A stretch of 64,000 bases of DNA from Aotearoamyces nothofagi (lineage: Eukaryota > Ascomycota > Leotiomycetes > Leotiales > Tympanidaceae), in contig JADDTR010000022.1 of the NCBI GenBank assembly GCA_015345905.1, forward strand, positions 283,542 to 347,541. Reading direction: 5' to 3'. The notes under the pieces were generated by a model. It saw only the letters and a list, made by a program, of their open reading frames with translations. It searched no databases and was not told the origin of the DNA. The position numbers and the translations under genes are program-made. The first letter of the stretch is position 1. The number at the start of each line of letters is the position of its first letter. Below, in pieces: positions 1-64,000 of this stretch.

Positions 1-24
1 CCCCCCCCCCCCCCCCCCCCCCCC
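1..24. repeat. Homopolymer C run at the window edge
   Basis: The first 24 bases are all C, followed by a short CT run. Runs like this are common at assembly gaps or contig ends, so the true length is uncertain. It lies just beyond the stop codon of the first gene and has no visible function. Confidence 0.7.
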
Positions 25-90
25 TCTCTCGCGGGAACGAGGCTTGGGGGGTGAACTGGAGATTCAGGGCGCATGATATGATTCTGGCGC

Positions 91-1830
91 TCAGCCGTTC
101 ATTGGCTGGACGTGTGCCGCGGCAGCTCTCCGCGGGGTGGTGGTGGGGATCTCGATGTCTTCGGCGTCGCTGCTCTCGTCGTCCCGCATGTCGTCGAGCA
201 TCTGATCCATGTCGTCTCTGGGCCCGCGGCTGCCGTCCGCTCCCCTCCTCCCGTCTGGGGCTGTCGCCGATCCCGATCCCGACTCGCTGTCCTCGCTGGA
301 GTCGATGCCGGCAAACCCGACCCGGCGGACTCGGGGCGTGTTGAACCCGGCTTGGAGGGGGCTCTGGAGCTGGGATATCTGCCCTGGCGGGGGGAAGTGT
401 CCCATGGCGCTCGGATTGCCGGGGCTGCTCATGAATAGCAGAGTTTCGATCGCATCGCGCTCTTCCAAGGACTTCTGGATGGGCGTCTGTAGCGCGCTAG
501 CTGCGTGACTGGTCCTGCTGGGCGTGATGGGTGGACCGACGCCATCAGCAAGCTGGCTGTTCTGGCTGAGATCGGACGCGGTACGGCCAGATAAGTTTGG
601 AGATTTGGAGAGGTTGGAAGTATGTGATCGACGATAGTTAGTTGTGTATCTGGCTCCTGGGGTAATATCCACTGCGGGCGCTAGCGATGGGTGCGATGAG
701 CCCGGGGAAGTCGTCGGTCCTCCAACCTGTCTTTGGCTCTGTTCGCGCCAGAAGGATTCGTAGGTTCTCGAGGGCTGTCCATCCGTATACATAAGACGCC
801 GGTGAGCATAAGGGATTTCCCTGGGGCTGTGGCCCGACTCCCGGGGACGGTTCTGTATATTAGCCATCGCTGTCCTCGGGGAAGTAAACATCTCCCGGCC
901 GCCGTTGATCGTAGATGACGATGTGGGTGATCCAATTTGAGAAGCAAGAGACTCCACTTCGTCAATTGGCAAGGCTTCCCACCCCTTTTTAATCTTCACC
1001 ATCGAGTACGAGAGACGGGTCCGTAGTTCAGAAGCAAGCTAGGAAGACCGTTAGTTAAGTGCACAGAATAGTAATGTGCCGATTATAAGCATGAGCTGAG
1101 CACAGTCTATGATAGCTACCCAGGGGTGCACCGGAGCCGATTGGAACCAGTAGAAATTGCTAACTGGCTCCGGTTCTCAAGAGACCGCTTCAAGAACGGA
1201 GTTCTGTCCAAAGAGAACTGTTTATAGCAAACGAAGCTGGAGAGAGCATTCTCATTGCTTGACAATCCCGACAAACAATACCTAGTCTTGACAGAAGAAA
1301 GGGGCCGTATATACCTCGCGACTGCTCAAGGCAGATGATGCGGTACTGACCGAACTTGTCGTTCGTGAATGCCGGCCGAACGGGCCGAGCGGTGGACTCT
1401 CAGGCGAACTGGAGTGGGAGGATTTGACGTAGCCATCTGCGGTTCTCTTCTGGCCAGCATTTGTCGCAATAGCCAGCTCTGGCTGAGAGTTTTCTATGCG
1501 TACGAGCGGTGGCTGCGGTGCTGCGAGCTGCGACGGTTGCGAGAGCTGCGACTGAGACTCCTGGGATGACAAGCTGGCCGAGGTAGGCGGGGTCGAAGGC
1601 TCGAGCGCCGTGGTTTGGGAATCGTTGCTGGAACTCGATACTATCCCGGCAGATGCGCTGACGCCTCTGGAGTCTGCGCTCTTCGCCACGGGAGCTTCGA
1701 TGCTGGGCGCCGTCGCGCTGTCGCGGGCGTTTCGCGGCCGGTCAGAATCGTCGTCATCTCGCGACCCGGGACGCGAACTCGTGCCAACCTCGCGCAGAGC
1801 AGCAATGGCAAGGTCGTGAGCGTCCATCAT
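91..1830 (-). CDS. Whi5/Nrm1-type G1/S transcriptional repressor
   Basis: Two exons, 1830-1315 and 1038-91, separated by a 276-base intron (donor GTATAT, acceptor TAG), give about 487 residues. The first residues of exon 2 (ELRTRLSYSMVKIKKGWE) match the short conserved motif of the Whi5/Nrm1 family, which binds the SBF/MBF cell-cycle factors. Upstream is a serine-rich disordered region with many SP/TP sites, as expected for a target of cyclin-dependent kinase. The C-terminus is acidic (a DDMDQMLDDMRDDE stretch). In this family the protein represses G1/S genes until it is phosphorylated. The start is the first of two adjacent ATGs at 1830 and 1827; upstream in-frame codons are not ATG. The intron is long for this window, so a small extra exon cannot be excluded. 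The family call rests on one motif plus overall composition. Confidence 0.75.
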
Positions 1831-3605
1831 CACCAAATACCAGTCGCGCGACGACGGTTGCTCTACTCAAAGAGCCGCAGTGCAGAGGTGTTGTTGTGGG
1901 CGGGCGACGGCCGAGAAAGAAGACTTCGAGAATGCAGAATCCGAGAACGGCGATTTCAGGCTGCCGGTCGCGAAAGAAGATCGGGCACGGAGAGAGAGAG
2001 AGCAGCTACGCGGTCCTCTGTCCGGGGCACACGCGTGGTCGCAGGTCGGCCCAATTGATGGCTCGGTGGACGCGGGAACGAAAGCCTGCGGCATGAGAAA
2101 GAGAAGAGAAGAAGAAGGGTATCAGGGAGTTTTCTTCGCCCTCCAGGGACGAGAGAGAGAGGTTACATGTGCAGCTGTTGATCTCGGCGCAAAAGACGTG
2201 ACTCGAGGTGGGGCCATGCGTCCTGGCCTTTCTTGCGCGTGATCACGTGGACGCTCACGCTAGCTCGCTATTGGCTTGGCTGCTCTTTCGCCACGCCATG
2301 TGACCTCTGTAGAGGCAACGCGTGTCGCAGAGCGCTCTCCTACAGCAGTTCAAGGCCAAGAAAGCAGTCCAACACAGCAACAGCAACAGCAAAATGATAT
2401 AAAATTGACCAACTCACTCCCTCGAAATCGTAATAAACAGGCCGCCTAGCTAGTGCAACGATACATACATACATACATACATAGCACTGCTCTCTCTCTC
2501 TCTCTCTCTCTCTCTACCTCCTCCAATCCGGCTAGCCATCTTCCAGCCATCTTCCAGCCCTCTTCCAGCCCACGCAAAAGCCCCCCCCCCTCTCTCTAAA
2601 ATACAGAGAACCTCCCCCCCCCGTCGTCCCCCACTGCAGTGCAGTGCAGTGCAGTGCAGTGCAGACCACTGCGAGAGGGCCGGGCAGCCAGCTAGCTAAA
2701 AAGACGCATACCGTACGAGCCCACCCCCAAGCACAAAAGTCCCTCTCCTCCCTCTCCTCCCTCTCCTCCCTCTTCTCCAACTCCCACCACAGAGTACCAA
2801 CTCCCACCAACTCCCACCAACTCCCACCACAGAGCACCACAGGGCAGCTAGCGCCATGAATAACCCCTCCCCCTCCCCCTCTATCAAGATATATACAGCT
2901 GGTTTTCATACCCTGCGCTGGCGCTGGCGCTGGCGGCGACTCGTCGTGCTCTCTGTTTATGTGTAGAAAAAAGGAGGGTGCGCAGCAGATGTTGTTGTTG
3001 ATTTGTGTCTTGTCAACTTCTTCTCCAACTCCTACTACAGAGCAGTACAGAGCACCACAGAGCAGCACAGGGCAGCTAGCGCCATGAATAACCCCTCCCC
3101 CTCTATCAAGATCAAGATGCGTGGGTTAGACTGGTTTTTCGTACCCTGCCCTGCCCTGCCCTGCCCTGCCCTGCCCTGCGCTGGCGCTGGCGGCGACTCG
3201 TCGTGCTCTCTGTTTATGTGTAGAAAAAGGAGGGTGCGCAGCAGATGTTGTTGTTGATTTGTGTCTTGTCAACACGTGCTTCACCAGCCAGCCAGTCCAT
3301 CAGCCGAGGGTGGTTGTGAGCTTCGAAACTGTGGCCAATATCCATACGTCTCAAGCGTTACTTGACAGGATGCGTTAATACAGCACTGCGAGTAAACCAC
3401 GAGCTCGGCATTCATTCATCACAGTTGTAAAGTTCTGGAGGGATTTATACGTATAGAAATCTATAGAAATCTATAAAGGTATAATCTTATCTCCAAGCCA
3501 GCCATCCTATCGAACAAGTCATGCTCCAGTCGTCCAACACGTCATACACTCCAGTCGTCAAACAAGTCATGCTCCAGTCAAACTAATCAGCAATCAACTT
3601 GTAAT
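1831..3605. other. Intergenic spacer rich in simple repeats
   Basis: About 1.8 kb between the starts of the Whi5-like gene and the end of the malate dehydrogenase gene. It contains a (CATA)n tract near 2462-2481, a (CT)n tract near 2490-2516, a GCAGT pentamer repeat near 2636-2663, C runs, and an imperfect tandem duplication listed separately. Open frames here have low-complexity translations and no family motif, so I call no gene. Confidence 0.7.
2773..3272. repeat. Imperfect tandem duplication, about 250-base unit
   Basis: Two head-to-tail copies, about 2773-3017 and 3021-3272, share the same order of blocks: an ACTCC-rich start, GGGCAGCTAGCGCCATGAAT, a C-rich run, a CTGGCGCTGGCGGCGACTCG block and a GTTGTTGTTGATTTGTGTC block. 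The copies differ by expansion of internal short repeats (CTGCC in copy 2, ACTCCCACCA in copy 1). The high identity outside those tracts suggests a fairly recent duplication. Confidence 0.85.
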
Positions 3606-4828
3606 CTAGACTCCTGGGTTCTGGGCAGCAAAGGCAACACCCTTTTCGATGTTCTATTACCGCTCAAGTTAGCAAAGGCTCATCTACAGCAAGTAATAAC
3701 GCTGTAGTAAACATACCTTCTTCAAGTCAATTAGAGCTGCATCTAACAATTTCTGCTCTTGAGGATCAATCTTCCCAACCTCGTGGATCTTCTCAACGCC
3801 GTTAGGACCAAGTTCAACCCTGCTGGCGAAGAACTCAACACCCTGGTCCTTGTATAATGGGCTGTCAACGAAAGTTGGCTCCACAACACCCTTCTGGCCC
3901 TGAGCAGCCTTCAACAGGCTCTCAGCAAAACGCGCACCTGCCATGGCCATGGATAGAGTGGCGGATCCGGCGCCATCCTTTGCCTTGACGACCTCGTCTC
4001 CACCAAATTGCACTCTGTTCAACAGAGCAGCATTGCCGACCAGATCAGGGTGTTTGCTTTGGGAAAACAGAGGAACAATTGTGACACCAGAGTGACCTCC
4101 AACAACGACAATGCTCTCGTCTGCTGGGTCGGTCTTCTTGATCTCAGAGACGAATCGGCTAGCACGGACAACATCGAGGGTGGTTACACCGAAGAGACGC
4201 TTTGGGTTGTAGACGCCCTTGCCCTTGAAGATCTCGGCAACAATGGGAACGGTCGAGTTCACAGGGTTCGAGATGACGAGGATGTTTGCATTCGGCGCAG
4301 AAGCAGCTGCTGCCTTGGCAAGGTCGCGGACGATGGATGCATTGGTGTTGAAGAGATCGTCGCGGGTCATGCCCGGCTTGCGGGGAACACCGGCGGGGAT
4401 CAGAACAATTTCTGCATCCTTCAGGGCCGCGGCAAGACCAGATGGTGTTGGGTCATAGCCGGTAACTTTCGACGCAGTATTGATGTGGCTGATATCGGCG
4501 GCGACACCTAGCGATAATCTTAGTTTATTGCTGATCCAATTGCCAATTGATTTCGAGCTGTTGCTTACCTGGTCCTCCACGGATATCGTACAGAGCGAGG
4601 TCTGTAACGCGTGGGTTGAGCTTCAAAAGAAGGGACAGTGGCTGCCCGATGCCACCAGCGGCACCGAGAACAGTGACCTTGGAGAGCTATAGAACATGAG
4701 CAATTGCAGCTTCAATTGGCAGCCGGGTGCAAGATGTTGAGCTGTGGCTTCGCAATACTTACATCTAATGCCGAAGCAGAGAAAGCTCGGCGCTGAAGAA
4801 CGCCAATAACCCTACGTGATGCAAACAT
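3606..4828 (-). CDS. Malate dehydrogenase, mitochondrial, NAD-dependent
   Basis: Four exons (4828-4763, 4686-4569, 4507-3717, 3653-3606) give 340 residues, the usual length for a fungal mitochondrial enzyme. The enzyme interconverts malate and oxaloacetate with NAD in the TCA cycle. The N-terminus [20 protein letters not shown] is arginine- and serine-rich with no acidic residue, as expected for a matrix presequence. The dinucleotide-binding loop [10 protein letters not shown] follows at once. Substrate-binding [17 protein letters not shown], the [10 protein letters not shown] loop and the catalytic-histidine motif VVGGHSGVT are all present. The last exon encodes only 15 residues (NIEKGVAF...NPGV). 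The start is the ATG at 4828; upstream in-frame ATGs would disrupt the targeting sequence. All splice sites are GT-AG. Confidence 0.95.
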
Positions 4829-5329
4829 GATTGATGCGGGGAGAGTAAAATTGATGGAGTGGAGAAGTGTGGTGTTTGACGGGTGAATGGGGAACCTGAA
4901 GTTTAAGTAAGAGCTGTTGAGAGCACTACGGAAGCGCGGACTTGATTGCCGAGATGACCCTTTTAGCACGTAGACCGAGCCTCGTTCCTAAGGTGCAACA
5001 TCACGTGCGACGCGTCATGGCCGAGGCACCCGAAGTTCCCGGCCGTTCGTTACATGCTATTCTCGCATCTGCAGTCTTATAATAACAATGGGATTACAAG
5101 TGCTAATGATACGAGTTGAAACTGGGTAAATAGATTGAGTGCCGTCGTTGTGGTGACGGGAAGACAGAACTTCTAGCTAATCTGCGCCCCTGGACCGACC
5201 TGCAATTTTACCCGTTCAGCTGCAAGCAGCAGCAGTCCCATCAATTTTCAATTTTATAATACGAATACTTTTTTCCCAAAATAACTTCTATCCAGCGGCC
5301 GTAATACCATAAGTCATGACCCAAGCAAA
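4829..5329. other. Spacer between malate dehydrogenase and the JEN permease
   Basis: A 500-base gap holding the promoter of the malate dehydrogenase gene and the 3' end of the permease gene, both on the minus strand. It includes a CACGTG core at 5003-5008 and an AT-rich stretch near 5230-5280 that may contain the permease polyadenylation region. No further gene is seen. Confidence 0.5.
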
Positions 5330-7072
5330 TCAAGTAGAGGAGATATGTTTAGCGTGGCCCTTCTCAGCCCTGTCATTGTCGTCGCCGTCAATGCCGTCGC
5401 CGTGATGGATAGCTTTCTCGACAACATCTTGTCCTGCAGCGGCGCTCATATCCTCGTCGTATTCGACACCAAGTTGACGTTTTAGGTATTCGGGACCAAG
5501 GAAGGCCAGCAAGATGGTGTATCCGTAAACACAGCCCTATTCGATTCATTAGCGTTTGCTAAATGAGATATCTGATGTGAGAACCTACCATGAAGATGCA
5601 AATAACCAAGCCGTAATTGTAACGCTTAGTGGTACCCTTATCAGGGAGAGGGAATCGACTGCCAAGGGTTGATTCGATGGTGGACGAAGCTGAAGATATA
5701 AGATTACCTAGTTGGGAGGCTGTACCGAGAACAAAGGTACGGAAGGAACCGGGCGACAGTTCCATGAGATGGATTGGGACGACACCCCAAGCACCCTGGA
5801 CGCAGAACTGCTCGAAGAATGCAGCAGCAATAACGGCGTTGGTAGAGGTAAAGGTGTATGGATACAGCAAGGCACCACCAATAAAGCAGATGAAGATGAT
5901 AGAGAAGCGGCGGCCAAAGATCTGAGAACAGTAGCCAACGACGGTACCGCCTGTCATTGCGCCCAAGTTTGCTACGACTTGGGTAATCGTGACTTGGTTG
6001 GGAGTGAATGAAAATTGGTTTTGGAGCATGACAGGGTATAAATCTTGGGACCCGTGCGACTGTTATGATTATTAGCAGTTTCAATGTGAGAATTATGAAT
6101 CAAGCCTACCATAAAGTTGAAACCAGCCATGAGAAGAACGAGGTATGTTAGAAGCAGCCAATGCCTCTTCAATGCGATCTTGCCTTCGGCGACGAAAGTA
6201 TGCGCAATGCTTCCACTAGCATTTCGTACTGCTTGTCTCTCCCTGAAGGAAACGGTCTCGGGTAAAGAAAGTCTGAAAAGAATGATCAAAACTGGCGGGC
6301 AAGCGCCGAACCAGAAAAGCGGGCGCCAGCCGTGCTTGGTTGTGTCAACAAGACCACGCGCAAAGGCGGTAGCAAGGAGGTAGCCGAAAGAATATCCTTG
6401 TTGAAGAATTCCAGAGATTATGCCTCTGGCGGCTTCAGGGCAATCCTCGAGGGCGGTGGCGGTGGCATTTCCGTACAGACCTCCCATTGCAATTCCAAAA
6501 AGAGCACGGCAGACGAGGAACGACTTGTATGAATAACAGAAGCCAGTGCCCTTCAAAGATTAGCACATGCTCTGCTGAAGGTTGGTTGACGAAAGGTTCT
6601 TACCAATTCAAGAATGATAAATAGAACATTGTTAATGATAAAGGGCCACTTTCGTCCATACCGATCTGCTGCAATACCGAAGGTAATTGCGCCCACCGAT
6701 CGCAACATCAAGACGAGGGTAATGCCTGCACCAGGTCAGATTTTACAGAAGCGCATCTGCCACAGCGTTTTGCTTACCCCATGTGATATCAGTCGTGGTC
6801 TTGCCGAATTCTGCAGCAAGTTCCTTTACAGTCAAGCTGACAGTGAAGAAATCAAAAGCATCCCACGTCCAGGCAGTGAACCCGACAAAGAAGAACGCCC
6901 ACTGCTGCCGGTTCAGAAGCCCAAGTAGCTTGAACGGGTTGGGCGCGTCATGGAGAGGCGGCTTGAGAGTTGAGAATCTGGTGCCCAAATAGCGGCTAAC
7001 ACTCATCTTCTCCTCGGGGGCGGCTACAGGCTGCTGCGCGGCCGTCATGTCGGCGGTGTGGTTGTCAGCCAT
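5330..7072 (-). CDS. JEN-type monocarboxylate/proton symporter (MFS)
   Basis: Five exons (7072-6778, 6725-6604, 6550-6110, 6059-5589, 5536-5330) give 511 residues. The JEN signature in the seventh membrane segment region is present across the exon 3/4 junction as SHGSQDLYP (about residues 287-295); members of this family import lactate, pyruvate or related carboxylates with protons at the plasma membrane. The N-terminal MFS start (FTAWTWDAFDFFTVSLT) and the loop between the two halves also match. The C-terminal tail is hydrophilic and acidic. Expression of JEN permeases is usually shut off by glucose, but I did not prove any repressor site here. Two-state substrate choice (mono- versus dicarboxylate) cannot be read from the sequence. 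All introns are GT-AG and 50-55 bases long. Confidence 0.9.
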
Positions 7073-9518
7073 GCTGGCGAGAAGGAGGGGTTGAGGGTAA
7101 GAATAATTCTATGTACTATTGCTGTACACACGTCAGTTCCTGTACAGATGTCGCGAGCCTGGCCGACGTGCTCCAGAGATGCGGAGAGTGCGGGGAGAAT
7201 GCACACAACGAACGCGGGAGCGGCGCAAAGCATACCTGTGAGGTTCCACAGCCTGGAGGCTTGTCTCGAGGCCCTCTTGATGATAGGAGTCGAGAAGGGT
7301 AATGAAGATCGTGATGGGGGGAGCAGGGCCGGGGGTTTAAATAGAGACGGACGGAGATGGGAGGGACGAGGGGACGAGGGGGATGGAGGGGGTCGGAGGC
7401 CAGGTGGGAACATCAATGCACTTGTACTTCTCATGGCAGAGACAGACGCACGCCTGCAGCTGATCCGCTCGGTGGCTTTCCCCAAATGCCCTAGCAGGCG
7501 GTGCAGGGGGGGGGGCAGATTGGACAGGTTAGGCAGGTCAGGCTGGGAGGTGCCGTCTGTCTGCACACGGAAGCAGCAGCGGTGCTGTCCAGTGCCAGAG
7601 GCAGGGAAGGCTGGCTGGCCCTGTCACGGGGCCGCCAGCCACCGGGCCAATGACAGGCAGCAATAGCCGCGGTTCTGCGGGCGGCGGGCGGGCGACGGGC
7701 GACGGGATCGCGCACTCCTGCCCATCCAGGCCAGATGGCGTCTTCCCCGGCTCGTCTGCGCCAGCGTCGGCAGCGCCCTCGTCCCCCAGGCCCCCAGGCC
7801 CCCAGGCCCCCATCTCCCCAGCATGTCCCCGTCATTACCCTCCGCTCGCGACCTGGCCGCGCAGCCCCGAGGACGGCACGGAGGGCTGGGGCTGCACACT
7901 GCGACTGCGGGCTGGGTGCCATGCAAGCCTGTGTGCGGGTTATCGCGATCTGGACGGGTGTCTATAGGCACCTTGCTTCTGCTTCTGCCTCTACTTCTGC
8001 ATATACTTCTGCATATACTTCTGCATATACTTCTGCTTCTGTTTCTGCTCCTGCTTCTGCGCTCCTTGCTGATGGCATGCTGTGTTGCAGACGGTGGTGG
8101 ACGCTCGCTCGCGCACATCTTGCCAAGAGGCCCCGCACCAGCGCTGCTGCTGGCGTGGCCGGCGGGCGACGGCGGCGCGGGCGGGATTCGGGGATGGCGT
8201 GGCAGCGGCACTGGGGCGGAATGCCGGGGCGGGCCTCGGCTGGCCAATGGGGCCGCCGACATTGGCTGATGGCGGTCAGCTGACGCGGCGACGGCACCAA
8301 ACTACCGCACGGTAGAGGGATTGGGATGGGGAGGAAGGGGATGCCAGTGGGTGCCAGTGGATGCCAGTGATGCCACTGGATGCTAGGCGGACCTGTAATC
8401 TGTCTGCCAGGGCATTTTCCCCCACCACACACTACAGGACAGGGCAGGACAGGACAAGTCGCACGGTAGCCCTATTCGCCTACTGTGCTGCATTCACGCA
8501 CTTGCACGCCAAGGAACCCCGCCATGCGTCTGCTCTCCACCCAGCCCTCAAAGCTCGCCTCCTCACGTGCGCCCACGCCTCGACAAGCCTCGACAACTCG
8601 GCAAGCCCACGCGCTTCTTTGTCCTGCGCCCAGCGGCCCAGGCCAGGCGCTGGAGGGGCCGAAGACATACTGTAAGTATATGCATAGAGGCACCGTGCCT
8701 GACCGCGCCCACCGCAACACTGCGACGTCGCCCGGCCGTCGAAGCGTCATTGTCCTTCTGGCCATCCCGCCTGCCCATCCGGCAATGCCGTGGGCAGGGC
8801 TTCGCTGCTTGTCACGGGTCCTCTGGCCCTCAGCACGATGCCTTCCCGTCTCTACTGTACAGTCTCGTGAGGATCTCGGCGCCAGACCGCCAGAACTTCC
8901 ATTCCTCCGCAGCTGCCGAGCCGAACCCCGTATATTCTCCAATCCCGCCCTCGGATGCCTCCCGAGCGGGCCCACCGCTGTCCCCGGGGTCTCCGCCATC
9001 GTTACGACATTCCCCGAGATTCGCTCCGGCCTAAGGCACAGCTAAGGCATCGCCAAGCCATCACTAAGGCGTAGCCTAAGGCATCGTTCCCTGGGGAAAT
9101 GGAGGCGCTACGCGAGGCTTACCTTACCGAGTTGGGACAGGGCTCGATACGCGATGTTCCCTTCGTTTATTGCTGTCTGGTTCCTTGCATCTGTCATCTG
9201 TCATCTGCCATCTGCCATCTGTTGCCTCGCCAGCCACCCTTTTTTCCTTCCTTCCCCAACATCGTACTGTACAAGTGCATATCTCAGTCTTGACAAAGCT
9301 CCGTTGGGCAACAGTGCAACACCTAGGAAACGGATGCCAAGAGAGACTAATTATATTGGATGCTGCAGACTAAAACTACAACAATCCGCTTACGATGCCG
9401 AGTGGCATGCAGTACGCAAATACACTTACACAACAAGGCTTTGGGTAGAATCGGCTCGTCTCCTTCCATATGTTTCTTTACCCTTTCACTGTACAAGTAC
9501 AACCCGCGATACTATGGC
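7073..9518. other. Long GC-rich spacer with short repeats
   Basis: About 2.4 kb upstream of the JEN permease and downstream of the next minus-strand gene. Open frames are numerous because the DNA is GC-rich, but their translations are low complexity and overlap on both strands. It carries a 12-base repeat (ACTTCTGCATAT, three copies, within 7975-8060), a GATGCCAGTG-type repeat near 8340-8380, CTAAGGC repeats near 9030-9090 and CATCTG repeats near 9186-9225. The proximal part probably holds the permease promoter. I see no gene. Confidence 0.55.
7975..8060. repeat. TTCTGC-based minisatellite
   Basis: An array of TTCTGC hexamers with an embedded 12-base unit ACTTCTGCATAT repeated three times. 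It lies in non-coding DNA upstream of the JEN permease. It creates long open frames on both strands, which explains apparent ORFs there. Confidence 0.8.
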
Positions 9519-10881
9519 TCAAGGTAGCGAAAGTCTTCTCTCCATGAGTCTCCAAAACCGAGCATCCCGGAGTCGCTCATCACTTGCGCTCGGTTCCGAA
9601 GTTTGCTCCTCAGCTTCCGGGCAATTGCTGGCATTGTCGTCTTTCTCGGTGTCCCAACGCCCGTAGTGTTCTCGTGAATAGATAGTTTCTGGCATGTTTT
9701 CATCGCCGTTGGCCGGCCCAATATTCGAAGTCATTGGATGTATTGGGCCTTGTGAGACAGGTGGCTTGGAATTCTCACAGTCTTCGGCATGCATCCAAGT
9801 CGGACCGCCTCCATTCGGATATACAAGAGCTTCCCTCAAAGAAGCTTCTGTGGAAACTTTGACAGGTTGGTCTTGCTCTGCAATCGAATTCGGTTGGGTG
9901 TTTGGCGTTGATCCTTGCGCTATATCAGACTCCGAACTCTCGCTGTCTCCCTGAACGCCGCTGTACCTTCTTCCATGCTCACTAGCCATCGTTTCCTCGC
10001 TCTGTGGGTTCTGGTTTTTCTCGGTTGCTTGGATGCCGTCGCTTAGGAGGTCAGTACAATCCATTACGAGGTTAGAGCATTCATACATATCTTGTCCATT
10101 ATCAGCCGCATCATCCATAACTGGGCGTTCTACGTCTTCTGCAGCCTCGTAGATAGCGGATAATGGCATATGGCCCGTGCTCGGTGCGCTTTCATCTTGC
10201 AGGCCAACTTCTATGAAACGACTTACCCGGCCCTGGGTAGGACGTTGGGCATCAGCTCGAGCAGTAACTCGGGTATTACCTCGGGTACTGCCTTGGGTAT
10301 TACGGTGTCTCAATCGGCTTTGAAGAAAACGGATAATATTCGAGGTAGAATTCTCGGCCCGTCTCCAACCATCCGCTTCCGATTCCGCTTGCATTGCCTG
10401 TATATCTTGCTCCTGTCTGAAGAGCAACTCTCTTAGTCGTTCTCTTCGACCCCTGTCAAGAGCTTCTATTCGTCTATATGTTTCCTCATTGGCTATCAAA
10501 GGGTCGTTCTCAGGGTACGCGGGTAGTGGAATGGCTTGCAGCAAGGGACTGTTTCGAAGAAGATCTAGTAATGGCTGGTCATATGGGTTATAGTAATCTG
10601 CCCATTCGGAAACAACGACCACTGGGACAGGGTTTAATAATCTGACCCTTTGCTGATATTCAACATCACTAATCCGCGAATGCGGAGGAGGCGATGTCCA
10701 ACACATAGTGCCCAGACAGAGCGTCTCTAGCAATTCTATAATGCCCTATGGCCGTACGCACACAGGACCCTGCCGAGATATCTGACAATAACCAAGAGAG
10801 GAAAGACGACGTACCCAAACCAGGTGCGGATAAGAGATGGTGCTGAGAGATCCTCGAAAGAATGTTCAAAAGGAATCCCAT
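9519..10881 (-). CDS. Unrecognised acidic, disordered protein
   Basis: The core exon (10706-9519 from its first ATG) encodes about 395 residues. A GT-AG intron at 10814-10727 would join it in frame to a small upstream exon starting at ATG 10881 (MGFLLNILSRISQHH), giving 424 residues. I do not recognise the family. The N-terminal third has an ordered look (EWADYYNPYDQPLLDLLR) followed by a charged, probably helical RRERLRELLFRQEQD segment. A short arginine/threonine-rich internal repeat (NTQGSTRGNTRVTARA) comes next, then a long serine/glutamate-rich tail. No signal peptide or membrane segment is clear in the main exon. The reading frame is long and uninterrupted, so a real gene is likely, but the 5' end is uncertain. 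Confidence 0.6.
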
Positions 10882-11279
10882 CCACAAACAAGCGAGTGAT
10901 GGGTGGGTTATCAATATGGCGATTTGCGTAATGAAGCGAATGTTGGGTAGATGTAGATGTTGGAGAAAGAAAGAATGCAGACCTACAGGCTGGCGATATC
11001 GATACTGCGAGTTGAGAAGTATGTGCCTTCCCTCGCGTCCTTAATACCTACTTGGATCCGGTGGGCGGCATTTGAGGGTGGGATATTTTGTGCTGAGCAG
11101 CGTCGCGACTTCCCTATTGGGGGCGGGCGTACTCTGAGGATGGCTAAGTTATAGTTTTGAGATGAGAGTTGAGAGATGGTAGTGTCTGACCTACTCTTTT
11201 ATGTCATGATGCAAGCAAGAGGCGATTATGCCCTCTACTGAGGGATGTTATCTTCGTCACGACTAGGCCAATGGTGTCG

Positions 11280-11463
11280 GAATGTCTCGGCCTAGTAAGT
11301 TGATACGGCCTGGCTCTTCTGGTTTCTTGTCGCATACTCTCGGATCATGATGCCTGATATTATCGTCTTCCAGCTTCGATCAAAGTCGTCTTGTCCCTCT
11401 GTCTAAGAACTCAATACGACCGGGCTCTTCCTAATTTCTGTCGCGCACTCTTGGATCTTCATG
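11280..11463. repeat. Degenerate direct repeat, period about 115 bases
   Basis: Two diverged copies (about 11289-11350 and 11405-11463) share GGCTCTTC, TTTCTGTCGC/TTTCTTGTCGC and CTCTTGGATC/CTCTCGGATC blocks. Read on the minus strand both copies give a similar peptide pattern, H-x-DPRV-x-D followed by EEPGRI. The pattern suggests an old coding repeat or dispersed element that has decayed. I cannot name a family. Confidence 0.55.
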
Positions 11464-12210
11464 CGTCCACGTTCTCTGTTCATGGCAATTATCTTCAACC
11501 GTCAGCGTTTTCGCTGGCCCGTATCTCTCGATAACGCGGGAAGCGTTCAGGTATCTACTCATATTGAATGTGCTTTGTGAGTCTATCGCTGTAATGCCAA
11601 GGCTGGGGATAATGGCATTGTTATCGAAGGCGTTGGCAATAAAAGGATATGCTGGCTGGTCTATGTGAGGCCTATATCTCATTAGAACTGGAGCTTAAGG
11701 ACCCGACTCTGAGTAAGTACAATCCAGGCTCATCACAGCACGGATAATGGTCATCAGCTAGAGTTAAAGCAGTGCGAGAGAAGTATAGGGATCTCGGTAG
11801 TTGGTTGTCAACCGATGTTCTAGCCAGAGTGCAATACTACGCACAGCTACTAGGTAGAGAGATATTGACAGAACAGCAGATACAAACCAGAAGGAGCCAA
11901 CTCGCAGTCAGACACATCATCGACATCAACGATGGTACCTAAGCGCAACAGCCACAGCACATGCACAGCCCAGTACAAGTCCCCGCTGGCGAGTTTCCAT
12001 CGCTCTACAATGATCACTGATCGCCAATAATCCAACCTCCCCCACCGACGTCGGCCAAGTAGCAATTGCTGACAACACAACAGCACATGACCTCTAGCAT
12101 ATAAAATTGTCTGGCCGCAGCGAAGTGGCCCGCATAACTGCGTGTTGGGTTCTGATTGGCAGACGCCTCCGCTGGAGATGGGTTCGACAGCGTTTCGTGC
12201 TGTGGTGCGC

Positions 12211-12290
12211 AATAACGTGCAATAACGTGCAATAACGTGCAATAACGTGCAATAACGTGCAATAACGTGCAATAACGTGCAATAACGTGC
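12211..12290. repeat. Eight perfect copies of the decamer AATAACGTGC
   Basis: Eight exact head-to-tail copies of AATAACGTGC fill 80 bases. Each unit contains an ACGT core, the kind of core bound by bZIP and some bHLH proteins. The perfect identity indicates recent expansion by slippage or unequal exchange. It lies about 1.2 kb upstream of the sugar permease start and about 1.3 kb upstream of the preceding minus-strand gene. Confidence 0.95.
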
Positions 12291-13428
12291 ATGTCAGTTG
12301 GCCGAGAGTAAGCCCGAGAATCTGGAATGGATTGACTAAAAGCAAGAATTCAACGTTCAAATAAAGCCATGATATTGCGAATAACGGGTATGACGATGAT
12401 TGGTGGAATAATTAAAAGAAATGTATGCCTTGGCGCCTGATGGCTGTTCTGTTGACGATTTTTTTTTGGAAAGAAACCAGTCACTGGGCTATTTGGTGGG
12501 CAATTCTGGATCTTTTAATCACGAGACTGTCACGAGACTGACTGGACACGACACTGTGCGAGATTACCACATGCAGTATCAGTGCAGCTGGCCAACTTTC
12601 TTGCGCTGCTAACGGAGCATTTCAGCGGTGGTTAGTTTGTATCTATAGGAACGAGAACTTTTCTGCTGCGCATGGCAGTTTTCTCGTTTAGGGATAAGGT
12701 ATAGACAAACTTAAGAATGCTACGAAGGCTACGCGTGGGCAGTTACACTATAAAGTAATCGATGACAGTGGATGGGTTTATTCGGCTCCCACCCACCCGT
12801 CTTGGGGTTCCCTAGCGGGGAAGGGCAGAACAGGATATATCATCAAAGGTTTGCTTGCTTGCTTCCTCGCCTCTCCCAGAATCCCCTCTTGGAAGAAGAC
12901 GCATCCAGTAGGCGCCTTTAGTAGAATGAGGGACCATAGGGTTCTGCGACATCTTCCCCAGACAGTACAAAAGGGCCAAGAGAGAGCTCAAAATAAGGTG
13001 TTTGGCGGTCACATCCACGATTCCCGATGGGGAACAGTGGTCCGCTGCGGGTGGGTCCCTCGCCCTCCAGCACGCGTTAGGCGTAACGGGGCGATGCCCG
13101 AGTTCGCTGGAGCATGAGTCTTCCTCAGCAGCTCGAGTGGAATCGAATAAGAATGGCATGTTCCCAGTGCGGACGGGATAATTGGAAACCCTATTCCTCC
13201 ACTGCTCTTCTGCACCGAGCAACAGCGATATCAGGAAGAGACACCAGGGTGCCTGCCAATAGGATGGGAAGACATTTGATGGGGTTTCTTATTGAAGACT
13301 ATTTATTTTGTTCCCTACTGTCGCTGCAGCCGAAGGCGACGACGACTTGTCGCTGTGCTGCCGAGTTATTGCTCGTAGACGCTGCTTCTTGGCCGTGAGC
13401 GGATCGCAGATCCTGGAGAGACGCAGCG

Positions 13429-15308
13429 ATGGGGTTTGGACGGGCAAAAGAGGATCGTCCTACGCCGAAGGAGGTATATAGCTGGCGGGTGTATATGATT
13501 GCGCTCTTCGCCACATCAGGTAAGCAGCTCACTCTTCTCCTTGTTCGGTTCGGGTTCTGCCCGCCGAGGAGAATGGCGATGGTCGACTAGAGGACGATGC
13601 ACTAACGTCGAGAAGGATCATGGATGTTTGGTTACAATAACGGAGTTATTAGTGGCTGTATCGTCTTACCTAGTTTCCATAGAGACTTCAATTTGCCTGC
13701 TACAACCACGACCAAGTATACAAACATCGTGTCCAATATCGTGTCGTTTCTACAAATTGGTGCGTTGGTTGGGAGCTGTCTGGTCTTTCCCGTCGTGAGG
13801 CGTCTTGGAAGGAGGATGGCTATGGTGTGTTCGGGCGTTACTTTTTTCGCCGGCACCTGTATGCAAGTCAGTTTCCCCGACTCTCGTGGTGGCGTACCAA
13901 GTACTAATAGGGTTGCCAGGTCTTCTCCGGCGGATCTCTTGATCTTATGTATGGCGGCCGCGCCGTTGGAGGTGTTGGTCTCGGCTTCATAACTGTTCTC
14001 GTCCCCATGGTATGTTTCCTGCCCCGTCTATCATGGTCTCATGTCCTGCTAAAGAGAGCATCGACAGCTGTAATGCTGCAAATGATCTGCGGATTATGTC
14101 CCCATCTACCTTCAGCGTACTAAGATTATATAACAGTATATCTCAGAGATCTCTCCTCCAGCAATTCGAGGCTCGCTTGTCGGTCTCTACGAGATCAACA
14201 ATCAGATCTCCTCCGTCATTGCATTCTGGTGCAATTATTTCGTAAATATCGGGGTTTCATCTTCTCTGTCGCGCCAATGGCAAATTTCACTGTCTATGCA
14301 ATTAATACCTGCAGGTATTATATGCCTTGCTGCCCTGTTTATCCTCCCCGAGTCACCGCGATGGCTCATTGAGCAGGGCCGCAGCGGAAAGGCCAGAGAG
14401 ATCCTCAGTTATGTCCGCCATCTGCCTCCGGATCATGAGTATATAGCCTGCGAGATTGACCAGGTCGAAGAGGCTTTGCTGAGGCAGCGACGCTCGATGG
14501 AAGGCAAAGACCGCTGGGAAGTTTTGCGAGAACTAACATGGAAGGGAAACAGCAACCGCCTCATCATCGGCTGTCTGTTGATGTGGGGAGCCAACATCTC
14601 GGGTATCAACGGTGTTAATTTCTACACGCCCACCATTTTCGAATCCATTGGCTTTGATGCCACGTCCACGGTCCTGCTCCTCTCTGGTTTCTTTGCGATT
14701 TCAAAATTGGTCGCTACCTGTGTGTCGTTGGTCTTCTTTATCGACAAGCTTGGACGCCGGAAGTTGCTGATGATAGCGAGTTTCGGTGTCAGCGTGACAC
14801 TATTCTATATTGGCGCTTTCACCACTGCCACTGATGGTGGAGGTGGGAAGAAGAGTGCTGGTGGCTGGGTTGCCATGATTTGTGTATTTGTCTACGCAGT
14901 AAGTCACCATCCTCTCTTCTCAGATCAGACCTCCTAACATTTCAGATGTCCTTCTCAGTTGCATGGAACGGCGTACCTTGGGTGTACTGTGCCGAAATCT
15001 TTCCTGGGAGATTAAAGGAGCTTTGTATGTGTATAACAACATGGAACCAATGGCTAGCGCAATTCATTGTGGCACGTGTATCGCCCTACATGCTCAGCTA
15101 CGGAGTCGGTAGCATGTTTTACTTCTTCTTTGCCTGCTGTACCGTCGTCGCGGCCTTCCTAGTGTTCTTTTGGCTCCCGGAAACAAAAGGGCGGACCCTG
15201 GAGGGCATGGATGATGTTTTCGGAACACCGTATAAAGATGCTGAAGAGCAGAACTTGCGGGCTACGGAGCTGGGTGGGGAGGTTGTCAGAGTCAATACTA
15301 CGGTTTGA
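13429..15308 (+). CDS. Sugar-porter family MFS permease
   Basis: Five exons (13429-13519, 13616-13866, 13920-14009, 14137-14898, 14946-15308) give 518 residues, the usual length for a fungal sugar/H+ symporter at the plasma membrane. Family marks in order: FGYNNGVISG in the first membrane segment, RRLGRRMAM between segments 2 and 3, GGRAVGGVGLG, a YISEIS motif at the start of exon 4, PESPRWLIEQGR ending the first half, DKLGRRKLL, and PETKGRTLEGMDDVF ending the second half. These are the standard sugar-porter signatures. The substrate (hexose, disaccharide, quinate or similar) cannot be settled from motifs. The start ATG at 13429 gives a normal short cytosolic N-terminus. All splice sites are GT-AG; introns are 47-127 bases. 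Confidence 0.92.
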
Positions 15309-16614
15309 GACTCGTGCCTGCGTGACGATTGGATAGCGTGGATAATTTGGATTCTAGAGATGAGTGATGGACGAATATCGAGGGCTTTTGGGGGCGTTGT
15401 GGCAGGTCTCGGGGCGCGGGCCGGCATTTACAAGATTGATGCTATATGCAACGCCATGGTACCAATGGAGTTCGGTTCGGATCTACCTGATAGGGGCCTC
15501 CATAACTAGTATAAGCATATTAATTCACTGGTTCATAGGCCTGTCCAAGCCAATCAGAGGGGCGCAGAGCTCCTTTATCAACAAGTGCAAGTGGTAAATA
15601 TAGTAACATGTTATGTCTGGCCCTGGCCCACCGAGTTTTCAGCGAAGTCCCCTCCCCACATATTCCGATAAGATGTTACACAGAGGAGCTAACGCAGTTG
15701 TAGCCCGGGTGCTGCACGGCGGCAACCATCTGTGGTTTGTGATATCGGTCCTTCCTGTCGACGTAGTTTGCACCGGCTCATTGGGAGGTTTTTCACCACA
15801 TTCCACGAAAGAGAATTCTCTGCTGCAGGGCCTCTGGGCCATGCCGCGGCCTGGGTGGAGATCACGAGACTGCCCGCGGGAGCCTCTCCGTCCATGCTGC
15901 ACCGCCGTCGCCCGTGGAAGGTTCGAGCGACGGACAGAACGCACAGAACGGCTGGGCAATGATGTATGCCCCAAAGGCCGCACGCACCGCAGGCTTGGCC
16001 CGCAGATCTCGGAGGGCGCTGGCAGCGAGGAGGCCTGTGGCGGGCAAGATCGCGATGGCTGGACATGGGATGTTCGCTGCGCACAGCAAGTCACGGCATC
16101 CACCCAGATGCTGTGATGGCAGCCGCACCGCGCGCGCACCGCCCGCGCATCAGCCCACTGCCGCTCGTAACGTGAGTGCCGCATTCCATGATGTCACCGC
16201 CTGACTAAGCAGCCGTCGAGCGCGGTGCGCGCCGTGATTGGGCCCGCGCGCCCTCTGCCCGAGCTGCCGAAATATCTCCGCGCCCCTTTGGCTTTCCGGA
16301 CGGCGGCTTGCTTTCGTCTCTGGACACGGCAAGGAGCCAGGCTCAGCAGCTTCCCGCTGTTGACACGCAGCTGCGCTGGACAGTCGAAGGACACTGGCGC
16401 CACTAACTGCAACGAGACGCAAAGATGCTGCAGCCCTCGACCTCAGCGCCCGTGTGGCTCCTGATCCGGCCGAGCACTCCGGGATGACGAGTAGCGGGAG
16501 CAAACCTTGGGATTTTCCATTGGGATATAACAAAAGGCACATTCCTCCGTCTCGATTATATTCAGGGTCACTCTTCGAACTGCATTGACTGACAAAGCGC
16601 CTGCTTGCTACGAA
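15309..16614. other. Spacer between two MFS genes
   Basis: About 1.3 kb of GC-rich DNA. Open frames on both strands overlap one another and translate to arginine/proline-rich, motif-free peptides. The region presumably holds the terminator of the sugar permease and the promoter of the DHA1-type transporter. I see no gene. Confidence 0.55.
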
Positions 16615-18742
16615 ATGGAAGGTCCCGATACTCCCGACGTTCCTGACCCGTCCCCATACTCACCTACTAGAAGTTCTACCATCAAGACAACACATAGCAA
16701 TCCATCGCAAGGTCCTTCGAATGGCGACTCTTCGAATGGCGGTCCCTCGGGACAAGGCCTTACCCGTGTCGCAACCAAAGAGGGGCCTCTAGATCCTACA
16801 TTCGACGTTAATCTTCCCTATAATACTTTGAGCCGGCATGCCACCTTTGAAGAATACACCACCGAGAATCCAGCAGGTGAAATACCCGGACCCTTGGAGG
16901 AATCTTCAGATGGACCTGCACGCCGGGTCACGAGAAGTGCCACCGCCCGAACAGCGCACCTTGGCCGCACATCTAGTCGTTTATCCAGACGTCTCTCCCG
17001 TGTGGCCACGAAAGAAGGGCCTCTAGACCCGGCATTCGATGTCAACCTGCCCTACAATACGCTAAGTCGAGAAGCAAACCTCCAGGAATATACCACGGAG
17101 CACCGGTCTGGCTCGATCCCCGGACCTGTAACACCAGAGGGCAAACGTTACAGACTTGTCACGTTCGTTCCCAATGATCCCGAGAATCCAAAGAACTGGT
17201 CGAAAAAATACAAGTGGTATTGCACAATGGTGGTGGCGTTTACTTGCTTCACGGTGGCTTTTGATTCTGGTATCATCACGGCCGACACTGCTGGAGTTGA
17301 AGACACATTCGGAGTCTCGGAAGAAGTCAGTCTTTTGACCATCACACTTTTCGTTATTGGTTTTGGAATCGGTATGTTTACATGATGTAATATCTAACGC
17401 TTATGCGGCTAACAATTACCAGGTCCAATGGCGTTCGCACCTCTTTCCGAAATCCTCGGACGACGCATCATCTACGGATCTACACTTCTTGTCGCCGTCA
17501 TATTCATTATCCCCTGCGCGGTTTCCCAGAACATCGGTACTCTTCTCGTCTGCAGATTTATTGACGGGATAGCTTTCAGTGCGCCAATGACGCTTGTTGG
17601 AGGCACGCTGGCAGATCTGTGGACAAACGAAGAGCGTGGGGTTCCAATGGCCATGTTCTCTGCTGCACCCTTTCTTGGTCCGGCGATTGGGCCCCTGGTG
17701 GGGGGTTTTCTTTCGGATGCCAAAGGCTGGCGATGGCTCTATTGGCTCCAACTTATCATCAGTGGTTTCGCATATATATTGATCGCTTTCACTCTCCCGG
17801 AAACTTATGCACCGACTATCTTGGCCCGGAGAGCAAAGAAGTTGCGGAAAACAACGGGAGAGAAGGACCACGTTACAGAAGAGGATCTTGACTTGAGACC
17901 ACTGGGAGAGCGTCTGCGCATCTTCCTTATCAAACCCTTCCAACTGCTCTTGCTAGAGCCTATCGTTTTCCTTGTGTCTCTTTACATGTCTGTTCTCTAT
18001 GGCCTTCTTTACATGTTCTTTGTAGCGTATGCTCCTCCAAATATCCCAATCATTGCAGCACGGAAAACTAACAACCACAAACAGATTCCCTATCGTCTTC
18101 CAAGAAGGCAAAGGCTACAGCGCAGGCATCACAGGCCTTATGTTCATACCCCTCGCGATCGGCATCATCCTCTCAGCCGCCCTCTCGCCACTAATTAACA
18201 AGCACTACCTCTACATGTGCAAAAAGTACAACGGCCGGCCACCGGCGGAAGTTCGCCTCATCCCCATGATGATCTCCTGCTGGTTCATCCCCATCGGGCT
18301 GTTCATCTTCGGCTGGACGGCGTACCCCGACCTCCTCTGGCTGGGGCCGGCGATCGGCGGCTTCCCGGTCGGGTTCGGCTTCCTCTTCCTGTACAACGCG
18401 GCGAACAACTACCTGGTGGACACGTACCAGCACCAGGCGGCGTCGGCGCTGGCGGCCAAGACCTTCCTCCGGAGCTTCTGGGGCGGGTCGGTGGTGCTCT
18501 TCACGGTGCAGATGTACCACCGGCTCAACGACCAGTGGGCCAGCACGCTCCTGGCCTTCATCGCGCTGGCGTGCTGCGCCATCCCCTTTGTCTTCTTCTT
18601 CTTCGGCGCGCGCATCCGGCAGTACAGCAAGTTCGCGTACAGCGAGGACGAGGAGAAGCTGCAGGAGGCCCTGGGCGGGCCGGACTGGGAGCGGAACCAG
18701 GAAGACCTGCAGAGGCAGATGAGCTATGGCAGCACGCCGTAG
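16615..18742 (+). CDS. DHA1-type MFS exporter with duplicated N-terminal segment
   Basis: Three exons (16615-17371, 17423-18026, 18085-18742) give 672 residues. After a long cytosolic N-terminus, the protein has [11 protein letters not shown] before the first membrane segment, then [29 protein letters not shown] and [14 protein letters not shown]. These motifs mark the 12-segment drug/polyamine:H+ antiporter group. The N-terminus carries two copies of a ~46-residue block (about residues 48-94 and 125-171), both with [23 protein letters not shown] and EYTTE, joined by an arginine/serine/threonine linker. The start is the ATG at 16615, as the upstream frame lacks an ATG. From about 18230 on, codon use becomes strongly GC-ending compared with exons 1 and 2. 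Substrate unknown; export of toxic compounds or polyamines is the usual role. Confidence 0.9.
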
Positions 18743-20347
18743 AAGAGTTCCCTTTTTTTTTTTTTTCTTTTCTCTGTTTGTGTCATCTTCTTCTCTGCGG
18801 CCGTGTCTGGGCGGGGCGTTTGATGGGTCCGATCGATCGATACGATCCTGGAGATGCACATGCGTCTCTTGTTTTGCATTTTTTTTTTTTTAGTTTTAGT
18901 TTTTAAGTCCCTTGTGGTTCTCGATTCTGAGCATCTCGCATGCTTGCAACTGGGTGGAGTCAGATTGTCAAAGCATAGCGGAAAGCAAAAAAGCAAAAGG
19001 CAGCCTCGAGCGAGCGAGCGCGGTTCGTTCGGACCTGATGCGAAATTACGGACTTGGATATGGATTTTTTTATTTATATATATATATATATATATATCTC
19101 TGATACCTGTAATCTAGAGCCGGGTCTGGTCTGGTCTGTCTACAGTGCAGACCTGGGGACGGAAAAAAAGACATGAAAATTAATAATAATAATATTGGAA
19201 AAACTTTGCTTTGCTTTGCATGTAATGTAATGTAATGTAATGTAATGTGATGTGTCGAGGGGTAGTAATGGGATGGATGGGATGGGATGATGGGATAAGT
19301 AATGGATGATAATCTGATACTTGCCGTCTCCTCCAAAAAGAAAAAGAGTCAAGTCAGTCAGGACCCGGCATGGGACGGATGGAACCCAACGCCATCACCC
19401 AAACACTCGACAATACAAATAAATGCCCAGGGCTAGACAAGAGACAGGCTCTAGGATACTGTAGCCTTCTAGCCCGGACCGCACGCACGCTCTCCGCCCC
19501 CCCCCAAGAGGTTCCAGAACAAACTAAAAGAGTAGAGTAGAGTAGAGAGTCTTCCAAGAGACAGGCTCTAGGATACTGTAGCCTTCTAGCCCGGACCGCA
19601 CGCACGCTCTCCGCCCCCCCCCAGAAGTTCCAGAACAAACTAAAAGAGTAGAGTAGAGTAGAGAGTCTTCCAGAGCCCCTGAGCTGCTGGCTCCGTGCAC
19701 GGAACGATGACGCACGCATGCATGCATGCAGTGGCGATGGGCTGGGGGCGGCCGCTTATTTTTTTTTTTTTTTTTATTCACGCGTCGGGAAACGGGGATG
19801 AGGCTCTTTGCTGCTGCTGCTGTTTTTCGGAGGGGGCCTGTGGCGTTTGATGGGGCTGAGGGATGGGATGGGATGGGAGGAGTGGTGGTGGGCTTAAAGT
19901 AAGGAGTCGACCGTCTCTGTATCAATCGACCGTTCTGGCCTCAGGGTCGCCAGGCTGCCAGGCTGCCGGCACGGCCTCCGAGACCGAGACAGCGCGCTAG
20001 GCCGGACGCGACTAGGCGGCCGCTGGGCGGGACTGGCGGCAGCTGCGAGGGCTTATCAGCCGCTTCCGGCTAGCTTATCTGAGGCTCAAAACGAAAGAAT
20101 TCAGACGTGGGAGCGAGAGCGAGAGGGCGGCTTACCGATTCCGCTTGACGGACGACCCGAGTTTGATATTTACATCCCCACAGCTTCACGGCTTCACGTC
20201 CGCACCTCCTCACATCCCCATCTCCCCCTTGATGTGCGCGCCGAGAGCTGCCCGCACCGCCCGTCAGCCGCGCCGACGAAGCCTGTGACCACCACCAACA
20301 CCTCCACCATCACCACCACCACCGCCACCACCACCACCGCCGCGGCC
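18743..20347. other. Spacer with homopolymers, dinucleotide tract and a tandem duplication
   Basis: About 1.6 kb with T runs after the transporter stop, a (TA)n tract near 19075-19097, an ATGTA pentamer repeat near 19220-19245 and the 117-base tandem duplication at 19439-19671. The last part, rich in CACC trinucleotides near 20280-20345, is the likely 5' leader of the zinc-cluster gene. No gene is seen. Confidence 0.6.
19439..19671. repeat. Near-perfect 117-base tandem duplication
   Basis: Two adjacent copies, 19439-19555 and 19556-19671, both running from AAGAGACAGGCTCTAGGATA to a GTAGAGTAGAGAGTCTTCC end. They differ only around the internal C run and one or two bases. Such near identity points to a recent event. 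The frames seen here on the minus strand are by-products of the repeat. Confidence 0.92.
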
Positions 20348-23056
20348 ATGGAGGAGCGAACAACGGGCCAGCCGGCGCCGCAGAGCGTGGACGAGATCAA
20401 CCACATCATCAACCACCAGCGCAAGATCCGCAACGGCTCCGCCTGCTACCCGTGCCGGCGGCGCAAGGTCAAGTGCGACGGCAAGATCCCGTGCGACCGC
20501 TGCGTCAAGCGCAACTATCCCAACCTCTGCTCGTACGTGCCCAAGAAGAATCCTGCGAGGCCGCCGCTGGCCAACGGCGACGTGCCCGAGTCGGTCGTCG
20601 TGGCCGGCCAGAAGCGCGCGCACTCGATGTCGCCCAACGGCTTCCGCAACGTCCATCATCCCCATACCGAGGCGCAGGCCTCGAGCAACAATGCCTCGGA
20701 GACGGAAGGTCAGTAGCAGCCCCCCCCTCCCCCCATCCCCCATCCCCCTATCTCTCCCTGTCCTGCTCTGTGCCTGCCGGCGGGGCAGCGTCACGCTTCC
20801 CGAGCGGCCTCCTCTCCCAGGGGGCGCGCAGCCAAGGGGCAACGCGGCTGACTGGTGCACAGGCGACGAGCACCGCGGCACGACTCGATTCCTGGGGACC
20901 AATTCCATCCCGGCCTTTCTGATAGACCAGAATAGCGACGGGGGCAAGTCGAACGGCGGCACGCCCGAGAACCTGCGCCGCGAGATCCTGCCCATCCTGG
21001 GGCTGCAGAGCCCCATGGCGCCGTACCCCTTCATGTCCACGGAGAACATGGAGAAGGTCCTGCCCGCCGACCGAGAGATTCTCAAGTGAGCCGCGCCGCA
21101 TTGTTGTTCCCGCGTCGCGACATCAGCTGACCTGTCCCAGGATCTTCACGTGCTATCGACAGAACGTGCATCCGTACTGGCGCATCCTGCTCGACATCGA
21201 CGACTTCGAGTCGACCCTGTGTGCTTACCTCGAGGAACGGAGTACCTTTCTCGGCCTGCAGGACAAGGACAACCCCATACGCGACGTGGCCATGCGATGG
21301 ATGGCTCTGCTTTTTGCTGTTATGGCCTCAGGCATCCAGTTTTCTGATCTCTCACACAAGCTGCGGCTCTCTCAGTCGCAAGTGTTTGGTAAGTCTCGTC
21401 TTCGTATCCCTGGGAGTCGCGTTCTGATAGCACGTCCACAGCGCAGAGCAGCTTCCAATGCTTGAGGCTCGCCAACTACCTCCTCCGGCCCTCGATAGAG
21501 TCGATCCAGGCATTATTAATTATAGGTCACGTGCTCCAGAACGATATGAAGGCCGAAGCGGCCTGGGCACTGTTGGGCATGACTGCTAGACTTGCCCAGA
21601 GTCTTGGCTTGCACCGAGAACGATTCAACGAACCTCTGGTCACGGCAATGATCAAGAGAAAGCTCTGGTAAGTCTGGATACGGAGCTTGGCAGGCATCAG
21701 CTAATCGTCTAGGTGGACTGTTATCTGGCAAGACAGTCTTCTCTCGCTGTCTTTTGACCGTCCCCTCATAAGCACAGCAGTTGACCTCGAAATACCCCTT
21801 GAGCAATCGTCCCTCACAGAGGGCTTCTCGTACACAGTTGCCATGTACCACATCTGCAAGATGGTGCGCAAGGCCGTAAATAACGGCACCGCGCGAACAG
21901 ACTACAATGAGATATTAAAAGACGTGTCGGAGGTGGAGAGTATCGCTCATCGACTTATACCCCGACTAAAGGCAAAGGAGAACTGCAAGACGGTTCAGGA
22001 TCGTCTGGAATATTTTGCCCTGCGATTACACAGCTCTTTCGTTACGTCGGCACTATGCCGCCCGGCTCTGAGCCGTAGCAAGGTCGCACCAGCAGAGCAG
22101 GAGCCGAAGGCCCTGGTCGCGACGATATGCAGGAACAACCTCGCCGAGACGGTGCGCATGTACCTCAAGATGCACTCCCTCGGCATCACGCCCACGCGCT
22201 CCTGGGCCATCACGCACAACGGTCTCAGCTCCGCCCTCCTCCTCGGCATCCTCGGCGAGACGAAGACGAACCCGGAAGTGCGCGAGCTCCTAGGCAGCCT
22301 CATCCGCGTCCTGTCGGTCATGACGACCAACGACCAAGGCAGCATCTCGGAGGTCGACCTGGAGCTCGCGGCCCCGCACTCGCGGGCGCTGGCGGCGCTG
22401 CGCAACATCTACGACCACGGATGGCCGTCGGTACCGCAGCAGCACGCGCAGAAGGAGCCGGCCAGCGCGGAGCAGACGCAGAACGGCGCGAATCAGGGGT
22501 TCGTAGACGTCGCGCCCAACTCGGCGGCCGGGGTGGGCGCGGCGCAGCAGCAACCTGGGTGAGTTTGTTATCTCGTTGTCTTGTCGATGGATTTCATTGA
22601 GAATCTGCCTGCGTGGAGATGTACCCGAGATGAGACGTGTGGAGATGTACCCGAGATGAGAAGCGCGGAGATTTGGTTAGGGCGTATGCTGACTGATGAT
22701 TTGCTTCCTCAGGTCGGGCTTCGAGTTCCAGCAGGACTTCAATTACTTCCCGCCCTTTATGGACCAGTCGATGAACATGTCACCGATGGAGGTTTACGAC
22801 TCGATCGTCTGGGGTATGTCTGCGTTGATTTCCATTCCGTTCCCGTTATCTGCATTCCGTGCTTTGATTCAATCCGACCTGCTGTGCGGGTGAGGCTGGG
22901 GACAGGTGGCCGTGCGCGTTTTGGAGGATCTGGAGATGCCCCACGAGGAGGAACGGAGGCTAATCATTGATGAACCCTACAGATCCCGCCCTGTCTCTTG
23001 ACAACACGGAACCGAACATCATCCCCGAACAGATGTTCTGGCCGGCGCCTTATTGA
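20348..23056 (+). CDS. Zn2Cys6 transcription factor with fungal-specific TF domain
   Basis: Seven exons (20348-20708, 20863-21085, 21141-21388, 21442-21667, 21713-22558, 22713-22813, 22983-23056) give about 692 residues. The binuclear zinc cluster spans residues 33-61 with cysteines at 33, 36, 43, 49, 52 and 61 (CYPCRRRKVKC then CDRC). The middle homology region follows, with SIQALLIIGHVLQND, TARLAQSLGLHRE and the WTVIWQDSLLSLSFDRP stretch, as in the fungal-specific transcription factor domain. The C-terminal part is glutamine-rich and ends FWPAPY. All six introns keep the frame at GT-AG sites. The fifth intron contains a 25-base direct repeat (GTGGAGATGTACCCGAGATG...). The target genes are unknown. 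Neighbours (an MFS exporter upstream, a peptidase downstream) do not define a pathway. Confidence 0.9.
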
Positions 23057-24562
23057 GGATGTATGTTTATTTTTTATACATGATATATATACACCACACC
23101 ACCCGGGTGGATTGGTTCCATCTGATCGACCCTGTCCAGAAACAGGACCTCTCTTCATCACCACCATCCATCCATCTCTACCGATCGCGAGACCTCCAAT
23201 CAGAACCCCCAAAAAAACCCCCACCCGAACCAAACCACCCCGCAAACCAAGGAACTACTAGTAACACGACGTCTTAAGACATCTCTCCGGATCTCCGGAT
23301 CCCCGAACCCCATCTTCCTTCTCATCATCTACGGCGGCGGCGGAACCCTCACGTTCCCTGGTCCCGCGACCGATCACACGTGGATCCCAGCGCGCGGAAA
23401 CATACCTGGCGTTTTTTTTTTTACCCCCGAGGGAGTTTTTTTGGTTTTTTTTCTTTCTTTTTTTGCTGCTGCTGCTGCTGCTGTCGTTTTATATATCACT
23501 CGTGCGTGCGTGCGTGCATACATACATACATACCTCTTTCTGCGTCTGTGTATCTCTTCTGCCTGTAGCTTATAGACTTTTGATTTTTGATTTTTTGAAA
23601 TTTCTTTTTCTCCTGCTGCTGCTGCTGCTGCCGTAGGTGAGAGGGAGGGAGGGAGGAGGGAGAGGAGAGAGAGACCGCCTCTCGAGGGGTAGAGGAAGAG
23701 GAGAGAGGGAGCTAGGCCGGGCCGGTTCCTCGAGAAAGCTCGATGGAACGAGAGCCCCCGAGGGCCCAAGGGTCTCTCGGGACCGGGGAAACCAACAAAG
23801 GTCGGACCGAGGTGAGCCGAGTTCGTCGCGTGAGCTGGTCTTGCGGGAGGGGGGGAATGGGGGGAAGGGAAAATAGCATTGTCCTGGCTCTGGCCGGCTC
23901 GTTGCTCGCTGCTCGCTGCTCGTTTACTGAAAGCATCCTTAATCTGGCTATCTCGCTGCTCTGTGTTGGCTTGTGTGGCTTGTGTGACTTGTGACCTGCT
24001 TGCTTCCTTTCCTCCCGCCCACCTTCATTGCGGCCACTGTTCACCCCCCCCCCCCTCCCGAGACCCCTCGCACATGGAAGAAAGAGTTGAGATGGGATGG
24101 GATGGCGACCTTTCATGGCGTCGTGATCAATGGTGGTCCTGTGGTTTGTTTGTTGGCTGGGTTGATTGATGATTACGGCATCAAGATCCGGATCGCTCGC
24201 TCACTTTCTTTCTGTATGGCAGGAGGGTGACCGTTGGGGGAAGAAGAAGAAGAAGAAGAAGAAGAAGAAGAAGATGATGAGAGGGGGGTTGCGTGTCGGA
24301 TATGATGTGATATGGTCTACAGCCGTGTACTGGGCAAGGAAGGGTCTGTGAAAGAGGGGGAGGTATATATATATGTATCAGCGTATCATCTCACGCGAGG
24401 CGTATATCTGCCCAGCGTTCGATTCTCAGATCTCATATCCTCCTCCTCTTCGATTAGATTAGATTAGATTGGATTGAATCTTCACCTTCACCTTCACCAT
24501 CATCTAGCCTCCCCCCCCCCTCTCCGGCCCACCCCCCCTCTCCGACCCACCCACCCCCCTCA
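23057..24562. other. Low-complexity spacer
   Basis: About 1.5 kb between a plus-strand and a minus-strand gene whose 3' ends face each other. It holds CTG and GAA trinucleotide tracts (GAA run near 24241-24275), long T, G and C runs, and a GAGGGAG-rich block near 23637-23710. Frames here are repeat by-products. No gene is seen. Confidence 0.65.
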
Positions 24563-26652
24563 TCACCCCTGCCACTCCCCAACCCAGATCTTCAGCTGCG
24601 CAATCTCGGCATCGATGACCTTCTGCACGCCGGCGTTGGCGGCGCCCCACTCGGCGTGCAGGTCCGAGCAGTGGAAGCCGCCGGGGATGAGCTGCAGCGG
24701 CGCCTGCGCGGTGGGCTGGAGCGGGCCGCCGGGCCGGAAGGGGGACGAGACGCCCGAGGTGCGCCACGGGTCGAACTGGCTGTGCGGGGGTGAGTGGGGG
24801 TGGGGATGGGATGCGATGCGATGGGATGGAATGGGATGGGATATAGCAAAATTAAGAAAATGGGATAGGGGATTCAGGGAGGAGAGAAGGCTCACTTACC
24901 CATTCGTCCAGATCAGCCTCGTCGTGTTTGTCAGATCCCAGCCCTGAGTGTACTTGTTAACAGCCGCCACCGTCCTGCCCTGCCTCGAGCCGTACGTGTA
25001 CTGTCCCTCTTGCGGGAAGTACAGGTCGCACTGGCGCTGCCAGTACTCCGCGTTCTGCAGGCGCGACACGATGGTGGGCACGCCAGGCGGTGCGCCGCTG
25101 TGGCGGCCGTCAGCGAACGGAGCTCGAGATTTGGATCGGGGCTTGGGGTGGGGATTATCAGGGGGAGGGGGGACGCACTCTTGCCAGTAGGCGAACGGCT
25201 CGTTGCATAGAAACCACATCCACTGCCGGTCGGCGGGGTTGCCGACGCTGGTGTCCGTGTAGAGCGGGTTGGAGGCGTTGTAGCTGTCGAGGCAGCTGAT
25301 GTCCGTCTCGTCGGTCGTGTAGCCGTAGCTGGCACAGACTATCCTCTCCCGTCAGCATCCGTCACAGCGTGCGTCGCGGGGGGCCCCCTCACAGCCGGGG
25401 ATGATAGACCCCTTGATCCATTCCGCGTACCCGTTCAGCGCCTTCGCGAGACCGACGCCGGCTGCGCTGACGTAGGTACCGTTCCCAGGTACGGCGTTCT
25501 CGACGGCGTCGCAGAACTGGTAGAAGACTGAATAGCCGGTTGTGAAACTGTCTCGAGTTAGGCTCTGTTCTGGGAGAATCAGGGGGGGGGGGGTTGGAGT
25601 ACGTGTTGCTTTGCCAGTACCAAGGCCCCCAAGCTAGAACATCCATGACGTCGGCACTGTGTTGCAGGCCATCTAACCCGAACAACGTCTTCATCTCTGT
25701 GATCTTCTCCTGGTCTCCAGAAGTGAAGACGCTATCGAGGTAGTCGACTACCAAGGTCACATCTTTGCTGCAGTTCTGAGGCATGCCGTCCTGTACCGGG
25801 ACGAAATATTGCCACTTTAGGGCATAAGTTAAATGAGTTAGAGAGGCATACGCAGAACTGGACTTACATAGTCAAAGATTGCTTCGACCGGTGCGCTGGT
25901 GGAGTGGTAGGCCCAGAAGGTGCCGGGAGCTGTAGATTCCGTCCATGCGGAGAGGGCGCCTGAGTAGGATCCTCCTGAGAAAACCCACGGCTATTCCCAC
26001 ACGTCAGCCGATTCCAAAGTAGATGTAGACACACTCACCACTTGAGCAGCATTACTTGAATTGGTGGGATCGAACGGTAGGTAGACATTCTGTGCAAAGT
26101 ACGTAAGATCCGCAATGGAATTTTCAAGCGTCAGATACTGAAGGTTCTCGACGGTTAAATTCTCATACGGTGATGATTCTCCCCAGTACCGATCTGCCCG
26201 GATGTTAGAAAGCTTGAAAGCACCGGGATCATCCAGATGTAGTCAACGCACGCTCCATCACGATTACTGCGCCCCCGATAGCTTCGGCAATCATCCCAGT
26301 GAGCCTGGTATTGGTCAAGTACGTTTGGTAGCCGTCGACTGCAATCTCACCGGGGGTGAAAAACACCACCTAAAGCACAACATCAGCTCCCGCCCACTGT
26401 GCGTCTGTGGAGAAGCTGTACCGGCGACCCTGGACCTTGCCAGAATTCGTCGCTGTAGTAGAAGAACTGGCTGAAGCTCCCCAGCGACGGATCACTATGA
26501 TCAAGAAGCTGTTCAAACGTCGACGAGTTATACGTATCTCTCGCGCTAATACCAAGTGGCGTCTCCTTTGGTATTCCGATGTGCTTTTTGAATGCCGCTT
26601 CGATCGTGACAGCACAGCTCAGAACCGACACGAGAGAGATTGCGGCCTTCAT
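24563..26652 (-). CDS. Secreted S28-family serine peptidase
   Basis: Nine exons (26652-26422, 26369-26252, 26193-26039, 25990-25868, 25814-25603, 25547-25393, 25338-25179, 25097-24900, 24779-24563) give 522 residues. S28 enzymes are lysosomal or secreted prolyl carboxypeptidases/tripeptidyl peptidases. The N-terminus MKAAISLVSVLSCAVTIEA is a signal peptide. The family motif EHRYWGE is rebuilt across the exon 2/3 junction. The nucleophile is Ser176 in GGSYSGAL; the other triad members are probably Asp454 in GQFDPWRTSG and His487 in PGGFHCSDL. The FAYWQDGAP block, also split by an intron, matches the family. Cleavage after proline in extracellular peptides is likely, but acid pH optimum and exact specificity cannot be read. 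All introns are GT-AG and short. Confidence 0.92.
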
Positions 26653-28205
26653 GATGCCGACAGATGCCCAGTCTCGAGCACGGAAGAGGGTAGAGAGCAA
26701 TGGCAGAGTGGGAAGAGGACTGACATATAGAAAGCATTCCACCCTACCGCGGCCAGGACATATGGCGAGGCTATAGCAATATTAATTACCAGACCCGGCC
26801 GTGCCCCGGCAAGGATCACGCACGACATGCCTCTTCGCCCACAGAGCTCTAGCCCACGATAGGAGGCAGCCCTTGCGCGCCACGCCCGTCCTCCCGGAAC
26901 GGGAGTTCGAAGCCATCAAGAGACAGGCGATACGGCTGTGGAGAGGGGCATTATCGCAGCACCGTACCTGGCATACGCGCGAGCGGGCGCGAGAGATTGC
27001 ACAGCGCAGGCCCGGCCGTCGTCCGGCGCTTTGGCAGCTTCCTCATGGAGATAGTGCTGTGGATTTACCTTCCTCAACCGCTATCGCGGACTGCAGATCG
27101 CGATAATATGCTTGCGAGCCCGGTATGGGTGGCGGGTCTGGATGGCCTGGTTGTTGACACGATTCATCTGTCTTGGTCGTCTGGACGTACCGTGTTGCGC
27201 ACCGTTAGATCTGTATCTCAGATCATCAGGTACAGTATCATTGTCTGCTGGGGTGTACGGGGGCTGCGTAGAGCGGCATGGTTGAAAGTATGGCGATAAC
27301 TCCGGGCCGATAGGTACTCTGTCGGTTGATCTGTGGTGTACTCCGTACTGGCATTGTACTAGAAACGAGCTTGTAGATTAAGAGATGCTCTGCTCTTTAA
27401 GAATATTCATACTCTCAAGAGATACTTTACTAATGTCTGATACATATCACGTGATTTATCCTATTGCTATATATACTGCCCCTGATAGTCCATTTAGTCC
27501 AAACCCCTTTAAACAGCCCAGAATATAATATCAGGACGATCTAGTATATAGTATACACTTGATCCAGAGACTACCAAACAGTATATCCAAATCACAAGTC
27601 TTGCAACTTATATATCCCAATTTAATAATAATCTCAAGAAATTGAAAACAAACTAACAATTCTTCTAATAATTCAAACAAATACGATTAACTTATTCGAA
27701 AACTTTAATATTCAATAGCCAGAAAATTTTGAATCCACTGTTTATATTTAACAATCTCCATAAATCCTCTCCAACAATCCCATCTTCCACAAAATCCGTA
27801 ATCAGAGCGAACCCACCAGCTACCGTCTACCCCAGCCTACGATCCTCCAACACTTAATTACCCATCAGTACCACAGCTGATCAAGAACAGACAGCAACAC
27901 GAGCATGATTCATCCTTTTGAGTTTCAAGTACTGCGACGGTCACAACGAGCCGTCTCCAGGATTTCAAATGGATAGAACGTGGTATAAATTCTCTACATC
28001 GCCAAGGTATGAATGATATCAAGGCGCAGCGCAGATCCAAGCAAGCATTAGGAAAGAGATCCAGCGTAGCATGCATCCATCCAATCTATTCTCGTCCCAT
28101 CCATCCATCGCCCGATTACTGCAGAATCTCCCCCTTCGCTCGTCACCTGTCAAATTCTATGTGGTATAAGAAACGAAGCTCCATCTCCTCATCATCCCGC
28201 ATCGC
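26653..28205. other. Spacer with AT-rich island
   Basis: About 1.55 kb upstream of the S28 peptidase. The part near 27380-27780 is clearly AT-rich compared with the DNA around it, with many TATA steps and few G on the plus strand. A CACGTGATTT box lies near 27449. The shift could reflect an old mutated repeat or simply a regulatory region. No coding frame with a motif is visible. Confidence 0.5.
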
Positions 28206-29217
28206 TCATATCCTCGCCTGACCCACCCCCTCGGCTCTCGCCATGCGTCGTCGATATTGTTCCCTGAATCCCATGCGTCCGATCGTGCCATACGTGATGA
28301 CCGCAAAGCCTAACCCGGTCCACACACACGTTATGATTAAGCCGATGGGGAAGATCATGAGGGTCCTGCCGGGAACAATGAATGGCACAGCAGCGGCCGT
28401 CGGAGCTGAGGAGTCTGGCGTGGCGACTGTTCGGGCTTGGTCAGAAAAGACGCCGTTGACAAATGTTGCTTCGTTCGAGGTGAGACTAGTGTTGGATGTG
28501 ATTACAGCAGTTTTAGCGGCGAGGCTAACGTTAGGTACGAGGATGTTCTGGAGTGCAGTTCTAGTTACGAGCAGGTTAGTCAAGATAAGTAGAAAAAATG
28601 TGACAGATGGGAACCCACGCGTTCGTATTTGCCGCCGTGAGTAGGTCACTATTGATCTGTCCTACAAAAGTATACGACTGCACTAGTTCAGGTGTTGACC
28701 TCTTCGCCAAGCTCCCCTCACTGTGCGACGGTGGCCATGAGATCAAAGAGTATCCAAGACTGCGAGTTATAAGATCCGAGGAGTTGATGCTTTGGACGCT
28801 AGCGCCAGCATAATGTACTGCAACCTCGATGTTGGTGCTGGGAACATCTTTGAAATCGCCTTTAGCAGGACTGACCAAGAAGAGTCGCAGATCCGCCTGA
28901 AATACTCCAGTTGAATTATCGAAATAGGGCAAATTGTAACAGAGGGACATGCCAGATGGACTCGATGCTGTGCCATTGAGCAAGTCAAGCGCCGTGATAC
29001 ATGCTGACTCTGTCTCCGAGTCCCATGTTGTAACGTTTAAGGTGGAAGTACCGGAGGTTTCTCGTCTCTCGAGGTCGTCCGCAAAGGATTCCGCATATCG
29101 GCGCATATGATCCTCAGAGGAAAGGCCTCGACGTACTTTCGAAGAGACATCCTGTAGAAAACTCGCAGAACCCTGGCTGGCAAACAGCAATGAAGCTGCT
29201 AGAACTGCGATCCGCAT
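28206..29217 (-). CDS. Unrecognised secretory-pathway protein with C-terminal membrane segment
   Basis: Two exons (29217-28619 and 28560-28206) joined by a 58-base GT-AG intron (donor GTGGGT) give 317 residues. The N-terminus MRIAVLAASLLFASQGSA is a signal peptide. The following domain has many N-glycosylation sequons (for example NVTTW, NGTAS, NSTGV, NSSDL). One hydrophobic segment near the C-terminus (IFPIGLIITCVWTGLGFAVI) is followed by a short basic tail (YRRRMAR), so a type I membrane protein facing outward or into the lumen is likely. I do not recognise the family. The 5' start is well set by the signal peptide. Confidence 0.72.
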
Positions 29218-30791
29218 CGTCCCGTTGCTGTAAACCCAGGCTGTCTTTAATTTTTAGGTGTATTTGAATCGGAATGGTGCTGTAGCCAATGACCTAAGCG
29301 TCGCGTGAGGTAAATCGTCGTGGTATACTTGAGATTAGGTATTGAAAATCCGACCTGCGGCATCTATAGTGAAGAAAAAGAATGTCGTGGGATCGTTCCT
29401 GCCTGTACCGGCGACCACCACAGTACAAGAAAGAGCGGCGACGGAAAGAATGTATAAAGAGGGAGGGCCAGCCTAGAAGAGAAGTGGTGGGAGAAGCGGC
29501 AACTATGTTTGTTTCCGAGGGTCAATGGATATTCATTTTCGCGTCGAGAGTAAAAGAACAGCAGAAGACGAAGAGACGGGGCGACAGACAGCTCTCTTTC
29601 CTAGCAAATGTGAGGGAAAGCAACTTCATGCGTTCCATCTCAGCGCACAAGGCTAAGACACATCACTCAGATATGACACTCTGACAGCGGGATGGAGACT
29701 GATGCGACGGGATTATCAGGCCAGACTCGAGACGGAGGGCGAGGTCATTGATCAGAGCGCAACGCTTGCCGGCAGACTGTTTCTCGGTGCGGCCACTGAG
29801 AGGGACCGAACGGGAAAGATGCCAGAGACGAGGCCAGTGAGGACTCGAGGAGCGAAGAGAGTTCGAGCTTGATACAGAGTTATGGCAACTCCAGGGCCAG
29901 ACCCAGGAGGTGCGTGGCTAAGCTTTGCCCAGCTAGGTGCACAGGACAGCAGCCGGGCCTTCCCATGGCTTTCTTCACGGTTCCGACAGGGAGTCTATCG
30001 TGTTGCAGGGCCAGGGTCTGAGGACGGAAATGCGTCGTAAAGCTGTTCTAAGCAGTGCGAAGCAGTGCAGATCAGATGCGATGGGGCGAGAGGTGGTCTC
30101 TTGCAGCCCGTATAGTGCAGGCTGGGAGGCATTGCGAGTTTGAGGTCGTCGGCGATGATACGCACAGGGGCACACGTGAGGAGGGGGCTTAGCCGAGATG
30201 GCGAGGCACAGCAGGTCTCACACCCGTTGCGCCTGCGCGAAACGAGCCAGTCACGGCGCTGCAAGCCGGGCCAGCGCTGGCTCTCGACTCCACCGCCGCC
30301 TCCTGGCCCAGCGTCTTTGCCCTCAGGCCGCCGATATTCGACAGCCGCTGTCGCAGGATATCTGCCCCCGGCGACGTCGTATGGCTCACGGCGTCAGGAT
30401 TCCTGCTGAGTGTGATTGCCAAGCTATTTTCATCGTGCGATGCGTGATCACCTGACTGCACCCTTACCTTACCTCGTGCTCAATTGCTCAATTAGACTCG
30501 CCGACTAGATGGTTAGCTAGATGAGGCCCGAACCTTGGAGAGTGCAGTGCTCGCGATTGTGGCAGTCAGGAAGATATGAGATTGCATATAAGAATCTCGG
30601 CAAGGATCCGACGAATCCCTCTTCTAACATCCAACAACCAATGGGAAAATATTATTGGCGCTGTAAGTTATACATAGACTTAAGCACCGTCATTAACCGT
30701 AGGACTGTATGCCTACGCTGCTCCCTGCCTACTCTGCTCCCTGCCCCCTGCTACAGAACTAATATGTCCTACGCTTTGCACGCCGGCTCTA
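29218..30791. other. Spacer upstream of the glycoprotein gene and downstream of the ornithine hydroxylase
   Basis: About 1.6 kb. Open frames on both strands near 29380-29690 and 29940-30460 are short, overlapping and motif-free. Short repeats such as AGCAGTGCGAAGCAGTGCAG near 30050-30070 are present. The promoter of the membrane glycoprotein gene and the 3' end of the hydroxylase gene lie here. No gene is seen. Confidence 0.55.
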
Positions 30792-32545
30792 CTACCGCAT
30801 CTTTTCAAGATCTTCTCCGAAAATCGAATTCACCATCTCGCCACCACGGATTGCCAGGATCGAAAGGAGAGTATCGCTCAACTAGAGGTTGCATCATTAG
30901 TAGGGTCCCATGAATGCACATACAATGCCTTGTCGATATTAGCGTTGGGGGAGAACTCACCCCATGCGTGCTCTCGTTACAGCCCTGGAGCCACACCCCA
31001 GACGAGGTCTCGATTTTACCGCTATCATACTGCACTCTGTAGTCGCGTGCCACCTTGAATTCATTGTCGGCGTCATTCTCCGATAGGAGATCTCTCGTAT
31101 TCTTGAGGATCTCCTCGTGGGCGTCGCGCACATATCCTGTCGCAGCGAAAACCATGCTGCATCTCAGCTCTTCAAGAGGTGCTTGCCTTCCCGCTTCCAC
31201 ATCTTTTGTCGGTGCGACCTGCAAAATAAGACCTTGCTGGTCGGTATCTAGCGAGGCTGTTAGCCGCTCAGTCGCTTGATGATGAATGGCTATACTGACC
31301 ACTGTGGGCGCGAACCACTATGCGGTTTGTGATAATACGACATCGCCACTTGCTCTCGTCTGGCTCTTGGATTCTTTGCAGGTAGAGTTTCTCATAGATG
31401 CGCTCTAATAAGTTAAGACGCACGACGCCATAGTTGGTTCCTCGATCCAAGTCAATTGCTTTCTGGCGTTCCTCGGCATCTTGTTGGTATATTCCATCAA
31501 CTCGATCGGGATCGAAGATTTCATTGACGCTGTAGACGTGTTAGCAAACTCATCTTGTAGCTTCATATTAGATCCACAGGATAAAGTAGCAATAGGAGGG
31601 AATGATGGACTCTATGCGATGATGGGTTATGCCACAGATATAGTGCATTCAAACTTACAAGGGCGAGTCATCACTAGGACGTAATGATGCCCCTCGGATG
31701 AGGAGCAGGATCTCAGCCTCTGGATATCTCGTCCACAGGTCGTTAAATATTTCAGCTCCACTCTGGCCGTTTCCAACTACAACCAATTTGGGCCGCTTTA
31801 CTGCTGGCTGTGAGAGGAAACAGGCGGTTTGCTTCATTGTCGTTGCATACTGGCTTGAATGAATAACCCTTGGCACTGCCCCAGTGGCAAATTGCATGAA
31901 TTCATCCGGTATAAGAGCTCTACCCCCAGCTGCGACCACAATATTCCTTGCCAAGGCATGGCAATATTTAAAACTAGTCTGTTCATCAAGCCAAGACACT
32001 TTAAAGCCCCGAACTCTTCCAGATGCTGAATCAATGCCATTGTGCTCCACACTCACAACGTTAGAGCCATATTTTACCGCACTCTCGAAATGGTCGGCGC
32101 ACCATCGCAGATAGTCCTGATACTCCAACCGGGAAGGAAGGAAAGTGCCCAAGTTGATAAAGTGGTTTAATCGTCCCATTATGTGCAAATAGTTGGTAAA
32201 GGTGAAAGGACTCGTCGGATCACGTGGCGTAGCAAGATCCTTCATAAATGATATCTGCATCTTTGCGTCTGGCAGCTGCATACCCGAATGCCAAGAGAAT
32301 TGATCCTGCTTCTCGAGGAAGAGCACTTTTGGGAGACGGCGAGATGACGGCGGAAGCGAGGCATAATTGTCGGCGAGAGCGATCGCAATGGCCAGTGACG
32401 CAGGACCAAATCCTATACAGATCATATCTAGAAGCTCGACATTTTCAGGCTCAATCTCTCCCAGTTGGCGTGCTATCGCCAGAGAGTTGGTACCGACGCT
32501 TTGCTGCCAGGTGCTCCCAATCGGGTATGATACTGGAGTCTCCAT
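30792..32545 (-). CDS. sidA: L-ornithine N5-monooxygenase (siderophore biosynthesis)
   Basis: Four exons (32545-31659, 31529-31300, about 31247-30961, 30881-30792) give about 497 residues, close to the family's usual 500. The enzyme hydroxylates the side-chain amine of L-ornithine with FAD, NADPH and oxygen, the first committed step of hydroxamate siderophores. FAD-binding CIGFGPASLAIAIAL is near residue 43. The substrate-loop motifs FLEKQDQFSWHSGM and MQISFMKDLATPRDP follow. The NADPH-binding VVVGNGQSGAEIF is near residue 255, and FAATGY comes before the C-terminal GLSDTLLSILAIRGGE. The third intron is short: 52 bases if it ends at 31248, or 43 with the upstream AG at 31257; both keep frame. 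The start is the first ATG in the frame. It is divergent from the NRPS across 1.7 kb. Confidence 0.95.
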
Positions 32546-33080
32546 CTTGTTTCCCAATGGCTCGAGTGGTTGAACTTGTTTGACGGGTGCATGGGCTGGT
32601 GGGCAGTACAGTACATATATCACTGCGATGTTAAAAAGCTGAATTGGCTATGGGACGAGAAACAGCATCAGCTAATCCCCAAGTACCATCACACGCGTGT
32701 CGGGATAGTGGAGTGGGATATGATATCTATTTAGTTGAGTATCATTCCCACGACTGCTGAAAACCGGCGCCCCCTCTAGTCGAAATAGTGGCATCAAAAG
32801 CCAATAACAGCAGTTACAGCATGGCGTGATACTTTGTTGGGCTTGAATTGTCTCCAATAAGAACCGCCCTGCCAAGGCGGGGATCTGGTGATAAGAAATC
32901 AACCAACTTTTGGGAAGCATTTTAGACATGTGTTTGATCAGGGTCCAGCGGTTAGTCCCCCACCTTAACCATGGGTAGACGACTGGAAGAATACTCCTTA
33001 AACAACAGGAGTCCTAGGATAGTCGCAAGGAATGCACGCTTAAGAAGCAAGCTGGATATAAGTATTGTGGCTGTGAACAT

Positions 33081-33095
33081 CCGCTAGAATAGCGG
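33081..33095. promoter_or_regulatory. Perfect palindrome CCGCTA-GAA-TAGCGG
   Basis: Six-base perfect arms around a three-base centre. The ends are CCG and CGG separated by nine bases, the inverted arrangement typically bound by dimeric Zn2Cys6 proteins. It sits about 535 bases upstream of the hydroxylase start and 1.15 kb upstream of the synthetase start. A Zn2Cys6 gene lies 3.5 kb beyond the synthetase. The link between them is a guess. Confidence 0.5.
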
Positions 33096-33884
33096 TGTTG
33101 ACACATTTCAACCCGTATACCTTGTCCGCGAGCTTCTGACGCGATCGTGACGCAATCCTTCCTCGTTCCTTGCCCTCGGTAATGAAGGGCCCGTTTCTGG
33201 GATGCAGGAATGCCGGATCTGGCCCAACAGCACCAGCAGCAGGAGGAGGAGCAGAGAAGAAGGCCCAGCCCCGCGAAGTAAGGATGACCTGCCACGACGG
33301 CCGAGTCGTCTATGGATGCCAGCGGGCGCACCGCTTTGCTAATCCGCACACCGTGAATGGCCACGTCGGCAGGCACGCAGGCGAGCTAACACCCCGGCAA
33401 GCGCTGAATCTCGAATCTCGAATCTCGAATCTCCTGCGCAGAGCCGCATTTCTCCGTACCGGGCAGCCGGGGTGGAGATGGCCAATTGCCGCTCTCCTGG
33501 TCGCCCGCCAGATATCCAGGCCGCTGTGCCGATGCAGTCGAGTAGATATGCCAAAGTCACCGAAAGGCGTCTGAATCCCTCCTTCTTTCTCTACCACTCA
33601 CAGCACCAGCCATTTGCTATGGTATTCGGCCAAAATAATCGTGCAAGAGGTTTTTGGGACAGGGGATTTGCAGCCAATAGGATACCTTCGCCCTGCCGAT
33701 TCCCTCTATATAAATGACAGCGAGAGGACTTGCTATGTACTCTTTTGCCGTTTAGATGGCCTAATACCACAGCATATCGGCTTTCTTTTCTGCCAGCTCC
33801 GATCGCGGCATCGCTTCTGCGCGTTGGGATTGCTATCCCTACTCTCGTGACAGGGGGACCTGTGTATTACGTAGGTCGGGAAAA

Positions 33885-33893
33885 ATCTGATAA
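33885..33893 (+). promoter_or_regulatory. Iron-GATA (SreA/Urbs1-type) site ATCTGATAA
   Basis: An exact match to the ATCWGATAA consensus recognised by fungal iron-responsive GATA repressors with two zinc fingers (SreA, Sre1, Urbs1). It lies 350 bases upstream of the synthetase start codon, in the promoter shared with the hydroxylase. In the known systems this factor represses siderophore genes when iron is sufficient. That the site is used here is inferred from its position. Confidence 0.7.
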
Positions 33894-34241
33894 GATTAGA
33901 CAGCGACGGGAGCGAGTCACTCCACTCCACATAGCTCGGCCTTTAGACGGATCGAGTCCTTTACACGTATATTGTGTGTAGACCATGCCTCCGCCTCTGA
34001 CTGCAGCTGACCTCTGTCTACGAAGCATATGAACGCCGTTTGCGTCTTCGATTAAACGCCAGGTGTTCGGAGTCGCACGTTCCGAGTTACGCCTTCGGAC
34101 TTACGCTGCCGGACTGCGGATGCCCTGACTCCCTCATATGTTAGCTTGGAGCGCAAAAACCTTGGCCTTCCTCATGATCTTTGCGTCTTCACGTTAGACG
34201 GCTATATCGGTTCCCTTTCGGGGCAGGTAACTGTGGCCGCT

Positions 34242-37200
34242 ATGAGTGAACGACTCTCGGTCCTGAATGAGAATCCCAAGATCCTGCCAGGCCCGCGGCA
34301 CCTCCACAGACTGATACAGTGGGAACAGCATGGAGATTCCACCGCCCTTGAATTCCTCGGTGAAAACGGGCTTTGTCACAGGTACAATTACAAGGAATTG
34401 CGATATTGCGTCTCTTCTTTGGCAGCAAACCTCCGAGATATATTGGATGTCACGTGCAAGCATCGTGATGGCCCACAACCGATCATACCGATTTTGGTGC
34501 CTCAATCACCAATCCTCTATATTTCAATCCTAGCAATTCTTGAAGTTGGTGCCGCCTTCTGTCCTATAAATCTTGATGCGCCTCCAGATCGAATAAAATT
34601 TATTGCTGGAGATGTCGCTGCCAGTGTTATCATTTCTAATCGCGACAACGAAGCCGCCGTGACCTGGAATGGCGGGCCATCAGTACTAATTGTTGACGAT
34701 GCCCCGGAAGTTTCTCGAGTAGATTCCAAAGTATTAGACTCTCATAACAAAGAACCTGGGAATCTGGCATATGTTATGTATACGTCTGGATCCACGGGTA
34801 CGCCGAAAGGAGTCGCTGTGAGCCACCTAGCCGTGTCGCAATCGCTCTTGGCCCATGATAGACACATCCCTAAGTTCAATCGATTTCTTCAGTTTGCCGC
34901 GCCTTCTTTCGATGTCTCAGTCTTTGAGATATTTTTTCCTCTATTTCGAGGGACAACTTTGGTCGGTTGCAGCAGAGGAATGCTGCTTAATGATCTGACG
35001 GGTATCATAAACAAGCTCGAAGTAGATGCTGCGGAACTAACACCAACTGTTGCTGGATCTTTGGTTCAGAAAAGGTCGAACGTTCCTGGATTGAAACTTC
35101 TGTTGACTATCGGTGAAATGCTTACACGACCGGTTGTGGACGAGTTTGGACAGTCCGGATCGACTGTCGGAATGCTTTATGGCATGTATGGGCCTACGGA
35201 GGCTGCTATACACTGCACCATCAATCCTCTCATGAGGTCAGGAGCCAAGGTTGGCGGCATTGGTGTGCCTCTTGATACTGTTTCGACATTCATTGCAGCT
35301 ACCGAAGAGTCGCCTAGCAAGGTAGGAGAAGTGATGCTGTTGCCAATTGGTGAAGTTGGCGAGCTTGTACTCGGTGGGCCACAGCTAGCCGAAGGATATT
35401 TAAACCGAGACGAACAGAATAAGGCAGCATTTGTATCACTCAGAGGACAGAGGGCTTACAGGACCGGAGACAAAGCTCGGATGCTTGAAGATGGCACTAT
35501 TGAAGTTCTGGGACGCATCAGTGCTGGGCAGGTTAAGCTACGTGGACAGCGAGTTGAATTAGGCGAAATTGAAGAGGCCGTTTATAAGAATCCTCGTATC
35601 AAGACCGCAGTGGCGACCGTTCTTCATGGCATACTTGTTGTATTCGCCCTGAAAAGTAGTCCAGACATTACTTCAGATCAGGTCTTGGAGACATGTCGTC
35701 TCTGGCTTCCAAAATTCATGATACCCAACGAAATCGTACTGTTGGATAACTTTCCATACTTGCCATCAGGGAAGATTGACAAGAAACGGCTAGAGTCAGA
35801 CTACCATAACCAGAGATCAGAAGACAACATACTTGATCCGATCGAACCGACTGCAACGGAACGCCTCATCAGCAAGGCAATTAGGGACTTGTTAGGAGTG
35901 AACGTTAATCCTACTAAGCGATTGGCATCTTATGGCCTTGATTCTCTCGTAGCTATCCGCCTTGCGTCTTCACTTCGACTATCTGGGTTTAACCTATCTC
36001 CGGTCCAGATTCTGCAGGCCGAGACCTTGGTCTCAATCGGCCGGCTCTGTGATGATCCTCGGGTAGAGCAAGATGCCTCGTTAATACACCCTGTACAAAA
36101 CAATTTCAAGGATTTGCGGGAAGCGGCTGAGAAACTTCTTGGGAATGATGGGATTACAGACGCTGTTGAGGATGTGTTACCCTGTACGCCACTGCAGGAT
36201 GCAATGCTTGCGGAGACTGCTAATGACGCTCCTTCATATAAAAACAACGTTAAGCTTCGACTATCACGGAGTACTGATACAGAGCATGTGCGCCTTGCTT
36301 TGCATTTGCTAGTGCAGCATAACCCAATACTTCGTACAGGCTTCATAGAATGTCCAAGTTCCTATAGTGCCTATACTCAGGTTGTCTGGAAGACATTGCC
36401 GGACACACAAATCATTACGACGAACGAGTTCGTTTGCGACATTGAACATCTACGACAATTTTCTATCCTTCATCCGTTGTATATACAAATCAAGCAGCAA
36501 AGAAACGAGGTAGCAGTTCTTCTTCACATACACCATGCTCTTTACGATGCCTGGTCCCTGGAGCTTTTACTCGACGACTTAGACTCTATCATCTCCAATA
36601 AACAAGTACAATCACGGCCCTCATTTCGCACTATTATTGACAACTATTTTAACGTCAATGAAGGCTTAAACCCATGGACATTGAAAGAGTATTGGAAGGA
36701 CCATCTTGCGCAAATCGATCCCATCCCACTTCCAAACTTTTACTGCACCGTAAATAACGAGCGTGGATTGAAAGTCTCCGAACTTCAAACGTCCATCACG
36801 ACATCGGATCTGGAAGCAGCTGCTCGTTCTCTATATGTTAGCCCTCAGTCTCTGATTCAAGCTGCATACGCACTCATTCTGAGCTCATATGTTGGCAACA
36901 AAGATGTCTGTTTCGGCACTGTGTTTTCAGGTCGAACTTCACCAATTCATGGCATCGAAAATGTTGTCGGTCCTTGCCTGTCGACCCTTCCACTACGGAT
37001 AGATATCTCAACCTTGTCGACAGTGAAAGAGCTGATTCAAAGTCTAAATTCAACAGTCCGAAAACATCTGGAACACGATGCTTTACCTCTCCGCGAAATT
37101 AGGAAAGCTATTGATATTGATCCGGGACGCCCATTATTTGACTCGCTCCTTATTTGGCAACAAACCCTCCACGATAACCAAAATGAACGGAATAATATTT

Positions 37201-40200
37201 CATTAGTTGCTTCTACTGACTTCCTTGAGTTTAACTTGACTTTAGAAATCACTCCAAGCTCGGGAACGATCCATCTCAAAGCCAATTACCAGCAGGCTTT
37301 ATTTCCGCCAGAACAAATACAAATTCTTCTTCGTCAAGTTGAGCAGCTCGTTCAAGCATTTACTCGATCCGAAGACCTCCTATTAGATAAAGCCTGTGCC
37401 GTATTAAGCAATGATCTGTTATCACTTGAGAACACCACACCGGCTACTACACAGCACAGATCGCTTGCTGCATCTGTAGAGATGGTAGCCGCCGAGGAGC
37501 CAAACAGGCCTGCGATAGACATCGCCCATTCAGTTGAACCTGAAAATGTGAAAATCGAACGAATAACTTATGGGGAGCTAAATTCAAAGGCTAATAAGAT
37601 TGCGCAATATCTGGTATCAATCGGTACATTACCAGATGAGTTGGTATGCATCTGCATGGAGAAGTCACCTGAGTTATACACATCGATTCTTGCTTCAGCA
37701 AAGGCTGGAGTTGGATATCTACCTGTTACGCCAGATACTCCCCAAGATAGGCTGAAACGCGTAATTTCCCAGGCCAAGATCAATTTCATTCTTACGAGTT
37801 CGCGATGGAGCGGACAGCTGGATAATATTGCATCCGCTAAAATTATCTTGGTTGATAAGCTCGATCTTCATTTATTGCTAGATAAGAACCTGCCGGTCAG
37901 GTCTAGTTCTGAGAACCTAGCATACTGCATATTCACATCTGGAAGTACAGGCGTCCCAAAAGGTGTTCTGCTTACGCAAGGCAACCTATCCAGTAATTTG
38001 GAAGTCCTGGCGGAGCTATATCCCCACACAAAAGGAGCGAGACTCTTGCAGTCTTGTTCACAGGCTTTCGATGTGTCTGTATTCGAGATCTTCTTTACAT
38101 GGTATATCGGTGCATGTCTATGCTCTGCAACCAAAGATATCTTATTCCGAGACCTAGAGTTGTCAATTAGGACGCTCGAAGTTACCCATCTCAGCTTAAC
38201 ACCAACGGTCGCTGCTTTAATAAGACCTGAAAATGTGCCAAAGGTCAAGTTTCTTGTCACTGCTGGTGAATCTATGACGCAGAAGGTCTTTGATACTTGG
38301 GCAGACCATGGACTTTATCAAGGATATGGACCTAGTGAGACGACCAATATATGTACTGTAAGACCAGAAGTAACGAACAGACACGCGATCCACAACATCG
38401 GTCCTCCGCTCAAGAACACCTCTGTGTTTGTACTTGCGCCTGCAGGGGATTTTAATCCTATTCCGCGTGGCGGAGATGGAGAGCTCTGCTTTGGTGGTGC
38501 ACAGGTTGGAAGAGGATATCTTGATGCGAGCCACGAAGCTGGGAGGTTCTTTGACCACCCAGATTACGGACGTCTATATCGTTCTGGGGACTTTGGTCGC
38601 CTACTCTCCGATGGTTCCATAACTTTCACAGGAAGACAAGATGATCAAATTAAGATTCGTGGTCAGAGAGTTGAGCTTGGGGAAATCAATAGTATTATCT
38701 TGAAAGATCCAGAGGTTGGCGACTGTGTCACCATTGTTATTCAAGGTGGTAACCAGGATGCTCATCGCCTGGTTAGCTTCTGGACTACTACTATGGCGCT
38801 ACAATCGAACTTCACTATTCTTAAGCTAGATTCTACAATTATTGAGCGACTGTATTCATCACTGGGAGCTTCGCTTCCATCGTACATGATCCCTTCAGCT
38901 CTTATTCCCATCTCATGTCTTCCGTCGACTACACAAGGCAAGATTGATAAACGACTTCTAGCAAAGAACTTTCAATCCTTGAGCATTGACTACCTTGATC
39001 AAGCTTCACGTTCTCAGAAGTTGGTAACTAATGAATCATGGACTGATTTGGAGGAAAAAATTGCAAAGGCTGTCTCACTGATTGCCAACGTACCCGATTC
39101 CTCTATCGGTCCTAATACTTCTTTCTTCAGTCTAGGCATTGACTCGATATCTGCAATATCCTTGATTCATACCCTACAGAATGACTACAAAATCCGCGTG
39201 GAGATCTCAGACGTACTTAAACATGCTTCTGTTTCTCGACTGGCTGAGCGAATATTGCACAAGACAAAAACTACCAGAAAACCTACAGAATCGCCCACTC
39301 CCCAAGATTTTGGATTCAGTACTGAATTCCTTCAAGTAACCAAGGACAACTTTGCCGAGGGAGGAAGAAATATCGAGCGTATTTTGCCATGCACACCATT
39401 ACAAGAAGCCATGCTATCAGCTACAGAAGATAGCTCGCAGCAGGCATATAGTAATTATGTCCTTCTTAACCTGAATATCGGTATCGAGGAGTTCGAGAAT
39501 GTCTGGAAACAGATGGTAGAACGGCATGAGATTTTACGAACTTGCTTCATGGCAACCGGCCTGTCACGTTTTGCGTATGCGCAAGTAATCTTGAATAAAT
39601 TCATATGTCACTCGGAAGTGGTGAACAGCACTGGAAGAAAGGTCTCAGAAGTTGTGGAGGAGCTAAACTTGAAAGCTGTCCACAGGATGCAATCTGACCC
39701 TCCCTATAGTCTCAGTTATATCCGTTCACCATCATCCACCAAGCTTCTTCTATCAATGCATCATGCACTGTACGACGGATTCGCTATGTCCATTTTATTT
39801 GAAGAGGTTGAGAATGTGCTACATAAGAAAGATATTCCTCCGCCAGTCTCATTCGAACCATTCCTAAAGTACATCAGTAATGTGGATATTTCAGTATCTG
39901 ACGCTTACTGGGACAAGCTCTTGGCTGGATTTAAACCAACCCCTCTTCCGCGCTCCAAGTATAGCGCGAGCGAGCGAGAACAGGTAGAAAATGGAAATAA
40001 GGTCACTCGGATAAAGTCCCAACAAACATTTAGCTGGATAGAAGAGCAAGTAAAACTACACTCTTCATCTCTGTTATCAGTCTGCCAGGCTGCATGGGTA
40101 TCTGTACTTGGTTCAAAATTTGAAGAGGCAGATATCTGCTTTGGTAATGTCGTCAGCGGCCGGACGGTGCCGGTTGAAAACCTCGATCGGTTGGTAGCAC

Positions 40201-43200
40201 CATGCTTCAATACCATCCCTGTCAGGATCGTGGACTTACACAAGTTGTCTTTTCTGGAGGTATTTCGCACGTTGCAAGCACAGAATTCAGATAGTCTGCC
40301 CTTTCAGATGAGCGCGTTACGTCGCATTCAGTCAAGATGCAGTTTAGACGGGGTTCGGCTCTTTGACACCCTCGTCCTTCTACAACCACCAGCGAGGGAA
40401 CTTGATCCATCTATATGGTCGATCGAGGAAGATGGCGGGGCAATGGACTTACCAGTAGTCGTTGAAATTGTCTCACATCGTGCTGATGATAGCCTGGAGT
40501 TGATTCTGCATTCTGATCGCACAATCTTGTCGCCAGACGAGGCATCGGCATTGCTCAAGAATTTCGACTCAATCTTGAAGAAATCACTGCGGAATCCTCG
40601 TAACCAGATCCTACCCACCAAGGCCCGAGATTCTTGGGCTGCCAAATCAGAATCCCGCAGAAACGGCCAAAGAGCAAATAAGGGAACTCATGAGGACGAC
40701 GGCGAACCTGTGACTGGCATTGAATTAGAAATCCGCGATGTCATAGCGACATTTACAGATGCTTCTCAAAATAGTATTGGCCGTAATACTAGCATCTACC
40801 GTCTTGGCCTCGACAGTATTAGCGCTGTGCAGGTTGCGGCTGCTCTTCGAAAGCAAGGACACAGTGTAGTGGGAAGCGATGTGCTCCAGAACCCAACTAT
40901 CAAGCAATTGGCGTCACATCTAATAGGCCACCCAGAATCTACAGAAACCGTGTTAGAAAAGTTTGACTTTCACTTATTTGATAGTCAGCACCGTGCGAGT
41001 ATCTGTGGAAGACTCGATATTGCCGCCAACGATGTTGAAGCAATCCGTCCATGTACCCCTGTTCAATGCGGCATGTTAGCTGAAACCTTGCACTCCGGCG
41101 GCAAAGAATACATCAATAGCTTTTGCATGAAATTGGCTTCCGGAACGTCGTTAGAAAGGTTGCGGTCTGCTTGGGAATCGGCCATAAAACGCCATGAAAT
41201 GCTACGAACAGGTTTCGTGGAGATCGAGAGCTCAAAATACCCCTTTGCCATGGTTACATATACCGAAAGCGCTACCTCCTTTCCCGATCTTGAACGGCAC
41301 GGTATATCTTCTGATGGCATCGCAATTGAGCAAATTTCTCGGCAACCTTGGAATCTTCGGCTTATTCAAAACGGGGATCGATTCCTTATCAAGTTCACCG
41401 CACATCATGCCGTCTATGATGCTCAATCGTTGGAATTGATTTTATCGGATGTGACACAGAATTATTATTCTAGTATCGCGCCTCAATTCCAGTCAATTGA
41501 ACCTCTTCTGGGAGCCATTTTGGTTAGGAGTGAGCACGTCGAAGAGAAACAAAGGGTGTTCTGGCAGAATGAGAACAAAATATTCGTTAATAAATTTCCA
41601 GATCTTACGCCTCTGCGAGTAACCAGTACTCGAAGTTTTTCGAGAGAGAAATATTCCAATATCTCTCTTGAGAAGCTGGAACAGCTGTGCAGAGATCAGG
41701 ATGTCTCGGTTCAAGCTGCTGGACAAGCCACATGGGCCCGTATTCTGTCGGCATATATTGGAGAAAGTTCTGTTACTTTTGGCATGACTCTATCTGGGCG
41801 GTCTATATTGGAGAATTCCGAAGGTATCGCATTCCCAACGATAGTCACGTTGCCTGTTAGCTACGACATCTCAGGTACCAATGGAGAACTTCTTGCTTGG
41901 ACAATGCAGAAAAATGCTCAACTTCACGAGTTTCAGTTTACTCCATTAACGTCTATTCAAAAGTGGGCGGGCTATCCAGAGGGCAAGATGTTTGATACTT
42001 TGTTCGCATACCAGAAAACATCAATTCCAATGGGAAAGATCGAAGCACCATGGGAAGTTGTGAATGAAGAAGCCTCTGCAGACTATGCAGTATCAATTGA
42101 GCTACAGCCAACTGAAGACGGAGCCTTATTGCTTCGACTCACCGCGAGAGAGAATATCGTTCCAAGGGAACAAGCAGATCTTATACTCAAGCAATTCGAT
42201 GCCTTGCTCTCTGATATATTGAATAATAGCTCTGGCCCCAGCTCTCTTCTTATTTCTCTCAATGAGGAATTACTTTCAATAACCCCAGCAGTTGAACCAG
42301 TTTTATCAAGCTCGACCAAATTACTTCATGGCTTTGTATCTAAACGCGCCGTTAAGTTCCCGCATAAGGTTGCGTTGGAGTTTACTACGAGCCTTGGACC
42401 AGGCAACGTAGCCATGAGCGCGTGGACATACGAGCAACTGAATGGTGAAGGCAATAGAATTGCTAATTTTATCATCAAGCGGGGTGCAATACAGGGCCAA
42501 TTAATTGCCATTTGTTTTGATAAGTGTCCCGAGGCGTCTTTTTCGATTATCGGTATCTTAAAGGCTGGGTGTGCGTACGTTGCGCTCGACCCAAATGCTC
42601 CACCTGATCGAACAAAGTTCATACTTGAGGATTCCAGAAACAAAATTATTCTGACAGCTGGCAAGCCTGCTGATATGCTGAAGGATATGATGGATGGTGA
42701 CAGTGTTCAAGTCATAGACGTTGGCAATCCAAAATCTATAAAGGATTCCTCAACAAACACGCCTGTCCTATCCAGGCCTATCGATCCTCAAGATACGTGC
42801 TACTGCTTGTATACATCTGGAACAACGGGTACACCTAAAGGCTGTGAAATAACCCATGAAAATGCCGTCCAAGCCATGCTTGCCTTTCAATACCTCTTCG
42901 CCGGGCACTGGTCTCCTTCCTCAAAATGGCTTCAATTCGCATCTTTCCACTTCGACGTCTCAGTTCTCGAGCAATTCTGGAGTTGGAGTGTTGGAATCTG
43001 TGTCGCTTCAGCTCCAAGAGATCTCATTTTTGAAGACATCCCTGGCGCTATTAGACAACTTGGAATTACCCATATTGATCTCACCCCTAGCTTGGCGAGA
43101 CTACTGCATCCTGACGAAGTCCCTAGTTTATGTAAAGGCGTATTTATTACTGGTGGTGAACAGCTAAAGCAGGAGATTTTAGATGTATGGGGGGAGAAGG

Positions 43201-46200
43201 GGTGCATATACAATGGGTATGGACCGACTGAAGCTACTATCGGTGTCACTATGTATCCTCGCGTACCCCAAAATGGAAAGCCTTCAAATATCGGACCACA
43301 GTTCTTGAATGTCGGCTCATTTGTTCTCAAACCTGGTACTAGTAAGCCTGTCCTACGAGGAGCGGTTGGAGAACTCTGCGTATCTGGCAAGCTTGTTGGA
43401 AAGGGATATTTAAACAGGCCCGATCTTACCAAAGAAAGGTTTCCATACCTCAAAGATCTAGGCGAGCGAGTATACCGTACTGGCGACCTGGTGCGAATCC
43501 TGCATGATGGCACCTTCCTTTTTCTGGGTCGAGCAGACGATCAGGTCAAACTTCGTGGCCAAAGGTTAGAGTTGACAGAAATCAACGAGGTTATCAAAAA
43601 GAACGTTGAGGGACTACAAGAAGTCGTTACGCTTGTATTAAAGCATGTCAAGCAACAGAAAGAACAACTAGTGACATTCTTCGTTACAGCCCAAAATCAA
43701 AATATGAACAAACCGACCTCTTCAGAGCTTATCACCCTTATGCGAGATGCTTGCAAGGGGCATTTGCCTGGATACATGGTCCCAACGCACTTCATTAGCT
43801 TGGAATCTCTTCCACTATCTGCAAACAATAAAGCTGACTCAAAGCAACTGGCCAAATACTACAACGACCTTAGTATTGAGGATTTACAACGCCTAGGCGT
43901 AGCGGGCCAGTCGAATAGGAAGTGGACAAGCACAGAACAGGATGCGTTACATGCACTGGCAGGCGCTCTTTCCGTAGAGCTATCTGCACTGACTCCCGGA
44001 ACAAATATCTTTGAGCTTGGAGTTGACTCGATCTCCGTGATTGGATTGAGTCGATTGCTCCAGAAAGCGGGATATCAAAACGCAAAACTTACAGTAGTGA
44101 TGAAGAACTCATCAATCGAATCCCTTGTTAAAGTTATGATTGGCGAAGAAAATGCCGACAAAGATCAACACAGTTCACATATTGCTGCCATCCAAAGTGT
44201 TGCTGCATTTTCTCATCAGCATATGGTTGATGTGGCGGAGGAGCTAAATATTGACTCGTTTTCTATTGAAGCGTTGGCACCTTGTACGGCTGCGCAAGAG
44301 GGAATGATTTATCGATTCTTGGACAGTGAGGAGGCTTTGTACTTTTCCAACTTTGACTTTGAGTTGGATAAGGAAGTTGATGAAGATCGCCTACAATCTG
44401 CTTGGGAAAGAGTCGTTGCAAATTTGCAGGTCCTAAGGACAAAGTTTGCTCTTACTAGTGATAGATGTGCACAGGTTGTTCTGAGAGAGGTTGAACTTCC
44501 ATGGAATGTCATCAAATGTGACGCCCATGAAGATTTGGAAGAGGTCCTCTGCCAAAGGCATCTGGAATACAATAGGATGAAGAAGCTAGCAGCCCTAGAA
44601 CGACCATTCCGCATATCGATTATAAAAGGGTCAAATCGCCGTGTTATGTCACTCGGTATTTTTCATGGAACGTATGACGGTGTCAGTCTTCCGATTATTC
44701 TGGAAAGGGTGTTTGAGGAATATATCCGTGCTCAAGACATTGACTACGGGCCCGCATTCCATTCAGTCTTACCATATGGCCCACTTGCTCAACTTGAGAA
44801 TGCTGAGGCTTTCTGGCGGCAAATACTTATCGATGCTGAAGTTAATCTAATCCCCCAACTCGACGAAAGCAACTCTCAGAGCGACGTCTTCATCTCTAAA
44901 ACAATTGCCACTCCTGCCCATCTCGAGCCGCTACGGCAAAGCCTCGGTGTAACCTACCAGGCTGTCCTCCTCGCCGCCTGGTCAAGCGCTCTCAAATCCT
45001 ACCTCCACTCTCCCAGTATTCCAACTCTCGGAGTCGTAATATCGGGTCGCTCAATCGACTTTGAAGACGCCGATAAAGTTATTGGGCCTCTTCTCAATAC
45101 GATTGTCTTTCATGTTAAGACCGAGCCAGGAATGACCTGGAATGGGCTTATTAAAGCATGCCATGAGTACAATACTGCTGTTCTGCCGTATCAGCATACA
45201 CCATTGAAAGATGTACAGCGTTGGTGTGGAATGGGACCCGGGCAACAATTGTTTGACACATTATTTGTATTTCAGAGAGAGGGAGATGCTGATGGGAACG
45301 GTGAAGAGAGACCTTGGAAAGAGTTGGAAACAAAGCCGGTCGCAGATGTGAGTATTATCATCTAAAGAGTTACTGGCACTTATTGACGTGAATATAGTAC
45401 CCACTAGCATTTGAGGCACAGCTCAATAACGACAGTACTATCGGTTTAACTATCGCTGGTCAAGGGTCCTATCTCTCCCAGGAGATTGTCTCCGATCTTC
45501 TTACAGATGTCGAGAAAATGTTACAGAACCTTCAATCGCCCGATGAACCTATTCCACAGTTAAATAAATCCGTTGCTATTAGCCGCGCTAAGGGTCCGAA
45601 TAAAAGCCGTGAGGCTAGGGTCGACAACTCCTTAAAAACCAGCGAGGCATTCAGCTGGACGCCAGCCGCTGAGAAAATCAGAACAGAGATCGAATTGTTG
45701 ACAGAAACAAAGTCATTCAATGAATATACATCCATCTTTGAGCTAGGGCTTGATAGCATCGACGTCATTAAGCTTGCATCAAGACTCAAGAAACGAGGAG
45801 TTCATATTTCAGTTAGCGCCATTGTCAAAGCTCAATCAATCGCAAGTATGATTGGGCAGATTTCAAAGACAGATATTGCAACTCATCAGGCTGATACAAC
45901 GATCAAAGATTATGAAGAACGGCTAACACAGTATCTACGGGGTGTTGGCAAACTTGGTAAAAATGTGGTCGCAGTGCTACCCGCTACACCACTCCAGGAG
46001 GGCATGGTTGCTGAGATGCTGAGTTCGGAATATCAGAGGTATTTCAACCACGAATTATTCCGTGTCGCACGAAATGTGGATATCGATAAGCTCTCGGGAG
46101 CTTGGGAAAGAGCTGTAAAGGAATTTGACATCTTGAGGACAGAGTTCGTGGAGATTGACGACGTTGACTTGCCTATGAGCTTTGCGCAAGTCATTAATGG

Positions 46201-49039
46201 GCCAACAGGAGGTGCGTGGTGGACTGTTCAACTTCCCGAGAAAGCAGACCTGGAAGCAAAGACTGCACAGGTAATCTCCAGCACTACGAGGGGTGCAGTT
46301 CGTGGTCGCTTAGGCGGGCTTCTGCGACTTACAGGCTTCAAGCATGGAGAAGACTGGTATTATGTGCTTTCAATTTCGCACGCTCTTTTTGATGGATGGT
46401 CCCTTCAGGCGCTACATGCAGATGTGCAGAAAGCATATAATGGGGAACCAATAACCCGACCTGATCCAAGGCCTACGCTAGAGCAGGCTATCAACTCAGA
46501 GGGTCCAGATGCAACAAAGTTCTGGCGAACAAGCTTAGCTGAACTTCCTAGGTCGAGCTTTCCGACAAATGATGATCATCGCCAGGAATCTATAGAGGTC
46601 GTTCATAGGGCTGAACGTCCATCACATATCGCTTTGGATGCAATCCAATCTTTTTGCCGCTCCGCCAATATTAGTCTACAAACCCTCGGCCAGACAGTCT
46701 GGTCCCTACTTCTTGCAAGCTATCTACAGAGCCTTGATGTTGTCTTTGGCGTGGTTCTATCTTGCCGAGATACCGAAGAGGCAAACGAGCTTATGTTCCC
46801 TCTCATGAATACCGTCGCTGTTCGATCCGTCCTGCATGGCACATTAGCTGAAATGCTTCGCTACGTGCAAGATAACAGCAATGCAATTCGGCAGTACCAA
46901 CACTTCCCATTGCGGAAAGCCCAGGCTCTGTCTGGGATCAAAGAAGGAAATCTTTTTGACACGCTGTTCATCTACCAGGGACGAGCTAGAAATACACAGC
47001 CGAATGAAGAGAAGCTTTATGAGCCTATCGAGAGCAAGTCGGAAGTCGAATTTGCAGTATGCGTTGAGATGGAGGTTTTTAATAATGAACTCGTCTGGAG
47101 GACGGCTTGCAAAGACTCTGCGAGAACGGCTGAGCAGACAGATGCACTACTTGATAGCCTTGATAAGGTGCTTGGGAGGATTATTGAGGACTACAACAGC
47201 CCGACTATCGTATCGAACTCTGAAGGAATCTCCATCTGCGGCCTTCCCGCTTTCCACGACAAAAGATTGGCAATCAAAGAGAACAGCAATGTTTCCAGGT
47301 CGGTCGTTAGTACCGACGACGAAGAATGGACAGGCACAGAATCTATCATACGAACAGTCCTATCTCGCGTATCTAAAGTCCCAGAATCCGACATAAACAA
47401 AGACCAATCAATATTCCATCTCGGACTGGACTCCATTAGTGCGATCAAGGTATCATCAATTTTGCGCCGCGAAGGGATTAGACTCGGCGTCAATGATATG
47501 ATGAAGAATAATTCTATTAGAAATATGGCTATTTTCATTGATGGGATAGATGTCAATGCGATTGAGAAGCTAGAAGACGTAGAGAAGGTGCTGAGTGAGG
47601 CAATGAAGGATGTTGACCTTCGTACCACCCTTCGGGATGCAAGAATCGAGAATGACAGTGCGGAAGATATGCTTCCGGTCACGGCGGGACAGTTATATAT
47701 GCTAGCACGATGGACGGCTTCTGGAGGAACGATATTTGCTTCACAGTTCAGATACAAAATCTTGGGCCAATTGGACAAGGATAAGCTTGAGCGGGCTTGG
47801 AGAGCACTCATGAAGCACCATCCGATCTTGAGGACGGTGTTTGTACTTACAAGCAAGGCACAAGTATCTGCTGTACAAATCGTGCTGAATGAAATCAAAA
47901 ATGATATCAGATGGACCTCTGCTCCTTCACAAGACAGTCTATCACTCCTGGCACCACTGTCTTTGACCGTGGAGACAGGTAGTGATGAACAAGTGTTGTC
48001 CCTTCGAATTCATCACGCGCTCTACGATGCCATAAGCCTGCCACTCCTGCTAAAGGATCTTCAAACGCTCTACACGAATATCGAAACCCCACTGCGATCA
48101 CATCCTAGCTTCCGCGATTTCTTAGGCCAAAGTCTTGACATAAATCTGGCAACAAGGCAGCGTCGTCGTGAATTCTGGACGTCGTATCTCCCAAGGCAGA
48201 CAAATTTCAGCAGCAGCAATAGCAATTCGTTCACGTCATTAGCTAAAAAGGTCGAAGCCTTCCGACCAAGCCTTCCAATTGGGAATCTCGCTCCCATCGC
48301 GCAGAAATTGGGGGTCTCGGTTGATGCATTAATCCTCTCTGCATTTTCCCGCGTTTACCATCATATCATCTCTGATAACCAGAGCCAAGATGTTGTATTT
48401 GGGCTCTATCTTTCAAACCGCGCCCCTTACGGCGACGACCTCTCAAGTCTTGCAGCGCCAACACTCAATCTCCTACCAATCCGTATCAAAGGAGCCGGAA
48501 ACGATACAGGACTCCATGAACTGGCAAGGAACGTGCAGACAGACTTACAGAAGCTCAGTTCTAGAGAAGTCGTCGGGACAAGCTTAAAAGAGATCTGGGA
48601 GTGGACGGGCGTGAAGGTTGATTGCTTTGTTAATCTGCTCAAGACTCTGACTAGCGATGAGAACGATTCCTCATCTCGTAGTATGGTAGATGAGATATTC
48701 GATCTCGATAGCGAAGAGGAATATCTGAGACGGCCAAGAGCAGCTGTCGTAGATCTCAGACCTATAAATAAGACAATTCAAGCTCAAGCTGAGGCTGGAG
48801 CTAGTTTGTTTGAAGCATATCCGGTACGTCACCCGTATAGAAAGAGGCGCAGGAATGCAGAAAATATACTGAAAATACACCAGGAATCAATTGATATCGA
48901 AATGCGCGTCACCGATGATGGACAAGGGCTAGATCTCGGGATTTTTGCACCCGTCGAACTACTCTCTCTCGACGATGCGGAGAGGATCGTTTCGGAGCTG
49001 CAGGACATGTTGGGATCGCTTATGGAAACGGAGTCGTAG
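34242..49039 (+). CDS. sidC: Ferrichrome-type siderophore NRPS (SidC/ferricrocin synthetase class)
   Basis: Exons 34242-45347 and 45398-48823 plus probably 48884-49039 give about 4,895 residues. Order of domains with key motifs: A1 (TSGSTGTPKG, ~181), T1 (YGLDSL, ~564), C1 (HHALYDA, ~764), A2 (TSGSTGVPKG, ~1230), T2 (LGIDSI, ~1631), C2 (HHALYDG, ~1840), T3 (~2188), C3 (HHAVYDA, ~2388), A3 (TSGTTGTPKG, ~2856), T4 (LGVDSI, ~3259), C4 (FHGTYDG, ~3475), T5 (~3818), C5 (SHALFDG, ~4029), T6 (~4377), C6 (HHALYDA, ~4573). Three A domains, an extra T-C after module 2 and a terminal T-C-T-C are the layout of this class, which builds a cyclic hexapeptide iteratively and closes it with a C-type domain rather than a thioesterase. 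All six T domains keep the serine for phosphopantetheine. The start is the first in-frame ATG. The exact product cannot be read. Confidence 0.93.
45348..45397 (+). other. Phase-0 intron inside the fourth condensation domain of the NRPS
   Basis: Donor GTGAGT at 45348 and acceptor TAG at 45395-45397 enclose 50 bases with an in-frame stop. Splicing joins KPVAD to YPLAFEAQLN and restores the end of the condensation domain. Without it the reading frame would stop after about 3,706 residues. Confidence 0.9.
48824..48883 (+). other. Probable in-frame 60-base intron near the NRPS C-terminus
   Basis: Donor GTACGT and acceptor ACCAG enclose exactly 60 bases with no stop, so the frame stays open either way. 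The encoded 20 residues are very basic (PYRKRRRN) and do not resemble the surrounding condensation domain. Removing them joins LFEAYP to ESIDIEMRV, which reads as a continuous strand-like segment. I favour a real intron; a retained form would only add the basic insert. Confidence 0.6.
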
Positions 49040-49670
49040 AATGAATATAAAATGAATTTCTTTATGTTATTTTTTTTTTGGTTTGGTTGCTGGATATAGC
49101 ATCTCGTGGCTCGAAATTCCGAAGTAACTAGAAATCTTGCTACATCCCGTACCCTACTTCTCAATTGTGATGTGTGGCTCCATGTCTTCTTCGTACGTCT
49201 ACAACACTCAATTAGTTGATGTCAGGATACTTTATGGAAGGACATAGTTCTAAAAAGAGTGTCAGGATCATAAATCGTGAACCTCATAAATGAAGGTTAT
49301 CCCAAGCAAATCCATTCTGCCGTACTAGCGACCAGTTGCTGAATCGCTCGCTAAAGTGTGGTGCGAACCTCCGTCTGGGGTAGCGGGGTTAGAGAACATG
49401 AAGAGATACCCCGTAGAGTGCACAGAAACAACCATCACACGAGTATTCCCAGGATCTCTACTAATAAAAGGACAAACTCATATTTATATGCATTTCGAAA
49501 ATAACACTTGCAAGAGCTATATTCAATAGATGGCCAACAAGTGAAAACGCATCACATGATCCCGAGGGCAAAAGTCCGGGGCTTGATAGTCAAAAGTTCC
49601 ATGACCTCTTCTCGACGCAGCACCTCCAGCGATACAACAGCCCCGAGCAAGACACTTGAGCAATTGCAAT
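49040..49670. other. Spacer between the NRPS and the transaldolase gene
   Basis: 630 bases containing the NRPS 3' region, with a T run near 49070, and the transaldolase promoter. An AT-rich block with TATTTATATGCATT near 49481-49494 could serve as a TATA element. No gene is seen. Confidence 0.5.
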
Positions 49671-50963
49671 ATGGCCTCACCCAGATCAGCGCTGGATAGC
49701 CTTCGGGCCGCCGGCACGATCGTGGATTGCGATACGATGGATTTCAACGGTTCGTGCCACCTCCGCCGCTCTATTAAGCTACTCATCTCACCTCTTCCTA
49801 GTCGCCAGCGACCCCAAGCTCGGCCCTTTTGTAGACTGCACTTCGAACCAAGCCATTGCATATGGCGAGCTACAGAAGCCAGAACACCGGGTTTTGATTG
49901 AGGAATCTGTCGTGCTGGCAAAGACAGTACGGTCCAACTTCCCCGGCGTGACATTCGAGGAGCTGGCAGTTGAGATTGCGGTAGGTGTCTCCGTCTCTGG
50001 AAGTTATATGTGCCATATGTTAGCCATCGGTGGCTGATTTTTTGGACCCGCGTAAAGATGGTGAGGCTTCAACTACGTATCTTGAAGGTGATCCAAGGCG
50101 CGGCTCACGTACAGACGAATCCGCGGTATTCCTACTCGACAGAGCAGACCGTGAAAGCTGCACTGCGTACGCCTATTCCTCTCCCGTCTCTAATCTATTG
50201 CAGAAATGCTGAGATTCTCAGGTATCGTGGCCCTATTCCAGCACCTGGACCCGTCCCTCGTGGAGCACCAGTCCCGCATCTGCATCAAGATTCCCAGCAC
50301 CTGGGAGGGCCTGCTTGCCTGTAAACAGCTAGAACAGAGTGGAATCAAGACCTTGGCTACCACATTATTCACCATGGAGCAGGCAGCTCTAGCAGCCGAA
50401 GTCGGTTGCAGATACATCGCGCCGTATGTGAATGAACTCAAAGTCCACTTCGACTCCACGTACGTGTTCTCGAGATCCTAAAATTTCCCGCCGGCCTCAT
50501 CCTGATGACAGATACCGCGATGACGCCAAGCTCCTCCCGCTCGTCGTTGCGGTTCAGAGGTACTACCGGAGATACGGATATAAGACGCAAGTCCTCCCTG
50601 CGAGCCTGACATCGACGGATGAGATTTTGGCAATGGCGGGCGTGCAGCATATGACCATCTCGCCGACACTCCTTGGTCAATTAGCTCTCCAAACAGGTGA
50701 AGTCCCAGAGTCCTTGTTTGGCACCCTAGCAATAGAGGAGTTGGAAAAGGTATCATATCTCAATGATGAGTCTGCGTTTAGATTTGCATATACGAGAAGC
50801 GGAGGTGGAGATGGTAAGGGCGAAGCTAAACTAGTGCAGGTGAATACAGTTTTATTTAGTTTATAGAACATAAAGGGTTCATATGCTAACGTTGTGGCTA
50901 CAGGCAATCAATATCTTCTATGATATGCAGCTGAAATTAGAGGAGATGGTGAGGCAGGCTTAG
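49671..50963 (+). CDS. Transaldolase-family protein
   Basis: Six exons (49671-49749, 49802-49980, 50058-50166, 50204-50459, 50512-50839, 50904-50963) give 336 residues. Transaldolases transfer a dihydroxyacetone unit between sugar phosphates in the non-oxidative pentose phosphate pathway, through a Schiff base on a lysine. The catalytic lysine is Lys151 in RICIKIPSTWEG. Other family blocks are DCDTMDFN near the start, VDCTSNQAIAY, HVQTNPRYSYST, TTLFTMEQAALAAEVGCRYIAPYV and MTISPTLLGQL. Exon 3 is short, with a 37-base following intron that is small but keeps the motif HVQTNP in frame with FQHLDPS. The gene shares strand with the NRPS and lies 631 bases beyond it, but has no known role in siderophore synthesis. 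It could be a paralogue of the housekeeping enzyme. Confidence 0.88.
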
Positions 50964-51068
50964 GTTTAAAGTTCTTGCTAGTCTAACAGTGCTTATCACA
51001 ACTGCATATATAAGTTCGTAGTTCTCGCAATCTTTCAAGGTATCAGACCTCTATATCCTTACCCATAT

Positions 51069-52115
51069 CTATTTAATCCGATTTACCGACGTGAGCGGTC
51101 TCCCCTTCCCCCCATAAAAAAACTCCTCCAGGTTGTCCAACAACGACTTATCGAAATTCCTCCACGTCGTTCTGGAACACGCACCCACATGCGGCAGCAC
51201 CGTAACCATATAATTATCCTTGAACGCCGCATTAATACCTGGTTCGTTCTCGTGCACGTCCAAGCCCACGCCCACAACCCTTCCCGATTCCAAAGCCCTC
51301 AGCAACGCCTTCTCATCAATCAGTCTCCCTCTTCCGATATTCACAACCCTGACCCCTTCTGCCTTGGCCATCTGAAACTCCTTTGTCGACAGCATATGAT
51401 GCGTCTCAGGCGTATACGGACACGCCAGACAAATACAATCTGCCACCTTTACCAAACTCTGCAAACTCTCGTGATACACTGCACCACCCAGCACCCTCTC
51501 CTCCGCGCCCTCGTTCCTCCTCCGGTTGAAATAATGCACCCGCATGCCCAGTCCCGCCGCCGCCTTCCTCGCGATCTCCAGCCCAATATCCCCCATCCCC
51601 ACAAGACCCAGCACGCGCCCACGCGGATCCTCCGCAACCGGGCCCAGCGCAAAGCTGCGCCTCCATTCCGTCCGCGCGCAATGCTCCGCGAAGCTGAAAT
51701 ACCGAAACGCACTTAGGATCAGATACAGCGCTGTGTTGGACACGCTCTCGGTGCCCGCGAAAGGCGTGTTGCAGTACCAGATGCCCATCTCGGTGAGCCG
51801 GGGCACGTCGGCTGAGTCGTAGCCGTGACCCGCGCACAGGACGATCTTCAGCGACGGCGGGTAGTGCGACAGGTTTTCGGTAGCGAAGATGAAGTGATTC
51901 GAATAAGGCTCGGCTTTCCACCAGCCGGTTCGCACAATTGCTTCAATATGGCTATATGCGCCGCCGGGCGCCAGACGGGCGTGGAATTCGGCGGTAGACG
52001 AACAGTCGTAGAGGATTATGTTGAATCGTTCTTGTACGCGGGCCCACTGTACGGGGTCGACTTCGCGCACGGCAGAGGTCACGAGGAGGACACTGGGCTT
52101 TTGGACACCTTCCAT
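51069..52115 (-). CDS. D-isomer-specific 2-hydroxyacid dehydrogenase (glyoxylate/hydroxypyruvate reductase-like)
   Basis: A single exon of 348 codons. Enzymes of this family reduce 2-keto acids such as glyoxylate or hydroxypyruvate with NAD(P)H. The Rossmann motif GMGDIG is near residue 170. The catalytic arginine is in NIGRGRLIDE, the glutamate in LDVHENEP and the histidine in LPHVGACS. The residue after the last beta strand of the nucleotide site is followed by NRRR, which favours NADPH. The gene converges on the transaldolase; the two stop codons are only about 105 bases apart. The start ATG at 52115 gives a normal family N-terminus (KPSVLLVTSAV). No targeting signal is seen, so cytosol is likely. 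Confidence 0.9.
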   Translation of the reverse strand: MEGVQKPSVLLVTSAVREVDPVQWARVQERFNIILYDCSSTAEFHARLAPGGAYSHIEAIVRTGWWKAEPYSNHFIFATENLSHYPPSLKIVLCAGHGYDSADVPRLTEMGIWYCNTPFAGTESVSNTALYLILSAFRYFSFAEHCARTEWRRSFALGPVAEDPRGRVLGLVGMGDIGLEIARKAAAGLGMRVHYFNRRRNEGAEERVLGGAVYHESLQSLVKVADCICLACPYTPETHHMLSTKEFQMAKAEGVRVVNIGRGRLIDEKALLRALESGRVVGVGLDVHENEPGINAAFKDNYMVTVLPHVGACSRTTWRNFDKSLLDNLEEFFYGGKGRPLTSVNRIK

Positions 52116-52544
52116 AATGCTAGACTTGGCCGGGTCGGTAACTTGTGTGAACAGGTTCAGGCTGTTTTCTGATTCTACTAACGACTTTTGAAGACCGTAC
52201 TTCCCGACGTGAGGTGTGGGGACGGGAGGCTATCGTGGAGGTGGGTGGGTCCGGTAGCCGTGTGATTGTGCGTCAGATCGGTTATTGAAGATTCTGCCGA
52301 AACTATCGTCACTGACATTGTACTTGTACTATAATTATAGTACATAAAAAGGTGAGCCAAAGCCCACCATGTGTGATGGCAATTTTGATATCCTAAGTAT
52401 TTTATATCGTTTGAGCCGGTCCTCCAGCGCTATTTCCTAGGTCATCTCTGGAGCTAGTCTATCGATGTGAAGATGAGAACTGGATGGTAGGCCCAGGTAC
52501 TTGGTTGAATGAGATGCAGGAGTTATAACCCCATCCGGTTCGAC
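52116..52544. other. Spacer upstream of the 2-hydroxyacid dehydrogenase
   Basis: About 430 bases between the 2-hydroxyacid dehydrogenase start and the stop codon of the zinc-cluster gene. It contains a TATAATTATAG-like AT block near 52325-52345, likely part of the dehydrogenase promoter. No gene is seen. Confidence 0.5.
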
Positions 52545-55017
52545 CTACCATATATTTCCAAATAGATTTACATTCTCCCAGTCGAATGATAATTGAGCTG
52601 TGGGATCTCCGTTTGGAGCCTCAAACTCGGCAGTCCACGCACCAAAAGGATGTTGTTGAGCAAGAAAATCTTGTAGAAAAGGATCATCCAACACAGCACC
52701 GACACCTAGCTCCCCAGTACCAAAAGTCATTGTCTCGGGTATTGTTTCGTTACTACCTGCTATTCTTTGCCGAGAAGTGTCGCCTCCCGGAAAAGAACCA
52801 CTAGCAGCTAGAAGCATCTCTAGACCATTGGGCTCCGGAACATATCTGCTGTCTGTTACAACCACCTTCTTCTGTCGCATTTTATCTAGGTCAGTCTTAA
52901 GCTCCACGAGCTGCTCGTAATAGCCACTAGCTGGCACATTGCCATCATCACGCATAGATCTTAATAGAGACCATGCAGTATCTACTGCATCCTCGTCGCC
53001 TTGGTTATTCAATGCAGAAGACATCATCAATATCACTGTTGATGAGAACACAGAAAGTGCATCAAAGAATCCAAAGGTAGCCAGACTGCCGTCGACCCAG
53101 AGCTGGGCCAGGATGCTATTTGCCGTTCTTGCTGTTTGGACACAGGCCTCGGCAAGTACCATTGTCATTGGAGATAGTGACCGCTGTGGGTTCGGAGTCG
53201 ATGAGTGACGAAAATGGGATCTAAAAAGATGAAAGAATATTGGCCGTGTAGTTAGAATCACGCACTTCAACAATCAGCTTTTTTATAAGTAATCCTTAGC
53301 TAACACTTGCACGTACCTGGCTGAAATGTAAGTGTAATGATGCAACAGACCTCGATGAGTATATAGGACTGGAACGAAAGTCGAGGGTCAAATCCTTAGG
53401 CAACGTTGCATGCCACGAGCGTAAACTTGTCAGGATTCTTTGGACGCTCTGTACAAAGGTATTTGCTCGACCGGGTTGAGGTATACGATATATATCTATC
53501 ATTATGCTACCAGTAATTCGGGATAGCTCAATCTGCGCGACGAGAAGTTGGGGATTATAAAAATCTTCGTTTTCGGAAGCAGTGAGATCGTTCATCGATG
53601 GCATCTGGACATCAATATCTTCATCCCGGAGCATAACTGGATGTCCAACCTTGGAACTGTACAATCGGTCCAGGCAGTACAGAGTCCAAAAGACTCTAAT
53701 TCGATGTTCACGCTCTACTGCACCCATCTGCGTATTTTCAGGAATTTTACGATGTAAACCCATTGCAAGACTAAGCCTTAGTGCCAAACCAGCGTATACA
53801 TATGCAGAATTCTTTCTGTTCAAAGCATGAGAATAAAATGACTACATATAATCAATTAGTTTGTACTTCTAGTAGGGATACACCATTTGCAGACGATGGC
53901 GTGGATTCAAATGACTAACCAGAAGTGTAAGTGTCTCAATATATGCGACGGTAGGTTCCTCATACAAGTCTTGAAAGAGGCTTATAGCCTGTAAGAAAAA
54001 GTCTGTTCCGGGCACCCCAGGTCCATTTTTAGTCCTGGTCGTCCTCGTGGAATATAGCTCGCCAAGGGCGAACACAGCAAATAGTCGACATAACCAAACA
54101 GGTTCATCCAGTGTTTCTTGCTTATAGGTCTCCTCAAGCTTTTCAAGGAATGTTTTCTTTAGGATTAAATGATACTCGGCTCCAATGAAGCGAAGCATAG
54201 CCCTTACCAGCAATTTTCCATAGTTGCGATTCGGAAGTTGGTAGTTCGGGCTGGACATGCGAAGTAGCTTTTGATGCTTGTAATAGGGATCAGGACCGCG
54301 TGGAGGCGGTAATCTTTCATCTCCATTCAGGTATTGCCTTAATCGGCTGCCAAATGTTGTGCATGCAGCTTCGCCGATATACAACGGTTGAATCGCCGTT
54401 TCGTCCGAAACAAAGCGTATACCCTCTTCGGCATTTTGTACTGGACCTGGCTGGTGAAAAGTTTCGGGATTTGTAGCTATGGCAGGTATATCCTCCTTAT
54501 GAGGCTCGGATGGCTGTTCCGGCGGAAAGGCCTCTGGTGAGAGCTTAGGAGATCTTTTGCGTTTGAGTGCTTTGTTCTCGGCTTCCAAGCCTTTGAGGTA
54601 GCTATAGGCTTTGTTAGTATTGCAAAGTGCGAATCGAACCCAAAAGAATACTAACCTCTCCGGTACTGCAATCTTACGATCTCGAACAGGGTACACGCAT
54701 TCTGTCGGGTTCTTCGACTGTGCGCAGTTACGACAAGGTGTTTCGCCGGAACACTTGACCTTATGCGAATGGCATCTCCGGCACGCGACATAAGAGCGAT
54801 TGAGTCTCTTTGGGGTATGCTCTTCGGAGTTTTCATGCGGTACCACCGACAACTGTCTGTCACTCATCCTCCTGTCTCCACTCATCATATCATCAGCGAC
54901 AAATGGCGACAAATGGAGTCGCTGTGATGGATGAGGCATCTCGGGCTCTTCGGCGGTCAACCGAGTCGCGCTACCGGATAAGATAACATGATGAGAAGAT
55001 CTGCCATCTTGCGTCAT
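52545..55017 (-). CDS. Zn2Cys6 transcription factor with fungal-specific TF domain
   Basis: Four exons (55017-54656, 54601-53920, 53841-53317, 53264-52545) give 762 residues. The zinc cluster has cysteines at 79, 82, 89, 95, 98 and 107 (CRRCHSHKVKC then CRNC). A coiled-coil-like linker (YLKGLEAENKALKRKR) follows, as in dimeric members. The middle homology region contains AYVYAGLALRLSLAMGLHR and FWTLYCLDRLYSSKVGHPVM, the core of the fungal-specific transcription factor domain. The C-terminus is acidic and aromatic (FDWENVNLFGNIW), a plausible activation region. The first intron acceptor was chosen because the nearer upstream AG would give a stop. It is the only regulator near the siderophore genes, but such regulators are not known to control this class of locus. 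Confidence 0.9.
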
Positions 55018-57179
55018 TCCACGTGATATTTAATCTTCCTGAATTTCCTTAAGGATACTTCTAGATATCGAATACAGGTACTATTTCCTGGAGCATATTC
55101 AGTGATGAGCGCCTACTTTGATATCTAAGACATCGTTATAAATGTTTAGATACCCCTCCAGGACTTCCAGGCTTGCGTCTGCCAGCTTGAGCGCTACTAA
55201 TCATTAAGATCCTAAGAGTACGAGTGCAAGATACCATCCTCTTCCTAAGACCAGAATCATCCCTGCCTAAGCAATTGGATGTCTGCCATGCGCTTCTTGT
55301 CCACGTTAGGCGCCATATCCGCCCACAGATGCTCGAAACGTAAGCTGTAGAGGGGAAGAGTGGTAGACGTCAGGAGTCTCTGTAAATAGCTACAAATATG
55401 TTTATTTCTTATCCGAGTCTCGATATGGCCAAGGTATAGCTAATCCTTATACCAGCACTCATGCGCGAGTGCTCATGCGTGAATAAGAAGGAACCGGCAT
55501 ATTACGTATCGTCCGATCACGTGACACCTATTCCCGGCTGCTGGTGCCTCAAGCCGATCTTAGCAAAATCTGACAACTATTGATAGGCACTCCAGAAACA
55601 ACACTTTGAGAGACTCAATGGACCTTCTTCCTTTCGTAGATTTTAGTTGACGAGGTTGTCGTAGGAGTTATAGTTATCTCAATTTCCAGGGTCTGCTCTA
55701 CCTTTCTTTTACTTCTTGGCAGCATCACCGCTGATTAAAGAATTGACCAATCTCTACTTTGTAATCCGGAACGCTGTCAGAATACTATTTGCCTCGACAG
55801 TGGGAACTCAGATAGTCATCTACAGAGGTAAGACTCCAAGATTCTTCTCAGAGCTCAACATCATGTCTCAAATATCTCATTAGGTGGAACATTTGCAGAT
55901 TTGTGGACATTTCCGAGGATCTTCTTTTGTGTTCAGACTGCTGATATGTCTTTAGCCAGGCAGGAATATCGGGTCGCAGATACCATTTATTCTGAAGTTC
56001 TTATCCGTCATGCCCTATTACGAAACGCTTCGTCGGTCCCTAATAACTAGCCATCAGGCCAACCCGTGTGTTTTTGTCTTTTTCATGTGAAGACTCCGCA
56101 AGCTATAGAAAAGGCCACAGAAGTCGACGAAGGATTCACAGTCGAGGGGTTTACAGAAGATCCAGAGCCACAGCCACTGAATATAGTCAGAAACCCTGAA
56201 CTTGTGGAGGTCCTTTCAGGCGAGCCTGTATGTGTTATAATGAAGATCGACTACGAGGTTGGCCCGAAAATATCTTCAAAAACTATGGGATGAAGGATAT
56301 AGAAGCCTGGATATTGCCTTGGTTCATTCATGACTAATCAAGAGACGTTCGAAAAGCGCTACCCCATCCTACTCCGCGAATCCTCCATCCACAAATAAAA
56401 CGGTGGTGGAGAGCAATATACAGGCTCAATGGATGTATCCGCGATATTGAGCAATGACGCCTTTGGCATCTTACCTATCTGAGCAACGCGTAGTTATGTC
56501 TTACGCTATGGCAAGCGAAGAGATTGAGAAGAAGACGATTTGTGGATCAGAAATTGCACTATTGACGGCATTTCTCGCAGGATTTACGGGAAGTGAAGCC
56601 ACCGCGGTAATGGATGCCAGTGATCTTATCTAGACACTTGCGGAGGCGGCTATGGGGATATCAGGAACGAAGTCTCAGAAGATGACGGGCAATAGAGAAC
56701 TCGGATTGCCAGAGATTCTAAGGAACGCGCGTCAGGGAGTGTTAGCAATACAGAGGCGACGAGTGCATCAAACTGGTTTTCCCCCGAGTCGTCTGGGGAT
56801 TCAGATAGCGACAAACGCATATGACCAAAAAGTCAAAATTGCGGCTAAAGCCGGCTGGAATAAACTAAAACGTGACGCGATTCACAAACACATCGCGGGA
56901 GCCTCTCCCGATGAAGAAATTTCAGTGGAGAGACGCCACTGACGGCCAATCGATAAGGTACGAGGCAAGAATGGGAATACGGTGTTTTAAGATGGCGCCG
57001 ATATCATGCCACTAAAATTTTATTAGGAGATTTGCCTACTTACAGGCCAACGTGCTGTGTTGTGGGAGTTCCGTGACTCACTGTATTTCTGAGTATCCTG
57101 TTCTGAATTCTCTTGAGACAGTCCTACAATTGCTGGATAATTGCTAGATCATTGCATACCTCCCTCCAAAACAGCAATT
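55018..57179. other. Spacer with decayed coding stretches
   Basis: About 2.2 kb between the regulator and the aspartate aminotransferase. It includes the plus-strand coding-like fragments described separately (about 55690-56942). The first 550 bases should hold the regulator's promoter and contain repeated CTCATGCG-type motifs near 55460-55480. The last 200 bases hold the aminotransferase promoter. Confidence 0.5.
55690..56942 (+). pseudogene. Decayed or unrecognised coding fragments
   Basis: Several plus-strand stretches look like coding sequence but do not join into one gene I recognise. Near 55690-55830 a hydrophobic run reads FFYFLAASPLIKELTNLYFV. Near 55885 a GGTFADLW motif resembles the MFS drug-exporter motif GGTLADLW. 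Near 56066-56293 and 56652-56942 there are 75- and 96-codon open frames, the latter lysine/arginine-rich (AAKAGWNKLKRDAIHKH). Stops interrupt the region. It may be the remains of an MFS transporter gene and a neighbour, or a small unknown gene with introns I cannot resolve. Confidence 0.3.
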
Positions 57180-58527
57180 ATGGGTTCGATCGGTCCCTCG
57201 TCACATTTCTCGTCCCTTCCGACTGCGGAGGGCGACCCCGCCTTCGGCCTCACAATAGAATTCGGGAAGGACCCTCACCCGGACAGAGTCAGTCTCGGCG
57301 CCGGCGTGTACCGCGATGAGAACGGGAAGCCATGGCTGCTTCCTGTTGTGCGGAAGGTCGAGATCGCGATCAGCCAAGATCCGAACGGTGACCACGAATA
57401 CCTGGCAATTGCGGGCCTTGCGGCACTCTATACGCAGGCGAGGGATATAGTGTTCGGCACCGACAAGGAGAGGGATGTGGCTATCGTGGAGAGGATCGCG
57501 AGCATTCAGACCATTTCAGGCACGGGCGCGAACCATGTGGCTGCGAAGTTTCTGTCCGATACCATCAAGCCGCGATCGGTGTGGATTAGCGATCCAACGT
57601 GGTCGAACCATCATTTGCTGTGGGAAGTGGGGGCACCACAGGTAGAGCAAAAGCTGTATCCATACTACAAGGCGGACACGAAGTCGTTTGATTTCGAGGG
57701 CATGCTCCAGAAGTTGAATACCGAGGCGCAAGAGGGAGATGTGATACTTTTGCATGCGTGTGCGCATAACCCCACTGGATTGGATCCCACAAAGGAGCAA
57801 TGGAAAGAGATTGCAAAGGTTATCCAAAAGAAGAAGATTTTCCCCTTCTTTGATATCGCCTACCAAGGCTTTGCGTCGGGAGACCTTGATGCGGATGCTT
57901 GGGCTGTTAGATACTTCCTCACCCTCCCGAATATCGAATTCGCTGTCGGACAGTCGTTCTCAAAAAACTTTGGATTGTATGGCGAGAGAGTCGGGGCATT
58001 CCATCTTGTCACATCGTCGTTAGCTGCCAAGGTACAGGCTTTCAGCCAGCTTGAGCGATTACAGCGTGGAGAATGCTCGACACCACCTGCATATGGTGCC
58101 AAGATTGTTTCTACCATTCTCGCTGATCCTCTACTATGTGAAGAGTGGAAGAGCAATGTTCGGATTATGAGTGAACGCCTAAAGGGGATGCGGAGAGCTT
58201 TGTACAATGAGTTGCAGAAGTTACAAACTCCCGGGAGTTGGGAGCATATTATCAAACAGGTAAGAAGACCATGTTCGAGCTTAACCGACACCAGCTGACA
58301 TGGAACCCAAGATTGGAATGTTCTCCTACACCGGCCTAACCAAGCCCCAAGTCCAGGCGTTGAAGAAAGACTACCATATTTATGCATTAGAAAGTGGTCG
58401 TATTTCGGTTGCCGGCTGTAAGTATGCTCCTTCACCTTGGCGAATTGATTCTAACACACTCGCAGTAAATCCTAGCAATATAGAATATGTCGCAAAGGCA
58501 TTTGATGCCGTCGTACGAACTGTGTAA
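57180..58527 (+). CDS. Aspartate aminotransferase (PLP-dependent, class I)
   Basis: Three exons (57180-58259, 58312-58417, 58466-58527) give 415 residues. The enzyme exchanges amino groups between aspartate/2-oxoglutarate and oxaloacetate/glutamate. The PLP lysine is Lys262 in SFSKNFGLYGERVG. Other family marks are LGAGVYRDENGKPW, SGTGANHVAAKFL, WISDPTWSNHH, HACAHNPTGLDPT and FFDIAYQGFASGDLDADAWAVR. The C-terminal IGMFSYTGL and YALESGRISVAGLNPSNIEYVAKA blocks are rebuilt by the two introns. There is no clear mitochondrial presequence (MGSIGPSSHFSSL), so the cytosolic form is more likely. Oxaloacetate links it in metabolism to the malate dehydrogenase far upstream, but not in gene order. Confidence 0.94.
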
Positions 58528-59388
58528 CTTACGCGAACTAGCATTGTCGATATGTAAATACGGGGATTTAAAAAAAATGGGGATTTAAAAAATGGGCGGA
58601 AACGTTTGTATACCAGATTCTTGATAAATCTTTGCGGCTAGACACGCAGCCGGGGTGTTGCTCAAAAAAATTAGATGGTTCGGTGTCGAGTAAGTATCTA
58701 TAGAGAACATTTAAAAGCATTCTTCATCAACCATTTCTCATTTCATAGCCCTCGTTTGCTCATAGCTCGTCCTTTCCGAGTTTTTACTAAAAGTCCTTTC
58801 TACCCAGACGCCGTGCTCAGAGTACATCTCAGAATCTTGTACTACCGTACCTTTCCCAAAAAAACCACTGCCTAATGTTTATTAGCTGCTGAAAAGTCCT
58901 TAACAAGTAAAAGCGCATGAGCCTCTATCCTTCAATTTTATCTAAGCCTCTACCGATGATCAAAGTCTCAGCGTCGAGAATATCTACGATGCTAGCAAGG
59001 TGGCCATTTTGAAGACTAGGTTCCTCTTTCGGCAGCATCAGTCTTTGTATTAGACATTTCAGCCATGCAATCATTACCTTCAAAGACGGCAGGACTATCT
59101 CCGTTCTCCTTCGAGAATCTCCAATTCAACAAGTCCTCTTCGGAGCACGTTCCTTGCAGATGCTTCCCATTTTCTAGAGCCTGTCGTCACGATTAAGCGC
59201 ATCCCTCTAAGGCTATCAAGATAAATGTCGATATAGTAATAGCCATACGAGTACTTCTCATGATATTTCGGCCTCTCAGTGCGACAGGCCAATAACTTCA
59301 GAGCAGTCTCGAGGTAGATCTCAACGGCTAGAGTTTGAGAGCAAGTTTTCAGTATTAGAAATTTAGAATCAAAGTTAATTGACAAGTA

Positions 59389-59486
59389 TGATACATGATA
59401 CGTAGTGTATGAGGGCAGTCCCATCATTGACAGGATATGATACATGATACGTAGTGTATGAGGGCAGTCCCATCATTGACAGGATA
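59389..59486. repeat. Perfect 49-base tandem duplication
   Basis: Two adjacent copies, 59389-59437 and 59438-59486, both beginning TGATACATGATACGTAGTGT and ending CATTGACAGGATA. No differences are visible, so the duplication is recent or the copies are being kept alike. Confidence 0.93.
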
Positions 59487-59541
59487 TTTTCCAAAGGTTC
59501 ATAAACTATATTAAGGTTCTCCTGCTAAATACGAAAGTACC

Positions 59542-59640
59542 TTGGCCGAGTGGGAAGGAGCCACCGCGCGCTCGCTTATGGCCCCAGACGGAAAATGCCC
59601 CAGATTGGAAAATGTGCCCCAGACGGAATAAATGGCCAAA
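59542..59640. repeat. CCCCAGA short repeat next to a tRNA box-A-like motif
   Basis: A TTGGCCGAGTGGG string near 59542 matches the internal promoter box A of leucine/serine tRNAs. Within the next 90 bases a unit CCCCAGAYNGGAAAATG occurs three times in diverged form. There is no good box B and no tRNA fold, so this is not a tRNA gene. It could be a remnant of a tRNA-derived short interspersed element. Confidence 0.35.
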
Positions 59641-60704
59641 AATGACAAAAGATTGGTTCGGTGAGAACACCGATTGGTCCCTCAGTTGCGCTCATAGTAG
59701 AGGCTCTTTATCATCACGTATAAGGATCAGATTAAGCATATCATTTTTTTTATCATTGGGATCTTGCACGTGTTTAGGGCACGTGCTGGGTAGTAACAGC
59801 GGAGCGCCGCCTAACCCATTCAACTACGGTCCCGGCCTTGTTGAGTGAATTGGGCATGTTTTTCTTTTTATGTGGGCTACGGGTGGGCACTGTAGGTAAG
59901 TAACTTCCTCTATTTCTACCGTTGCGGTTCTTCCCTTCTGTTTGTCGTTCTTTCCGTTTAGAAAAGGAGAACAGGAGGCCGTTGTTTTGCGGGCTCGCCT
60001 CGCTTGTATATCGCGGGGGCCGATGCGGAGGTTAGTTTGGCGATGGTTCTGGTGCCTTGGTGCCTCAGTCCTCGGCTGCTGGACTTGGACGAACACCAAA
60101 TTGCGACCGAATATGCGGATATACAACGACCATCCAACATTGGATTTTGTCAACTGCAAGACATATCATATATCATCGATTGAGTACTCAGTTGACAACC
60201 TCTTTCGCTCAATTACTCCATGTAATTGCCTTGCTAGCACTTGCTTGTCAAGATCCATTCATCATAGTTGGTAAGATTCGATACAATCCCGCGCTGAATC
60301 GAATATTCATCAGGCCCTCTACTCGGACAACGACTTTTAAATGTGCGATGAAGAGGGATTTTTCTATGAACACTGCTGAGGTTGCTGTCTCTCCAGGGCG
60401 GAACTGTGATACTTCGAACAACTCTGATAGCGATGAACCCGGCATTACCGTCTCCGCTTGCCGTCTCCGCTTGCCGTCTCATCCGCTCCTCCACCTGGAA
60501 TCCTGCGCCCCGGGCTGGGCGGAGGAGGGCCAGGACACCTCTATATACACTGTGATGCTCGGCGTATTTGTTATTCTGGAATGCGGGGAACCCTATGATG
60601 TAAGTAATTCTTACTTGTCCCACCACTATCTCCAGGTCTCCGCGAGACCATTTCTCCATTCATTGCAATAGCTTTCAATCCTCTCTGCATTCTCGTTTTT
60701 CAAG

Positions 60705-61976
60705 ATGTCTGGTACAAAAACAATGAAAGCGGTAGTCTACCAGGGTACGTCGTCACACATGCGGTCAGAATCCTCTAACACGAACCCCAGAGCCGTTCAA
60801 GGTCACCATCGAAGAACGCCCTCTTCCAAAACTCCAGCATCCTGACGATGCCATCATCAAAGTGACCACCGCCGCAATCTGCGGTTCGGATCTGCACATG
60901 TACCAGGGCCGCACCGCAGCCAAAGGCGGTCTCTCGTTTGGGCACGAGAACATGGGCATCATCACCGAGGCCGGGCCCGGCGTATCCCTCCTCCAGAAAG
61001 GCGATCGCGTCGTGCTCCCATTCAACGTCGCCGACGGGCGTTGCCAGAATTGCGAGACGGGCCACACGGCCTTCTGCACAGGCGTGAACCCCGGGTTCGC
61101 AGGCGGCGCCTACGGATACGTCTCCATGGGCCCTTATGACGGCGGCCAGGCCCAATATCTCCGCGTGCCCTACGCCGATTTCAACTGCCTGAAACTCCCA
61201 CCCGGCACCGAGCACGAAGCCGACTTCGCTCTCCTCGCAGACATCTTCCCGACCGGCTGGCACGGGGTCGCGCTTTCAGGCTTCCAGAGCGGCGAGAGCA
61301 TCGCTTGTTTCGGCGCCGGTCCCGTCGGCCTGATGGCTGCGTACTCGGCCTCTCTCCGCGGCGCTTCGCAGATCTACGTTGTCGACCAGGTACCTGAACG
61401 CCTCGCTGTCGCGGAGAAAATAGGCGCCATCCCTATCGATTTCAGCAAAGGCGATGCCGTCGAGCAGATCTTGAAGCACAACGGCGGAATGGTCGACCGC
61501 GCTGTCGACGCCGTGGGATACCAAGCCAGCGCCTCGACCGGCTCCCGAGAAGCACCGAGCGCAGTGCTGGAGTCCTGCATCAGAGTCACACGACCGACCG
61601 GCGGCCTGGGCATACCTGGCCTATACGTGGCGAGCGACCCCGGCGCTCCAGACAGCAATAGCGCGCAGGGCATGCTCCTCATCTCGTTTGGGAAGATCTT
61701 CGAGAAGGCAAGTCGAGTCGCCCGACATCTTCTTCCGCTCCAAGCTAATCGGCACAGGGACTCAAGCTCGGCACCGGCCAGTGCAACGTCAAAGCATACA
61801 ACCGCCAGCTCCGCGACATGATCATATCCGGCAAGGCGAAGCCGAGCTTTGTCGTCTCGCACGATATCAGCTTGGACGAGGCTCCGGGTGCGTATGACAA
61901 GTTCGATCGCAGGGTCGAGGGGTATACGAAAGTCCTCATCCATCCAAACGGTCCGCTGGACGAGTTCACAATCTGA
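60705..61976 (+). CDS. Zinc-dependent dehydrogenase, glutathione-independent formaldehyde dehydrogenase-like
   Basis: Three exons (60705-60744, 60791-61707, 61758-61976) give 391 residues. The zinc alcohol dehydrogenase fold is clear: catalytic-zinc ligands in AAICGSDLHMY and GHENMG, a structural-zinc loop DGRCQNCETGHTAFC, and the nucleotide motif CFGAGPVGLMAAYSA. The AAICGSDLHMYQGR and SMGPYDGGQAQYLRVPYADFN-like blocks match fungal enzymes of the fdhA type, which oxidise formaldehyde or other aldehydes with NAD without glutathione. The second intron starts with GCAAGT instead of GT; only this choice keeps the frame (KIFEK joined to GLKLGTGQCNV). The stop lies 263 bases from the stop of the convergent peroxidase gene. 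A broader alcohol substrate is possible. Confidence 0.88.
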
Positions 61977-62239
61977 CGCGGATGGGGGCTCTGTTATATA
62001 TCTTGTTCCATATCAAAATAATTTATATAATATAATATTAGTGAGAAGGAATACCAATATCGTGCTAACCTATAATATATTTATCATGTCTTCTCTATTC
62101 CTGCAGACAATACTGTATTGCATATTTAGCAAAGGCATGGCTGAAGTTGCCCCTCAACTACCGTGCAAATATAATGTTCTACCATAGAAATAATGTATAC
62201 ACCATTACGTCCCACCCACGACCACTCTCCATCTACGAT
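61977..62239. other. Convergent 3' region between dehydrogenase and peroxidase genes
   Basis: The 263 bases between the two stop codons are AT-rich (TTATATAATATAATATTA near 62023-62040), as expected for polyadenylation regions of two converging transcripts. No gene is seen. Confidence 0.6.
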
Positions 62240-63833
62240 CTACGCCGTCTTCGCACCGGGAAACTTTGCAAACTGGCTCGTATCGATAGACGCAAGCTGC
62301 GGACACGCCAAGCCCGCAAGCGCGTCGCCAACCGCCTGATCCAGCAGCGCCAGCGCCGCAGTGACGTCCGACAGCAGGCCGGCCACCAGATCGGGGGCCA
62401 GCTGCTGGGCGGCCTGGAAGGCGAAGCAGATGGCGTTGTTGCCCTCGGCCAGGGTGCCGAGGCTGAAGACCCCGCCCGTGAGGTTGGCAATGTCGACGCC
62501 GGTGAAGGAGTTGACGGTCCCGGTGTTCCCGCCGACGGAGAGGAACTCCGGGTGCGCGAGGGCCGCGGCGAGGAGGTCGGTCAGGAAGTAGGCGATTGTG
62601 TACTGCGGTGCTGCGTCAGCCCGACGCGAACTGTGAACGAGATCAGAGGGGATGGGAGAGGCAGACCTCGTCGCCGATGGCGCGTTTGTACCAGCCATCT
62701 GGGATCCTCTCTTGTCCCTCATTCCAGGTAAAGCTGCCCGAGCTTCCCGTAATCGAGAAGAAGGACTTGAGGACTTCTTGGTTTAGAATCCCCTGCACTT
62801 TGTCAGTGTCGTGTGCTTTCCATCCAGGGATGTGTACATACTTCAGGATACTCGGCTGACTTGTTAGCCATGAATCGATAGATAAAGGTATAGCCAGCAG
62901 GCTGCACGGCTAGGCCGGTAAATGGACCATTGAAGAAATATGGATTGTTCGCTTTCGACTGTGCAAATCGATCGGCCCGGAATGCCGTTAGGACATCTAG
63001 ATTGTAGTTTGCTGTGGCGGGATCGGGTTGTCGGGAGAAGAGATCTTGGAATTGGCTCAGGAGGAGTTTGTAGTCGTTCCCACTATGGCTTGTTAGATAT
63101 GCTCTCTAAGAATATCTCGGGCATCTGGACTTACTACTCGTAGAGATCCGGTCTTGTCGGTGAGGCATCAGTCTCGTATTTGTTGTGTGACCCTGAGATT
63201 CCTTGAGGTTGGCCTAGTCCAAGAAGACCTGGCAGCTTCGCTGTTGGGCCGCCGATAGACCATGAGGTCCCATCACCATCAATAACAGCGCCAAAGGCGG
63301 CTAGGAAGGCAGCTAGATCCAGCCCCATGCCGAATACTTGAGAATGTTAGTCTAAATGTGGCCGAGGTAGGTGGACATACTCACCCGTATTTGTTCCCAG
63401 AATGAAGTCTGTTATTGTGCCAACACCATTATGCGGCTTGATATCATCAGCAGAGTCTCGAATCTCAACGATTACATATATATACCATGTAGTTATGATT
63501 TGCCATGGCGTTAAGTCCAGGACATGGCCCGCCTAACACGTCGTCAGCTTAGCTATGTTACGACCGATTCGAGATTTACTCGCGCTGGTCACCACTGCCT
63601 GGAGGAACAAAAGCATGACTCCCCTGATTTGAAACATATTGTGAAGCGGCATCAAAACCAGGTGTTCGAGGAAGTTGTCGCTTTTCCTTGAGACTTGCAA
63701 CGGCTTGCTCGATGTCTCGAGGAAGATTCGAGTTTCCAGCTCCCTCCATCATATCGAACAATGCTGTTGGAAAGCTAACTACATCGACGATGTATAGCGC
63801 CAGGGCGCTGAGGATAGATGTCGAATACTTCAT
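62240..63833 (-). CDS. Secreted heme-thiolate peroxidase (chloroperoxidase/peroxygenase family)
   Basis: Seven exons (63833-63584, 63532-63486, 63436-63385, 63336-63135, 63082-62842, 62792-62667, 62602-62240) give 426 residues. Members use hydrogen peroxide for oxygen transfer or halogenation on a heme held by cysteine. The N-terminus MKYSTSILSALALYIVDVVS is a signal peptide. The heme ligand is Cys87 in RGPCPGLNAMANHNYMPHNG, rebuilt over two introns. The acid-base glutamate is probably Glu171 in SHNKYETDAS. The first intron needs a GC donor (GCGAGT) to give DQRGPCPGL; the GT four bases further would break frame, and a GT upstream would delete conserved residues. The C-terminus is hydrophobic and alanine/leucine-rich. 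Length is above that of classic chloroperoxidase. Substrate unknown. Confidence 0.9.
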
Positions 63834-64000
63834 GTTGCCTACCAATATAGAAGCCTGTGGCAGCAGAATAGATGGAAAGACGGTGTGTAAACAGAAATCT
63901 CAACCCGAACAGAGAGGGAAAGATGCTGCATAAGTAGTTGAGCCATCATGTCTTGCCTTTCAAGGAATACTGCGAATTCGTCGAGGTGTTCAGCCCGGCC

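What the first reader, a model, noticed from the sequence alone, without database searches (positions are those of the whole stretch)
30792..49039. Divergent hydroxylase-synthetase locus for a ferrichrome-type siderophore
The sequence shows an ornithine N5-monooxygenase and a three-A-domain NRPS ending in two T-C pairs, sharing one promoter. Known SidC-class synthetases with this layout make ferricrocin or ferrichrome. No transporter, acyltransferase or ABC exporter is in the window, so I infer an intracellular storage siderophore, with the N5-acyl step encoded elsewhere.
Basis: partly seen in the sequence, partly recalled or inferred. Interest (0 to 1): 0.75.

Follow-up and report, generated by a model that had tools for sequence, protein, structure and literature searches.

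The report
Fungal ferricrocin-type siderophore gene pair
This stretch of a fungal genome holds two neighbouring, oppositely facing genes that together very probably build an internal iron-storage molecule, a gene pair already known from related fungi, so the locus itself is ordinary, although the genome around it suggests a second, separate iron-chelator pathway.

Summary
The gene pair is real and lies at the stated coordinates. The minus-strand gene (four exons, 500 aa) is an intact L-ornithine N5-monooxygenase (SidA structures, E 2.8e-134). Predicted product: ferricrocin. Such a pair is already reported across Leotiomycetes (PMC6941272), so it is a new member of a known kind.

The surroundings are more interesting. 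The genome also holds a SidC-lineage Type II synthetase beside an ABC transporter (C9), a second ornithine hydroxylase with a SidF orthologue (C14), and a non-SidF, SidL-like acyltransferase 22.9 kb beyond this synthetase. No SidD/NPS6-like synthetase was detected. The two hydroxylases fall in separate clades; NPS2-linked members occur in the window's clade, none in C14's. SreA-type GATA sites concentrate in these promoters. I infer two dedicated hydroxamate pathways: acetyl (here) and anhydromevalonyl (C9/C14).

The parts
30792..32545 (-). L-ornithine N5-monooxygenase gene (SidA family), 500 aa, 4 exons: 32545-31659, 31529-31300, 31256-30961, 30881-30792; introns of 129, 43 and 79 nt, all GT..AG
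   Evidence: Splicing fitted to homologues by tblastn and translated; 451.6 bits over residues 36-498 to A. fumigatus SidA structures 4b63/6x0h; Pfam PF13434 at this place in the own-genome search.
31257..31299 (-). 43-nt intron 2 of the monooxygenase (GTCAGT...CTAACAG); at first it looked like a frameshift
   Evidence: the spliced product continues the homologue P0321 sequence.
32546..34241 (.). shared divergent intergenic region (1,696 bp)
   Evidence: Between the two start codons.
33885..33893 (+). ATCTGATAA, match to the SreA (iron-responsive GATA repressor) extended consensus ATCWGATAA; the only match in the 64 kb window
   Evidence: chance expectation for the whole window 1.34; consensus from PMC2610380; pooled enrichment at the genome's siderophore promoters.
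34242..49039 (+). NPS2-lineage Type IV ferrichrome-family NRPS, 4,915 aa, exons 34242-45347 and 45398-49039
   Evidence: N-terminus and splice junction agree with homologues.
45348..45397 (+). 50-nt phase-0 intron (GTGAGT...TATAG); the database protein of relative P0003 carries an insertion at the same place, as if the same intron were retained
34374..35807 (+). A1, code DVFELIMIHK (ten positions as FgNPS2 and ChNPS2 AMP1; 16 of 17 extended positions; predicted Gly)
   Evidence: table in PMC2644324.
35844..36056 (+). T1 (GLDSL)
36159..37376 (+). C1 (HHALYD)
37551..38975 (+). A2, code DVFSVAGNIK (ten positions as FgNPS2 and ChNPS2 AMP2; 14 and 16 of 17 extended positions; predicted Ser)
39033..39260 (+). 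T2 (GIDSI)
39366..40601 (+). C2 (HHALYD)
   Evidence: Type IV definition in PMC2644324.
42411..43865 (+). A3, code DVLDIGGIGK (identical to ChNPS2 AMP4 in 17 of 17 listed positions; 9 of 10 and 16 of 17 with FgNPS2 AMP3; predicted N5-acetyl-N5-hydroxyornithine)
   Evidence: also hits SidN A3 structure 3ite.
43917..45547 (+). T4-C4 (C4 spans the intron)
45650..47197 (+). T5-C5
47321..49036 (+). T6 and terminal C domain, putative cyclising CT
   Evidence: the CT role is inferred from SidC (PMC10192304).

Best explanation
The locus is the ferricrocin-type pair of a Leotiomycete-like fungus. The monooxygenase hydroxylates the side-chain nitrogen of L-ornithine. An acetyl-CoA transferase, most likely the SidL-like gene further along the same contig, makes N5-acetyl-N5-hydroxyornithine (AHO). 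The Type IV NPS2 synthetase then builds a cyclic hexapeptide: A1 loads Gly, A2 loads Ser, the A-less T3 is charged by an upstream A domain with Gly, A3 charges T4, T5 and T6 with AHO, and the last C domain cyclises and releases desferri-ferricrocin, used mainly as an intracellular iron store. Both genes are probably repressed when iron is plentiful by a SreA-type GATA factor. Shown here: gene structure, domain order, lineage, pocket residues and pooled motif enrichment. Inferred: substrates, cross-loading, product, location and regulation.
For: Domain order A-T-C-A-T-C-T-C-A-T-C-T-C-T-C, also in 5 of the 5 Leotiomycete-type NPS2-lineage homologues run with it (P0003, P0004, P0006, P0010, P0051). 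All three A domains lie in 7-row NPS2-lineage clades apart from SidC rows (support 100/99, 100/100, 100/100). Pocket residues equal ChNPS2 AMP4 at 17 of 17 listed positions for A3, and FgNPS2/ChNPS2 at the ten code positions for A1 and A2; the same procedure reproduces the published A. nidulans SidC rows. Type IV synthetases are predicted in print to make ferricrocin, with A1 reused on the internal T-C (PMC2644324); F. graminearum NPS2 is responsible for its intracellular siderophore (PMC4290682, title and abstract). The monooxygenase aligns with SidA over residues 36-498. SreA-type motif: 7 of 10 sites in 179,459 bases fall in 9,574 bases of six hand-chosen siderophore promoters.
Against: PMC2644324 itself says that the ten-residue code failed to predict substrates in this family, and its AHO, Gly and Ser assignments are model-based. 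PMC6941272 considers that the Leotiomycete NRPS2 may make ferrirhodin instead. AMHO precursor genes exist in this genome. There is no product or expression data. The SREA site in this intergenic region is a single one; one match in 64 kb is what chance gives (expected 1.34; 79 of 100 shuffles have at least one), so only its position and the pooled enrichment count. The window hydroxylase sits on a long branch.
Confidence: 0.82

Rival explanations
1. The window synthetase makes an anhydromevalonyl ferrichrome (ferrirhodin or ferrirubin type) that is secreted, using AMHO from the C14 genes.
For: [quoted passage not shown] cinerea and proposes NRPS2 as one possible source. A SidF orthologue is present (436.6 bits to A. 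fumigatus SidF) while no SidD-like NRPS was detected, so AMHO needs another user.
Against: A3 is identical to ChNPS2 AMP4 (predicted AHO) at 17 of 17 listed pocket positions. The C9 Type II synthetase, with a diverged A3 code (DVASGGAIGK) and an adjacent ABC transporter, is a better candidate, by analogy with E. festucae SidN, a Type II enzyme using AMHO (PMC3642064). The window hydroxylase is in a different clade from the C14 one.
Confidence: 0.12
2. One reading: a SidC-class (Type II) ferricrocin synthetase.
For: Same superfamily, three A domains and terminal T-C repeat.
Against: Extra internal T-C; 27-28% full-length identity to A. nidulans SidC, Botrytis P0125 and the own-genome C9 synthetase against 49-59% to the three Leotiomycete NPS2-lineage proteins compared (P0003, P0006, P0051); separate clades for all three A domains.
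Confidence: 0.02
3. A decayed or non-functional locus (the monooxygenase frame breaks several times).
For: The six-frame search of the genome reported 1 TGA and 1 TAA inside the match, and exon 2 to exon 3 looked at first like a frameshift.
Against: All breaks are removed by three GT..AG introns and the product is collinear with homologues. The GxDS motif is present in 6 of 6 T domains. The first His of HHxxxD is replaced in two of six C domains (C4 F, C5 S), as it is in the same two C domains of the Botrytis relative P0051.
Confidence: 0.03

Closest known systems
BcNRPS2 and the S. sclerotiorum cluster 9_5 pair (NRPS2 + L-ornithine N5-monooxygenase, Leotiomycetes; PMC6941272)
   Same: Clustering of a ferrichrome-family NRPS2 with an ornithine monooxygenase; B. 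cinerea protein P0051 has the same 15-domain order. That P0051 is BcNRPS2 is my inference; the record is unnamed.
   Different: 48.7% identity to P0051. PMC6941272 reports that the S. sclerotiorum homologue has a different module arrangement from B. cinerea. Here the two genes are directly divergent; in some relatives the locus-tag numbers suggest a gene between them (listings).
Fusarium graminearum NPS2 (Type IV)
   Same: Type IV architecture; codes identical at ten positions for A1 and A2 and 9 of 10 for A3.
   Different: Different class of fungi; the FgNPS2 sequence itself was not aligned here, only its published pocket residues.
Aspergillus nidulans/fumigatus SidC (Type II)
   Same: Ferrichrome family, ferricrocin product expected; A3 charging later T domains as shown for SidC (PMC10192304).
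   Different: No internal T-C in SidC; five T domains against six here, so the window enzyme would not need SidC's extra Gly ligation by A2 (inference); 28.0% identity to A. nidulans SidC; different lineage.
Epichloe festucae SidN (Type II, AMHO, extracellular)
   Same: Resembles the C9 synthetase of this genome more than the window one; its A3 structure 3ite is hit by the window A3 (279.4 bits).
   Different: Type II, AMHO-using, extracellular product (PMC3642064, passages).

Membership tests
[quoted passage not shown]
   profiles seeded from this protein's own domains, then trained on 13 proteins; Pfam: 3 A, 4+2 C, 4+2 T; definition in PMC2644324.
NPS2-lineage Type IV ferrichrome synthetase | A domains fall in NPS2-lineage clades | tested here: met
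   A1, A2 and A3 each in a 7-row NPS2 clade apart from SidC rows. NPS2 anchor: Xylona protein named NPS2 (P0096); FgNPS2 and ChNPS2 were not in the tree.
NPS2-lineage Type IV ferrichrome synthetase | Product ferricrocin (cyclic Gly/Ser/AHO hexapeptide) | not testable with these tools
   Needs chemistry; pocket residues only suggest it.
SidC / Type II (NPS1-SidC lineage) | A-T-C x3 then T-C-T-C, no internal T-C; A domains in SidC clades | tested here: not met
Sib1 / Type III | Degenerate second A domain and internal T-C after the first module | tested here: not met
   A2 matches Pfam AMP-binding over positions 3-384 of 384 (C22:321023-322063, 211.6 bits) and the T-C follows module 2.
SidD / NPS6 (fusarinine/coprogen) | Two-module enzyme with truncated second A domain | tested here: not met
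   4,915 aa with three full A domains; definition from PMC10192304 introduction. No SidD sequence was compared.
SidA (L-ornithine N5-monooxygenase) | Homology to SidA over its length, with FAD and NADPH motifs | tested here: met
   residues 36-498 aligned; GFGPAS and GNGQSGAE present (motif roles recalled). Catalytic residues were not checked one by one.
SidA (L-ornithine N5-monooxygenase) | Hydroxylates ornithine, not lysine | not testable with these tools
   Inferred: 451.6 bits to the fungal ornithine enzyme against 237.6 to lysine N6-monooxygenase MbtG.
SreA regulon | ATCWGATAA site in the promoter | tested here: met
   33885-33893, a single site; binding and iron response not testable here.

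The most novel reading that the evidence does not exclude
This fungus keeps two fully dedicated hydroxamate pathways, each with its own ornithine hydroxylase. The window pair (NPS2 + its hydroxylase clade, with a SidL-like acetylase) makes intracellular ferricrocin. The C14 genes (second hydroxylase, SidF, an AMP-binding ligase) feed anhydromevalonyl-hydroxyornithine to the C9 Type II synthetase with its neighbouring ABC transporter as exporter, making a secreted ferrirhodin-like ferrichrome that replaces the missing SidD/NPS6 siderophore. The hydroxylase duplication would be old, because both clades hold several Leotiomycete genera, and Cadophora sp. M221, Phlyctema vagabunda and Oculimacula yallundae have a member in each.
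Probability: 0.4. Interest if true: 0.5.

Novelty: new member of a known kind. Interest (0 to 1): 0.3.

Why it matters
The locus itself adds another Type IV NPS2 and hydroxylase pair. The genome context makes an open point testable: which Leotiomycete synthetase makes the ferrirhodin known from Botrytis and which makes the intracellular store. PMC6941272 leaves that undecided. It also suggests that fungi can split a shared first step (ornithine hydroxylation) between paralogues dedicated to storage and to uptake.

Tried and rejected
Frameshift or pseudogene reading of the monooxygenase: rejected. After tblastn with homologues the apparent +1 shift at about 31300 is a 43-nt intron.

SidC class for the window gene: rejected by domain order and tree.

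SidF as the acyltransferase on C22: rejected. The C22 GNAT protein matches SidF mainly over the GNAT domain (105.5 bits) while the C14 protein matches it over residues 28-450 of 462 (436.6 bits). That the C22 gene is SidL rests on elimination; no SidL sequence was compared, and a third, weak PF13523 match on C17 (28.5 bits) was not followed.

A SidD or NPS6 gene: none detected. The 14 condensation-domain matches (14 of 14 candidates scored) lie in the window gene (6), C9 (5), C6 (1), C32 (1) and a sub-threshold C1 match. C6 and C32 are PKS-NRPS hybrids by Pfam (methyltransferase, KR, carrier, C, A, carrier, reductase signatures). The 26 PP-binding matches (of 28 candidates) add no further locus with a C domain. 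Only 14 of 61 AMP-binding candidates were scored, so that search does not count as a negative. Assembly completeness is unknown.

SidH: nine enoyl-CoA hydratase matches, none near the C14 hydroxylase and SidF genes; inconclusive. Pfam on ten ORFs between the C14 hydroxylase and AMP ligase gave nothing. The AMP-binding ligase of C14 was not shown to be SidI. A siderophore transporter in the window: the MFS ORF at 17413 is weakly drug-type; not pursued. Gene order in relatives could only be judged from equal contig lengths and locus tags, not from sequence. No structure prediction was run.
Full report
WHAT WAS CHECKED. The window is G000:C22:283542-347541 of an unnamed 25.5 Mb, 55-contig assembly. 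The best named protein relatives of the large gene are Leotiomycetes such as Claussenomyces, Lachnellula and Cadophora (best 120 of 1,817 listed), so the source is probably a Leotiomycete; this is an inference.

THE TWO GENES. The plus-strand gene starts at ATG 34242, has one 50-nt phase-0 intron (45348-45397) and ends at 49039, giving 4,915 aa. Start and junction agree with six homologues aligned; one of them (P0003) carries an insertion exactly at the junction, as if the same intron were retained in its predicted protein. The minus-strand gene starts at 32545 and ends at 30792 with three introns (129, 43, 79 nt), giving 500 aa. An apparent frame change near 31300 is the 43-nt intron: the spliced sequence continues the homologues. 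The protein aligns to A. fumigatus SidA structures over residues 36-498 (E 2.8e-134).

CLASS. Profile searches, seeded from the protein's own A2, T2 and C1 and retrained on the 13 proteins searched, give A-T-C-A-T-C-T-C-A-T-C-T-C-T-C, the same as in 5 of 5 Leotiomycete-type relatives run alongside (P0003, P0004, P0006, P0010, P0051). Xylona NPS2 (P0096) shows a fourth A domain. C9, P0123, P0125, P0133 and P0204 show A-T-C x3 then T-C-T-C; A. nidulans P0222 shows the same except for two adjacent C hits after its first T, which I take as one domain split. By the published types this is Type IV of the NPS2 lineage (PMC2644324, Results parts 1 and 2 of 4 read). A tree of 40 A domains puts A1, A2 and A3 of the window each with NPS2-lineage rows, apart from SidC rows. 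Full-length identity is 58.9% to P0003, 48.7% to Botrytis P0051, and 28.0% to A. nidulans SidC.

SUBSTRATES. Pocket residues were read off an alignment anchored on A3. The positions are recalled from the GrsA scheme and were checked by the fact that the A. nidulans SidC rows reproduce the published table. Window A1 DVFELIMIHK and A2 DVFSVAGNIK equal FgNPS2 and ChNPS2 at the ten code positions. A3 DVLDIGGIGK equals ChNPS2 AMP4 at 17 of 17 listed positions and FgNPS2 AMP3 at 16 of 17; A1 agrees at 16 of 17 with both, A2 at 16 (ChNPS2) and 14 (FgNPS2) of 17. PMC2644324 assigns these Gly, Ser and AHO by structural modelling, while stating that the ten-residue code failed in this family (abstract; section on modelling, part 1 of 2). 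Six T domains, all with GxDS, match a hexapeptide; T3, T5 and T6 must be charged by another module's A domain. For Type IV, PMC2644324 speculates that A1 does this for the internal T-C. That A3 charges later T domains was shown for SidC (PMC10192304, introduction, one Results section and the model section read), not here.

THE REST OF THE PATHWAY IN THE SAME GENOME. Ornithine hydroxylase family: nine matches, three of them at two strong loci, C14 (340.5 bits) and the window (252.5 and 44.9 bits, exon by exon); the other six are at or below 30.8 bits. GNAT transacylase family: four matches at three loci. The C14 protein is SidF-like (436.6 bits over residues 28-450 of SidF). The C22 protein (355473-357098) matches SidF mainly over the GNAT domain (105.5 bits). 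It has a histidine aligned to position 130 of Rv1347c (1yk3), the residue that PMC11424930 reports as essential there and in S. pombe Sib3 (passages). So it is the SidL-like candidate, by elimination, 22,893 bases beyond the NRPS stop. A second large synthetase on C9 (open frame 111454-125082; its first exon was not resolved) has Type II order, A1 and A2 codes identical to A. nidulans SidC, and an A3 code DVASGGAIGK that agrees with SidC A3 at 7 of 10 positions. It lies beside a divergent ABC transporter. No SidD-like gene was detected; the limits of that negative are given under Tried and rejected.

TWO HYDROXYLASE CLADES. A quick tree held 99 rows: the 97 of 120 listed hits that have at least 440 aa, plus window and C14. 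The window and 23 hits form one clade, C14 and 34 hits another, and 40 hits lie outside both. A careful tree of a hand-picked 59 of these 99 rows (all 24, 23 of 35, and 12 of 40) gives the window clade 100/100 and the C14 clade 99/95. Three named taxa have a member in each clade: Cadophora sp. M221 (P0319, P0266), Phlyctema vagabunda (P0325, P0272) and Oculimacula yallundae (P0353, P0277). Limits: the roots are midpoints and differ between the two trees, so the age of the split and which clades are sisters are open. The window row has a long branch. The proxy misses short contigs and cannot give distance. The hits were gathered with the C14 protein.

REGULATION. The SreA-type motif ATCWGATAA (PMC2610380, passages seen) occurs once in the window, at 33885 in the shared intergenic region; chance alone would give 1.34 in the window. 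In 179,459 non-overlapping bases held from this genome, mostly around siderophore genes, there are 10 sites. Seven fall in 9,574 bases of six promoter stretches that I bounded by hand in the script that first counted them: window 1, C9 3, C14 hydroxylase 1, C14 SidF 1, C22 GNAT 1, C14 AMP ligase 0 (binomial P 1.3e-7, to be read with that in mind). The other three lie inside the C9 NRPS frame (115629) and at C14:170894 and 170955, between the hydroxylase and the ligase.

WHAT IS KNOWN. PMC6941272 (passages seen) states that the S. sclerotiorum homologue of B. [quoted passage not shown] sclerotiorum has three such monooxygenases, and that NRPS3 homologues cluster with an ABC transporter in some families. 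It leaves open whether NRPS2 makes ferrirhodin or ferricrocin. PMC3642064 (passages) describes SidN, a Type II enzyme using AMHO and making an extracellular siderophore. PMC4290682 (abstract) links F. graminearum NPS2 to the intracellular and NPS1 to a second extracellular siderophore. In seven paper searches I saw no title or start of an abstract about a split of Leotiomycete ornithine hydroxylases into two pathway-dedicated clades; the listed papers were not read in full and most subscription journals are not held.

VERDICT. The finding is real and correctly read in outline, with the class corrected from SidC to NPS2 Type IV. It is a new member of a known kind. The two-pathway reading is the part worth testing.

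Noticed in passing
G000:C9:111454-125082 (loci L025-L027): Second ferrichrome-family synthetase, Type II (SidC lineage), with SidC-identical A1 and A2 codes and a diverged A3 code; three SreA-type motifs in the 2 kb between it and the ABC transporter.
   Followed up: partly
G000:C9:104768-108881 (L025): Divergent ABC transporter (two ABC and two membrane-domain matches over two open frames) beside the C9 synthetase, a candidate exporter.
   Followed up: partly
G000:C14:165099-176960 (L030, L031): Second ornithine hydroxylase, an AMP-binding ligase and a SidF orthologue within 12 kb; no condensation domain was found on C14.
   Followed up: partly
G000:C22:355473-357098 (L034:473-2098): SidL-like GNAT transacylase candidate on the window's contig, with an SreA-type motif starting 27 bases before the open frame.
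   Followed up: partly
G000:C14:170894 and 170955: Two further SreA-type motifs 61 bases apart in a stretch where no ORF scanned had a Pfam match.
   Followed up: partly
G000:C6:49858-57678 and G000:C32:188341-196371: Two PKS-NRPS hybrid genes with methyltransferase, KR, C, A, carrier and terminal reductase signatures.
   Followed up: partly
   Followed up: partly
window 51072-61818: Downstream genes: 2-hydroxyacid dehydrogenase (-), Zn2Cys6 regulator (-), class I/II aminotransferase (+), zinc alcohol dehydrogenase (+); no obvious siderophore role.
   Followed up: no
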